Assembly: GCA_027575765.1 (NCBI GenBank) | Contig: JANBPT010000006.1 | Coordinates: 1-64,000, forward strand | Length of the DNA: 64,000 nt | Origin: Tieghemiomyces parasiticus | Lineage: Eukaryota > Kickxellomycota > Dimargaritomycetes > Dimargaritales > Dimargaritaceae | Direction: 5' to 3' | Part shown: positions 1-64,000 of the stretch, piece by piece | Position numbering within the stretch: the first letter of the stretch is position 1 | Layout of the letters: each line of letters starts with the position of its first letter | The notes under the pieces: generated by a model | The model's database searches: none | What the model was told of the DNA's origin: nothing | The model's input: only the letters and a program-made list of their open reading frames with translations | Translations under genes and position numbers: made by a program

Positions 1-69
1 ACCGACGAACTCACCGAATACGGCCGACAAATCACCGCCAGGTGGCGGTGGCTGGGATTGGGCCGGTAG
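1..69 (+). CDS. possible C-terminal end of a gene cut by the window edge
   Basis: From base 1 a frame with GC-rich third positions reads 22 codons and ends in TAG at 67-69. The peptide is rich in Arg, Trp and Gly and ends in LGLGR. The codon choice resembles the confident genes in this window, which is the only reason to list it. The rest of the gene would lie left of the window. No domain can be recognised from so short a piece, and it may be chance. Confidence 0.3.
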   Translation, partial: TDELTEYGRQITARWRWLGLGR

Positions 70-1208
70 GATGCGCTCCGCTTGCGTGACCCGGCGGGGT
101 ACAGCACGAGCAGGGTGGTGGCTTTTATACCGTGGTCGGATCGGAGCGCGCCAACCGGCCCTCGCTTGGAGCAGTACGCTCCGGCAACGGCTCGATCGAC
201 AGATGCGGGTGCCAGAGGGCATGTATGGATAGATGGCATTTAGCAAGCGGGCAGAACGACCCCAGTGGCCGAGTGGAACATGCGCAGGTGTATATGCAAC
301 CTAGCCGTATCGGTAGGTAATGTATTGCCCTCAGTTTGGCCGTGTTGGTTAAAGAGGGTGGAGGCAAGGGGGGGGGAATGTACCGGTAGGTGCTGCGGAG
401 CCAATATCTGGCGGTATGCATCCACGGTGGCCGCGAGCGCTAAATTGCGAGAACCACCCAATCTGATTGGTGAGCTGGCAACCCTCGGGCTAGAGCTATG
501 GGGACCACCGCTGGCCAATGCCGGGTGCCCGGGTCCATCGTTGCAAAAGTGGGATATGGTATATTATGGTATCCCTCTGACCGCTGACGCTCTGGTGCTA
601 CAGATCAAGGCTTGTGTAAGCTCGTTATCTCTTGCTACAGGCTTTAACTGCTACCCACGCTCCCTAAGGCCTGAAAACCCTGGCCAGTACGCATAACGTT
701 CAGTCGATCTAGCAGATAGAAGGGGTAGGCCAAAGTATGGTACGGCACTATACATGTGACGCACGCGACCGACCGATCGATGGTATGGCCACTATCAGCA
801 ACCTTGCCTCGCTCACCACCCTTCAAACCACACGGTCGGCTTACGGTAGACAAGGGGTGGTCTTTGCACATCGTCTACCCGTGTCACCAGGCCACCTGCA
901 AGACGTGCCTGGCGCACATTTCGATCGGTGCCTGACAAAGTGGAGACCTGGTTAACATCGATCCCCACCTTAACGCTGGTATGATCAAGTATTGGTGCCG
1001 GTGGCCCAATTTTCCTGAATCCCCCTTCGTGTGCCTCAGTCACTGGTTTGCCGAAAATAATACGCGACGTTTCGCTGAATCTGTGGGTTTATTACAATAC
1101 CAAACGAGGAGGGTGGTAGGCGACACCACTAAAAACACGTGGGCGGCCAACTTTTCTTGAAGGGCTGGTGGGTCTGCTCGAGGGAAGTGGTAAGTTTCGG
1201 GCCTATAT
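70..1208. other. intergenic, no gene supported
   Basis: Several overlapping open frames up to 143 codons exist on both strands, but none has a coherent domain, a good start context or splice-linked partners. I see no tRNA-like structure and no repeat shared with the rest of the window. Confidence 0.4.
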
Positions 1209-1778
1209 TCATTCTTTTTCCGGGAGGCCTGAATTGGTACCTGGCATAGCGGATGTTGCCAGCCCCGCCTCCACGAGAGCTGGCGTTGGGCTGGGGTTCT
1301 GGGACAATACAGTTTCACGGTAGAAGCTGGTGACGACCAGAATCAGGTAAAGGCAGAGCAGGGACGCCAAAATCTTGATGAAGCACAAATAAAAGACTCC
1401 CAACACAATTTTATCCATACACTGGCTTACTTCCATCACACCTCCGATGTAGTTGTGCGCATACTCGCAAACAATTCGCTGGGTGTGGGGAATGCATGCG
1501 CCAATAACAAGCACAATGGCGAAAAGCAGATAGCACACCCAAATAACCCAAAGGGCGACAAGGTATATGTAAATGAAGCCAGCGCGACGGTTGGCGGCAC
1601 CGACAAATCCATAGACGGAGACAATCAGAAGTATGATACTAAATGCCAGATCGAGCCAGTCAAGGTGGAAACCTGAACGCATGATGTTTAAAATCGAATA
1701 GACTATGTCGATACTCGTCATGATGAGGACGCCCATGCGCAGGTCAATACAACCAAGAAATCTTTTGGGGTACCACAT
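1209..1778 (-). CDS. four-helix integral membrane protein, LAPTM/MARVEL-like topology
   Basis: A 189-aa protein with four clear hydrophobic segments at about residues 13-33, 40-62, 66-92 and 118-150, and a short polar Pro/Ser/Glu-rich tail. The N-terminus has a Cys-x3-Arg-x-Gly-Val pattern (GCIDLRMGVLI) just before helix 1, which recalls fungal and animal LAPTM/MARVEL-type four-helix endomembrane proteins. That resemblance is from family knowledge, not from a search. The loop between helices 3 and 4 holds three Cys (at CIPH, VCEY and QCMD) that could pair. I chose the Met at 1778 because the 38 residues before it, from an in-frame Met at 1892, are low-complexity and unlike a membrane-protein start. 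Function unknown; endomembrane or vacuolar location is inference. Confidence 0.72.
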   Translation of the reverse strand: MWYPKRFLGCIDLRMGVLIMTSIDIVYSILNIMRSGFHLDWLDLAFSIILLIVSVYGFVGAANRRAGFIYIYLVALWVIWVCYLLFAIVLVIGACIPHTQRIVCEYAHNYIGGVMEVSQCMDKIVLGVFYLCFIKILASLLCLYLILVVTSFYRETVLSQNPSPTPALVEAGLATSAMPGTNSGLPEKE

Positions 1779-1962
1779 GTTTGCGGAGTGAGAGGCTGTG
1801 GTTGTGTGGGAGATAAAGAGCAGGTAAGGATGGAGGGCCGTGAGATACCAGGGTACTGGTGAGCGGGATGTAAGTAAAGTCGAGGGGGGCAAAATAGCTG
1901 GATGGGGACGGAAGGAAGATCAGAGACCGAATAATGTTAGAGCAATGGGCGGCTCCTTGGGG

Positions 1963-1970
1963 TATTTATA
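1963..1970 (-). promoter_or_regulatory. TATA box of the four-helix protein gene
   Basis: Minus-strand TATAAATA lies 185 bp upstream of the chosen start codon and about 70 bp upstream of the alternative one. Its spacing does not decide between the two starts. Confidence 0.45.
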
Positions 1971-2777
1971 GATGGAATTTTTCAAGTCAGTGTCTCTTTA
2001 GCCTGTCGGCTTCCCATGTTTCTCCCTACCTGACTAGACAGTGGCGAACTCCGCGGCACTTGCGTCGCCAAATGGTGGGGAAGTGAGGAACGAAGGGGGG
2101 TGGGGCTGCTGTTATCGGGGCCGTATGGCTGTAGTGGCTTCGCCACTAGGTCGTACTAGTGACCCTGTCAAGTCGATTAAAGGAAGACCGCCACGGGGTT
2201 ACCCGGCCCCCGCCTTCTTGCCAAGTCTTACAAGGTCACTGGATGGTTGGCGTCTTCGTCTATACAGTCCATGCCGCTTACCATGCGGGGCGAAAGGTGC
2301 CAAGGCTTTTTAGATCAAAACTACGGTAGGACTAATGACTTGGCAGCGTAGCACCAGAAAGCTGGGCGGGGCGGTTGAGAGCCCCACAGGGATATATGTC
2401 CAATTCTGTTGAAATGAGTGCCTAAATGTAAGCTAGGCAGGAGTAGAAGGGGGCAGAAAGTGTCGTCATGTGAAGCCCGGACGTTCTGAAAGCGGTTTGC
2501 ATAGGGCAGAATACCAGGAGGGGGAATCAGGCCTAGACACCATCGTATATTCGAAGAAGTAATCGTCGAGCGTGGATAAAAACAATATACTTGGCCTAGA
2601 TGGTACGGTTATTTTACCGCCGTGGCTACCACCCAAAATGAATGGTTGGGTGAGCTCGTTCTGGCCATTTGTTTTCCTAGGTTGTAAAATATTTGAGCGA
2701 TTCTCAGGAATAGCCTTATAGACAGGTGGTCACTGCCGCCGCGCTCAAGATGGTAACGAATGATTCTTCAACAACTG
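1971..2777. other. intergenic, nothing recognised
   Basis: One open frame of 90 codons (2041-2313) lacks any recognisable feature. No repeat or RNA gene seen. Confidence 0.4.
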
Positions 2778-3115
2778 TGTGGTGCCTATAAACCACACTA
2801 GGGTTAACGCATGCCTACATCGCCCAAAGTCTCTCCGGCACCAGCATGTCACCCTGCAACCGGGCTGCCCATACTGCAGGAGTCTTCCATGCACCCTCTC
2901 TCAAACTCACACTACTAGCGCACTAACCCACGAACCTCTCTACCTTCCAGAGCCACCTCTGAAACCATGAACCCTGGCAACCCAAACTCGCTAAATGATC
3001 CGCCTCGATGAAGTCGTTCTCCGTTTTTTGTCAGCTACATTCTGTATTGCTTGACAGTGCGTAGCACTCGCCATCTCCGGGTGGCCCTTTACTTCGCTTT
3101 ACCAATAAAACCCCA
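2778..3115 (+). repeat. interspersed repeat copy R1 (family with TGTGGTGCC end)
   Basis: Begins TGTGGTGCC followed by AACCACACTAGG, a terminal stem shared with copies at 11542 and, inverted, at 9670. Homology continues through conserved blocks: the ACCCTGCAACC block, the AACTCACAC block, an ATGAACCC block and a GTATTGCTTGA block. It fades after about 3115. No matching right end is visible, so this copy is one-ended or decayed. Confidence 0.7.
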
Positions 3116-3720
3116 CTGCTACGCCTTTTCTGGCATGGTGTTTACGGTTTTCGGCTTGTGAATGAATTGACCACTGTGGGTCAAATGTTTGCTAGAGTAA
3201 AAATACGTCTACCTCGTTCTTAGGTTGCCATCTACAGCTGGTTGGCCAACTCGGCAGCCATCCGCAGCCCCTGACCTGCCGAACCCAAAATGAAACCTTT
3301 CGGGTCATATTTTTTTTACCAGCTCAGGTTCGAGGGACTGGCTGGGCATCCTCACATACGCAACACATTAAGAGGAAGCAAGTGGGTCTCCCTCCTCTCC
3401 TCGTTCTTCCTGTCACTTTTTTATGTCTTCATCTTTGCTTAAACCGCTTACATTATTTGGCACGGTAGGCAAGGTCTACACAGATGCTCTAAAGCGGTGT
3501 GTCCTTGCCACCTCGGGCTGACTCCTCTTGTTTTTCTGAACACCTACTTTACCGAGCCGGGTAGCATACACTACGGTGTTTGACTCCCTGTTCACTGTTT
3601 AGCGAGGCTCGTCTAACGACTCAACGTTTCCGCATTACCCAAGTCTGAGCGAAGGTCTGCTCCGCTTGACTTGTTTGTAGTCCCTACTCCTCTCTCCTTG
3701 CGATTCCTCGGGTCGTAGCC
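3116..3720. other. upstream region of the LCB3-type gene
   Basis: About 600 bp without an open frame of note. The last 300 bp are pyrimidine-rich, as expected for a fungal promoter or 5' leader of the gene starting at 3721. No TATA box stands out. Confidence 0.4.
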
Positions 3721-5775
3721 ATGTTGGGATCCGCCTCTTTGCACCGCCGCCACTTCCGGCCAACGAAGGCTTTATATCCCCTCTCCACCAAGTCCAGCAC
3801 CGTTGACCTGGGGCCGCCGGGTTCGGTCGCCACCACCGAGCCCGTACATCGGGCCTTGGAAGCTACGACCGATCAGCTGGTACCTCAATATTTTAGTCCG
3901 TTTCGTCAACGGGTACGGCGCTGGTTACACCCCATCGTTGTCGGTGAGACCGCGCAGCTTGCACAATGGCAGGATTGGCTGCGTGGCACGACCGTCGTAG
4001 TGGTTCAGGAGGACCGGGTCATTGCCAAGTGGTCTCTCGGCCGTAGCGGTGAGAGGGACGCTTCGGACGGAAGCACCAGCGCCACCGCAAGGTCGAGCGA
4101 CCTCGACGACGACGCATCCGAGCTGGGGATCAGTGGGCGGAGGTCTCCTGGAGACCCTGCCACCGGCACGGCCGGCTTCGCCGCCGCAGTGTTCGCCCGG
4201 GATTCGTCCGCCAGTCCGCCGTTGCCTACTCCACCCCTGGCTAGGACCCTTCCCGAGTCACCCCCCTCCTCCACCACTTCGTCCTTCGACCTATACTTCA
4301 TTCTCACATCGCTCCTCGGTAACCACAACTTCTTTTTATTGTTTCTGCCGCTCATCTTCTGGACCGGCTGGGCGTCGTTCGCCCGCTCCCTCGTCCTAGT
4401 GGTTCTCGGGGCCATCTACATATCGAGCTGGATTAAGGACTGGTTGTGCCTACCTCGGCCGCCGTCCCCGCCTCTCCAACGTCTGACCTGGTCCCCCGAC
4501 CATACGTTCGAGTACGGGTTTCCTAGCAGCCACACCACCTACTGCGTCAGTGTGGGACTTCACCTGATCGCCTCCTACCTTGGCCGCGACGTGGTCGCTG
4601 AGGCCGTTGGCCATCACGGATGGGGGCAACAGGCCGTCGTGGCCGGTATTGGGTTATTTGTGGCCAGTATTGGGTTCGGGCGAATCTATTGTGGCATGCA
4701 CAGCGTCACTGACGTGTTGGGCGGGGCTGTTCTCGGAACTGTGTGGTGGGCGGCTGTCTATTTCACCCATCCCCTCCTAGACGGCTACCTACTCGGAGGC
4801 CACGCCAGCGGTAAGTAGTTTATGGGGACGGAGGTCCTCTTCATTAAGGGAAGTCGTAGCGGCTATTGACGTTTTTATGTTAGGATGCTGACTTCCTACC
4901 CGTGGCTAACCTGTCCTTCCTGACGTGGTCCTTTTTAATTAATATCTCATTCTACTTTTCCATTGCCCCTAACTCTAGTGCCCCTGGCTCTTCTCCTCAT
5001 TGTTACTGTGGGCGCCCTAAGTTTCCCCGTCGCCATTGGTCCCTGCCCATGCTACAAGGATAGGTGAGTACGCTAGAGTGTGACTAGATGTGCCCACATC
5101 GGCAACCTATTTTCTATTATCATGGGGATGGGGCAGGTCTTTCCTCCTTCCTACCCTCCACCGCCATGAACGGTGACAGGCAGCAACGAACTAACTTTAT
5201 CCGGCAGACGCTACCGTACTGTACAATGGACCAGCTTCGCCTGCCTGGGTGTGATTTTGGGGATTGGCCTTGGTACCTGGGCCTTCGTGCACCACCCGGC
5301 CTCAACCTCCAACCCGCTCCCTGCCACGGTTCCCTTCGCCTACGCGAGCTTAGGCTTCACCCGCTCCCTACTCCGCATCGTCGTCGGCCTAGCCGTTCTC
5401 ATTGCATGGAAGGTCGGCGCCCAATGGTCGGGTAGGCAGCTGGCATCCCTGGCGGCGGCGAGCAGCACTTCGTCAAAACCAGCCGCGTCAGAGGATAGGG
5501 CAGGGCATGGACCGCACGTTTCGTCGATCGAGAGCACACTCGCCGCGTCCGCTGCTCGTCTGGCAGCCTCCGTCACGGCGGGTGCCCCACGTTCCTCCGG
5601 TACGGCATCTGCTGGCCAGAGCTGCAAGCACCTGGCGAAGCTACCGATGGAGAAGGAGATGTACGGCACCGCTAACTACATCCGGCTGGTCGTCTACACC
5701 GGCATTGGCTTCCTGGCCGCCTACGGCGTTCCTAGCCTATACCCGTTGATCGGCTTGGGGCTGCCTCCCATCTAA
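3721..5775 (+). CDS. LCB3: sphingoid-base-1-phosphate phosphatase (LCB3/YSR3/SPP type)
   Basis: Dephosphorylates dihydrosphingosine-1-P and related long-chain base phosphates in the ER, controlling ceramide synthesis and sphingolipid signalling. Three exons by hand: 3721-4810, 4979-5063, 5184-5775 (588 aa). The junctions keep frame and rebuild the family's conserved GPCPCYKD segment in the small middle exon. The PAP2 motifs are present: K239-x6-R-P (KDWLCLPRP), PSSH at 268-271, and GRIYCGMHSVTD at 320-331 with the catalytic His327 and Asp331. The third motif has Gly in place of the usual Ser before Arg. Multiple membrane helices flank these. The first 180 residues and a Ser/Ala-rich stretch around 400-460 are low-complexity. 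KDWLCLPRP followed by PPL is characteristic of the S1P phosphatase branch, not dolichyl-PP phosphatase. Confidence 0.92.
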
Positions 5776-6138
5776 GGGATTGGTGGGGGGGGAGTTTATC
5801 AATAACCTGGATCGCACGTAATCCAGTTGAGCAGCCAAATCGGAACTTTTTTTGCTATGCAGGAGAGCAACCGGTACAGTTATTGATTAACAGCAAACAG
5901 AACCCTAAAAGGGTGAAACTGAGCTATAACCAGATCAAAGATATGGATCATACGCATGTGGAGCGCGTCGGGCGCTCAATGGATGGCTGACTGAGGATGA
6001 GCATAAATGAAGCCGGAGAGGCAATGCCAGCGAGAATTATAAAGTATTATTCGGATACGACGAGTAATGTGGCATCTAAATTCACAACGAGGAAGCAAAG
6101 GTGCGGGTAGGAGCCTAGCATAGCAGTGCCTGCCGTCG
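5776..6138. other. convergent intergenic region
   Basis: The LCB3-type gene and the PARN gene end toward each other here. The stretch is more A/T-rich than its flanks and holds no open frame of note. Both 3' untranslated regions must lie in it. Confidence 0.5.
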
Positions 6139-7827
6139 TCACTCGGCTACCACCCCGCCCAGGGCGTGGGTGGTGTACTGGGAAATGAACTGGTCGTACG
6201 GCACGACGCTGCCGACCCAGGGTATGAGCTGGCTCTTGGTGGCACAGTATTTCTTCAGCAGGTAAGTAATGTCATCGATGGTTTGGAATACGGCTGGCGG
6301 GATCCTGTCCAGGGTAATAAAGCAACCGTCGCTACCCATGGGGGACAGGAGGTATTGACCCAATGTTGTCCCCAGGGCTTGTGGGTACTCGTCAAACCGG
6401 AGGGCTGGGGATATGGTCTTGACGTAGAACACGTTGGGTTTTACGGGCGCCACGTCCGTCCCCACTAGGTCCAGTACGGCCAGTTCCGAGTTGGTCAGGA
6501 ACAGGCGATTGACGTATTTAAGTAGTAGAGCCGACCGGAAATCCACTCGGCCCTGGCCTTTCCAGTGTGTGTTGACCGGATGCGCGCTGATTACCGAGAG
6601 CTCGCGGATCAATACCACTCCGGTCATGAGTGCGTCGTACCCGGCCTCGTGCGCGTGCGCCCCGGTGTACCGGCTGAATCGTGGACCCAGGACGACGGGC
6701 GACCGGGACCCGTCCATCCGTTCCAAACGGTCATACAATACCTCCAGGGAAGTATTCTCCCGGAAGCTACGCAGCTCGTGGGCAGACTCCGCGATGGTTT
6801 TCGTGTCGATGATGAGCGGGAACAGGTGGTGGAGCTGCGACTTGAACTCGGAGAGGACCGGTGGTAAGGGCTCGCAAAACTGGTTGTATAGGTGACAGAG
6901 ATCTAGGAGCAGGTTGTGGCCTACGAGCGGTTTCTGGTGTCGAATCAGCATGTCAATGACGTGATTAAACCCACGGGCGCGATCAATATCCTTCTCGAAA
7001 TTGTGGAGTCGCTCCTTCTGTCGCTGGGCCAACTCGTTGGGTGTGGCACGTACCACGTGGACAAAGTTAGACCGGCCTTCAGCGAAGAGTTTATCCCCCA
7101 GTTTGCGGACTTCTTGGAAAACCAGGCGTTTCTGGTACGCGTTAGCGGTGACAATATTGATATACCGAGCGTCCGTGGCCAGCCAGGCCCTTAGCTTATG
7201 TACGACATCGTGGAAGAAATCCCGGTTCCGCTCGTCGATCAGGATATCGGGCAGGTTCTCGGCAACGTGGGGTGAGCAAGTCTCGCGGCACCGGAGCTCC
7301 TGGGCGGGGGTCATGTAGGGGATACCTTCGTAGACCCAGCGGTTGAAATTAAAGTGGGACTTGGCGAGGAAGTCGAAGGCTGAGTTTTGGCAAACGAGCC
7401 GCATGTCCGGTTGGGCCCGCCCGTTTACTGACGTGGGAAACAGGTAAAAATTGAACGGCATGGCCTCGTAGTGGCCATGGCCGCCCGGGTTCTGGGTCCC
7501 GATGGCATAGAGTCCGCTGCCAGGTCCGTTGTTGGCGGGCCGTGAGGAGGACGGGGACGCTATGTCGGGTGGCAGGAAGCCGAAGGAGTTGGGCTTGCTG
7601 TCGCGCCAATGGAAGGCGGTCAGGCCGAACTGGATAATGGAGAAAGTTTCGGCCATTTGCTTCAGCTTGTGGTACCGCCAGTCCGGCCCGTCCAGCGAAT
7701 GTCCCTTAGTGTCTTCGCCCGTGTAGAGTCCCGAAAATTCGGCGTCAATGGCGATAAAGTCGGCCCCGGCGATGGCATCCTCGATCGTTGACCGGGCCGA
7801 GGGAAAGTCGCTGCGGCTGATGTCCAT
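6139..7827 (-). CDS. PARN: poly(A)-specific ribonuclease PARN (CAF1/DEDD deadenylase)
   Basis: A 3'-5' exoribonuclease that shortens mRNA poly(A) tails and trims small-RNA 3' ends. One uninterrupted exon of 562 aa. All four DEDD metal-binding acids are in place: Asp28 and Glu30 in IDAEFSG, the same positions as in the human enzyme, Asp in HNLLLDLCHLY, and His/Asp in HEAGYDALMTG. The N-terminus MDISRSDF parallels the human start, so I took the Met at 7827 over an in-frame Met 18 codons earlier. An insertion of low complexity (SPSSSRPANN) lies near residue 90. Between the first and third motifs the LRAWL helix and VRATPNEL segment correspond to the family's R3H-containing insert, less clearly conserved. 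PARN is absent from budding yeast but present in many other fungi. Confidence 0.93.
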   Translation of the reverse strand: MDISRSDFPSARSTIEDAIAGADFIAIDAEFSGLYTGEDTKGHSLDGPDWRYHKLKQMAETFSIIQFGLTAFHWRDSKPNSFGFLPPDIASPSSSRPANNGPGSGLYAIGTQNPGGHGHYEAMPFNFYLFPTSVNGRAQPDMRLVCQNSAFDFLAKSHFNFNRWVYEGIPYMTPAQELRCRETCSPHVAENLPDILIDERNRDFFHDVVHKLRAWLATDARYINIVTANAYQKRLVFQEVRKLGDKLFAEGRSNFVHVVRATPNELAQRQKERLHNFEKDIDRARGFNHVIDMLIRHQKPLVGHNLLLDLCHLYNQFCEPLPPVLSEFKSQLHHLFPLIIDTKTIAESAHELRSFRENTSLEVLYDRLERMDGSRSPVVLGPRFSRYTGAHAHEAGYDALMTGVVLIRELSVISAHPVNTHWKGQGRVDFRSALLLKYVNRLFLTNSELAVLDLVGTDVAPVKPNVFYVKTISPALRFDEYPQALGTTLGQYLLSPMGSDGCFITLDRIPPAVFQTIDDITYLLKKYCATKSQLIPWVGSVVPYDQFISQYTTHALGGVVAE

Positions 7828-9289
7828 GGCGGGTGTGGTGATGTAGGGGGGAAAGTGAATGCGAAGAGTGTCAATAGGCACGGAAGGACAGCCGACCAGG
7901 AAGCTGGGCGGCAGGTCGATGGATAGTGAATGTAGGAGGCGGCCAGGGCGACGACGGAGACCGGAAGGTGGAGTATTTGGGAAGGATCAGTCGACCTAGG
8001 CAGAAAGGGGCCGTATCAGAGCGGGGAGCGATATGGCACCAAGCCCCAGAATGGCAAGGAAAAGGATTCTAGAGGGACGAGGTCGAGAGGCAGAGGAGAA
8101 CCTAGATGTCGCAGTGACAGGCGGACGACCGGGGAGAGTCAATAGGTTAAAAAAAAAACCCCCCCCCCAGGAGGTCTACTGTGGAAGGAATAATGAAAGA
8201 TTCGTGGGAGGTGGGGGATAAAGGCCTAGGCATTTCAGGACGCAGCTGGTGGCTAATTGCGTAATCTCTAACTCCCGATTTTTCCAGCCTTGCAAGCTCC
8301 GGCTGATGAACTGATACCTGCCTGACATACCCTAGTTCGTCTTTTTTTTCCTGCATAGCGCCGGCTCACACAGGGTGGCCGTAGATGGCAACCATCACCC
8401 GGACACGTAGCAATGCGTGTACACACGTATTCTCGCTGATCGCGACCCCCAATGCTGGATAGGTCAGCGCGAGGGGGACAGCTGTAGTCACTGTTGAGTC
8501 CCCCCCCCCCACATCACAAATAGTTCCCCGCACAGCTCAGGCCGACACCATGGTCTATCCCAACTGATGGAGTGGCAAACATTGTCTCCTTGTGGCGGCA
8601 CATCCTAGGCTTATGTGGGCTACCCAGCGCAGATATACATGGATGACGAGTTGACGCATATGTGGATACATGTGTATGTACTTGAACCTTCACCTATGCA
8701 CATCTTACCACAATAGTCCAAGGTAGAAGCGCCCATGCCAGTCACAATTTTCCTGACAGATCACACTGCAGGCTGTCAGGGAGGCAAGCAGCTTTATTGT
8801 TTACCTCATCTATTTTCGCTTAACGGCGGCAGTAGAAGGTTATATTGTCTCAATCCGAACAGAGGGTACCAGGCAACCGATGCAAGGTTTGTGGCAGCAA
8901 AGTCTCAGGCGCCACCGTACTAGACTGTGGTTGCAACGATGACGAAAGTAAGAAGCAGATCACGAAGATGGATGCGGCTGCCGTATTCAGAGGCATCGAA
9001 TGGGATAGCATTGGCTGGTCTCTAGGTACCCAAGTGACCATTGTTGTCAACCCATTTAATCAACCAGGATTACTACGTCTGACTTACAGCCGATAAATCG
9101 GGTAAGCCGCTCTGATGTGACACGTGGGACAAGCTCCCCATAGAAAATAGGTTAATTCCGTTCCAATGTATATGGAGTACTGGTAAACAGAGTCAGCAAT
9201 GTGCAGGGTCGCGACAAGCTCGATCAGTGTCGCGCGGCGTTATGGTAGAGGGAATTCAGGCTAGATTGGAGCTAGTAAGGCGAAGAATT
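7828..9289. other. intergenic, no gene supported
   Basis: Upstream of PARN. Contains an A9-C10 homopolymer block near 8151-8168 and a C-run near 8501. Open frames at 8845-9096 and elsewhere show no domain. No RNA gene recognised. Confidence 0.4.
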
Positions 9290-9670
9290 GGTAGGAGAGG
9301 GGGGGGGAAGTGGTAGAAGAAGGGTTTGTTGAGGTAAAGAGTAGGAATAGGGGCCCCCGTAGGTGGCGAATGCTGCGCAATTGTCAAGCAATACAATAGT
9401 ATGAAAGGTGACAAAAAACGGAGACCGAGTTCATGAAGGCGAACTCGGTGGTTCATAAAGCAAGTTTGGGCTGCGAGGGTTCGTAGGTGCGCAGGTGGTT
9501 CGGGGAGACCGAAGGTTTCTTAAGTTCGTAGGTAAGTAGTGTGAATTCGAGAGGAGATGCATAGAAGGATCATACGACTTGGGTGACTGGTTGCAGGGTG
9601 GCGTGTTGGAAATGGAGATACAGAGCGGTGCCAGCCTACACTAGCCTAGTGTGGTTTTTTGGGCACCACA
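9290..9670 (-). repeat. interspersed repeat copy R3, inverted
   Basis: On the minus strand it starts at 9670 with TGTGGTGCCC then AACCACACTAGGCTAG, and follows the same order of blocks as the copies at 2778 and 11542 (ACCCTGCAACCAGT, then the AATTCACACTA block, the CTACGAACCCTCGCAG block, and GTATTGCTTGACA). The far end near 9290 is not defined by a matching terminus. Confidence 0.7.
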
Positions 9671-10175
9671 GTATATTAATTATTTAAAATTTTTAATAAA
9701 AAATACTACCACAGAACATCCCCGTCACCTTCATTATCGGTTAACCCTTGAGCACACCGCCGGATCTAAAAGCATGAGATGGGGGAATAAAAATGAGAAG
9801 AAGTAATTAATTATGGGCTATTAACCTCAGTCTTGTCATTCACTACGCTGAGGTTTGTCCCAAATAGGAACTGATTTCTACCGTATTCCGGCTGCTTCGG
9901 TGGTACATCTAGTCTGCTTTCGTGTGAATTATTACCGCCTCTCTCTCCTCGTTCTCCCAGCGTAACCATACACCCAGAGAAATCTGCCCGCTCTAGAGCA
10001 CAGACGTTCGGAACGAACATAGTAGCAGGGTAAAACAAGAACGCGTGCAATACCATGGTACATGCCCAGAGTCTGTGGCACATCTAATTAGGGTATTCAG
10101 AATTAAACGACCTCTCGTTCTAGGGGTAGTGATAGGATAATGGTTAAAATGGTTTGATCACTAAATTACAACATA
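9671..10175. other. A/T-rich spacer between repeat R3 and mariner copy 1
   Basis: Begins with about 45 bp of nearly pure A/T (9671-9715). The 90-codon minus-strand frame at 9811-10083 has no recognisable feature. Confidence 0.4.
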
Positions 10176-11469
10176 CGGATGCTGCTAAATGTTGTAAGGA
10201 TTTCAAGCTGGGGGTCTCAGAGCGCAGTGTTTCAGATGAAGCCTATGACAGTCAATGATGTTGAGTCGATTGGTATAAACCACTCCAAGATTGAACCATT
10301 GTTGACTTCACAGCTTGCTTATTTAACCATCCATCATGTCTACTTTTCAAACCCCCTCCCCCACCCCACCCAAGTTAACCCGGCGTGATGTATGGGTCCT
10401 TGTTTATAATTACTATCTGGAGGGCCGCAAGGCAGAGGATATTTTTTATGTTTTGACTTCCAAGCTGGGCTCGGCTGCCCCTAGCCACTCCACCATCTAC
10501 AGGTGGCTGGCTCGCTTTTGCACAGGTCACTGCTCCTTTGAAGCCAACCCTTGTTCTGGCTGCCTGTCAGATGACATTGGTGCATATTATGGGGATGTAA
10601 TCCTGAGACAGCTGGCGGAAAACTCTTGATTTACTGCTGAGCAGCTGGCCTGGGCCTGCCATACTTCCCCTAGTATTATGCACAGAGTCCTACGCAGAGA
10701 CCTGGGGTTGCACAGCTATTTAAATTGCTGGATCCCACACAACATCACCAACAACCAGCGCCACAACCGGGTACATTTTACCACTGAGTTCCTGGAGAAA
10801 TTTGACGAAAGCCAGTGCCTACCTGCTGGACTCCATCGTCACAGGCGACGAGACTTGGGTGTACCTTTATGATCCCCCTGCTGGCTCCAATCGCCGGAGG
10901 TGGTGTCCTAAAGGTGGCCCTGTCCCAACTGAGACCCGCCAAGGCCATACCACACCCAAGGTGATGCTGACTATTTATTTCACCAGGCGTGGCCTATTAC
11001 ACCTGAGTGTCAAGCCCCCTGGTGTCAAGGTCTCTGCCGAACTCTATGTAGAGTACGGGCTGAAGCCCATGGTCCAGGCCTAGGTGGAGGCACGTGGAAG
11101 TCTGGGCCGTCACCCCCTGCGGCTTCACCATGATAATGCACCACCACATTGTGCTGCAGCTACCCAGACCTACATTTCCGACTCTAAACTCAAACTTCTG
11201 CCAGCCCCTCCCTACAGTCCTGACCTGGCCCCCTGCGACTTCTGGCTGTTCAGGAATATCAAACAGCGGCTGAGGGGCAAGAAGTTCAGCACAGTGGAGG
11301 CGGTCGTGGACGCCTGGCAATTGCAGTTAGCCAGGCTCCAGCCAAATGACTATAGAGCCTGTTTTGATATATGGATAGAAAGGGCTCGCCGGGTGGTACA
11401 GAGTGGTGGCAGCTATATTGAATAAACATCATTTGAATTAGAAATCCTCACGACATTTGGTAGCATCTG
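10176..11469 (+). mobile_element. mariner transposon copy 1 (Tc1/mariner, DD34D)
   Basis: A 1,294-bp element flanked by TA on both sides (10174-10175 and 11470-11471), the target-site duplication of this superfamily. The inverted ends read CGGATGCTGCTAAATG at left and CATTTGGTAGCATCTG at right, roughly 30 bp long and imperfect. It has exactly the length of copy 2 at 22000 and is nearly identical to it. It encodes a disrupted mariner transposase. It lies in a repeat island between R3 and R2. Confidence 0.93.
10336..11425 (+). pseudogene. mariner transposase, disrupted
   Basis: Starts with an HTH region ending in HSTIYRWLARF, then the catalytic domain: GDETW carries the first Asp, HHDNAPPH the second and YSPDLAPCDFW the third, with 34 residues between the last two. 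Three lesions: TGA at 10627-10629, a one-base insertion in the A-run 10808-10810 that shifts the frame, and TAG at 11081-11083. The corresponding codons in copy 2 are intact at the first and third sites. The two stop lesions are C-to-T or G-to-A type changes. The protein cannot be made as one piece, so the element is non-autonomous. Confidence 0.9.
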
Positions 11470-11541
11470 TATTATCGTTTCGTACTTCTCGGTGAGTTCT
11501 ATCTAACCGTCATAACAGGCTCCTGAAGTGACTCGACTGAA

Positions 11542-12042
11542 TGTGGTGCCCAAAAACCACACTAGGCTAGCGCAAGTTGCCGCCAACTGGTCTCCCTGAC
11601 ATTTGCACGCCTCCCTGTAAACCAGCTGCCCAGTTGTCAGACTTTTCCTTGCATCTCCGTTCGAACTCACACTAAGAGCGTGAACTTACGAACCCGTAGG
11701 TCATCCAGAAGTACCTCCGAACCATGAACCCCCTCGCAGTCTAAACTTGCTATATGAATCACCGAATTCGCCTCAATGAACTCGATCTCCGTTTTCGTTA
11801 TCTTCATTACTCTTGTATTGCTTGATAGTGTGCAGCACTCAGTATCTACGGGTGACTCTTACTTGCCTTTCCTTGCAAATAAACCTTCTCTACCTGTCTA
11901 CTTGTCCAGTTGGTACCATACCCCGATTTATGGGCAACACAATGGCAAAGCTCGGTAACTGGTTGCAGAGTGGCATGTAGGTGTCAGAGATATAGGGCAG
12001 AATTTGCCACCATTAACCTTGGTGTGGTTCATGGGCGCCACA
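11542..12042 (+). mobile_element. repeat copy R2: 501-bp MITE-like element with long inverted ends
   Basis: Left end TGTGGTGCCC, right end GGGCGCCACA. The outer 85-90 bp at the two ends are diverged inverted repeats of each other: for example the AACCACACTAGG and CTGACA blocks and CTGTAAACCAG at left match the right end read in reverse. No open frame of note inside. It has the size and form of a non-autonomous DNA element. Long termini suggest a MULE-type origin, but no clean target duplication is visible (CTGA occurs near both flanks). It is the only copy of the three with both ends. Confidence 0.65.
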
Positions 12043-12235
12043 GCCTGAGTGCCAATATATGACCAGGGTGTGGAGTTTAACCGTGCCTTACCACCCACGT
12101 GATATAGATCCTACTCCCGAGGAAACGCCCACCATCAAGCCATCTCGAATCGACTAATACAGCTACTTGAAGGCAACCCATTGCAAATACACTAATCAAC
12201 AAGGCAAGATGGTTGAGACAAATTAAACAACAGTA

Positions 12236-12963
12236 TAGGGGACTCAATAATTTTGCAGAATTTTAAGCTGGAGGTTTCAGCTTGCTGTGTTTCAAATAAA
12301 ACCTAGGAGAATCAATGACGACAAGTCGATTGGTATAAACCATTCCAGGATTGAACCATTTCCCACTTCACAACTTGCCTCTTTAACCATTCATCATGTC
12401 CACTTTTAAAGCCTCCCCACTTTGCCCAAATTAACCAGACAAGATGTTACCAGTCCTTACTGCTAGTTTATATCTAGAAGACTGTAAGGCAGATGATATT
12501 CTAAATGTATTGACTTAGCTGGGCCCAGCTGCCCTTAGCCGCTCCACCATCTACAAGTGACTAGCTCACTTTCACAGAGGCCACCATTCTTTTGAAGACG
12601 ACCCTCATTCTGACCGTCTACCAGATGACATTGGTGGGGTTTATAGGGGCATGCTCCTCAAATATCTGAATGATGACCCTAGATGTACTGCTAACCAACC
12701 AGCCCACGTCTGCCACATGTTCCCTAGTATCATAAGCAGATTTCTATACAGGGACCTGGGGCTGTGTAGTCGCCCCAACCGCCGGGACCCCTACAACCTC
12801 ACCGATGACCAGCACCACCAAATGGGTGCGTTCTGTTACTGAGTTATTAGAAACGTTTGACGGGGCCAGTGACTTCCCGCTGTAATCCATCGTCACCGGT
12901 GATGGGGCTTGGGTGTACCTATATCACCCACCCGCTGGTCACGGCATAGAGGACCTGTGGTGA
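12236..12963 (+). mobile_element. mariner copy 3, old and 3'-truncated
   Basis: Aligns with copies 1 and 2 from their left end, preceded by TA at 12234-12235, through the GDETW region (here GDGAW). It stops near 12963, losing the second and third catalytic Asp and the right terminus. Many substitutions and stops. At the place where copies 1 and 2 carry an extra A, this copy has one base fewer (12862-12870) and the two halves are in phase. Adjacent to R2 and oriented like copy 1. Confidence 0.85.
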
Positions 12964-14270
12964 CAACAGTCGTAGATGCAAGAGTATCAAGGAAATATAT
13001 CCCAATCGCATGCAAACCCAAGGGTGGGATATTCAGGTTGAATGGATACTAATGGACAGGAGAGCTGATGATGAGTCCTCTTTAGTCATGGGTGCCCAAC
13101 AATTATCTATAAATTACGCTTGAAGAGGGGAAGGATTGAGTGTGGTGGTCCATTGTCAATTTGAGAGCGCCCTCAACACGGCGTAGCCTCTCAGCTTGTA
13201 GGACGAAAAATCGACCTTGAGGACGGCCGTCTACCGATGACGCTCGGTTCAACCGGAAGCGGGATTAATCAATTGGAGGAGGAAAATTTCTTTGTCAGGT
13301 CCGATCATAAAGTATTTTCATCTATAAGAGCGGCGAATCAACCATCTTTCTCCACATTCATGAAGAGTCGCAGCGTTTAGCGCAACGTTAGATTAACAGT
13401 TTTTTCATCCTCTACCCTCATGAGCTTTACGGTGTTTCGTTTTAGTTGAGTAGGCAAATGCCGATGCAGTGCTTCCCTCTTCTATGGGTTGAAAAAAAAA
13501 GGTTTAGATGGGAATATCTAGAATTTGGAAATGTTATCTCCCAAAAATATCACTAATGCTCACTGCCGGATGACTGCTTTGTTAGCCTTCCCCACCCTGA
13601 TACGAGAGTTACAGCGATTAAAGCAATGCTACATTAACATCTTCCACCTCCCATCTCTGTATTACAGTTGTCTCATCTAGAGTGAACATTGTGTAAGCAG
13701 ACAAGGTCATTGCTGCCAGCATGACATCCTTGGAATAACTTCGGTACATGATGGTAAAGGCCCAGAAACAATAGTCGAGGGGATATGACGATGAAGAGGA
13801 AAATCAATCGAAAGGGACGAGAACGGAATACCCGCGCGCAGGAAGGGAGAGTACAGGTAAGAGGTGAGCGATGAGGATGGGAGGCCCTAACGAAAAAAAA
13901 AAGAGAGAAAGGCAGTCTGAAAGGCCGACCGGCCCTATATTAAACTGACTATTTGTTGGGGAAATAAAGGCGGTGGTCCCACAAAGGGGACTCCGCTCCA
14001 TTCACTTCTCATTCCTGGTCCTCCTCTACCACTCCTCCGCGCAATACGAGTTGAGATGGTAGCCAGCATCTAAGAAACAAAGACTGTAATCTATGTTGAC
14101 ATTAGTACGTGCAACATTCGTCATCCTGTGATATAAGCGTCGTTGGGGTTAATGAGGGCATGGTAGCCACACCAAAGCACCTCACTACAGCTATCCTTGG
14201 CGGCTACCGAGGGCGAAAGATGGGTATGGGCACAGCTGGCAGCGCTTCTATTCCCGATGGTCATTTTACA
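12964..14270. other. intergenic, no gene supported
   Basis: Relatively A/T-rich. A 65-codon minus frame (13804-14001) has no recognisable feature. The final part is the promoter of the secreted repeat protein. Confidence 0.4.
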
Positions 14271-14278
14271 TATAAATA
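14271..14278 (+). promoter_or_regulatory. TATA box of the secreted repeat protein
   Basis: TATAAATA 157 bp upstream of the ATG at 14428, followed by a CT/CA-rich leader that includes a run of CACCAT repeats. Confidence 0.6.
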
Positions 14279-14427
14279 GCCACTGGTTAGCCCACCCAAT
14301 TTATCATTATCAGCTTCCAACCCTTTCAGCTTCATCACCGCACTGTCCACTACGCTCCCGCATTTACACTTTCCTTCACCACCATCACCACCACCCCTTC
14401 TCTACAAACTCCACAACCAGTTCCACA

Positions 14428-15280
14428 ATGCATATCACCCGCACTGTTGTAGTCACCGCTCTGGCCGCCTGTGCCCTAGTCTCCACCGCCAATGCCGCCT
14501 CCCCAAAGTCTGAACCGGAAAAGTTTTTTCATGTGTCCCCTTATCTTGGACCCGCCAAGAGTCCCTTCAACTCCCATACAACCCAAGCCAAGCCCCAGCT
14601 GAATAAGTCGACTAGGACTAACCAGCAGGTCAACCCTCAGAACGCCCCCGGGGGTGGATCGACCAACCCTAAGGCGGCACCCAAGTCGAATGCGCCGGCC
14701 GATAAGCCCAAGTCTGAATCGATAAAGCCCTTTAAGTTGCCCCCTCCCGCGGCACCCATTAAGGGTTCCCTCAACTCCCATACAACCCAAGCCAAGCCCC
14801 AGCTGAATAAGTCGACTAGGACTAACCAGCAGGTCAACCCTCAGAACNNNNNNNNNNNNNNNNNNNNNNNNNNNNNNNNNNNNNNNNNNNNNNNNNNNNN
14901 NNNNNNNNNNNNNNNNNNNNNNNNNNNNNNNNNNNNNNNNNNNNNNNGCCCCCGGGGGTGGATCGACCAACCCTAAGGCGGCACCCAAGTCGAATGCGCC
15001 GACCGATCAGCCCAAGCGTAAACCGTTGAATTTTTTTCATGCGTACCCTCATCATGAAGCTACCAAGGGTCCCCCCAACTCCCATACGACCCAAGCCAAG
15101 CCCCAGCTGAATAAGTCGACTAGAACTAACCAGCAGGTCAACCCTCAGAACGCCCCCGGGGGTGGATCGACCAACCCTAAGGCGGCACTTAAGTCGAATG
15201 CGCCGGCCGATAAGCCCAAGTCTGAACCGATAAAGTTTTTTCATGTGTCCCCTTCTCTTAACCCCCAGAAAAATGTCTAG
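14428..15280 (+). CDS. secreted protein of 68-residue tandem repeats (gap inside)
   Basis: A signal peptide of about 24 residues (TALAACALVSTANA) precedes a chain of 68-residue repeats. Each repeat has a variable head (FFHVSP, PFKLPPP or FFHAYPHH) and a nearly invariant Asn/Gln/Thr/Pro-rich body beginning NSHTTQAKPQLNKSTRTN and containing NAPGGGSTNP. The protein has no Cys, no membrane segment and no known domain. It ends NPQKNV. The reading frame is interrupted by 100 N. With the literal 100 bases the downstream frame is out of phase, but it is in phase if the true missing length is a multiple of three. The earlier in-frame Met at 14197 is upstream of the TATA box and was rejected. Basic, disordered and secreted: a wall component or an effector are both possible, neither shown. 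Confidence 0.75.
14515..15270 (+). repeat. 204-bp coding tandem repeat
   Basis: The anchor CTCCCATAC recurs at 14571, 14775 and 15079. The first spacing is 204 bp. The second is 304 bp, which is 204 plus the 100 N. The body of each unit is almost identical at DNA level, including silent positions, and the head is variable, so the array is being homogenised. Confidence 0.9.
14848..14947. other. assembly gap, 100 N, inside the repeat array
   Basis: Exactly 100 N, a standard placeholder. The left flank ends ...CCTCAGAAC and the right starts GCCCCCGGGGGTGG, and those two strings are directly adjacent in the intact unit (near 14640 and 15150). The gap therefore falls in register and stands for zero or more whole units. 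Confidence 0.95.
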
Positions 15281-18200
15281 CACCTGGCTGTATTCCATCC
15301 CTACCACCCTTCTTTCCGCAGCTGCCATCGTAGATGCCAGCCTTCCGTGCTGATGCAGGCTTCTTTTCTCAATTGGGTCTTACCACTAGGGCTATAGTCA
15401 TGGACTGCCTAGTCTCAAGTCGAACCTTGTGAAAAGAAAAATAAATAAAAATCAAACGGTCAACTAAGTGAGGGTGTGAACAAGTTGTCAGCAGCATCAT
15501 CGGGCATCAATGTATACTATTGGTTGCATATATATCAAGTACAGAATTTGACGGGCTGCACACCGTTAAAGTTATCGATGCCCGGCTTCTAGCCAGCGTT
15601 TGGCGTAGTGGGAGAGTATTTGACACCGACAAATGGTCAACTAGGGATCCGATGTACTAAGCACAGGACCGTCAGCGGCGCCCTTACCCATTGGGGGTTT
15701 TCCCACGTCCAGCCTTTTTCTAGGTATATTGTACACCTACCGATTGCATAAGGGAGAGAGAGAGAGGGACTTCCAACATTGCTGTATTACATCATTTGCA
15801 TAGTTTCCTCTCCGGGGGTGCTGCACAGACCTACCAATACAAAATGATATTGGCCACCACTACTACTAGCAACCCACCTATACCCATTATTCCTTTGCTA
15901 CTGACATGCCTTTCCATTATCTCCTTGAGGTCCATATGTCACCCCCCCCATTTGGGTTCCTCCTCTGCTCATCACCCTATTTTCAGTACTCCGATACTTG
16001 TAATACCCTGCTACATCCCCCTTGTCTCTTACGTTTTACTCTCCACCTACGCATCACGCGGTTCCACCATATTCAAACATTAAGGTTATTTCAACAACTC
16101 TCACCTTTTTTTTTATTATTATCTTGTTGCAACACCATCAAGCCATGTATATACTGGAATTCGACGGAGTTGCCAGTACTAGTATGAGGACAATTAGCTA
16201 TCATAACATGGCCCTGTGGTGTTGCTAAAGAGACACTGGGAAGCGAGCAAGGGCAAACTAGATAGAGCAAGGGCGTGTAAAAGTGTGACAGGTGTAAGGG
16301 ATATATATAGAGAGAGAGACGGGAGTGCTACGAATGCCAAACGGTGCGAAGGACAGGTTAACAGATGAATGCCGAATTGTGGGGGAAGAATCGGGGCCTT
16401 AGTTGATAAAATCTACCTGGGAATTGCCACGTCATTAGTTGGTGAAGCCAGTGTGTGTCTCCAGTAATTGCATGCAAGGCTCTTCAACCCCTGGCAGACG
16501 GTAGCTCAGAAATTATCCAGTCCAATGCTCTCGCTGTATGGTGGATATTGTCCTGATATATAGGTCTCACAAGTACCTCTATATTAGCAATCGGGCCAGC
16601 CCATTCCCATTTTTCTAATAGCTTATCCGAGACAGTGACATGGTGCTTACGATGAAAGATTTAATCGACAAATGTCGGCACACAAAACCAGCACTAGTAG
16701 ATCTCCGGGAGTCACCACGAGGTCCTTCACTAAACCAACTCCACCTTCTCATACTACGGACTAGTCGCCACAAGTTGACTTACAAACTAACGATGACTAA
16801 CTTATGAACCTCAATGACCGACCAATGAATGCAGCCAAGGCTCAACTGACATGCACATCCCAGGCTATATAAGCCAACTAATTCTCAATCATTTACCTAT
16901 AACATTATCATAATCTACTTCTCTATCGCACATTTGGCAATAAACCGACCCACCGGGGTCTCGGATACCACACCAAAGAATGAAGTTTGCTAAACCAGGA
17001 CAGGCAGTGCTTTATTTTCAATTGGGCTATCTGTGGTAAGCGTAAACTTACCAATAAAGACAAGCAAGCAATTGAGCTCAAAATGAGGGGGGGTTGATGG
17101 ATCGATGAATGGCTTATTAAATTGAATAGCGACTGGTAGGTATTTTTTTTTACTTGAGAGATAGTTAGCATTATTCATAGTGGCTACTCGGTTGGACCTA
17201 GGGAAGGCCCAGAATAACAGTATGGGCGGGTCCAGGTGCCAACATGCATAGGATAACAGCTAGTGGTCGTTGGAAATGGGGTAAATATGACAACCTTAAA
17301 GGATAAAAAGGTGGCACTTGGTTAGGGTAATGATGTTACTGGAAGGGCGGTGTCACTGTGGGGGGTAGTAAGGTATACCTTCCATTAATGAGATACTATA
17401 AGGCACAGCCAGCATTGCTAGGTGGTACCACCTGTAATGGAAAATCAGCCGGGTGGCCTCACTTGGGATATGGACCAGAATGAAGGGTTTTAAGGCTACA
17501 TCACCGTTAAACAGGAATTCCTACCCTACACCTGGCAATGTGGGTCAGTAATCTGGGCTCCTCATACGGTGATTTAGAAGGTATCCATCTTAGAAGGGGT
17601 TAAGCAGTTTGACTTAATAGGTCTGAATCTAAATTACCATGTTTCTAACCACACTCTATTTCAATGTTGTGTGGCTCCTATTCAGGTGAAGGGAGTTGTT
17701 TATATACAGTAAATCTAGGGTAGGCGACCTGTTGACTATCGTTACCATCCGCAATGAAGTGGATCCTGCTCAAGGGGGGGGGGATAGTAAAAGTTACAGT
17801 GGCATCTCGATACCCTTGAATAGTGACGGACATACAGCAAGTGATATTTTCCTCACTACTCAGCTCCATTACCCAACACATTATGAATGCTAAAGGCGGA
17901 TCGGTGGGCAGAAGGGCAAACTGGACCGTGCCAGGTTAAAGTTGGAGCAGAACCTGCAGGATACCCAGTAGGGATGGGTATGGTGCTGGGGAGGTGAAGC
18001 TTGGAATGTGGATAGATTCCATCGAGGTAAATAGACAGAGTCACAGCTAAGGCGATTAGGTAACGAAGGTGTAGTATAGAGCCGCTACTGCGTAAATAAC
18101 GACCCAATGACCGTATGTGACTATTGTAAGCCGTACGTAGGTCGTTGCCCACTAACCGGCCTGCTGTTTACCCGAGCCCCAGGTCGACCGATGGCCAGAA

Positions 18201-18630
18201 AATCACACCCATGGAGATTGGTAGAATAGATGCCGACCGAATAGAGCAGATCCCACCGTGTGGACATAGTCTAATGGGTGCCAACCAGATAGACACGGTA
18301 AGTGCAACACGCCTTCCGCCAGCCGGTCAACAGGTATTACCCATTTTCCTCACCTGAAGCCCAGGCGCCGGTAGCTTATATTTGGCTCGGATGGTAACTA
18401 CATTAAAATCTGGACCACGGGTCTATCCCAAGGAGGCACTGCTCTAAGCCAACGGAGCTGTTTACCTAAAATTTGATCCTGCTGATAACCCCATTGAGCA
18501 ACCGGGTGCTACATTGTCCGGTAGCGGTAGACTAGCCCACCTAACTGGCATATGCGGTATCTTGTCACATCCAAGCATTGTACGGGCACCTTGGTTGAGA
18601 CCCAACGCGGGCTGGCGTGTACCACTTTGG
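15281..18630. other. 3.3-kb intergenic stretch without supported genes
   Basis: Mostly A/T-richer DNA with a GA-repeat near 15751-15765, a T-run near 16110 and a G-run near 17776. Frames up to 98 codons show no domain or splice-linked structure. No copy of the mariner or of the R family was found here. Confidence 0.4.
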
Positions 18631-18638
18631 TATAAAAA
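18631..18638 (+). promoter_or_regulatory. TATA box of the acidic Cys/His-tail protein
   Basis: TATAAAAA 133 bp upstream of the ATG at 18764, with a C/A-rich leader between. Confidence 0.6.
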
Positions 18639-18763
18639 GGCGGGCACGGTGCACACAACCCAGCATCAACATCCACTTGACCACCATCCCGACCTACCTC
18701 ATACCCGCACCCCCTTTCGACCAACTCGCTACACCCAGCCCCCGCCCAACCTCCTTAGTCGCC

Positions 18764-19303
18764 ATGAAGTCTACCACTCTGCTCTGCTACGCCGCCCTGG
18801 CGGTAGTTGGGGTTTTCGCATTGGCCCAGGCCCACGGACAGGGTGACTTTGACAGGTCTGCCGAGTCGATGGTCATTACCAGCGAGCAGCCTTCACCCTC
18901 CGACGTGATGGAGTCTGACGACGTGGAGCCCATGCCTTCCAGCATATTCCTACCTACTCTAATGGAACCTGAACCGACTGGTACCGAAGTTCAAGAGGAG
19001 AAGCCAGAGCCGAGTGAGACTGAGGTTGAAGAGGGAGAGGAGGTGCCTGAAGAGACCGACTCTAACGGTGAAGGGGATGATGATAATGAGGAAGTGCCTG
19101 ACGAGACAACGACTAACGGTGAGGATGGCAATGACGAGGATGGGACTCCCTATGCGCCCAAGCTGTGGGCCCGCGCCAGTCACCAGTGCCGACCCTCCCA
19201 CTTCTGGAATGGACAGTGCCATCGCTGCATTCGTTCCCATTTCTGGAACGGACGGTGCCACCGTTGCACCCACACCTACCACCGCAGACACGGCCACTGC
19301 TAG
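18764..19303 (+). CDS. secreted acidic protein with duplicated SHFWNG-CHRC tail
   Basis: 179 aa. A signal peptide of about 23 residues ends ALAQAHG. Residues 25-135 are strongly acidic and Ser/Thr/Glu-rich with repeated phrases (EVPEETDSNGE, EVPDETTTNGE). The last 38 residues switch to a basic Cys/His-rich tail in which SHFWNG(Q/R)CHRC occurs twice in tandem, preceded by HQCRP and followed by THTYHRRHGHC. Six Cys and many His could bind metal or form disulfides. No family recognised. The acidic part may act as a pro-region masking a cationic tail, which is inference. Single exon with a TATA box. Clearly secreted; role unknown. Confidence 0.78.
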   Translation: MKSTTLLCYAALAVVGVFALAQAHGQGDFDRSAESMVITSEQPSPSDVMESDDVEPMPSSIFLPTLMEPEPTGTEVQEEKPEPSETEVEEGEEVPEETDSNGEGDDDNEEVPDETTTNGEDGNDEDGTPYAPKLWARASHQCRPSHFWNGQCHRCIRSHFWNGRCHRCTHTYHRRHGHC

Positions 19304-20899
19304 GCTTGTACATTGTATTAATGGACACCACCCTTGACCATGCTTTAGGGGTCCTCACCTAACGGAACGGACCAGTTACTGTAGATCCCGCTATTACCTT
19401 ACTTCTTGCACCGTTTTGCTTCTATTGCCCAATAAGACTATTCCCAGTGCTTAATATCCATGTTGTGAATATCAATTCCACCCACCTACCCGATGCAAAT
19501 ATACGGAGGTCCACCTGTGGTAGTCTAGACTCCGGTGGGCCAGTAGTCAAGCAAAACGTGCAATGGAAGGTAGAGGGTAGATTGTTCTTTACTAAGTTGT
19601 TCTTCTGTCGGCTTATATAACCGACGAGTTCTTGAGGTATGAGTCGTTGGTTAGGTAATGCAAGGCGTGGGGGCGAACGATATTCGCCTCTTCGCGAGTT
19701 GGGCGGACATGAGTAGGATGCGTAGCAGTTAAAAGGTAGGTTTTGACGTAAGGTGAATAGAGGTACGAAAAGAACAAGTCTGGTGGTGGGTAGAATGGGT
19801 GAAGAGGTACTCGTTGGTTCGTGGCGTTGGTGGGTTTGCTGGATTGAGTGTAGATGTCGACATATATCTGATCGTTGAAAAAAATGGTAATTAGCAACAT
19901 TGCATTTGAATAGTTTCAGCATTTAGGGATCGTTGCCTCTCTTGGTCTCTCAGTGTGGCAGTCGGGACCCCTAGAGGTGGTTTATTGTAAGCCAAGTATT
20001 ATATACGCAATATAATATTAATATTGACTAGTAGTTAGGGTCGTTGGCCTACATAGTCGGGAAATGTATTAGGAGGCCGGATCTCGATTTGGGCTCGTTA
20101 GTAACTCATCAAGTGTTTCGTGAGTCACTTGCAATGGCCAATCGTGGGTGCTAAAGAGTGGTGTTAGTTACTGCAAGGTGCCACCGTGGCTTGCAGGGCC
20201 ATGTGTGTTGTTGGCTTCTGGATAGCGACACTTGGCCTTAGTATATTTATTAGCCGGTCGCACCAGTCCTTTGAATCCAAGGCTATTGATGGATAGATGA
20301 GAACCTCTAGGTGGCACACAGTGGCTGTAAACAGTTGGAAGTATCACTGACTAGAGTAGAGCAAATGGGCTTGGTACTTGTTAAATTCAGCCTACCCAAT
20401 TGCGTTTGTAACACATCTGAATTGGGAAGAGGGTTGGGGAATTGGCTTTTCGGTAACATGTAGCCTACTTGGCCCGGTACAGGAAGTGTGCATAAATAGC
20501 ATGTGGCATACATTCTTGGGAGGGGGATGGAAGGGGGTTGGGGTGCTTCAATCCGCACAGAGGAGGACACCACCCCTTCGCACCTATAGCATGGTATATC
20601 AAGGTAGTGATCCTTACGCACGCTCCTGGAAAACCTTGTTCAACTACTATGCGCTACCTATTGCGTACCCTTCAGTCAAATCATATACTTCTACTTCACA
20701 CAACTGGCCCATCTGTTTCTACTTGTCGATGACGGATGAAGCGAAGCAGGCTCAAGGGACCGACGTATACCCTCTTATACAGGTAATTTAAACCGTCCAC
20801 CGCATTATGGTATTTGGAAAGGCTTACATTTCGTAGAACGTTATAGCATCATCCCTCCCCCGAGTACAACTGGAGTCTCACAACTAACCGCTCTTGCAG
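19304..20899. other. intergenic and poorly resolved region
   Basis: Frames at 19422-19922 (minus) and 20378-20791 (plus) have no domain. Around 20605-20735 a second plus frame is also open and hydrophobic (LRTLLENLVQLL, then a Tyr/Phe-rich helix), which hints at a remnant of the damaged gene to the right. I could not join it. Confidence 0.3.
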
Positions 20900-21702
20900 G
20901 GTCACCCCCATGCGTCACTTTTACTTTGGGTTACAGACTATCATTTGCACGACCCTCAACCGACCTGAAGCGGTTAGTAAACTGGCTTTGGACGAACTGG
21001 CAAGCATTGAGTTCAATACCCAGTCTACTCAGAGCTCCACCTGTGACTCAGCCGAAGGAACCATATCGGCCTAGCTTTGGTTCATCCAGCGTGCCAGGGA
21101 GGCTCTCTTCAAATCGTCCCCCTACATTGGCGGATCCAGGTAGGATGTCTATTGAGTGTAGAAGAATAAACATCAAAATTAGGGAGTCACCTCGATTGAC
21201 CAACGACCCGTGCCACATGCTAAGCGCGTGTCTAGAATTTTCAGAAGGCAGCTATGTCAAAGACTTATTACGTTAAATAATGCAACCTAATCTATATCAC
21301 CCTCCGTATACCGCCCCTTGCCATCCCACCGCTGTAGGTCATTAGCGCTCTGGATGTTGTCATGGACGCTATTCCACCTAAACTCTTCGAACGGCTCCCT
21401 AAAACCGTGAGCGTGTAAGTGGTAATTGATCAAAATAAAGGGGGGGAGTGCCTATTCACGCAGGCCGCTTAGTTTAGCCTGTGGCAACTTGAGGCCGAGC
21501 AAAAGGCTTGGCCACATGGTACAGATATCTGTTAGCCATTTGGGTGCTTCTAATGTACATCCTATGGTCCGATTTGCGCCTCTTTTATGGTTTACCTCTA
21601 CTAGTGAACGTGACCCCAAGAGCTATCCAAATGCGTCTCTGTACCTTGAGGAACGCCGGAGAAGCGGTCAAGCTCTATTCAACCGCGTCTATGGTGATAA
21701 AG
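20900..21702 (+). pseudogene. unresolved multi-exon gene or pseudogene, possible member of the secreted helical family
   Basis: Three pieces look coding. Piece 1 starts after an acceptor at 20898-20899 (VTPMRHFYFGLQ onward), meets TAG at 21069-21071, then stays open (LWFIQRAREALF) to a donor at 21141. Piece 2 is 21338-21414 (VISALDVVMDAIPPKLFERL) with AG/GT borders. Piece 3 is 21525-21702, and it joins piece 2 in phase to read on into YLLAIWVLL and ends at AAG|GTAATC. A last exon could end at a TGA near 21861. I found no start or signal peptide. The internal TAG suggests decay, or an intron I missed. Helix patterns recall the proteins at 36, 39 and 50 kb. Confidence 0.35.
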
Positions 21703-21999
21703 GTAATCAGTAACTGCGATTAGTACACAACGATTCACCTCTGATATATATACCGACTGGTGACGCCAAGTTTGGTAGGCTAGAGGATTCCAGAATGACG
21801 AGACCCCCCTGCTTTCCTAGTATTCAGCAGGTACGACCTATTGCGTCATATGCCTGGTATGAGCTAATAATTCACAATGTGACCCAACTCTGCTACCTCG
21901 ACTTAAAAAAAAATTCCAGCCGGAAACATGGTCAGAATTATGGAACGTGCCTACCCTGACCTGTGCCAATTTTCCATAGCCTGTAAGTGTGAAAAACTA

Positions 22000-23293
22000 C
22001 AGATGCTGCTAAATGTTGTAAGGATTTCAAACTGGGGGTCTCAGAGCGCAGTGTTTCAGATGAAGCCTATGATAGTCAATGATGTTGAGTCGATTGGTAT
22101 AAACCACTCCAAGATTGAACCATTGTTGACTTCACAGCTTGCTTATTTAACCATCCATCATGTCTACTTTTCAAACCCCCTCCCCCACCCCACCCAAGTT
22201 AACCCGGCGTGATGTATGGGTCCTTGTTTATAATTACTATCTGGAGGGCCGCAAGGCAGAGGATATTTTATATGTTTTGACTTCCAAGCTGGGCTCGGCT
22301 GCCCCTAGCCACTCCACCATCTACAGGTGGCTGGCTCGCTTTTGCACAGGGCACTACTCTTTTGAAGCCGATCCTCGTTCTGGCCGCCCATCAGATGACA
22401 TTGGTGCATATCATGGGGATGTAATCCTGAGACGGCTGGGGAACGACCCTCGACTTACTGCTGAGCAGCTGGCCTGAACCTGCCATACTTCCCCTAGTAT
22501 TATGCACAGAGTCCTACGCAGAGACCTGGGGTTGCACAGCTATTTAAATTGCTGGATCCCACACAACATCACCAACAACCAGCGCCACAACCGGGTACAT
22601 TTTACCACTGAGTTCCTGGAGAAATTTGACGAAAGCCAGTGCCTACCTGCTGGACTCCATCGTCACAGGCGACGAGACTTGGGTGCACCTTTATGATCCC
22701 CCTGCTGGCTTTAGTCACCGGAGGTGATGCTCTAAAGGTGGCCCTGTCCCCACTGAGACCCGCCAAGGCCATACCACACCCAAGGTGATGCTGACTATTT
22801 ATTTCACCAGGCGTGGCCTATTACACCTGAGTGTCAAGCCCCCTGGTGTCAAGGTCTCTGCCGAACTCTATGTAGAGTACGGGCTGAAGCTCATGGTCCA
22901 GGCCTGGGTGGAGGCACGTGGAAGTCTGGGCCGTCACCCCCTACGGCTTCACCATGATAATGCACCACCACATTGTGCTGCAGCTACCCAGACCTACATT
23001 TCCGACTCTAAACTCAAACTTCTGCCAGCCCCTCCCTACAGTCCTGACCTGGCCCCCTGCGACTTCTGGCTGTTCAGGAATATCAAACAGCGGCTGAGGG
23101 GCAAGAAGTTCAGCACAGTGGAGGCGGTCGTGGACGCCTGGCAATTGCAGTTAGCCAGGCTCCAGCCAAATGACTATAGAGCCTGTTTTGATATATGGAT
23201 AGAAAGGGCTCGCCGGGTGGTACAGAGTGGTGGCAGCTATATTGAATAAACATCATTTGACTTAGAAATCCTCACGGCATTTGGTAGCATCTG
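22000..23293 (+). mobile_element. mariner transposon copy 2 (Tc1/mariner, DD34D)
   Basis: 1,294 bp with TA duplications at 21998-21999 and 23294-23295 and inverted ends CAGATGCTGCTAAATG and CATTTGGTAGCATCTG. Nearly identical to copy 1, with the differences bunched in the middle. Inserted just downstream of the damaged gene at 20.9-21.9 kb and just past the 3' end of the Crh gene. Confidence 0.94.
22160..23249 (+). pseudogene. mariner transposase, disrupted
   Basis: Same architecture as in copy 1. Lesions: a TGA at 22476-22478 where copy 1 has TGG, the same extra A in the run 22632-22634 that shifts frame, and altered codons near 22715-22735. The region of copy 1's third lesion is intact here (TGG), so the last 154 codons, with the second and third catalytic Asp, are open. 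The first catalytic motif GDETW is also intact but in the shifted frame. Confidence 0.9.
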
Positions 23294-23415
23294 TAGGTTA
23301 GCAAGCTTATAAAAAGGAAATCAGTACTTCCGAAGGTACGAGGCATAAATCATCAAGAAATTTTGGGTGAGGGAAAATTAGAATCAGCTGCCCATTAAGA
23401 TGCCGTTGGCCGCAT

Positions 23416-24693
23416 CTAGGTACGGGGGATGCATTTGTTCGGCGCCGGATGGGTGGATGAGGCTGAGGGGTTTGTAGTCGAGGCGGTACCTGTAGGAATC
23501 GCCGTGGGGATCAAGTGCGAGTAGCCGGCAGACCCCGAAGCCGAGGCGGTACCTGTGGGGGTCTGTGACGGTTCAGGGAACGGCACGGGACCAGTGGGAA
23601 TCGCCGTGGGGATCGAATACGAGTAGCCGGTAGATCCCGAAGCCGAGGTACTGGTAGACCCTGAAGTCGAGGTGCTGGTAGACCCTGAAGTCGAGGTGCT
23701 GGTAGACCCTGAGGCCGAGGTGCTGGTAGACCCTGAAGTCGAGGTGCTGGTAGACCCTGAAGCCGAGGTGCTGGTAGACCCCGAAGTCGAGGTGCTGGTA
23801 GACCCCGAAGTCGAGGTGCTGGTAGACCCCGAAGTCGAGGTGCTGGGAGAAGCCGAAGTCGAGGTGCTGGGAGAAGCCGAGGTCAAAGTGCTGGTAGACG
23901 CTGAAGTCGAGGTGCTGGCAGAAGCCGAAGTCGAGGTAGCGATCGCTCCCTCAGTAACCGTAGAAAAGCTAGTGGTAGCTGGGGGGTTACCACCACAGTA
24001 TGGCACGATCTCTAACCAGTCCATTTTAGCCGAATAGGGTGCTTTTTTCCAATCGACCTTCCCGGCCCATTCGTGGACGGGGGTTCCATCCCACACGCCC
24101 ATAAGCAGGCGGTTAGCACCCACGGGGAACTTGCCATCGTTCTTGTTTTTGATGGTGCGTACCACTTTGCCTTCGACCGAATACTTGATGGTCGTTGGGG
24201 TGAGCTCGATGGCGTACTCAAAGAACGCCGCGGATGCGTCGCCGTTGCTCAGCTTATGCTGGCCCATATCACTCTGGCCAGGCACGTCTTTGCCCTTACT
24301 GAAGAAGGTGGATTCGACGTGGTCCGTGTTGACACCAATCCATTCGAGGTCGACCTCGTCCTTGTTGGTGCCGCGCAATGTGAAGGCTGTGACCACCCCG
24401 TCGGTGGGGCCTGCTTGGAGACGCGTACGGATCAGACCGAATGGAACTTCCCGAGAATAGTTGAGGGTCGTGTACTTGTGAGTCTCGTCCAAGGTCATGA
24501 GGAGGTTGCCGTTCTCGACAGTTGCCAAGCCTCCGGCGTCGAGGATAAAGTGGTCCAGCTCGCTGGGACTGTTGAAATCAAAGTGAACCGCTTGGCAGTC
24601 ACTGCTAGCCGGCGCTGCGGAGACGGGGAGCACGATCGATAGGACAAGGAGCGCGAGAGCTGAGGCGCTCCAGTTCAGTGTGAAGGCCTTCAT
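23416..24693 (-). CDS. Crh-type GH16 chitin-glucan transglycosylase
   Basis: 425 aa, secreted. A signal peptide (about 26 residues, LPVSAAPA) precedes a GH16 domain at about 30-235. The active-site motif is DEVDLEW at 112-118: Glu113 nucleophile, Asp115 assistant, Glu117 acid/base. The motif ESTFFSKGKD further on is also typical of Crh1/Utr2 enzymes, which link chitin to beta-glucan in the cell wall. After the domain comes a Ser/Thr-rich stalk of about 110 residues, a 24-bp minisatellite at DNA level, then a Pro/Thr/Ser region with a repeated IPTAIPTG phrase. It ends NKCIPRT without a hydrophobic GPI tail, unusual for the family. Either the enzyme is freely secreted or a 3' exon is missed. 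No chitin-binding module seen. Confidence 0.88.
   Translation of the reverse strand: MKAFTLNWSASALALLVLSIVLPVSAAPASSDCQAVHFDFNSPSELDHFILDAGGLATVENGNLLMTLDETHKYTTLNYSREVPFGLIRTRLQAGPTDGVVTAFTLRGTNKDEVDLEWIGVNTDHVESTFFSKGKDVPGQSDMGQHKLSNGDASAAFFEYAIELTPTTIKYSVEGKVVRTIKNKNDGKFPVGANRLLMGVWDGTPVHEWAGKVDWKKAPYSAKMDWLEIVPYCGGNPPATTSFSTVTEGAIATSTSASASTSTSASTSTLTSASPSTSTSASPSTSTSGSTSTSTSGSTSTSTSGSTSTSASGSTSTSTSGSTSTSASGSTSTSTSGSTSTSTSGSTSTSASGSTGYSYSIPTAIPTGPVPFPEPSQTPTGTASASGSAGYSHLIPTAIPTGTASTTNPSASSTHPAPNKCIPRT
23640..23930 (-). repeat. 24-bp minisatellite coding the Ser/Thr stalk of the Crh enzyme
   Basis: About twelve tandem units of 24 bp, with the plus-strand core GAGGTGCTGGTAGACCC. Each codes eight residues of STSGSTST type. 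Units differ by synonymous or Ser/Ala/Gly changes and keep frame. Confidence 0.88.
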
Positions 24694-27105
24694 CGTGAGA
24701 AAATACGGGCGAGCTAGCTGGGAAAAGGACTAATCTGAAAAATATATATTGAAATGTAATCGTGGGGAGGTAAAAGATAGATAGCGGTGATAATATATAG
24801 ATGATGTTATAGGGGCAACAAAGTGAGAATAAGTTACCCAGATAATAAATATGGAATATAAGAGGATAAAGTCGAGTATGAAAACGATGGGACGGTTAGC
24901 AGATGACGGGCATTATATATCAGGTATAAACTCGCAAGGCCTGCCTCTCTTTTGCTCCCCACCCCACCATTCTCCCGCATCCTCCGACATGGTACAGGCT
25001 GATGGCCGGCGGTTGTGGCAAAAAGTGAGGGAGGAGGAGGAGAACAGGCGAGCAACGGAAAACGAAGGATGTTCTAATGGGATCGGAGCCGGGGGTGCAA
25101 ATAGTGGCGAGAGAGGCCAAGTGAACATCAGAAATATAGTCATTTATGAACCCGGCAGGCTTCACCGGGTATAGTTCGCCATCGTCTCGAACCTATGAAC
25201 CGCTAGTTACGAATGCAACGAGGGTCGATCAAATGTACGCGGAAGATGCGCCGTAAATCCTCGATACGCTCCCTCCCCCCACTCCCCCCCCTCTACATTA
25301 CTGGTTCGGCTTGAGGGCGGTACAGAGGGAGTGGTGGCGAAGAAGAGTGAGTACGGAAGAAACAGAACGCGAGCAGCTAGGATCTGTCGCTCCCTCCTGC
25401 TCCAATCGATTGAGATACCATATTTCTTGTTGAATTTACCTACCACACCACACCCATATGACCCTGGCTCCTTAGGAGGGGATTGTGTTGCGGAAGATCG
25501 GTTCTTTGGGCCAATAAGCAGGGGCCTTTTCACTGCCCCGCTCACTTGTATACATTATCATCTATACCATTACTTTTGACTATTTTTAGGTGTAACAATC
25601 TGTACCCTGACGATCTAATGCATCCCTAGTCACACACACGCTATCTCACAGCTTGCTTTTCCGGTGCCCAGATCAAATGGGGTAAAAGATAGACGAGGAA
25701 GGGCGGGGTATGCAAGGGTTGATCAGCGAGCAGGTATAGAGAGGCACAGTGGGATTCGTCTTCCTCCGTGTATTTACGTAGGTTCATTTAACATTATAAT
25801 AACTTCGGCAGGGTATGATGCCGCTATTCCCCCCTCCCAGAATAACCTAAAACTCGAAATGAAAAACATCCCGATGTACTTTTAGGATCATGCAAAGCTA
25901 ACGGGCTATCTAGAATGTGGAGAATGTATACTACTAGCGGCAAATTCCGCTAACCAAAGAGGACAGTCGCACTTCTCTTTAAATTAATAGCGCCGTGTGC
26001 GCACCAATGGCCGCCCCTGCTTGCATATTGGCCACCACGGCCCCAGGTAAAAGATGCAAGAGAGAAAGCGTGGGGGTGGCAGAGTGTGTAAATCATGACT
26101 GCTTGACTGCTCTGTGCCCAAATCCTTACTGATGAAGCGAATAGCTAGGTAGGTAAGTTAGAAAAAGAGGAGAGGGGGGACGACGACAGGATCAGCCCCA
26201 ACCACCAGGGCAGAACAGCATTCATATCAAAGGACTGTCGACAAGCGGAAGTATATTGTAGTGGACACGAGGGGAAGGGGTGAAGTGCCAACTTGACAGT
26301 TTGATTGGAAGGGACGAGTTTATTTTTAACTAGCAGGTCCGGCGCTGGTCGAGCTCCAGATTGACGCTCAATGATCAACCACCTTCCCCAATAGGGACGC
26401 TTTTGAGGTACGGCTACAAGTGGCATCCCCTCATCGGCCCAGTTTGACATACATAGCAAACCCTGTCCTGTCTATCAATTGCGACCACATATATATATAT
26501 ATATGGTCATGTATGAAACAAGCGGTCATTATTGCTCAGCCTTCGGATAATAGCATACCCGAGTTTGCGAATATAATGTGCACCCTGGCACCTGAAGCTC
26601 AGGAAGATTAATTATTAGAACGCAAAAACAGCTGAGAAACATTGGCAGGTTCTGACATCAAATATCCTGGTGACGAACACTCTATCCCACTTGCCTGGCC
26701 ATGGGCAAATATCCGATCTGAAGTGGGCGGTTGCTCCGGTGTACTACTGGCCACGTATTAAGGGGAGAGGGGAGAAGACTAGCAACTGAGCAGCCAGGAT
26801 GCGCATTACATTATCTTCATGGGGTTACTAGGTGGTTCACTTCAACTGGGGTCTGCCCGGTTAATCTGACAGAACCCTTTATCTCCTCAACTACTACGCA
26901 GAAAAAGGGTGAGAGATGTTTTGACCCTGTCCATCCTACGCCGGTTCTCTTGCCGCTTGCCTTAACCGGACTGGTAGAATCGCTTCTCGTCCCAATTTAT
27001 ATTTTTTATAAGAGACTGGGCAAGTCAGCTGGGCTAGCCGAGATCTACCTTTGGACCGATGACATATGACGTATGGACAGCCACGATCTAAGCGATCCCG
27101 CGGGC
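24694..27105. other. 2.4-kb intergenic stretch without supported genes
   Basis: Holds A/T-rich TATA-like tracts near 24741 and 24911 (possible Crh promoter) and an (AT)n microsatellite at about 26491-26503. Frames up to 112 codons show no recognisable domain on either strand. Confidence 0.4.
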
Positions 27106-28292
27106 TTACCGACTCAAAAAGGAATCGATGGCGGAGTTCAGTTTAGGGTAGAACCGACCTAGCTCGGTCGGCGTACCGGTACGAAATGACCTCCCGAAAG
27201 CGTCAATGATAGCAGGCACCGCATCCTCTACACCCACCTTCTTTTCCCTCTCTTGACCACCACCGTCGCCAGTATCATCGCTGCCCTGTCGCCTTTTTGA
27301 GGCCTCCAACTGCGCCGTCAGCGATGTAACTCCTTTGCCCACCAAGCCGCATGGTACAATATAGGAGAACCACTTCAAATCCGTCGCGCAATTTAGAGCG
27401 AACCCGTGGCTAGTAACAAACCGTTGCACGTGGATACCGATCGCCGCGACCTTATCGTTGCCCACCCAGACCCCTGTATCAGGGCTCCGGGTAGCGTGAA
27501 CGCCGTACTGGGCGCAGGTGTCGATACAAGTGGCCTCGATGGCATCGACATAGTCGCGGACGCCCAGCTTGAAGTCTTTGAGAAAGAGGATCGGGTAGCC
27601 AACCAGTTGGCCCGGGCCGTGGAAGGTGACCTGGCCGCCACGTGAGGTCTACTTCCTCTCCACCCGTGAACGTATTGGGAAGGGGGGATCGAAAGGAAGA
27701 AATATAGATATATGTGTGTGATGGGTGATGGGTGAGGTCAATGCGGTGACGTGATGAACGGGCGAGGTGAAGGTGTTAGGTTAGAAAAGAAGTTGGCGTT
27801 CTCGGTGCGGAGTTTAGGCCGGGACGCGAAAGAGGTTAGTGAAAAATAAAATAAAACCGTTCCAAATAAATAATTAAAAATGCCCGCAGCAGACGGTTGG
27901 GCGACCATTGAAACACCGTCCTGATAACGCTAAATAGTACATGGTAAGCCGGCCGGGCCATCAACGCGCTTACTTACCTGATGGAAGGCCGCACCTAGTT
28001 CTTCTAACCGCTGTCGCTCCGCCACCACCTCCCGGCGGAGATCCCGGCGGCCGAGGGTGTAGGTGGGCGGATGCTGGAGCAGCAACAACAGGTTGGGGAC
28101 GTGTCCCGTAGCACGCCCTTTAGCCTCTCCGTCCAAAGGCCCCAGTATAGCGGAACCCGAGGCCCTTGTAGATCTACTGAATTCCTGATTCAATCGCTGG
28201 CGCACCAGCCATTCCTGCAACCGGAGCCCCCGATCGTAAGGGACGGTCCCCAGGTACTTGAAGAATGTCCGGGCGGGTGAATGGGATGCCAT
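27106..28292 (-). CDS. LIP2: lipoyl(octanoyl) transferase, mitochondrial
   Basis: Moves octanoyl from acyl carrier protein to lipoyl domains of GcvH and 2-oxoacid dehydrogenase E2 subunits in mitochondria. Two exons: 27978-28292 and 27106-27648, with a GTAAGT donor, AG acceptor and phase-0 junction, 285 aa. The junction restores the family hallmark RGGQVTFHGPGQLVGYP. Further landmarks: HPPTYTLGRR, then GNDKVAAIGI with the conserved Lys and YIVPCGL with the catalytic Cys. A Lys/Asp/Gly-rich insertion (DDTGDGGGQEREKK) sits between the Cys and the C-terminal helix. The first residues (MASHSPARTFFKYLG) are a weak targeting sequence. It lies just downstream of the next gene on the same strand. Confidence 0.92.
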
Positions 28293-28586
28293 GGTGGCAG
28301 GCGCGTATGTCGCAGTCTTCGGGAATGAATTCGGCCAAGTCCTAGGCTGTCCGACTTTACAAAATGCATAAACAGGAAATAAATGTGAAAAAGGAGTTTT
28401 ATTGCCAGAGTATGAGGGGCAGTCGACAAGTTCATACCCCGCCAGCTCTACAACGAGCAAGGAGCCACCTTTCAGGCCATGGCCATTTAAAACCCTCCCC
28501 CTCCTCTCCCGTATTGATAAAGGGAAAGGAAGGGAGAGGGCCCTTTCAAACACCAGAAGCCAGCATCCACTTCGGGCCCGTCTTGT

Positions 28587-29513
28587 TCACGACGATTTGC
28601 CCTGCAACCACTTGTACACGACGCCAAAGTCCTTCTTTTGCAGGCCTGGGGTATTGGCCACCAGGTTATAAATCTGGTGGGCTAGGGCACCGAGATTGGT
28701 GACGACACGACTCTGATTGGCGGCGGTCATAGCCAACCCCATATCTTTAGCCATCAGGGAGACGCCAAACCCGCCTTCATAGTCTCGGCTAGCCGGCGCG
28801 TTGGGGACAACTCCGGGACAGGGGTTGCTCACCTCGGAGGCCCAGCAGCGACCGGTGGACGTGTTGAGGATATTGGCCAGGAGGACTGGATCCATACCGA
28901 GTTTCTGGCCGAGGTTCATGGCCTCGGCGGTCCCAATCATGCAAATCCCCAGTAGCATGTTGTTGCAGATTTTGGCCACCTGGCCGTTTCCGTTGGGGCC
29001 GCAATACACCACGTGTCGGCCCATGGCGTCCAAGATGGGCCGCACTTGGTCCACTGCGGCGGTATTAGGGGCCCCGGCCATAAAAGTCAGGGTTCCGGCC
29101 TGGGCGCCCATCACACCGCCCGAGACTGGAGCGTCAACGAGAGCGGCTGACCGAAAGGCGACGGCTGCGGCCAGCTCGCGGGCCACCGAAGGGTCGATGG
29201 TGCTAGAATCAATAAACAGTGTACCGGGTCGCGAAGCGGTCAGCAGACCTGCCGGGTCGCCCAAGTAGACGTCTCTGACATGCGCCGACGCCGGTAGCAT
29301 AGTGATGATCACGTCGGCTTGTTCAGCCACCTCGGCTGGTGTACGCGCTATACGAAGGTCACGGTCCGGTTGGGCGGCCCCGTGCTCCGTTACAAATCGA
29401 GTGGTCGCCCGGTCGTCCGCGTCGAAAATCACGAAAGGCGCCGGGCGCGAGCGGAAGAGGTTGCCAGCCATGCGGTATCCCATTTGGCCGAGCCCGATGA
29501 ACCCGGTAGTGAC
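28587..29513 (-). CDS. 3-hydroxyisobutyrate dehydrogenase, mitochondrial (5' exon unresolved)
   Basis: Oxidises 3-hydroxyisobutyrate to methylmalonate semialdehyde with NAD in valine breakdown. The main exon gives 308 aa from an AG acceptor at 29514-29515. It opens with the Rossmann loop GFIGLGQMG, followed by the substrate motif DAPVSGGVMGAQAGT, the catalytic Lys in SLMAKDMGL, and the CWASEVSNPCPGV and C-terminal AHQIY segments of the eukaryotic enzyme. Complete to the C-terminus. The start exon lies upstream; the best candidate encodes a mitochondrial presequence at 29839-29938, but its donor phase does not fit this acceptor. Ends 294 bp before the LIP2 start. Confidence 0.9.
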   Translation of the reverse strand, partial: VTTGFIGLGQMGYRMAGNLFRSRPAPFVIFDADDRATTRFVTEHGAAQPDRDLRIARTPAEVAEQADVIITMLPASAHVRDVYLGDPAGLLTASRPGTLFIDSSTIDPSVARELAAAVAFRSAALVDAPVSGGVMGAQAGTLTFMAGAPNTAAVDQVRPILDAMGRHVVYCGPNGNGQVAKICNNMLLGICMIGTAEAMNLGQKLGMDPVLLANILNTSTGRCWASEVSNPCPGVVPNAPASRDYEGGFGVSLMAKDMGLAMTAANQSRVVTNLGALAHQIYNLVANTPGLQKKDFGVVYKWLQGKSS

Positions 29514-29838
29514 CTATAGAGTATTGACATGTGTGGTGTCGTCAACATGTTACTACTCAGTCATCCCTGGGTAAAAGGGATTGGAAGTGTATCCCTCCTG
29601 AGAGCAGGGTATAGCTGCGAAAAAAAAAATAGACCTATCGTCGGCCTATAATACCTGACCTGAGCTTTTAAGTCGACAAGCTTTTACCTTGTCGGAGACC
29701 GGCTGGACAACTGACGAGTGCCCAGACGTGATAAGGGCGGTAGAAGGGAGCAACACAAGTTAACGTGCGTATCCTGGGTTAGTCATATGAGCGGAGCCGC
29801 GCAGTCTTACGAGCTCGACTAGCTTAGGAGCCACCTAC

Positions 29839-29938
29839 CTGAGGTGGAGTAATGGTATCGCAGTCGTGGGCCTAGGTGAAGTCCGAAGTGGCCACGGGTC
29901 AGCGGTCGGACCAAACGATGAGCCGCCAGGGCATACAT
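29839..29938 (-). CDS. candidate presequence exon of the dehydrogenase
   Basis: From the Met at 29938 the frame gives a typical matrix presequence: no acidic residue, several Arg, amphipathic (MYALAAHRLVRPLTRG, later RLRYHYSTS). It runs to a good donor, CAG|GTAGGT. The exon ends in phase 1, while the enzyme exon at 29513 needs phase 0. Either a small middle exon is missing, the donor is elsewhere, or there is a one-base error. The frame is also open further upstream to a Met at 30085. Confidence 0.4.
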
Positions 29939-32340
29939 TTCGTCGAGAGTAGCGTAGGATGAGAGATGGCGCACGAATGAGGCGGGTGCAGGACTTGCGA
30001 ACTTGGTAGGCTTAGGTGTGGTGAAAGACGGTTGCTGGTGCTGCTGGCGTAAGAAAGAAAGGTGGTGGGCGGCTTGTGAGGACATCTTGTATGCCTAATA
30101 GTGGCATTGAGACCCGCCAGCGCATACACGCCATGAATTCCCTCCCCCCTCCAATAGCTGCGGCAACCCCATCAAGCCTGACCATCGAAAACGCGGTCAG
30201 GGGAGACACCAACCTGAATAGGCCAGTACATAAAGTGCCGATATAGGAGAGGGGGAATGGGAGGCGAACGGCGGGAGGGGGCAGTCAGGTGAACGCCTTA
30301 CCACTAAGATGGAGCAAAAGCAGTCCCACGAGTGAATCCTAAGCTGTGTGTGCAGGTAAGGGTTGTACGTTTGGAACGGTCCAAAGCACCCCTCCCCACC
30401 ATAGGCAAGCGGAATTCCTCCCCCCCCCGCCGGGTGCCTTCCTTACATGCAGACGTATATAATGGCTCGGTTTACCGTTCAGCTGTGGTGTCGATAAATT
30501 GTCAGGTAAACTACTGGGTGCGATGGTACCACTGGCAGTCAGTAGTAGTCTAAAAAAAGGATTATTAGATGGGCTGCACGCTGCCGCAGCCCGGGGTCCG
30601 ATACTTCGCGTCGAGGGCTTCGGACTGCCCTACACCCAGCACTGCTGTTCATACTTGGGGTCTCCATGGGCCCGACTTGCCCACAATCTCTTCCCTCAGC
30701 CCATCGCCATTGCACACGTCGGACTTGGAAAGCCGAAAAGCACCCTCATCGAAGGTAATTACCCGATCCGATAGCGATTAGCCCGATACCATGCAAGGAA
30801 ATTTAAGTCTCGAAACCTGTCATGCATGGCTAAAGGTTGACAGCCATGGGGGCTCGTTTGCCACGGAGGCGACCCATATCGGCTGGGCCGGCTGCTTCGG
30901 TTTTGGGGGGTCCGAAAAGGGGGCGCAACCGCTTGAGGGAATCTCGGCCCACCGACCAAAGCAAAAAGGGGAAGTCAACACCCGTGGGTAGGGCAGAGAG
31001 CCCCTCCCCGCCACCCTCCCTACGAAGGAATAACGGTGGCTGGGCTGGTCCTGTCCGTGGGTAGCCGCGGCCAGGCCGATGCCGATGACGAAGGGAACAG
31101 CTCTGAACTACAGCTGTCGTGTCGCGAGGATGGCGACGTCAGCCTGCCCTCTCCGCGGTGGGCTCGATGGGGCTGGGGTGAGGCGGGGGTGGAAGGCACG
31201 GCTCTTCGGATATTTCCATCCGTTTCGCCCGTCGAACTACAATGGGGGGACCATGGGAGGATGTCACAGTGAGATCTGAGGACAGCGCTTGCCGAGTCGT
31301 ACAGGTTTGTTGGCTAGGCTGCAAACCCCCCGGTGGCTAGCCAATCATCGGGACGCTGGCCGGCTTTCCACGCTCGCCGGCACACCCAAGACCGATCTGC
31401 AGGGGAGGCGACGGCACATCCCCCCCACCCACGGACCGGGTCGTTTCAGCGTATTTTTGATTTGGCGGCAGGGGGATGGATGTGGGCTGACAAGGGTGCG
31501 CTCCAGCTGCCACCCCCTCAGCAGGTGTTTCCTGTCCTTACGTCCCCTCTGCTCCGCCGCGCAGTGTCTGACTGGTCCGGCCACCCGCCTGCTTGGCCCC
31601 CTAGCCCACGGGGCGGCGTCTTCTGGCTCCGCCCTTTGTGGCCTGGCTACCCGACACGCCCCGGCCGGGTTCTGATGGCGGCCACCGTATGCATCCATAC
31701 GGTTGGCCCCTTCGATTGCATCGTACATAAAGGCCACTCCGGCGCGTGTATGCACAACGCTTTGGCCTGCGGGCCCCACATCCGCTTTGGGCCAGCGCTG
31801 TGTATCCGTTCCCCCTTAACCCCCTTGTGGTATAAAACCCCCCAACCGATCCCCTCCCCACATTATCCCCTCTTTCTACCAATTCTATGCCGTAGCGATG
31901 AGGAAGTGAGGTGCCTATCGGTATGTTCCCTTTCGCCCCCCTTCGTTAGGCTTCCGTGTTTTATTTTACCTTACCGTTTGCTGGTAGGCTTTAGCCGTTT
32001 AATCCTACACATCCGAAGAGCTCGCCGTGGCTTATGACCCACCCGTCCCCCGCCATCCTTTAGTATCTGAACCATCCATTCCCTTGCTGCCGCCCCGCCC
32101 TCGCGAGTCTCTCCCCCCACGACCCGTTCTCCCGTTATATATACCTGACGCGCCGCCCCCTCCGCCACCGCCGGGCTGACCCCTAGATATCCATCTAGCC
32201 TCTCGATACTTTCGCTTAGCTTCGGACACTCGACCGTTCCTCTATCCAGGCCACTGCTTGTCGACCCCGCGCAACTTGCCAACACGCGATCTTTTTTCGG
32301 TGCAACTGCTGGTAATTCCCTGGTCCATTCCTTACTACCG
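29939..32340. other. 2.4-kb intergenic stretch, promoter of the PEBP gene at its right
   Basis: G/C-rich with several long frames on both strands (the longest, 31333-32037, is 234 codons), none with a domain or sensible composition. TATAAAA at about 31830 and TATATATA near 32136 are possible promoter elements for the gene at 32341. Nothing else recognised. Confidence 0.4.
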
Positions 32341-33723
32341 ATGGACCCCGTCTCGGACGACCAGACTATCACGCAGCAGCTGTGCGACGAGGGAATCATT
32401 CCCAACGGTAAGTCTACCAAGGCAAAGTGTGGCTGCCCAATGCCAGGTCCCCGGCTTCTGGTTATGCTCCCGTCGCCGCCTTTATTACCGGTCGGGTCCT
32501 CTCCGCCCTTATCAGGGATGGGCAGGATTACACTGGGGGACTAGGAGTGGGTCAGAAACATCGATGCTTACCTGGATTCACTGTGTCCTGCCGTGCCGGG
32601 TCGCCATCGCCTGGGCATTCGCAGATTTAAGCGATATCGACTTCATGCATCGGCACAAACGGTAGCAAGTGAAACCTTCACACTCTCGTCCTTTTCCTAT
32701 GCAGCATGCAGCTCGGCGCACACGGGAATCTAACGCAGCGATTAGCTAACCCATTATATTCACCAGCATGGCGTCAACCCTTTCGTACCTGCTACTTGTA
32801 CTAGTGATCCCCTACTTTACCCCACGATGCCAGCTTCGCATTTCGTACAACGGCCTTCCGGCTGACCGGGGAAATTACGTGGCGGCTGAAGGTAAGACCC
32901 GTCCGACCAGATATCGTCGCAGGAGGGGGGATCAATCCTCACTTGTTGGTAGATTTGGCACCAAGGTATCACAGTTTACTGTGGACCTCCTCGTCAGCTA
33001 ACCGCCGGCATGTCCCAACCTCCCCTTCACAGGCGCCCAATGCGCCCCCACGGTCCATTGGGACTATGACAACGCGCGGGCTACTTTCACCCTAATCATG
33101 GTAAGTAAATTAGCATACAGGCCGGCTGCGCCTCGTCGAACCCGTTTATAATTTTAGACCCCAATGGCTGACTGGCCCACACTCCTGGACTCCTACAATC
33201 CGTATATACTGGGGCTTTGGTTGACTGCCACCGCGGGGCACCTCAGGTTGACGCGGACACGCCCAGTCACGTACCCTACCGATCCACCGAGTACCGACAC
33301 TGGCTCGTAACTAACATTCCGGTTTCCGACGTACGCTATGGCCGGGAAGTGACGCCATACGAAGGGCCCCGGCCCGCGTCGGACTCCCGTACCACCCATC
33401 GCTATGTGTTTCTGCTCTATCGTGAAGCTTCCGATACCCGGCACCGTAAGTGGAATTTGGCGCATGACTCCTGGCGTGGTTGACGCTAGGAGTCTCAGAA
33501 GACCACCAACAGCACACCGCAGGACCGATCGGGAGGGGGGTTTATTTATTTATCGTTTCTAATTTCGCCAACGATGCACTCCATACGTACTGGGGTGTAC
33601 TTTCCATCACTCCCCCCCCTCCACCTAGGCCGACCGTCCCGCGATCGCAGCCAGTTCAACGCCAATCATTTTGCTCTAGATGGCGGCCTTACACTGGTGG
33701 CCGCCAACTTCTTCACTAGTTAG
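32341..33723 (+). CDS. phosphatidylethanolamine-binding protein family (PEBP/RKIP/Tfs1-like)
   Basis: Small soluble ligand-binding protein; relatives inhibit kinases or carboxypeptidase Y. Five exons: 32341-32407, 32805-32891, 33033-33100, 33247-33445, 33629-33723 (171 aa). Every junction is GT-AG and keeps frame. The order of family landmarks follows exactly: DEGIIPNVIPYFTP, LRISYNGLP, TFTLIMVDADTPS (usual DPDAPS), RHWLVTNIP, THRYVFLLY and the C-terminal FALDGGLTLVAANFF. The anion-site His of HWLV and the HRY motif are present; the first motif has Ala for Pro and Thr for Ala. No signal peptide: the hydrophobic stretch at 32768-32804 belongs to intron 1. AATAAA near 33816 fits a polyadenylation signal. 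Confidence 0.92.
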
Positions 33724-33929
33724 TAGGGGGTATTACAATGGACATTTTTCTCCGTTTATCACACATTCCTCGTCGCTGACGGAGGGGGTCGCGCATTTGA
33801 TTGTCTGAAACTAAAATAAAAAAAGCAGAATAACTATATATTTATATATATATGTATAGCTTTAATTTGTCATCGCAGGTATCGCCCATTGTCACATAGT
33901 CTCAGAAGAGGGAGGGAAGGAAAGATAGT

Positions 33930-35174
33930 CTAGGCAATGGGCCCATCCTCTGTCTTTGGGCGCTTAGCAGGTCGGTCCGAGTCCGGCGGCGCGGACTCTC
34001 TGGCGGCCGGTGGGGCGGCGGGGTCGGTCGTCGCAGGCGTCATAGCAGCAGCAGGGGCATTGTTGGGCAGGGTGTGGCTGGCCCCCGAGGGAGCAACGGG
34101 CATTGCAGAAGAAGAGGTGGTGGAGGTGGAGGGCTCAACCGCCGGAGCGTCGGCGGGTACTGATGCTTGGCTGTCGGTAGCCGCCGAACCCTTTCGCCAC
34201 CGGTCCGACCGGGTTCGCTTACGCCGCGTATGTGACTGCCGTTTCTTGGCGTTAGACCCCCCTTTCGACGCGGCCGTCTTCCCGGTTCCTAGAGACGCCG
34301 GAGCCGAGCCTACTGGTACGGCAGGCTGGGTGGCCGTCTTGGCCACCCCGTCGTTAGCCACTGATATTTCTGACTCACCGCTGGATAAGAGTGGGTCTTT
34401 AGGCTTGGTCGCCTGCGGTTTCTGCTGGGCGGCAGGTCGGGCGTTATGATGCGGCTTTGGCCAGTTAGTGTTTCGCGACCCCGGACGATTGTTGCGGTGG
34501 TTGGACCGATGGGTCGGCTGAGGCACGGTGGGCATACCTGGCATCCTGAGATAAGGGGCCAGCTATAGGGTGGTTTGTGGTGGGTAAAAAAGCAAGGAGG
34601 TGTCATGGAGTCGAGGGTGAGTTGCTGCCTATAGGGTCGAGCAGTATTGCACGGCGGTCACGAAGACCACACGCCAGGAGCCTAAGTGACGACATTTCAC
34701 ACTCCCCTGCTGCCGAGTGTTACTTACTATGGGGTGACACGGCCGAAGCACGCCGAACGGCGACGGTATACGTAACTGGTGTCCAAGGTTAATGACCTGA
34801 CCGTAGAACGCCGGAAATGCAGCCATGGTTGACGCCAAATTGAGCACCGTCTCGGCCGACAGGGGCGGCGGCGGTGCCATATAGGCTTGGGGCGGCGGCG
34901 GGTAATAGCCTGCTGCTAGGTGCGGCGCATGTTGCTGTTGTGGCTGCTGTTGGTAATGCGGATGTTGGTACTGCTGCTGCTGCTGCTGTTGCTGTTGTGG
35001 TTGCTGGTGTGGTTGCGCATGGGCCGGGTACTGCTGCTGTTGGTAGTGTGGTAATGCCGAGGGTGCTGGCGACTGGGACTGATGCGACGAGGGTGGAGGC
35101 GGCGGATAGGATGGTGGTGGCGGTGGCTGATGCGATGGCGGCGGGGGCTGCGCGGCGTATCCGTAGGGATACAT
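33930..35174 (-). CDS. Pro/Gln-rich protein with nuclear localisation signals, function unknown
   Basis: Two exons: 34728-35174 and 33930-34562, phase 0, 359 aa. The donor GTAAGT is strong; the acceptor TATAG is only fair. The N-terminal 105 residues are Pro, Gln, His and Tyr tracts. Then a short ordered stretch, LSAETVLNLASTMAAFPAFY, leads to INLGHQLRIPSPFG, and the rest is Ser/Ala/Thr/Pro-rich with strongly basic patches (KKRQSHTRRKRTRSDRWRK) and a final RPAKRPKTEDG signal. The FYGQVINL...PSPFG piece recalls a short motif in some RNA-processing proteins, from memory only. A nuclear, RNA- or transcription-related role is inference. Confidence 0.7.
34960..35045 (-). repeat. polyglutamine-coding CAG/CAA tract
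   Basis: Mixed CAG and CAA codons give a run of nine to ten Gln inside a longer Gln/Pro/His/Tyr stretch. CTG triplets dominate on the plus strand near 34972-34995. Confidence 0.75.
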
Positions 35175-35972
35175 GATGGGACACGCGAATAAAAAGGGTG
35201 CCTTGCTTTTACTATATCCTCACTGTCTGGCTTGGCAGGGGCTAAACCGGTGAAAGAAAAAACAAACGGATGCCAAGTTCGAGGGCTGCTCGTGTGAACA
35301 CGTAAGGAGGAGGAGGAGGGAATTGGTAGAATCTCGAGTGGTACAAGGTAAATAGACAAACGGTCAAATGCGACAGTCTAGGAAAGAAGGCGGAAGCAGG
35401 GGGGAAGGTAACGCCAGCGTTAGAACGAGCTTAACTTCGTGTGGAATCGTGGTTGTACAAGGGTAGGATCTGAGTTGAAGTTTTGTGCACAAGTGGATGG
35501 CGGCCTGCGACACGCTTTGAGCATCAGCCTGGCCAGCTGTTGAACGTACAGCGACAGGCCATGTATGCTGATGTATGGGGCTCAGAATATAGAGGGTGCA
35601 GATCTAGGTATTGCAGGCTAAAACGAGGCGTTGATACGTGTGTGACGAGGCCAAAGGTGGCACCAACCCAACGACCAAGGACGTCGCATCTGTTGTCCAC
35701 ACTCCCCACCATAAAGCGCCTGAAACCCCCCCCCCACACCTTTCCCCTCCTCCTCTGCCACGGTCCGAAGCGGAGAAAGGCGGACTGGAAGCCGAGCACC
35801 AAATATACCGCTGACCCTCGTCCAGGCCACTAGACGCATATATAACCTGCGCCTTCCTGCACGTACCGGGTCGACTTTTTACCCTGACCGCTGCATTGTT
35901 TGATGACTCTGGTACATACTTTATTTCCAATTTATTTTATTAGGTTTTTCAGCTCGCTAGCATTCGCCTGAC
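35175..35972. other. divergent promoter region
   Basis: Separates the Pro/Gln-rich gene (minus) from the F-box-like gene (plus). Frames here on either strand have no domain. A C-run near 35730 and ATATATAA near 35837 are seen; the latter could serve the gene at 35973. Confidence 0.4.
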
Positions 35973-37495
35973 ATGGGAAACACTCTCCGCATGCTGTTTT
36001 TCATGCTCGTATCGGCCATGCTACTAACGCGATGTCTGGGCGTGTCATTAAATAGTCCTGATTCTACCACCGACAGTTCTTCAATGACGTTGGGTAAGGA
36101 CTCGGACAAAGCCCCTAAGCCCCGACAGTTAGTCTACCGTCTTCCCTTAGAAGTCTGGGACCTGGTCTTTGGGCACACCGATCCGATGACTGCAACCCGC
36201 ATGGCCCTGACTCAACGAGGAATGTATATGGCCGCGTATTCTAGCCGCAAATTCGCAAGCCTAATGGTGAGTAATTGTGAAAAAAGATTGATCCATGAAA
36301 GCTAGCTGAAGATTGTATGGCGGGCGAAGTGGCTGCCTCGCCGTATTCTTTTTTTAAAAAGAAACCACTGGTATGTTAGTTGATTTATCCCCACTCACAT
36401 ACACACATCTCTAATCCTACAATTTACCCCTTTTTTGACGACCTTTCTGGTAATCAATATATATTATAACAGCATGCTCTGCGAGTTAACCGCGAATTCG
36501 GCCAGGCTGTAGATACCTTTGGCAGTCGGCCTCCGACACAAGAGAACTTCAGCACAACCTTAACCGCCAACCTGGGTCAATTACCCACATCAGTAATTAC
36601 CACGATCCTCCTCGACAATTTTCAAGGTCTAGGCATCGACATCAACACTATGGTGAGTCGGGCGAAGGATAAGATGTCCACATCCGCCGCGCGCCTTAGC
36701 ACGCTTGAACAGGGCCTGGTAAGCCTGGTAGCCACCCGCGATCGGTTGCGCTTCGTACCGCTTAACCACCTAGTTGCCAACCCCTTAGCATACGGCCGGT
36801 ACCCTTTCCTTGCGGTGGCCAAGGTGGGCAACGTGACTTGTCTCACCCGCTGGATCCAGACCCTAAACAACAGTATAGGAGCTTACTACCTATCGAATAT
36901 TATGCATAACCTAGTCCCCACGAGCATTCGAGACGCCTGGGATAGCGTACGTGGATTGCAGCTAAACCACAACCTGCTGCCGAAAGCGGCGCCGATCTTG
37001 GTCCACGAGCTACTTTTACCCCTCCTGACCGCGACACTGGTAGTCACCGACCACTGGGTCCGTCTTGCCGAGTGGTTTCCCGAACGCCCGTCCAACCACC
37101 GTCCCGACTCGGCGGGTCCTCTTCTAGCGACCGTTCTCGCCTGGGAAATGCAAACGGGGCCCAGGACCGACCGCCGGAAGGACACTCCTCCAACCGGCGC
37201 AGGAATGCCAGCTCCGCCGGTTCCGACCGAGACTGAGCCGATGCCGACGGAATCTGGTTACCTGGATTTTCACCATCGGCTAACGATATCTCCTCAACAT
37301 AAGGTCGTTTGTGCCAGAGAGTTTGGCTTCCGCCGAGCTGCGGAGGCCCTGGCGGATTACTACGGGTTGCTGCCGACGGATGAATATCCGGACATTACTT
37401 GCAGCACTCCGCTCTTCAACCACCAGATGATGCGTTATAATGCAACTTCGCGGCAAATCGAAGTCTTGGTCGATGTCACAGATATTACTCCTTGA
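35973..37495 (+). CDS. secreted protein with F-box-like motif, family unknown
   Basis: Two exons: 35973-36266 and 36473-37495, phase 0, GTGAGT donor, 438 aa. Residues 1-24 are a signal peptide or anchor (LFFMLVSAMLLTRCLGVS). After a Ser/Thr/Asp linker, residues 52-90 read LPLEVWDLVFGHTDPMTATR, which fits the F-box consensus (LPxE...IFxxLDP) closely, and continue into a helix. Exon 2 is about 340 residues of predicted helix without known domain, with a Pro-rich insert near 300 (TPPTGAGMPAPPVPTETEP). Motif YPFLAVAKVGN...HNLVP resembles segments in the proteins at 39 and 50 kb. F-box proteins normally act in cytosol or nucleus in SCF ubiquitin ligases, so a leader here is odd. It could be a host-delivered effector or a short hydrophobic N-terminus that is not cleaved. 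Confidence 0.75.
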
Positions 37496-38733
37496 GTCGA
37501 TTTCCAGTTGGGTTGCCCATAAAGCCTGCCACCTCACAACTACGACTCACTACTTCATTTACTTGCAGCTCCTACACAGCGGGCACCTAGAGCTGCAGGA
37601 ACTTCCCAGCCGCTGGCCTTCTAGGCCGTGTGAACGTCCATGAACCCGCCGGAGGCCATTTACTAACTATTGGAACCCATGCCCTAGTAATCGCCTAGCA
37701 GCTATCAACCCAGCCCTCCTCCATGATTCCTCTGTTTTTTTATCCCACTCTCTCGTCTTATCCTGCCTGTGCATCGTGCGGTGTTCGGGTAAATGGGAGG
37801 GGTCGGAGTCCACGTGATGGACGAGCGTGTTATCGGCTGAATAGGGCATTATGGGGTTGGATGTATCGGTAGGGTTTCAAATATGGAAAAGGGCATTAGG
37901 AGAGTCAAACAGAGGAACAGGGCTATATTGTTTATGGATTTTTCTAGGTGCTTTTGCAAGGGTAACAGCGGAAAACGGTAGTGAATAAACGCACACGGGC
38001 GTTTCGGTAGAGGAAGAAGATGACGGGTTTTGAAGGTGCACACGGGCAATGCTTCGATATAAGAGTTATAACGGTGAAGAACCAACTTTAGAATGTTTCC
38101 CGCTGAACATGTAAAATCGGGACTTGTTCTTTATTCGTTGTGCTTAACCAGCCGGCTTTTTATAGGGGATGATACCCAAAGCAGCGCCCAGTTCTTGGTG
38201 AGTAAAATTTTGATTGATGATAAAATTTTTGTATAAATCTCTAGGTCACAGGGACGTCTCCCGGAGACTGGAAGGTTCATGCTTGGCGTGCATGTCTTGC
38301 GCATACTTGCATTAGAGGATGTGAGGTTAATAGAGCGCACTAGAGGCGAACAGTCGAAGTAGTATGATGATAATTAGGCGGGACTTTTGGCGTCCCATTT
38401 TACACCTCACATAGCACCCACCTCCTCCCCACACCTCTGGGTGATCTTCCTCTCCAATAAACCCTCCCCGTCTGTCGATGTGCCCAGTGGGTGCCAAATC
38501 CAGCTTTCGGAAACCACACCAGTACACACACACTGGCCTAATTAATGTCAAAAAAACCATCACACGTACTAGGTATTTTCAAGCTATTGAAAACGGTACA
38601 GGCTACAATTTTGGCATGGCATTTATCTCACATATGAATCGACTGACAGTAGGGGTGGTACAACTTCCGGCTGAAGGTAAAGTGCCACTCAGAAAAGACA
38701 ACTAGATAAATAAATAAAGGTCACTGACAGGCT
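37496..38733. other. 1.2-kb intergenic region between convergent genes
   Basis: Both flanking genes end here. Frames of 60-80 codons only, none recognisable. A/T-richer, with runs such as AAAATTTT near 38200-38230. Confidence 0.45.
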
Positions 38734-40018
38734 TCACTGGTCGGTCACCCCATCTACGAACGAAAAGAAGTACTTATCGGGGTTACGTCCTACCGGAAGT
38801 AAATCGGGGGTTGAAAAGGTAAACAGGCAGGGCAGGGCCTCACTTTTAAATCTCTCAAGGGGGAGTGTGTACTCGACATAGTCGCTAATGATACGCCCCG
38901 CCTGGAGGGCTGTATGGCAGGATTGTATGGCCCGGTTCAAATGTTCATTTCCTACCATACCGACAGCGTTGTTAAAGGCAGCTCGGGATTCATACTTATG
39001 GCTGAGACTCAGTGCCATGAGATAGCTGTTCAGTAACCCTTGCTTGAAAGTATCAACTGAATGCTTGTCCAGGGAATCGGCGGAAATTTTGACCACCTTC
39101 TCTACGAACCTAAGGTAGCCGTCGTAGTTACCCATCGAGATGAAAGCCAGGGCAACCTGTGGAGTCAGATGGCGCATCATGTAGTCATTGAGAAGCCCTT
39201 GGGCGCTGACGGGTCGATATTTCGAAGTTTCTCCGGCTGCCCCTACTGCGGTTGGAGTGGATACGGGGGCTAAGAACGAAGCGTACAGTTCCTTGGGCAG
39301 CAGGTTCTTCGCAAAACCATCAAACTGAGGTCCGCCCTCGGCAATGGACTGAATCATAGTCTGGTAAACCTTAACAACATCTCCAATTCTGTCACTCCGA
39401 GCCCAAGCCAGAACCCGATTGACACTACTTAAATCATTTACCCCGACGGTGCCCAGGTCATCAACTTTAACTACAATTCCGACCGGCCCGCGCTCGAGGG
39501 CATTCTGGTAAATGTCAAGGGTTTCCCGGCGGAAATATTCGGCATTGACATATGGCGCCGCACGTTTCAGTGAGGCGGCATAGCATAGGAGGTCATTGTG
39601 CAAATAGCCCGCCACTATTTCCAGACTTCCATCGTTGTGAAAGGATGTCATCTCGTTAGAAGAAGGAAGCGCTGCCGTAGATCCTCCGTAGTTTTGCATG
39701 CCCTTGGTATAATCCTATGGTTAAGTTAAGAGGGGAAGTTGTCAAAAGGATTAGAGTGAGCTATCGAGTAAAATAAAAATAATAGATAGAATGAAGGATT
39801 GCCTGTGCCAACACCTATCACCATTTGCGCTGGTTGGTGCACCCTCCCTCCCTTCCATGTCTGTTGTGCGGCACCACGACGGGACTTACCTGTTGTCCAG
39901 ACTGAGGCTTGAAGTTAGATTCGATGCTGGAGAATGAAATGTATTGGTTCGACGACTTTTCGTTGGGCAGAGCATAGACTGCGATCAACAGGGCCAGGGA
40001 CATCACGGTGAGCTTCAT
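38734..40018 (-). CDS. two-exon secreted helical protein, family unknown
   Basis: 369 aa: exon 1 39890-40018, exon 2 38734-39714, GTAAGT donor, ATAG acceptor, phase 0. Exon 1 is a signal peptide (MKLTVMSLALLIAVYALP) plus a short polar linker. Exon 2 is a helix-rich domain of about 320 residues without a recognised family. Landmarks: VNRVLAWARSDRIGDVVKVY, then NLLPKELYASFL, a LTPQVALAFISMGNY helix pair, and DTFKQGLLNSYLMAL. Few Cys. These segments line up in order with the 49.7-kb protein (LEDLLAFLPEQTQ; VVPAITIAM; SEFKSSILTTIIY), which I take as distant homology. TATATA sits 65 bp upstream. Secreted; role unknown. Confidence 0.8.
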
Positions 40019-40082
40019 GGTGCAAAAGATAAGGGGGCGGGTAGGACAGAAGAGGGAGTGATAACGTGGCAAAAAAAAAAGG

Positions 40083-40088
40083 TATATA
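40083..40088 (-). promoter_or_regulatory. TATA box of the 39-kb secreted gene
   Basis: TATATA on the minus strand about 65 bp before the start codon at 40018, next to an A-run. Confidence 0.5.
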
Positions 40089-41362
40089 GGCGTGTATAAA
40101 TGAGGTGTGGCCCAAAGGCTGAATGGTAAACGAAAGTGGTGAACTACAGGGCGATTTCGCTCCACGCACGGTCCCCGGTATTTATACGTATTATCAAATT
40201 CATACCAGGAACACACACAGCTGTACGCAAACGAGTAAGCTGCCCTACGAGTTGTTTTTTCTTTCTGCTGACTTGCTTCCGTCCGTGTATTCACCGACTT
40301 TAATTTTACTAAAAATAATTCCTCACACGGTTGGTTGGGCTAAACGAAAGTCACGCGCCCGAAACGTTGACACTGTAAAGCCCAACGGAGAGGGAGGGGG
40401 GACGGAGGTCCCTTGCGTTTTTTGAATTTTGATTATTGCGGTGCATCCACCATACCTTGGATTGGTAGGACCGGGGCACCGCCACTAACAAGGGGGGAGT
40501 TAGGGGTCCCAGTTCCTCAACCACACCGACAGAGGCAACGTTACCTGTACTCAACCTTGCCCCTCCCCTCGTCCCGTCCTTGACCTTGCCCGGCCCTAAA
40601 AAAAAAATCCCTCCTCATACCACGAGTACTCTGCAACTCACTTAGCTCTCCACTCTCAATCGGCTGGGATACAGCGATAGAGGGCGGGAGAGGTAAGGAG
40701 AGGACAAAGGGAGAGGCTTTTGCCCCTACGGTGGGACGCCTAAATAAAACCAACTTTTGTGAACCGGACTGGAGGTACTTGGCTGAAGAGACGCTACGAG
40801 AGGCGCGCCTGAAACGAGCCAGAGAAGGAGAGGCCGGAAGAGCTCACTTCTAAGAACGAGGAGGTCATGAAGGGGAGTACCATGATCTTCCGATATCGCC
40901 TGCACCACGGCGAGGTCCTCATGTAGCCGCCCGGTCCTGCTCCGTGTGAGGCGGATGAGTGACTACATGACTAGGGACGGGTGGCCCTCTCGCCACCATG
41001 GCCTATAATTGTCGCTAAAGTATACCTGTAACTTTGAGGCTCGAAGGAAGGTTATGCTTTTACCATCCAGGCGTAGTGCTCTCACAATATGGACCATCGC
41101 CACTACCACTGTATTATTACACATATGTGTAGTGCTATTTTTTATATATATAATCCGTCCAGTGCATGAGCCAGAAATGGTCACTCTGCCACCAAAACCT
41201 GAGAGCACCTGTGTTCCCGACCTTCGTACTGTCTCCCCCCACCTCCTTCTTGTCACCAACGCATATCCTTTCTTAACGCTATACCAATTAGTCTAATAAG
41301 CACATAGTTACGAATCGATGTTTAGTTGTCAATGAACTCTGGCCTGGGTCCCACGCCACCAT
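40089..41362. other. 1.3-kb intergenic, no gene supported
   Basis: A possible 80-codon plus frame from the ATG at 41054 has one hydrophobic helix (TTTVLLHICVVLFFIYII) and could be a small membrane peptide, but it has no other support. Otherwise nothing recognised. Confidence 0.35.
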
Positions 41363-41719
41363 TTAAACCTCGCTCGTCAACCCAAGGGGCTTGAAAAGGA
41401 ACGTGTCGTCCTGCACCTCGTAGGGCCCTTCAATATGGTAAAAATAATCATGGGTGGTCAAGGACCCCTCGGTTTTATCGAAGGCGCGGCAGCTGATGTG
41501 GTGTACAGTACCAGCGCTTACAACCCCGTACTGGCTCGCCCGATCGCCGCCCTCGAATGTGCCGCTCCTGGCACAGGCGAATCTTTCGGTCTGGTGACGG
41601 GTCTGGTACTGTTTGGCGGCCTGGTCGACATAGGCCTGGGCGGGCTGACTAGTGGTATCCACCGGTAGCGCCAGGGCGACCGTGGCAATTACAATTGAGG
41701 CGAGGATAAAGCTGCGCAT
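41363..41719 (-). CDS. small secreted protein, 118 aa
   Basis: Single exon. The signal peptide MRSFILASIVIATVALALP has the same ALP-type end as the leaders of the 39-kb and 49.7-kb proteins. The mature part of about 100 residues has two Cys (ACARSG, ISCRAF) that may form one disulfide, and aromatic segments (HDYFYHIEGPYEV, DTFLFKPLGL) suggesting a small beta fold. No family recognised. A TATAAAA box lies upstream. A candidate small secreted effector or wall protein; this is inference from size and leader only. Confidence 0.75.
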   Translation of the reverse strand: MRSFILASIVIATVALALPVDTTSQPAQAYVDQAAKQYQTRHQTERFACARSGTFEGGDRASQYGVVSAGTVHHISCRAFDKTEGSLTTHDYFYHIEGPYEVQDDTFLFKPLGLTSEV

Positions 41720-41900
41720 GGCGTAGTAAATGGGATGGTAGTCTAGGAGGTATTATGGGGGAGGAACAAAATGGTCGAAGCGGTAGGGAGGGATAAGGGG
41801 GGAGGATGATAAAAATGGTATGCGGTGGGGGGGGGTGAAGTCTTAAAGGTCAGTTGGTCAATGGTGATGATAAAATGATAGGTGGGCAGGTGGTAAGCGG

Positions 41901-41907
41901 TTTTATA
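41901..41907 (-). promoter_or_regulatory. TATA box of the small secreted protein
   Basis: Minus-strand TATAAAA 182 bp upstream of the start codon at 41719. Confidence 0.5.
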
Positions 41908-44900
41908 TCATGGAACGGTGAGCTCTCGGCTAACGAGTTCCAAAGCTATTACCTCTCTCTCTATTTCTTTCTCTCCCACACCGCCTATGTTTCTTCGTGG
42001 AAACGAGGATCGAGTCACTATCGGATGTAATTGTATATTATTGTTTTTACGCTTTTACTCTGCTGACAAGCGGTGTAAGAGACGCTCATACCGCGGGGCT
42101 AAACGGGGAAGTCAGTATCGCCTATATCGGCTGTCGAAGGGTGGAATAGAAAAGACAGCTAGGTCTGCGTGTCACGCAACGGCTTGGGAGGAGCCCCCAT
42201 GAGAGAAAGGGGTGCAAAAGCTGGAGTGCCTTGTGTAAGTGTGACCCTACAAAGCCGTATACCCATACCTGCATCCTTTACCAAGAGCCTTCTCATAACC
42301 ACGGCGGATAAGAATGCACCATAGTGAGTGAGGGCCGCTAATAACTCTGCCGCTCGTGTACGCCAGCTTCCAATTAAGGCTGTTGTCCCGCCACAGGCCT
42401 AATTCCCCACGTCGGATACGAATATCGAGCAGGGCTTATGAAGGTTGGGTTGGGTGGACGGATTCCAGATATATGACAAAATGGGTCAGAGAGTGACGAC
42501 TGACTTTCTTGTTGGCAAGTGAGGGAAAGAGAGGGGGGTTAGAGCGCGGGGCGATGGACTAGGCGGGGTGATATCTGCGGAAGAGTCGCACAACCCGTTA
42601 CATCCGGCTAGGGGATGGCGGTCTGGCAGTCTGCAATGCTGTAGAGTATCTGACCGCACTCGTCGTACAATTGCAACTGGTCCTATCCGGTGGCCCTACG
42701 ACGGATTGGGTGGCCACAGTACCTACCTTCCAGTATGATATGGGGTGTAGGTTATTAATATATTTGAACCGGTTATCGATACTTTACTTTACTCGCGCCG
42801 GGTGACCCGAAGTAGCCACTTTTTTTGCCGGGTCTATTTCGCTAAATCTGAATTAACAAAGTAAGGAGGGGTATAGTAATGGATGACCTACTTTGGTGGG
42901 AGGAGGTGACCAACCTGGATAATAATCAACTGTCGCCGATCGATTAACCTTCTGTAGTAGAGGCTCTGCACGAAGCCGTTAAAGGCAGGTTGACCGCCAG
43001 GGCACAGAGTTGGCCAGAAGCCCATCATTGTTATCCGTATTGACTGACTCCAGACAAAGGTGAAGAGTGGGCATAGTTACAAGAGCACAGCCTCCTTTCC
43101 GTAATTGCTTCGGAGGGGGCGGTAGAGGGGGTCAGCTACCCTTCGCACACAACCACTCTCTCTTCGTATCACTCAGCTGACCACGAATGAGGTACAAGAC
43201 CTCCAGCAACTTTACGGCCGCAAAATCCATTCTCCTTTGACAATTCCAGCAGCCACCCCTCATCGTGGAGACGTGCTGTTAGTAGTGGACTGACATGCCG
43301 TACCGTTTTAATCTCGGTAGCTGTTGTATCCGGCATTTCCCTTACCGAAGCCGCGGCCTTAGAACTCAAACGTCTGCTGCCATAGAAATGTAAACAAAAA
43401 GGGGGGTGGAGAAACATTAATGGGGGCCGCCGCCTCTGTAACGGCCTCGAATTTCCCGTCCTTTCAGTTTCTGCCTTTCAACCCACATGCTGTGTCACCA
43501 TTTGCCGACCGTGTGCTGCTTCCTGATCAGTCGGATACCCTAGCCCTATCCAACCGCCCCTCCCACCTCCCCATCCGCCGCCTCATGGCTGGATCATGTC
43601 TTGGAAACCATAACCGCGAGCACTTTAACCGTTGGTGAGCCCTTCTCGCAGCTGGCAGGTGCTTTATTTACGGCTATCATTACTACCCTAGGCATATAGT
43701 TCATTGGTGTTATTAAATGGTATCAGATGAACCCCTTGCATCGAGGCTATCGTGCAAATGTCCTCCTTTTCCATCAAAAATCGATTAGAACCTGCTACAG
43801 ATGACAACGTGTCAGATCCCAAGACTAATGTGGCGGTTTGGTATGTCCAACGTTGACATCATCGAACCCCATGAAGCAATCCAACGCCTCCTTCTAGATC
43901 GAAAAGGGGTCAGTTCTACTTATTGTACACATCACCCCACCAACTGCACCCTTGACAGCTTACATTGTAGCCAAGCGCTGGCGTTAACATAGGGCCTCGG
44001 TCGTGCATCACTCGACCGGCAGATTCACGCATATTAGCCTGTCTGGGGAATGTAAACCAGTTCATCAAGGTTGAGAATTATAGGCGGACCAGCAGACTCA
44101 AACTTGAATCAACACTGGCGTGAAAAGGTATGACTGTAATATAAACACTGCCATTTGTTAGTCCCCGAGTTAAACATCCCAGCGTCCGGGGTATGTCACC
44201 CTCGAGTTGTTGCTGGAATCTAAATCACGTGATATAGAAAAGGAACGTACACAGAAGCTCCACATACGCGTGGGGGATCCACGAATGGACGCGCGGCGGG
44301 CGGAGAGATCGTCACGCGTCGATTAACATCAAAACAACACGTCGGCGACTTGCAGTTGATGGGGCCGAGACAACTGGGGTCTGCTGCCAGGTTTCCCATC
44401 ATCACATCCTAGCCCTCGCGACTAGCGTCTGAACCCCCCACCTTTTACGCACCTTGAGCACCCACGCTGCGGCCAACTTAAACGCACGTTTATTGGTAGA
44501 TTTGGACCGCCCCTTTGCTAAACAATCCGCCGATTTAACGCGCTTAAAGGCCCATCACAGAAATGGCGCATTTCAACTCCCCCCTCCAAAGGGGTATACC
44601 GTTGCAGCCGAACATTCGATCCCGGCCGGGTTCATTGTCGATAAGGCCAACGGTCGGGTGAGAGCCGTGGTGAACTGAGCACTGGCGTCATTGATTTCCC
44701 CTTGTACTGTTGACAGTACCGCCGCGGCCACGGTGAATGAAAGGGTGAAGACCCATCCTCCAAACCTGGCCGGAAGTGGGTGAATTAGCGAGCCTGCCCC
44801 TGGGTACTCTTGTCAGCCCCTCGCATCTAATGGCCCGCCAGGTGTATTAGGCCAACCGGGCGTCCCACTTTGACGCCATAACCCCTCTTGTTCTTGTTTG

Positions 44901-45363
44901 ACCTCTGTTTGATTACACACCTAAACTTTGACAGCAGAAATAGGCCCACCCCCCCTTCGACTCGGAACGTGTCTCGAACCCCACCTTCGCCCCGCGACCC
45001 TTTCGCACCCATACGCTAGTCCTCTTACTCGCACGCTGGTGTTTGGCCTCTAGGCTGTTTAGGCACTGCAACACCGCTCGCCACACATTTGCATTACACC
45101 TCACGTCGGCACCTCTGCAAGACCTGAGCGGGCACGAACGCGCTACACTCTTTTGCCAACCCACCGCATTCCGCCTTAGCCCTTACCACTTGGGTTTCCG
45201 AGGTCTAGCGCACGTACTGCACCGGTACACATCTCACCTACGCGTCGCCCCCCTCGCCCGTATCCTCTGACCTGCTGCGTCCCGTTCATCCTAAAGTCTC
45301 TTACCGCCACGTGGACCAGCGCGCATCGGTTCTACCTAGGCCTCCGCTTTTCGGAACGTCGCC
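41908..45363. other. 3.5-kb region with coding-like fragments but no gene model
   Basis: Three plus-strand pieces have codon use like real exons but lack starts or partners. 42572-42808 contains AVEYLTALVVQLQLVLSGG. 43801-43992 starts ATG after CTACAG and contains HEAIQRLLLDRKG. 44454-44678 ends PAGFIVDKANGRVRAVVN then TGA. They could be exons of one gene, or remains of decayed members of the secreted family. The last 300 bp are the pyrimidine-rich leader of the gene at 45364. Confidence 0.3.
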
Positions 45364-47009
45364 ATGGCCGCCTACTTCAATATCTACGGCCTGTTCCTCT
45401 TCTTCAACCTGCTCAACCTCGCCGTTTACGGGCTGGTCATTGCCGTCGCTTGCAAGAATGTCATCCATTCGGCCACCAACGTGATCATTTACAACAGCTA
45501 CACGGGTAGTCTGTGTCTGCTACTCTTGTTCGCTGAGTTCCGTTTACCCAGTTTCGTGCACGAGTACCTCAAGTTTCTCTGTACGTACCGCGGCCGAGGC
45601 CTACTGTATACATTGTAAGTACCTAATCATACGGCTCATGGTGTCCTTACGAGTCTACCCGAAATATAGTGCAGGCCGTTCGCTCTGCCTTTATTTTATT
45701 TTTTCAAACTCCGACCGAGTCCGCCTGACTTACCCAATACCCTGACCTACTTTGTTGCGTATCACCTTCAATACCCTATCCTAAACATTTCAGCTTTGGG
45801 TGTCTCGTGTACGCCCCATCAACGTTTAACATCGTGGCTTGTATTCTAGTCGTCTCGGTGGGTGTCGCGTTCTTCCTGCTCTCCTGGGTCCCCATGGCAC
45901 CGCCCAGTTTCGGTCTACTCGACAACTGGCGGGCCTGGACTTATCAGGGCACCCGCAATCTCTACCGCAACACCACCAAGGCTGACCCGCACAACTCCAA
46001 ATACGTTGATCTCACCAGTCACGACCACCGCCGCGTGGCTGACGATATCCTTGAGTACCATGAAGATCAGTACATGACCGACCTGCGTGGTGAGGATATC
46101 GAAATGGTCAAAGCCGACCTGCGACGCCACCCCACGGCGTCGCACCTCCACCGGGGCGTGTCTATGGTCCACGCGCCGTCGTTAGACCACCCGCACGAGT
46201 TCACCCAGCGGCATACTCTCGGCAAGACTTACGTGGCCTCCGCCACCATGCCGAACGGTTCCGCCTCCTCAACGTCCTCAGCATCTTCGGCCACCGCCAA
46301 TTCCTCCACGGGGTCCGCGGCGGTACCTTCCCACGTGAATAATTTAGCCCGGTCCCTCACCGCCGCCCCGATGACCGGTGGAGCGCACACTAACACGCTA
46401 ATGACGGGACCCGGCGCCACTGCAGCACACTTCTCGACCGTTGCCGGCTCACCGCCAACTTGGAACCGCACGAATCCGTTCTACCCGACGCTGCAAGCCA
46501 CGTCGACCAGCCTGGCCATCCAGGACCTCGCTATGGAACTTGACCGGGCCTACCCGCTCCCACTGCCACCGGTGGCCTATAACGGTGACACCCATACCAG
46601 CGCGGCCTACCGTCCCCTGCCGGACGCCTTCGCTGCCGACGAGGAGGATGATGGCGACTACGACGTCGGCTACGATAGGGCTGAAGGGAGCGAACACGCC
46701 CGCGAGATGGCCCGGGCCGCCGCCGCCGACGCCGGTCTCTCCGCCACGTTAGCGCTCTACAGTCCGAGCGACGCTGGTCGTCGCGGACCCGTAGACGCCG
46801 CCGCTTTCGATCATCCTTACCTTGCCTCCTCTGCCCACCCAGACTGGTCTTTCCGGGTACCGCCAACCGCCGCCCCGCTCACCTCCCATAGCCTTGAACC
46901 CACTTCGACCTCTGACTCGGACCGTACCGCGGTACCTACATCTTCGGTTCTGGCCGAAATTCAGCAGGCGGTGTTTGAATCCAGCCACATGAGAGGCCGG
47001 GGAATATAG
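45364..47009 (+). CDS. COPI-associated (COPI_assoc) four-helix membrane protein
   Basis: 488 aa from exons 45364-45614 and 45794-47009 (GTAAGT donor, CAG acceptor, phase 2). The first 115 residues contain four membrane helices with the family's hallmark between helices 2 and 3: LLLFAEFRLPSFVHEYLKFL then YRGRGLLYTFFGCLVY, the junction falling inside it. COPI_assoc proteins are small Golgi/ER membrane proteins of uncertain function linked to COPI vesicles. Here the usual short protein carries a tail of about 370 residues, mostly Ser/Thr/Ala/Pro-rich and probably cytosolic, with an acidic patch (ADEEDDGDYD) and a YPLPLPP motif. The tail may bind adaptors; that is inference. Confidence 0.82.
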
Positions 47010-49739
47010 GGTGGAAGTCACCGGTACCACCCCCCCCCCTTTCCTCCGCACTGCTGCCCCTCCCCCCTCCCCCGCTTGTCGCCCAATTGGGGGCTCTTCC
47101 ATGCCTCCACTCTCTAGGATATTGTCTGTCCGATTACCTTTCTGTACCTAACTTACCCTTTCGCCGCCAGATTCCTGTCTTGCTTCGCACTGTTCCATCG
47201 CCTTCTCCTTTGCGTATCGCCCATGCCCAAACCTTCGTCCTCCTTTTTGTACCATTTATATATATTTTGGGTTCTGTGCCCCCCTACACTGTGCTTGCCC
47301 TAATGTCTATCAACCCCTCCCCGTCCTCTACCATTTCATCTTCCTTGCACCATTGCCAGCAATACTCCATCCTCCTCCTCCTCATTCGCTTCTTCCTATC
47401 ACCTCTCCATTTACGGTGTTCGCCGTTCTAACAAATGCCTACCGGCGACTGCCTCCCTCTCATAATTGTACCCCAATAAATACCCTACATTCACTGTTTC
47501 GTATCGCTCTATTCGCGATAGGTCTACATGAATCGAATCTGCGCGTCCGTTCGCGCTATCAGAGCACCCTATCGCTGAACCATTATTTCGTTCATGATGC
47601 TTTCTACCCTGTTGTCTCGTGTTGACGAGTATCAAAGAGACGCAACCGTATCTTAAGCTCTACTGTGAGCGAGGACTCTTGTGTAGGGCAGTTTTTTTCT
47701 TGACAAGCCAGTGAAGATCATGTAAATATGAGATCTAACTTCTAGAGTGAAAGTTTACCAACACAATACAGCCAGGACGAGGAATATACTAAATCATGTA
47801 CCCTAGAAATAGGATGGTCGATTTTGACCCACTGGCGCCCGTGCCGCCGATAACCTTCACTTGCTGGGTTGCACGGCGGAATTGGGGCGACCAATGACAG
47901 TAATGGCGGTGGCATTAATTATGGGGGTAATACATTCAAGCTAAAGCAGGTAGTTGTAAGGGTAGGGGAGAAGGCTAAGGGAAAAGCGGGGCAACAAGGT
48001 GGTAGCCGAGTGCTACGAAATACCAAACGATACAAGGGGGGGGGTATAGGTGATAAAACGGAGGAGGAATCTCAGAAAGGCTGAGGGCTTCCGAAATTAA
48101 CAATAGTTTTTTTTTGGGGGGAGGGGTTTCGGGTTTTGCGATTAAGGTGGCAAGGGGAACAAAGGTAAGCTAATGGCGGCGCCGATTGGTAAGGGAATAG
48201 AACCAAGGACCAAAGGGAAAAATAATCTGTGAATAAAAGGGTAAAGGAAAAGGAACATCAAAGGCAATAATGGTGAATACAAGTCCCGTTAGATCGTAGA
48301 AAAGGGGCAGGAGAATCCCCGGTTCCTGTTTCGGCACCGCTGGTATCGTTTTATCCTTCGTGGCAAGCGAAAATAGGGCGAAGAATGGTAGACGCAATTA
48401 TGAACGCTACAATGGTAAATAAAAATAATGATCATTTAGAGCTGGATCCTTGACCGGGATTCGATGTATTCATGAAATGAAAAATGTACGTTGGGGTCTG
48501 GCCCCCCCCTCTTTTACCAGAACTGACGCAGGCCTGCTGTTTCAGGTGAGCCAAGGGTATGCGACAGGCTTTAATGGTATCGGTGGTAAAGAGCCCATCA
48601 GATAGTCCGTGGCTATTACAAGCAGCGGATGGCCAGTGGTCGACAATTATAACTACGGCAACCACTCGCATGTCACCGTCGAAGCAAAAGGGATGGTGAG
48701 GGTAGCTACGCGAGGGGGGTGAAGTCGCGTGTCGCGCAAGTCCTACTTCCCCCTTCTTGCCATTCATTCATCCAGCCGTCCGAGTACTACTAACCGAAAT
48801 CTGAGAATTAGGCGATCAGACCGAGCTATTATTTTTTACCTTCCCCCCTTTCCGCTTTACAATGACTCCGCGTCTCGACGAGACGTACGGTTTCTGTAAA
48901 GCCCGCCCTTCCCTTTGTAAAACGAGACCGGTCCAAATGTCCCCTATGGAGGACCCTCGAGACAAACGACACATACGGGCCCGCACGATACCTAAATATA
49001 GATACAGAACCCGGCCCGCTTGCATGTGTGATTTTGGCACGGGTCCCTCGTTCACCTTTCCCTTCGGATCCCGCCTCCTCGCGCTGTATCATACGATTAA
49101 GAGCCGTGGACTATAAGGGTATCCTATGTATCGATGCCGATGAATATATCCCCACCACATGACCCAGGCGTTTCGAGAATTTCCAGTCGGGTCCCTCCCG
49201 CCCACCGCCCGTCCAACCAAAGCGGCGAACGAGAGTGTGGCGTCGAAAACGACACCAACGTTACAGCTTAGAGAGGGGGGGATAAGGGTGAAGGCAACAG
49301 CGGGAGAGGATAGGAGATGGTGGCGTCGTTGTGCGCAAAAAGGACGAGGTAGGAAGCCCCACAGCTACGTTCAACTGGATCACATTCTAATATATATATT
49401 AATATCTCACGATTTCCCTCCCGTCCTGTGTGAATCAAGCTGGATTACTTAGCCTTCCCGCCCAACAGACAAGTCATTTCAAGTGCTCTCTCCCCAATCG
49501 CGTACCAATTGCACTACGTATCGCCAAAAGCCGTTTCTCTTAGGTAGGTTGGCTACTAATCACAGGCCCTGTGACTCTAAGCATGCGTAGCTGCGCATGT
49601 CCGGGGCCTGTAATCATATAGAGAATCCATCTCCATACCTTCCCTGTCGATTGCTCTACCTTACACTTTCACTTTCACTCACCACTCAACTGCCGATTAT
49701 TTTTCGATCTAAACATCACAATTATCATTCTTTAGCGCT
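47010..49739. other. 2.7-kb intergenic, no gene supported
   Basis: Begins with CT-rich 3' sequence of the previous gene. Frames up to 114 codons, composition biased by low-complexity DNA. A T8G-rich stretch near 48105-48127 and a C-run near 48500 are seen. The palindrome at 49560 is listed separately. Confidence 0.4.
49560..49618. repeat. nested palindrome
   Basis: TCACAGGCCCTGTGA (49560-49574) is a perfect odd palindrome. Further on, CATGCG and CGCATG flank a six-base loop. Around both, ATCACAGGCCC at left is answered by GGGCCTGTAATCAT at right. The whole can fold as one long hairpin. It lies about 120-180 bp upstream of the ATG at 49740, so a regulatory role or a MITE remnant is possible. 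Confidence 0.55.
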
Positions 49740-51274
49740 ATGAAAACCGCCGTTGTCCTTTATACCCTCGCCGTCTCGGCTTTGGCTTTGCCAGCCCCGC
49801 CGGATTCGCAGACCGGGGGCGTGCATGTCGCATCCGGCTTAACTAGCCCTTTCAATTCGGACTGGCCCATAGACCAATTTGTTGACGAGCCGGAAGAACT
49901 GAATCCGAACGGCTACGATCCATATCCTAGTCGCAAAACACCCAAGTCGAGGTACTTCACCGCGTCTGAATCGCTTTCCGAGGGCTGGGGCAGTGGAGAG
50001 TCATTCGAAGGCTTTGACCAAGCCGAGGACGTCAATTTCCCCTCCCCCGAACGCTCAAGTTCGATCGTAGGCATTGCTACAATTTCCCAGCATGAAACTG
50101 ACCCGACCGCGGAGAGCCGCAATCAGGCCCTGGTAAGTACGAACGACTGACGAATACCCCCTCACTGGTGCACCCCCCCCATGAGTGCATCGGCTCCATT
50201 AGGTCAATTCCACACTTATGAAGAAAACCGGGTTCAAGCGCTTAGCCCTTTACCAGCCTAAGGGTAATATTATTGTGAAGAAACACTAACCTACCACATG
50301 GGGCTCCCTGTTTGTAATCGTCATTTTCCTGCATGTAGGCCGCTTCTCCTCATTTCCTGGTCAGTGAGCTTGCTCCGTGTCTCAGGGCCCTGGCGCAGAC
50401 CTACTTCACCCTCGCCGAGGCCGCTATCACCACCGTGCCCGATAACGTCTCGCAAATGTCACAGGCCAACATGTACTACAGTAGGCAGGAGCGTCCGCAG
50501 ACCACTGGTGGGGATACCTACGCCTTATTCGATTACCCGATCCCTGCTGAATACCGCAAAGCCGTTGGCGACCAGGATCTGGTCGTACTCGCCACTGAGT
50601 ACGCCGAGAACAAGCCTGATGATTCTGTGCTCATTGGAGTCCTGGAAGCTCTGTTTAACGGCGCTGAATCTGGCACCTTGCTTGAGGATTTACTGGCTTT
50701 TCTACCGGAGCAGACACAGAAGGATTACCGATCCTACGTACCCGACGCAGCCGGCGAGACCGCCACCAGATTCGGTCTAAAGTTCATTGTGTCGACGGTC
50801 GTACCCGCCATAACCATCGCCATGTGCCAGATTAACCGGTGCGGTAAGGCCGCGGAGCTTTGGGACAGGTTCTTGGAGACAAGTTCTGACCCGAGCGAGG
50901 ATAATGGTTCGGCCGACCGGGTCTCTACGCCGAGTGAATTCAAGTCGTCCATTCTGACTACCATTATCTACATCTCCAGCTTTTTCTCAGAGGAGGGTTC
51001 TAACGACGTAATCTCTACGAGAGATGCTAGCCGGGCTAATGAGCTTGAGCAACTCCTAACGACCTATGATTCTCAGCTTGCTTCAAAGGACAGAATGACC
51101 CTCAGCAGGGTCCTCAAAACTCCGATCGACAACCGCTTGATATACGGTTCGTTGTTTCTGAATATCGATGAATATTTGTTCGAGCCATCGGAGAAGGGTC
51201 TCAACCTGGCCCTAAGCAAAAGGTTTTCGCCTCAATCGACCGCCGCAGCCAAGAAAAAATTTAATTGGTTCTAG
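49740..51274 (+). CDS. two-exon secreted helical protein, family unknown
   Basis: 442 aa from exons 49740-50132 and 50339-51274, GTAAGT donor, GTAG acceptor, phase 0. Exon 1 gives a signal peptide (VSALALP) and an acidic, Ser/Pro/Asp-rich linker of about 110 residues. Exon 2 is a helical domain from about 132 on: LRALAQTYFTLAEAAI, then LIGVLEALFNGAESG, LEDLLAFLPEQTQKDY, FIVSTVVPAITIAM, FKSSILTTIIYISSFF, and RLIYGSLFLNIDEYL. The two Cys near 285 (MCQINRC) are close together. The order of motifs parallels the 39-kb protein. It ends in a Lys-rich KKKFNWF. No known family. Secreted; function unknown. Confidence 0.8.
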
Positions 51275-51305
51275 CCGGGGTCTCGTGTCCAACCTTCGGT
51301 GGGTT

Positions 51306-51311
51306 AATAAA
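51306..51311 (+). terminator. polyadenylation signal of the 49.7-kb gene
   Basis: AATAAA 32 bp after the stop codon at 51272-51274. Confidence 0.5.
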
Positions 51312-51730
51312 TGAGTTTGCGTCGCCTGTTTGTTGACTACGCTACGGTCTTATGCCACTTATCAATCACTGCACTTGGAACATGGAAAGCATCTTGCCAA
51401 ACCAATTTTGGTACGAGGCCTCTCCAACCCCATACGAGAAACTTTGTGGCTAGTTTTTAATGTGTGGATTATGAGTACATGGACTGAAAGGGTGCGGGAG
51501 TAAGAATTATTATGAATTAGGTATCGGCCTACGGCTGATTTAGCGGGGGTACGTTGGGCAAGAGAAAATAGTGTTTACGAGAGAGACTAGGGCGGTGTGC
51601 TGGGAAAGGGGACTCAGTGGGGAAAATCACGCCGACCAGAGTTTCGGACGATCTCTATTTACCTATACCAACGCCCAACCATTAAAGAGAAACATACTTT
51701 CGAGTGAGGAAGTGAGCGTATGGGAGAAAA

Positions 51731-52192
51731 TTAGAAAGTGAGCAGGGCAGCAAGAGCAGTAAACCCGGCGGCGACGCCGACACCACGGAAGGCGGCGGCT
51801 CCGCTAGTAGTGTCGTTGTAGTCTTCGGCAGTGTTCTCGACGGCACCAGCAGCGTTCGTGGGAGTACCGGTGGCCTTAGCCTGGTTGGAGGACGAACCCG
51901 AACCCGAAGGGGAGGCGGTGGCAGTGGAACGGGCGCTGGAAAGGCGGGTGGACTGATTGACCACTTGGGACGCCAGGTTGGTTGCGACGCTCTCGGCCCC
52001 AGCAGCGACCTCGGTAGCAACGCCTACGGCTCCCGACGCAATGACAGTGGCCACGTTGACGGCGCCCGAGGCGACGTTCTGGCCAAATTCGATCACATCA
52101 CCGACAGCGTTGCCAATGTCACCGGCGAGGTCGGCGACAGCGGGACGGACCACAGCAAGGACGCAGACGGTGGCGAGAGTCTTGAACTGCAT
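51731..52192 (-). CDS. GPI-anchored-type Ala/Ser/Val-rich surface protein
   Basis: 153 aa, single exon. A signal peptide of about 20 residues (MQFKTLATVCVLAVVRPAVA) leads to an Ala/Val/Gly-rich amphipathic region with an 11-residue rhythm (NVASGAVNVAT, VIASGAVGVAT, EVAAGAESVAT). A Ser/Thr/Gly-rich spacer follows, then a small-residue site (TTSGAAA) before a hydrophobic C-terminal helix ending AALLTF, the layout of a GPI attachment signal. No enzyme domain and no Cys beyond the leader. I took the Met at 52192; the 18 residues before it, from 52246, are non-hydrophobic and would bury the leader. Probably a cell-wall or plasma-membrane protein. Confidence 0.78.
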   Translation of the reverse strand: MQFKTLATVCVLAVVRPAVADLAGDIGNAVGDVIEFGQNVASGAVNVATVIASGAVGVATEVAAGAESVATNLASQVVNQSTRLSSARSTATASPSGSGSSSNQAKATGTPTNAAGAVENTAEDYNDTTSGAAAFRGVGVAAGFTALAALLTF

Positions 52193-52375
52193 GATGATTA
52201 GCGGGCGTGAGCGAGGATGAGTATTAAAAAGACGCGGATGATACAAGTAGGCTGAGGTAGGTCAGGCACCTAAAAGACAGCTGAGGTGGAGTTGGAGGCT
52301 AATGGTATAACAATGCGGGAAGGTAAGACAATGACGGGTAACGACTGGTAGCAAACTGCTGGCGCACCGGTGCTT

Positions 52376-52384
52376 CTTATATAC
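52376..52384 (-). promoter_or_regulatory. possible TATA box of the surface-protein gene
   Basis: Minus-strand TATATAAG about 185 bp before the start codon at 52192. A weaker A/T box lies nearer, around 52223. Confidence 0.4.
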
Positions 52385-54828
52385 ATAGATACTTCTCCTG
52401 GTGCAGGGGTGTATTGGGGAGGGGCTGAACTTGGGCACAGGGTAGCCAATGTGCTGCTCCATCGTGCCAAGGAGAAGAAAAAGACAGGGAGAAACAATGG
52501 CCACCAACCAGCACACGCCTGGAATGCGTAGAGTTGAAGGAGGTCAGATACAGGAGAGCGGAGGGGGGGGGCAATGACAGGAGATTGAACCAGGAGAAGT
52601 GAGGTGCGCGCACACCGTCTCCATATCCCCCCCCTTCGAACCGCTTCTTGCCGTACTGTAAAAAAAAAGAGAAACTAAACAAAATAGGGCGGGGTCAGAG
52701 TTTAAGAGAGTGGTGAGGAGGACCGTGGAGTGTGAGAAACGAACCTTCGATTCGACCGCTGGCCAATCAGTCTAGGTCCCCGTATGGGGAACCATTGGGT
52801 AATGTGGTGAGGATGTGGCGGACTTCAGCCCCTCTCCATCCAGATAAGGCCTACCCCCCAGGGAAGTGACAAGCCATGCGGTAGACCGTATTCACAAGAC
52901 AGATGCGTGCACGCGACTGCTATTACGTAGATGACATATCGTCTAGTGGTCTAGGTAGTAGGGGCTAATCCACTGCTGAGTAGTAACCAGCCTGATGTAG
53001 CTATAGTTCAGACTTGGATGATTGCATTGCTCTCAGCTCATGTTGTGCTATTGGTGGCATCCCAAGAGGTCTGAGCTAATTGTTCAAGGTAAACCACATG
53101 GATGTGGGCGGGCAGACAGGACTACACGCTCGGCTTGTAACTGCACGGAAGCCATGGGTCACTCTCCCTCGACTGTATCGCTTCTACGAGTGGGGGGGGG
53201 TGTCAGTGAACATGAGGGGAATCATTTCAGCCCATACAGCTACACTTCATAGCCCTTTCCCCCCCCCCTTCCTCTCTCCCAGGAGACAAGCAGAGCAGAG
53301 CGGATTGACTCCAAGAGTCCGTCCTGGATTCTACTTGCCTCCGGTTCACTCCCATCACCGACTCCTTGCAGGTCGAGCATCGGAAGGGGCTGTCGTCCAA
53401 GGCTGAACCTGGAGCAGCTTATCCTGCTTGTACCTACAGCTCGACTGTGACATTTCGCGCCCATCTTGTAAAGACTGGTCTCTCAGATGTGCAGAAACAC
53501 GAACCTTGAGCGGATAGGTATGGTCTAGTCTGGTCGGTCGCCTGTTTCCTTATCGGACATCTAAGTCGGTGGCAGCCCTAATCCCTCAAATCCACCGCCT
53601 CGCCCAATATGGTAATTCATTTTCCTTGGCCCTCCACAGTAAGGCTGGCATCCAGGCCTAGTGAGCCAATCTCAACCCCCTTCATTAGTGCACATCACGC
53701 AGCCCTTTCCCTTTACACCATACTTTCTTACCGCTGAGGCCAGGAGCGCTTGACAATACAAAAAAAAACATGTCATCCAAAAAGGGGAACCCATAGGCCC
53801 ATTCGAGCTACTAATTCATTTCCCTAACCTTACTACATCCCTTCCTCCTTACCCAGCTCATCAAGGGCGGACCAGCAAGGTACAATCGACGGGTGTTGTC
53901 ACCACGGCCCCTTCCCTGGGGCCTAGTGTTCTGTGGAAGGCCTTGGCGTGAGTTGCCGCCTCACACGCCCCCTCCCCCTGGAAACAATAGCCGTCATCCA
54001 GGGGCGGAGGGGGCTGGTGCTGAAAATCTACCCTTGGTCATGGCTAGTTACACCAGTCTGCCCACTTATAACGTGGTGACCGAGCTCCTGGGTTCGATTG
54101 GAACTTTCTCACCCTCCTTGGCATCCTAAAATACCCGTCTTGGCAGCAAGCTTGGTGGGGTTAGTCCCGTCTAATGACGGCCCATAGTAACACAACAATG
54201 GTCTGGACATCCCAACAGAGTGATAGTAAAATATAGACACTGCCGGGGGTGTCCTTTAGGCTTCCAGCAACGGGGTTCTCTCTCTCTCCAAGGAAGGTCG
54301 CTCAGAGATGTCGGGCAGGGCACAATGGTCTTAGGTTCATTCTTGCCTGCCCACATCACCCCTCATACACTTTCATTGTTACCCCTCGCTTATCTCCTCC
54401 ACCATTCGAAAATTCAGCCACCCTCCCTCTTCCGCCCGTTCTTGTTTCGTGGTCCATTTCGAAGACGTCACTGCAAGGAATACATTAGGGACATGGCTCG
54501 CGAATCACAGCCACTCCTGCCCAAAGCGCACTTACTTAATCTGGACCGACATGGTGTCTCAGGAGGTATCCCTGAAAACAATACCACGGGATAGCCTAAG
54601 CACTGTTACAACACGTGGTGTATTTGAAGGGGGGGGTGTAATATGAACAATAAGGAATAAATAATAACGGTAACCCGACACAATCGCTTGGTCATGCGTG
54701 GACGTGCGTCGCGCCGAGTGAAACAGTCTCAATCTAAGCAAAGCGCGTTGAAATACAGAACGTAGCGTAGGGAAAAGAGCCGGATCGGCCAAATGTCCGC
54801 CTGAACAGCGTCCATCAAGGCGAAGGTT
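52385..54828. other. 2.4-kb intergenic, no gene supported
   Basis: Several frames of 60-124 codons. The best, near 54494, could begin a short exon (MARESQPLLPKAHLLNLD) ending at GGAGGTATC, but no continuation was found. Homopolymer runs of G or C near 52563, 52627, 53190 and 53261. No RNA gene seen. Confidence 0.35.
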
Positions 54829-57800
54829 TTAATATAGGCCTTCTGGCCGGTACTCCCCCCGAATGATACGCTCGATGGCGCGGAGCAGGTCATAGTTGAC
54901 CTCGGGTGAGATGACCGAGTCGTGGCGGTATGCAGGGTGGTTCTGCACGAACTGACGAATCCAACTGGCCTCGGTCAGAACTTCGCCTGGTAAGGTTTGA
55001 GCATACACGTTGGTAAGGCCGATGTGTTGGTTGGTTAGTTGATATCGACTGGATGAAAAAATCCTGACGGTGCGACCCATTTAGGGCGCACTGGAGGGTA
55101 TGCTTAGTAGCCGAGACTTACCGCTTGCGCGCTTGCTGACAAAATCAAGGTACTTGTCGATCTGCTTCCTGGTCGGCCTGTCGACCTCAACTGAGTCAAG
55201 GTGGGCATTGACCAGCGGGATCAGACCAATGAAACCGTCAGCCTAGTAGAGTAAATGCCATTCCACAGGGCATAATGATATAGTTAACAAAGGGGGTAGT
55301 GGTATGTATGTGAGTTAATTGGAAGCCGCCGAATTTGAGAGCGGCACATCATTAGCCCACAGTTCTGATTCCTCAGGTGGCATCGTAACCACCAAGGTTG
55401 CAGTAATACAGTAATTGTACCTACCTTGCCGTTCATGATCTCGTCGATGGACATGAGGCTGTACTCGTCCTTGATGGGCCCCAGCGAGCTGGTGCGGTGC
55501 GCCGGGTCATGACCGTTGTTATTCGTAACTCCGTTTCCATTCATATGGCCATTACCGTTTATCGCCTCATGTCCGTTCGTATGGCCGTTCGTAGGGACCG
55601 AAGGACTATGGTCAGTAAAAACGTTGTTGCGGAAGTAGAATTTTTCCGTCATGCGGGCGTTCCGGTGGTGAGCCACATCCATATTGATATCGACCTGGAA
55701 TGCGATGCAGGGGGGGGAGGTGGAAGGGATCACAGCGAAAGCCCGGGTGTGGTATTAGCACCCGTTTCATGAGAAACTAAGTGGGCTTAAAGGGTTCCAC
55801 AGCCGGGAGAAGTTGGCGAAACTCACCTTGGAGATGGGAATGTAGAAATTTAGGCCCTGGCTCAGGATGGCGCGGGTGAGCAAGACGATGAAAGTCGTGA
55901 AGGCGGTATTGGCAAAGTCGGTAAACTGCACTTCCATGGTTCGGAACTCGACCCGCCAGCCGATGGGGGAGTTGGGTGGCGGCGGCTTGAAGCGCATGGA
56001 CTGCCAGTTAGTGGATTGTAGGTTCTAGTGGGATATAGGTGGGTGGCCGAGAGAAAAGGTGGCGGTAATTCGCGTTTCAGCGTTTAGGATAAGTTGTATT
56101 TCGGGGTTACTGGAGGGTACTGGCTGCTTTGGCGATGGCCAGTCGTGTCCTACTTGTGGCGTCAGGCGATGGACCTACCTCAAAGTGATCTGATGATTGC
56201 TCGTTATCGACATCGAGTAACTCCCGAAAGATGACCAGGGGGTCCCGGATGAAGAGATGGGCAATGTGGCGGGCGAGGTTTTGGTCGAGCCCTGAAGGTG
56301 AAACCATTTCGTACAACGTAGACGGGTGGTGGATTGGTTAGTCGAAAATACCACATGCTCTCGCTCTGTGCCATTAAACGCCCGACCCGACTTTTTCCTC
56401 GGATCAGTATAGGGCCGGGTGGAATGATAAGCTACAGCCCTAATCGAGTAGGTAATCGGCTTTTGAGTACAACTTGCCTTCGCTAACGAGCTTCGCACAA
56501 ATCTTGGGATCGTACACCAGGTCGATATCATTGTACTCTGGTCGGAGTAGGTGGTCGCTGGAGCCGAGGTAGCTATCAATGGAGTCGTAGCGGGATTTGT
56601 TGATGACAAATTTGTTGTGCTGTAGGGGCTGGATGCGTTGGGAAGATTAAAGATACAGAGAGGTGACGGTGACAAAACGATTAGGGGACAGGCCGATATG
56701 CGGGCAACTGGAGGTTTGCAGGTTCCCCTGATGGTTACCCCTGAGTTTTCTTTTTTTTATAAAGCGGCAGCAGTCAATAGCTTACTTTGAGTCCGCGCTC
56801 CTCATCGGTGCGGTCGTCCACGGCCTGCGATATCACCTTCCAACGGCAGTCAACGTCTGCAAGGTAGCCTCGGAAAATCGGGGTGGAGGCCGTCAAGGCG
56901 AGCTGCAAGAAAGATTGATAGGGGGTGCGTCAGAAATTTGGTGAGACAAACTGTGTGCAATGTTGATTGGCCAAGAGCGGGCCATAATTGGGAGGCTGGC
57001 CGGCGGCCGACTCGAGTCCGGCATTGCAAAGGAGAATATTCGACGGAGTTTTGCCAGTGCTAGCTGTCACACTTACCATGATGGAGCTCACTGGAGCCAG
57101 CTGGTCGTAGAGCCGCCGGGCCTCGTCGACGTTGGCGCCCTGGAAGGTGATCTGTAGGCAGCAGCAGCCCATACCGAAGCCCATGGCATCCATGTAAATG
57201 TGGTCTGGTCGAGCATTACGGAGGTCTGACTTGGCGTACTCGGGGAAGTGGAGGTGGTCGCGCGGGATGGTGGGATCGATAAACGGGCGCGGGGTGTTGA
57301 CGTCATGAAAGATGGGCATGTTGATGGCCACTTTGGTTCCGCGGCGCTTGCGAATATTGGCCGTGAGGGTGGGGAACCGCGCGTGCAGGTTGATCACTTC
57401 GTCGGGGAGGAACAGACTTTTGGAGGCGAGGCCGGTGGTCTCGTTAGGCCCGTCCACCGCGTCCGGCGTGCCCAGGCGCGGAAAGCAGGTGATGGTTAGG
57501 GGTACCTCGTGGGGCCCGCACTGCTGCTGGGCGAGGTGGCGCCTGGACACGGGTGCGGGTTAGGTGGCCGCCACATTAGCGATGAAGGCACAATAGAGGT
57601 GTTAGTAGTTGCCAGCAGGCTTCGTGAGTAGATTACATGCAGGCTCCCAGGGCAGATTCGGAGTAAAGAGAGTACACCACAGTGGGGAAGAGGTCATGCA
57701 CTCACCTCCGCTCCATATTGGGCTGAATCGTGAGCAGGTCGGATAGCTCAGGTCCGTACGGGTGGCCCGGGGTGGCTAACGACAGATGGAGGGGATCAGC

Positions 57801-58677
57801 GACATCAGGGGTTAGTATTGGCACGTGGTAAGCCTAGCTGCTAGCACCGCACCCAAGGGGGGGGGGCTTAATCCCCCTCACTTTAGTGTCTCGGCCGAAA
57901 AAGGGTCTAATTACCTTCCAACATGAACCGGCCGTATTCAGGTCGCCAGAGGGACTGCAGGGCGGCGCTATCACGCGGGAGGGGGGAGGAGAATTGAGCG
58001 TAGGGTGTGTGTGTGTGTGGGGGGGGGGGTCGTGGCAGATAACGATGGCGGAATCGGTGGATCATATGTCGTTAGCCCAATCTTACACTGGGAGCCGCCC
58101 ACTTTCTCATATGCCAGTGACGGGGGGTCACACAGGCGGGTAGTGGAATGGCGGGCATTCGGCGCACTGGGGAACTTACAGTTTTTCGGGGGTGTCGGCC
58201 TCCTGTTCCTTTTTCGTCAGCCGCGCAAGCATGTCGTATGCTCGCACCGAGATACGAGCCTTACGGTGCTCATCGTCAAAGGACACGACGATGTATTCGA
58301 TCTAAAGTTGTTGGCGAGGGAAGATGGTTGGCCGGTTTAGAGATAAGGTAAGAGGTGCAGGGTCGAAAGGTTCCCCTATTCTAAGGGCGGGGGGGGGAGA
58401 CCATCCTCAGCTATCCGTATTGCGCCCGAGCAGGGCCGCGGTGGCATCTCCAAAGCCCTTATCAGATAGTGCAGTGTACAGCAGGTGCCCTTATCATGCC
58501 TTAGCCCGAACAAAGTTCCCGTCTTACCTCGTCGCCCCATAGGTGGGCGTCGTTCTGGCGATCCTTGTTCTTGCGGTAGATATTGAGGAACTGCTCGATA
58601 CCGTTCTTGCGGACGTGATCGGCGTACTTACTGGCCTCCTCCCAGTGGAGGGGCGTGCCCAGCGAAAGCAGGCCCAT
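54829..58677 (-). CDS. GCS1: glutamate-cysteine ligase catalytic subunit
   Basis: Joins Glu and Cys with ATP, the rate-limiting step of glutathione synthesis in the cytosol. Twelve exons give 662 aa in one frame: 58528-58677, 58180-58301, 57915-57967, 57706-57775, 57077-57542, 56786-56902, 56478-56628, 56179-56291, 55827-56024, 55425-55694, 55122-55242, 54829-54986. The whole eukaryotic family is traceable: [10 protein letters not shown] start, [140 protein letters not shown]. The intron after exon 7 uses a GC donor (GAAG|GCAAGT, donor bases 56472-56477). Exon 10 carries an Asn/Gly/His repeat insertion. Oxidative stress probably regulates it, as in other fungi. Confidence 0.95.
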
Positions 58678-61551
58678 GGTGACCAGCGAAATGCGAAGGC
58701 TGTGAAGGGGAGCGAGACAGTCAGGTGGACTAATGAGGAGCTAAGGGTGGGGCTGGGTGACGAATGAGACAACCCAGCGATTCGAGCGGGTAGTGGGGAG
58801 GTGGCGGAATGTGACACCAGGACGAATGAAGGAGGCCGAGACTCGGTGTAAGCGCAGGAGCCAGGGACGGATGGTGTCTGGGGACAGACAGACCGAGTAG
58901 GTGAGAGAGGTGGTAGGTAAGCATATAAGGTGCACGTCACAAAGAGTATGTGAGTCGAGTAAGGCAGTGATGCGGGCGTTGGCCAAAGAGCACTCCAAAG
59001 TGTCTGTCAGCCCGTCCACAGTGGGCTGTGCTCACCCTGGGAGCTAGCAGACGAGCAAATTACCTGGTGCGTTCAGGCTGGCTAGCGTTGATCGATGGTC
59101 GACGTAAGACCGTTACGTGATGTTTCAGCGGGCAAGTGGGGTTGGGAAAAAGGTATTATTAATACGCAGTTGGCCAACGCCTTCCACTCCGGAGTTTATA
59201 TAGTGAGGGGTCGAGGATGGGGGAGAGTGAATTGATGGCAGCAGCTACGTCGTAGGGTGCTGACTGGTTAATCGGCGTGTAAGGCTAGCAAATGAGGGGC
59301 GGTGTCATGGGCGAAGAGGTCCCGAGGAAGGGAGGTTGGGGGGGGGGTGAGAGAGGGCCAATTTGTCAGCGAATCATGGGAAGGGGCAGAGCAGCCGTAA
59401 TGGTTTCTCAGGATTGCATGGAATACTGGCACGCTAAAACGGCAGGTGAGCCAGAGGGTCGATAGAAGGAAGTGCATCAAAAACCCAGCTACGGTGTGGA
59501 GGCGGTCGAGAATTTAGCGCGGAAGCGTCGCCAAGGCAGGGTCCGGTGGCACCCTCAGGCCACTGTAACCCAACCCTCCGCTGCCGGTGGCTGTCCTGGC
59601 GAGTTGTCCGGGGGGGGTGGGGAAAGAGTATGCAGTGTGTGCCAGGGCCTGCTGAGTAAGCAGCTCGTTAGACACATCAGCCCTTACGGGGCCCTTGACC
59701 AAACCCAACTCCACCAAGCATGATATTTTCATCTCCCAGTATCGGAGTGGCGGGACGGGTCAGGTGTTACGCACCGCGTGATCTTGGTCGGCTATGGCGA
59801 GCGACCCTGTCGGACCTTATCCGCAACAGTGGCAAGGCCAGTGCCGAACACCAGTGGATTTGGGTGATAATCCATCTGTCCGCATCTAGCGTAGATAATA
59901 AAACCAGCGGGGCGAACTTGCGTGGCCCGATGCGCACCACAGTTACGCCGTTTCAGCCCCGTGCGGGCCGGAAGAGAAGAAGAAGCGCTCCCCCGGATGA
60001 GCTTTCACCTGTCACCAGGGCTTGGTAAGGTTTGGCGTGTTGCCCACTCGGATAACCAGCCAGCCCCAGCCATGAACCTCAGGCCGTGGCGAAAGCCCTA
60101 CGTCTCCCGCCCACAAAGGGAGTTGTCGTCCGCAGTGATAATGAGCCCCGGCTGCGGCCATTGATATCCTGATTGCATTGCCAACGCCACCCTTTGCTCT
60201 CCAAATAATAAACCAGACCATAACAGCCATCAGCCGGGAAAACGTAACCTGTACCATTTCAGGCCTGACCTCGCCACGGGGGGTTGAGCCCCCAGATACC
60301 GCCCATTAAAGGCGTGCGTAACCCAATGGGGTGCGTGGGAGCATGGCAGGGCCGTCTGTTTGGGTGGCCTTATTTCTTGGTAACTTACTTGGGCGACAGA
60401 GCCCCTCGGCCACCTATCATGGCATACTAGGGGTCGAAAAAGTTCTTACTCGAAAGCTAGTTGATACGGTACAAACCTAAACCGCTGCACTTGATAATTG
60501 ACAGCGGTTAGCCCGCTTAGTATAGAATCAACCATATGTCTGATAACAGGGAATGGCTACTCTAGAGGCATTATCTACTGGGGTTGGCTACGGTAGTTCC
60601 TAGCGGCCAAACGGTTTATAGACTGTGGCGAAGGAAGTGCAGTGTCAGCCTTCGATAATGCCCACATACAATTGAAAGAACGATACGGTCGCCCAGGTAC
60701 AGGGATCAGAGACACGGCCCAATAGGCGAGTCAAAATGCCACAAATTTTTTAAGTTTATCTCGTCGTACAGCACCCTATCACTGATGTGGCATCGCCTTC
60801 CCCATCCCTTCAGGTTTGTCCACTACATGCATTAGCCAATCATTGAAAAAAAGCCGATAGCGCACATAGACCCTACCTTTCAAAGAATGGTGGCTTCGTG
60901 AATTTGTCGATCCCAGCACAGGGGTTTTCCGCGGATAAAAGAATCTTCATTCACTATTCCACACTTGGTCCCTTTGGGGCAGCCACATAGAAATCACCAC
61001 TGAGGTTGTATTGACGGGTTCGGTGAGGCTTTGTCCTTGTGGAGTAACATAGCAATAGAGGAAAGGGGGGGATAAGCAAACACTATTCTCTACCTCGGCC
61101 TCGTGGTCCATGGGGCCCACTACCTTTGCTATTATTATTTTTGCACCCAGGCTTATTTTATTAATGGCAACCTTATCCCACGCCACTAGGAATCTTGCTC
61201 GTTGTCCCAGCAGCAGACCCCTCAGCCACCGCTTCCTTCACCACGCTCAGCTTCCGCGCCATGGATTGATTCATCAACCATCCTAGCGTGAAGCCTTAGA
61301 TAACCGTCCCTCTAAATTCACCTTGGGTTTCGACAAAAAAGGGAAGAGACGAGGTTATGGACCTTCCAAAAACACTTGGCGCCAGCGCCGCAGGGGAAGG
61401 GGCACAAGAGGTGCTGCGATATTAATCACCGTCATTACTACGGAGCGATATTTAAAGCTACCCCGCCGACGTTAACCGTAAATCAAACTCTGCTTTATCT
61501 GAGGTAGCTGTACTTGGTCCTTTGAGTGTCCCACTCTCACGCCCTCCCGAG
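58678..61551. other. 2.9-kb intergenic between divergent genes
   Basis: Upstream of GCS1 (minus) and of the 61.5-kb gene (plus). TATATAG near 59198 and an A/T box (ATATTTAAAG) near 61449 are possible promoter elements for the two. Frames up to 138 codons lack domains. No RNA gene recognised. Confidence 0.4.
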
Positions 61552-62385
61552 ATGGATGTCAGCTACAACCACGATTGCCAGGACTACGATCATGACTACG
61601 GCTACTGGAGGGATCATGCCATTGACCGCTATCGCTATTACGACCGTAGTATTGGCCAGTACGAACGTCGGACCAACTCTCCTTACCTCACCCAGGCCAT
61701 CCGGCCCGGCAATCATTTATACGCCGTTTCTTACCTAGGGAATCCCAGTCACCCAGGTATCTTCGTATTCCGATCGGACTCGACGTTCCTTTTCTGCCAC
61801 TACGATGACAAGCTACTTGGGGACTGGCGGTACCATATAGACTATAAGGAGGTCCCGTTCCAGGACAGCTCGACCTGGATTCCGTCCAGTACCCAGTATC
61901 TCGGATCCTGTGACAACACGAGTTTGGCATACCTTCTGTACGACCGGTTTAAACGCATCCTACCTAATCAAATGCTCGACCGACCCAGGAGTGTCTGGCA
62001 GAGCCCGTCGAATCCAGAGACGTGGTTTGAACTTGCCAAGGTCATCGTTCGATGCGAGATCTCGCCAAAGAGACAGACGATGGAACGGCCGCTACCGTAC
62101 ATCATACCGGACCGGAAATTATTGGATACGGTCAGGTCGATTCATCGCTTACCACCTCCACCGCTCAACGTCCAGATGTTCTCCGTGCAGCGCCGACCCA
62201 AACTGTTTTCGGCGCAACACCGAAATGACCAATTCCCACTCCGTCGGCTCCCTCTCGTGTCCCAATACGTTTGCACTCGTGAGGCTCTGGAGGAGCGAAA
62301 GAGGGCCCAATCTCATCGGGATCGTAGAGCGGTAGATAGTTCTCTATTCAATGACGGACGAGCGATTTCCAACTCCTCAAAATAA
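61552..62385 (+). CDS. uncharacterised 277-aa protein
   Basis: One continuous exon with coding-type codon use, from the ATG at 61552. The N-terminal 60 residues are rich in Tyr, Asp and Arg (DYDHDYGYWRDH, RYRYYDRS). The middle looks beta-rich with aromatics: NHLYAVSYLG, TFLFCHYDDKLLGDWRYHI. The remainder is basic and Pro-rich (HRLPPPPLNVQMF) and ends with Arg/Ser-rich disorder. Three Cys after the N-terminus are scattered. No signal peptide, membrane helix or known family. The stop codon overlaps an AATAAA. Probably cytosolic or nuclear; function not assigned. Confidence 0.65.
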   Translation: MDVSYNHDCQDYDHDYGYWRDHAIDRYRYYDRSIGQYERRTNSPYLTQAIRPGNHLYAVSYLGNPSHPGIFVFRSDSTFLFCHYDDKLLGDWRYHIDYKEVPFQDSSTWIPSSTQYLGSCDNTSLAYLLYDRFKRILPNQMLDRPRSVWQSPSNPETWFELAKVIVRCEISPKRQTMERPLPYIIPDRKLLDTVRSIHRLPPPPLNVQMFSVQRRPKLFSAQHRNDQFPLRRLPLVSQYVCTREALEERKRAQSHRDRRAVDSSLFNDGRAISNSSK

Positions 62386-62531
62386 ACATATAAATCAAGA
62401 AGCAGGTGACAAGGTAATCATTTATAACGAATTAGGGGTTGGGGTAGCCGATATATGACCAACAAAAGACAACATCAACAGCCACCATAATATCTCATTA
62501 AACGATTATCGGGTTTGGTACGGACGTCGGG

Positions 62532-63924
62532 TTAAGACATTTGCTTTAGAGACCATTCGTAGGCCATGAAGGTCGCCGCATTAGCCGGGAACGCACGGGC
62601 GAGGGTGGGGGCAAATCCACGGAAGAAGATGCGCCAGTTACCGCCGGAGGCTTCCTTCAGCAACACGCGGAAACATTCGGCAGTGGTCCGGTAGGACGGG
62701 TTGCTCTGCATACGGGACTTGACGATATCCTGCGGGTAACACAGAAGCCAGGCCGCGATTCCGGCCATACCACCGGCGAGGCAGAGTTCCATTCCGGTGT
62801 TCTCGGCGGGCATCTCCACAATCGGCGGTTCGACCGGCTTGAATGAGAGCATGGTGTCTGACGGCGGCGGCAGGCTGCGGGCCTGGAGGCAGGACCGCTT
62901 GACGAGTTCGTAGGCGCCAAAGTAGCAGGCGAAACTGGGCACGTCGCGAATTAAGGTAATGGTGATGCCGCGGTAGAGTCCACGGAGCCCGCCCGCCTTA
63001 AAGGTACGCACGCCACAGTCGAAGACGCCCTTGTAAGGTTTGGGCTGCGTGGCCGCCGTCGCCGAACCGGCCGCGGGGGCCTTGCCCTGTACTTGAAGCT
63101 TGACCTTGAGGAGCTCAATCGGGCAGTTAAAGAAGGCCATGACCGTACCGGCCATGTTGCCAGCCAGCATGATCTGCGGCAGCGTGAGTGGCTTCGAAGT
63201 GTCGTTTCCCTGGAGCATCCGGCGGAAGTAGCCGTTGGCCGTGAACACCACGGCGTTGCAAATACCGATACCGGCAAGGGGCGATGTCACGCCCTTATAC
63301 ACGGCCGTGGCCTAGGGTATGGTATGATGTCAACGTAAGCGAGGGGGGAAGGCGACGGGGTGTATGGGATCAAACAGGTGCATAAGGGGTTGGATAGGAA
63401 GTATTGAATGGGTTAGTTTGGCGGATGGTGTAAATTGGCGGACAATACGGCATTCTTGTCGAGCCGAGCGTCAAGGAGTGACTCTTCACCATCGAAACCA
63501 TGACTTACACCCTCTTCCTTGATCAGCGTGGTGAGGCAGTGCATACCGCTGTGGTATTTAGGCGGGTTGGGCTGAGTTTGGAGGCGGACCTGTGCGGAGG
63601 GGAGGATGGTTGAGGTATGGGTGGTACGGTTAGCTATGATGACCGGTAGTGCGGAGTTACACCCGAGCAGGACTTTTGTTCGGAGGTTTCCACGTTACCC
63701 CGGGAAAGTTACCCGGGCGGCAGCTTGCGCCTTAGTTGGGTAGTTCGGGATGATCTCGGGCGAGGGCCATATGTCGGAGCAACCTTCCTCTCCCGAGGGG
63801 CTCGGTGGGCAATCTGCAGATCACGTACCTTTATCGTGTCGAAAGGGTGGCCAACGACGACCTGCGCCCAGCCACCGACGGTACCGGCGATGAGATCGCG
63901 GGCGGCATCCGGAACGTACACCAT
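62532..63924 (-). CDS. mitochondrial carrier (SLC25), acylcarnitine/amino-acid carrier branch
   Basis: 318 aa from exons 63829-63924, 63509-63589 and 62532-63311, all phase 0. Three carrier repeats with the Px(D/E)xx(K/R) signatures: HPFDTIKVRLQ (restored by the first junction), CPIELLKVKLQ and YPQDIVKSRMQ. Six membrane helices in the inner mitochondrial membrane. The start ARDLIAGTVGGWAQVVVGHP resembles the carnitine/acylcarnitine (CRC1, SLC25A20) and basic-amino-acid carriers (SLC25A29, ORT1). The second-repeat signature is compatible with either, so the substrate is not assigned. A loop of about 30 residues (PPPSDTMLSFKPVEPP) between repeats 2 and 3 is longer than usual. The Met at 63924 fits the family start. 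Confidence 0.9.
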
Positions 63925-64000
63925 GGTGAAGACAGGAGGGTCGATGAGGCGACCAGCGTGGTAATGGCTGCGGGGAAAACGGAGTGGTGATGCGGGTTGG

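Follow-up and report, generated by a model that had tools for sequence, protein, structure and literature searches.

Three two-exon genes lie within about 15 kb of each other in a 64,000-nucleotide stretch (the window) of contig JANBPT010000006.1 from Tieghemiomyces parasiticus, a mycoparasite of the Dimargaritales, and raise the question whether they form one family and what such a family would do. Haustorial mycoparasitism is the lifestyle given for this order in PMC10386755. A first-pass annotation had taken the genes, here called A (36.0-37.5 kb), B (38.7-40.0 kb) and C (49.7-51.3 kb), for a co-located cluster of diverged, secreted helical proteins.

Gene structures and their alleles

All three genes consist of two exons separated by a single phase-0 GT-AG intron at the places proposed earlier. 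Gene A is encoded on the forward strand. According to its frame, donor, leader rule and F-box profile, exon 1 (35973..36266) comprises a signal peptide up to residue 23 (35973..36041), a linker and an F-box at residues 56-94 (36138..36254). It is followed by an intron of 206 bases (36267..36472) and by exon 2 (36473..37495), which, judging from its frame and profile matches, encodes a helical domain of 340 residues plus stop. Gene B is located on the reverse strand, with exon 1 (39890..40018; signal peptide and linker, by frame and leader rule), an intron of 175 bases (39715..39889) and exon 2 (38734..39714), a helical domain of 326 residues plus stop supported by its rank with the T and INT profiles. 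Gene C, again on the forward strand, has an exon 1 with a signal peptide and a long linker, but without F-box (49740..50132; by frame, leader rule and public protein), an intron of 206 bases (50133..50338) and an exon 2 (50339..51274) for a helical domain of 311 residues plus stop, which has relatives (D, E and F) elsewhere in the genome. These exon-2 lengths agree with the 310-340 residues originally estimated. Over 442 residues, the model of C is identical to the public protein IWQ60_000253; for A, the public model (IWQ60_000249, P0004) lacks the leader because it begins within the F-box.

Signal peptides were called with a rough, home-made rule and not with SignalP. A, B and C each have a leader that passes it, as do D and F, and the two leaders described as ending in ALP are those of B and C, with the motif divided after the A. 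For A, the predicted cut falls after residue 19 in the window and after residue 23 in the allele.

Contig C1214 is collinear with window positions 35050-55680 over its whole 20,588 bases (91.6% identity) and most likely represents the other haplotype. On this contig, A, B and C have 85-89% copies, which we considered as separate paralogues from a duplicated cluster; we rejected this reading, since collinearity extends throughout. Many F-box clusters in the assembly also occur as pairs. Frames and introns of the three genes are intact in the second haplotype, and their leaders pass the home-made rule in both. Allelic dN/dS values were 0.54 for A, 0.75 for B and 0.33 for C, which is raised but below 1; five conserved comparisons gave 0-0.15, and a secreted neighbouring gene gave 0.27. 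Of the fast-evolving effectors or adhesins suggested at first, the rapid evolution is borne out by these values; an effector role would fit, and an adhesin found no support. The first-pass annotation had overlooked this haplotype, the F-box in exon 1 of A and the genome-wide family described below.

A genome-wide set of F-box genes, many with predicted leaders

The putative F-box of A lies on exon 1, flanked by the leader upstream and the intron downstream. With a family F-box profile built without A, the protein scored 8.5 bits and its allele 14.0 bits, none of 100 shuffles did better, and A was the best of the 626 window frames (E 1.7e-4). PF00646 matched a trimmed 74-residue piece of A with 12.7 bits (E 0.13, cut-off 20.5), and Pfam searches with the whole protein and with the whole exon 1 returned no match. 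In B, neither the family profile nor Pfam found an F-box; C contains a chance stretch that 17 of 100 shuffles equalled with the family profile, and no Pfam F-box; in D and F the family profile found none. Pfam gave nothing above cut-off for B and C, leucine-rich families included, and no leucine-rich or other match in exon 2 of A or in D and F. The exon-2 domains of six relatives matched neither leucine-rich nor other Pfam families. At the Pfam cut-offs the three proteins match no family, but the earlier picture of proteins without any known domain needs correcting, as exon 1 of many relatives and, by the family profile, of A encodes an F-box.

Searching the T. parasiticus genome with PF00646 yielded 96 places, 90 of which were read. 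Instead of a local cluster of three genes, we found a genome-wide family of dozens, a size that is to be read as a lower bound. By the home-made rule, a leader precedes the F-box in 43 of the 69 rows outside the long-frame group, spread over 27 of 40 clusters, and 24 leader-bearing rows exceed the Pfam cut-off. Comparison of 39 distinct F-box exons showed a phase-0 intron exactly 41 codons after the F-box proline in 23 of them. The same donor position and phase occur in A, together with the leader (home-made rule) and the F-box (family profile) that define exon 1 in the family. The typical layout would be a short exon 1, often encoding signal peptide, linker and then F-box, with a phase-0 intron some 41 codons beyond the F-box proline and a single long exon 2 for the helical domain. 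A appears to be such a typical F-box form, with B and C as apparent secreted forms without F-box.

Ordinary intracellular F-box proteins carry the same F-box and are also present in this genome (e.g. L035-L038). They differ in their long frames, higher F-box scores and allelic dN/dS values of 0.05 and 0.12 (two pairs). When the rows were first grouped, five of the 22 with long frames passed the leader rule; two of these (L117, L119) were later moved to the other group. We judge it quite improbable that the whole family is an expansion of this intracellular kind, with hydrophobic N-termini that reflect wrong starts or first exons, or membrane anchors, instead of leaders. Such a reading would account for the leaderless relatives with the same exon-2 domain (L041, L049, L056, group T) and for the public model of A that starts inside the F-box, and the leader exons are predicted gene models. 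However, the leaders ahead of the F-box show a cut site and an uncharged core and are far more frequent than in the control, where 8 of 418 frames pass the rule; A, B and C have retained theirs in both haplotypes; and the start codons stand in the same open exon as the F-box, a short way ahead of it. Because leaderless genes exist (e.g. L041/L042, L049/L079, L056/L064), the family is not wholly secreted.

A different possibility, which we regard as unlikely but somewhat less so, is that the proteins are secreted and act outside cells, for instance on the cell surface or in the recognition of self and non-self, and that the F-box fold only caps the helical domain as a structural element, without contact to SKP1. 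Leader and F-box share one exon, B, C, D and F have a leader and no F-box, and delivery into a host would be a further step that we infer. No partner of the F-box is known outside the cytosol, which we also count in favour of an extracellular role. On the other hand, the F-box is conserved to a degree that lets the 24 leader-bearing rows pass the Pfam cut-off despite strong divergence elsewhere.

Relationships among the exon-2 domains

The INT profile was built from the second exons of F-box genes, leaving out A, B and C, and run over 152 frames. It recovered the A allele (3.7e-5), B (7.2e-4), A (0.0013) and the B allele (0.01), while the next non-family frame followed at 0.19, so that A and B outrank every non-family frame. 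In addition, the exon 2 of the A allele matches L135 (E 9.9e-4), and B was the best of the 626 window frames with the T profile (E 0.035). Not every profile mix recovers B: it was outside the top 12 with the IN profile, and 18 of 21 decoys did as well with AIN (E 0.76) and five of 21 with AINC (E 0.35). A profile that combines A with group I aligns through its columns 81-225 to B (E 0.024) and through columns 85-224 to C (E 0.018), and in neither case was any of eight decoys better; other profile mixes gave no link for B or C. Single E values around 0.01 weigh little here, because many mixes were tried. On these rankings, the exon-2 domain of the family appears to be present in both A and B.

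The direct similarity between B and C that had been put forward could not be reproduced: BLASTP aligned them in another register (E 0.31), and the C-family profile scored B at 0.33, no better than shuffled columns. The motifs said to occur in the same order in both proteins can be placed in a common register through the profile of A plus group I, but not by comparing B with C directly. By their rank with the INT profile, A and B are the best-supported pair, and not B and C.

C belongs to a subfamily of four loci (C, D, E and F), of which E was represented by its open exon alone. It is a serious possibility, if somewhat short of an even one, that these four are a separate secreted family similar to the F-box family in layout only. 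By hhalign over 144 frames, the INT profile ranks D 11th, C 19th (E 0.21), E 50th and F 100th, and the best outsider found by hmmsearch with the C-family profile has an E value of 0.36; B scores no better than decoys with this profile. Against a separate origin, leader, phase-0 intron and one-exon domain are common to both groups, and hhalign with the C-family profile over the 144 frames places, own members aside, L057 (0.0049) and A (0.013) first. A profile of D and E finds, next after C and F, the F-box gene with leader L055 (E 0.017), and phmmer relates A to E (0.0087). The link of the C subfamily to the rest of the family is no more than suggestive. The claim that the three genes are one family is best supported for A and B, both top-ranked by the INT profile, and is less secure for C.

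AlphaFold modelled exon 2 of C as helical hairpins with a final strand pair (pLDDT 59.5, pTM 0.68); the model of A was unusable. Locus E (L013 1745-2362) adjoins D and looks degenerate, with a stop codon, seen by eye, in its likely leader exon.

As the best explanation, which we put just under an even chance, A, B and less certainly C would belong to one rapidly diverging family, an expanded set of secreted F-box/helical effectors in a fungus that parasitises other fungi. A literature search found no description of such a family in T. parasiticus, and protein searches for relatives in other species (about 8,000 candidates scored each) gave T. parasiticus proteins only. The initial picture is supported in that the family appears secreted, fast-evolving, mostly helical and, as far as these searches reach, undescribed, and has a phase-0 intron following the leader exon. 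Many F-boxes are near or below the Pfam cut-off, no Pfam model covers the tested exon-2 domains and gene A is leaderless in its public model, which suggests that the family is easily overlooked.

A candidate role in the host fungus

The secreted F-box effector is a known kind of protein, represented by RipG/GALA and SSGP-71. SSGP-71 genes are present in large number. In the Hessian fly (Mayetiola destructor), SSGP-71 effectors are described with an N-terminal F-box and C-terminal repeats, interact with host Skp proteins and include one described member without F-box (PMC4617103). The T. parasiticus genes, as candidate effectors, resemble them as parasite F-box genes with F-box-less members. 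They differ in that SSGP-71 serves an insect on a plant and has leucine-rich repeats, which found no Pfam match in the tested T. parasiticus exon-2 domains. RipG/GALA proteins of Ralstonia solanacearum likewise have an F-box and, after it, a repeat domain that binds the target; for RipG7, the same source (PMC4617103) reports binding to plant SKP1-like proteins and an F-box that is required for virulence. In contrast to the family described here, they are bacterial, type III delivered, leucine-rich and directed at plant hosts. A fungal example is NLS_30765 of Rhizophagus clarus, a secreted effector candidate with the F-box-like domain PF12937 (PMC4746824); as presented there, it is one candidate, from a plant symbiont, in contrast to an expanded family in a mycoparasite.

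In their most likely use, the proteins would be released at the haustorium and reach the inside of the host fungus, where the F-box would dock on the SKP1 of the host and the variable helical domain would select host proteins for ubiquitination; members without F-box could act as decoys or bind targets directly. We tentatively propose, at rather less than even probability, that dozens of secreted F-box adaptors and their F-box-less sister forms enter host hyphae and rewire host SCF ubiquitin ligases. If true, this would be a fungus-on-fungus counterpart of the GALA and SSGP-71 effectors on a different helical scaffold. According to our literature search, protein-level host manipulation by haustorial mycoparasites of early-diverging fungi is little studied, and the genes provide a concrete set of candidate effectors in which leader, F-box, intron and helical domain are each testable. 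SKP1 genes are also present in the T. parasiticus genome itself.

Two-exon genes on both haplotypes

The first-pass annotation had proposed that three genes share a plan, with a signal peptide and linker ahead of a phase-0 intron and a single long exon: A (exons 35973-36266 and 36473-37495, + strand, 438 residues), B (exons 40018-39890 and 39714-38734, - strand, 369 residues) and C (exons 49740-50132 and 50339-51274, + strand, 442 residues; product identical to IWQ60_000253 of Tieghemiomyces parasiticus). Gene models, leader calls and the second haplotype bear out this plan: all three introns are GT-AG and in phase 0, and the leaders satisfy our home-made signal-peptide rule on each haplotype. 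The window corresponds to C920:1-64000 in an assembly of 46.5 Mb (1363 contigs). Within this assembly, the short contig C1214 (L010-L012) is collinear over its whole length with window 35050-55680 (91.6% identity), and the frames and introns of A, B and C are unbroken on it. Many F-box clusters are likewise present as pairs. Two haplotypes seem to be present in the assembly, C1214 being the second copy of window 35050-55680. In the public models, gene A (P0004, IWQ60_000249; window 35973-37495) starts within the F-box and has no leader, and the allele of C (P0002) misses the start of the leader exon.

Similar motifs had also been noted in B and C; direct similarity among the three was not recovered by BLASTP (best E 0.31-4.3). 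A genome search identified relatives of C: D (C1055/C804) matches it with 30-32% identity (E 2.8e-20 and 6.6e-15), F (C317) matches D (3.6e-11 and 1.2e-9) and reaches C at 0.56, and the more distant piece E, which adjoins D, matches D at 0.0057. D and F have the same layout as C, with leader, linker, phase-0 intron and a single long exon. E and D are about 2 kb apart (L013 1745-4990); by eye, E appears degenerate, with a stop codon in its likely leader exon.

F-box genes across the genome

Searching the genome with PF00646 returned 96 places. Frames were read for 90, one of which has a stop inside the F-box match; the other six places have open frames of 327-594 residues. The remaining read places were split into a long-frame group of 20 and 69 others. 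L061, L117 and L119, among the 69, are also long-framed. A leader between Met and F-box was called in 43 of the 69, and 24 of these 43 rows pass the Pfam cut-off. When rows were collapsed at 70% identity into 40 clusters, a leader was called for one or more members of 27 of them and for all members of 24. Under a first grouping, the counts were 41/67 outside and 5/22 within the long frames; other-frame stretches of the same loci, used as a control, gave 8/418. All leader counts are rough because the rule is home-made and overlooks leaders plain by eye in L046, L077, L083 and L101. Since gene A is absent from the 96 places, the true family is larger, and a PF12937 search gave 84 places, part of them additional to the PF00646 set.

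An F-box pattern, LPLEVWDLVFGHTDP, was seen by eye downstream of the leader in exon 1 of A. PF00646 did not match the whole protein or the whole exon 1 of A, and gave 12.7 bits (E 0.13; cut-off 20.5 bits) for a hand-trimmed 74-residue piece. A family profile built from 39 distinct F-boxes, excluding A, scored A with 8.5 bits and its allele with 14.0 bits, and none of 100 shuffles was better for either. Over 626 window frames of at least 50 residues, it ranked exon 1 of A first (E 1.7e-4; next 0.52). The same profile had no match in B, D or F and, in C, only a stretch reached by 17 of 100 shuffles. The first suitable donor in the 39 distinct F-box exons, some of them without a called leader, is in phase 0 in 32 and phase 1 in 4, while 3 exons have no such donor. 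Its distance past the F-box proline is exactly 41 codons in 23 exons and 40 codons in 5, and two of the four phase-1 exons have an additional donor at 41 codons. The donor of A is in phase 0, 41 codons past the proline. By its profile match and agreeing intron position, A is a predicted member of the F-box family.

The exon-2 helical domain

The exon-2 set comprised 22 sequences of F-box genes and alleles, to which five (L133-L137) were later added. Links found by phmmer defined the groups T (15 sequences), I (L055, L061, L135, L137), N (L040, L128, L129), K (L046, L051, L053) and W (L057, L123). For group I, leaders were called for L055/L061 and L107 (exon 1 of L135), and none for L085 (exon 1 of L137). 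No leader was called in L041/L042, L049/L079 and L056/L064, F-box genes that have the family's exon-2 domain and intron as well: forms predicted to be secreted and leader-less forms share one family.

The end of A aligns to group I (9.9e-4; best of 8 decoys 0.023), its allele matches L135 (9.9e-4 among 39 sequences), and a profile of A plus I picks up group N at 2e-5 and group T at 3.1e-4. For a blind test, an INT profile (groups I, N and T) excluding A, B, C and their alleles was run against 152 frames of at least 150 residues. With L042 (an F-box gene, allele of L041) set aside, the ranking was led by the A allele (3.7e-5), B (7.2e-4), A (0.0013) and the B allele (0.01; next 0.19), and hhalign on 144 frames left this order unchanged (0.0028, 0.0066, 0.015 and 0.016; next 0.088). 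The T profile alone found B at 0.0085 in the same test and placed it first among window frames (0.035; next 0.72). These INT, hhalign and T-profile ranks indicate that the predicted helical domain of the F-box family is common to A and B. The IN profile detected A and its allele (both 2.3e-5), with B not within the top 12. Adding A, the AINT profile reached B at 0.0075 (0/21 decoys better), AIN at 0.76 (18/21 equally good) and AINC at 0.35 (5/21 equally good).

Membership of C in the family is less sure. Roughly one and the same column range of the A-plus-I profile aligns with C (0.018) and with B (0.024), and none of 8 decoys was better. A C-family profile in hhalign on 144 frames placed L057 (0.0049) and A (0.013) on top, own members aside, L055 ranks directly behind C and F with a D+E profile (0.017), and A matches gene E by phmmer (0.0087). 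Against the link count the INT ranks among 144 frames (E allele 10th, D 11th, C 19th, E 50th, F 100th). By hmmsearch, the best outsider of the C-family profile was no better than 0.36; AINT and AIN reached C at 0.18 and 0.3, yet 0/21 decoys were better.

The predicted structure of C exon 2 (7 sequences; pLDDT 59.5, pTM 0.68) consists of helical hairpins and two short terminal strands. The model of A exon 2 (6 sequences; pLDDT 42.6) is unusable, its end likewise being helices followed by two strands. No known fold stood out.

Allelic divergence and a candidate role in the host

Between haplotypes, dN/dS (NG86) was 0.54 for A (exon 1 0.88, exon 2 0.46), 0.75 for B and 0.33 for C, and for exon 2 of D, L050/L058 and L055/L061 it was 0.50, 0.74 and 0.66. 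Comparison values were 0.05 for a membrane-protein exon of the window, 0.15 for the aldo-keto reductase adjoining D, and 0.12 and 0.05 for two intracellular F-box-WD genes; the 0 of the AIR carboxylase adjoining D is by choice, because its 138-codon stretch was picked as protein-identical, and one more pair yielded no value. A small secreted-looking protein outside the family, adjoining C (window 51731-52261, - strand), gave 0.27. As dN/dS exceeded 1 in none of the genes compared, relaxed constraint and diversifying selection are indistinguishable.

T. parasiticus is placed in the Dimargaritales, which a review describes as haustorium-forming mycoparasites of mostly Mucoromycota hosts (PMC10386755). 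Dozens of fast-changing copies combining leader, F-box and variable helical domain in a haustorial parasite would be consistent with effectors that are delivered into the host and exploit host SKP1. Analogous cases are RipG/GALA and SSGP-71, an F-box-less member of which is described as well (PMC4617103), and, as one fungal candidate, Rhizophagus clarus NLS_30765 (PMC4746824). Among the matches listed, literature on Tieghemiomyces, Dimargaris, Zoopagomycota mycoparasites and secreted F-box effectors showed no such family, subscription literature being thinly covered. The T. parasiticus genome has its own SKP1 genes (C114, C435, and two fragments).

Elsewhere in the window, repetitive frames at 14476-15379, interrupted by an assembly N run, encode a protein rich in Pro, Asn and Lys, and a likely leader lies upstream of them. 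By eye, a frame at 22728-23249 resembles the final part of a mariner-type transposase, and 23416-24729 (- strand) looks like the gene of a glycosidase-like, likely secreted protein whose long tail consists of Ser/Thr repeats.
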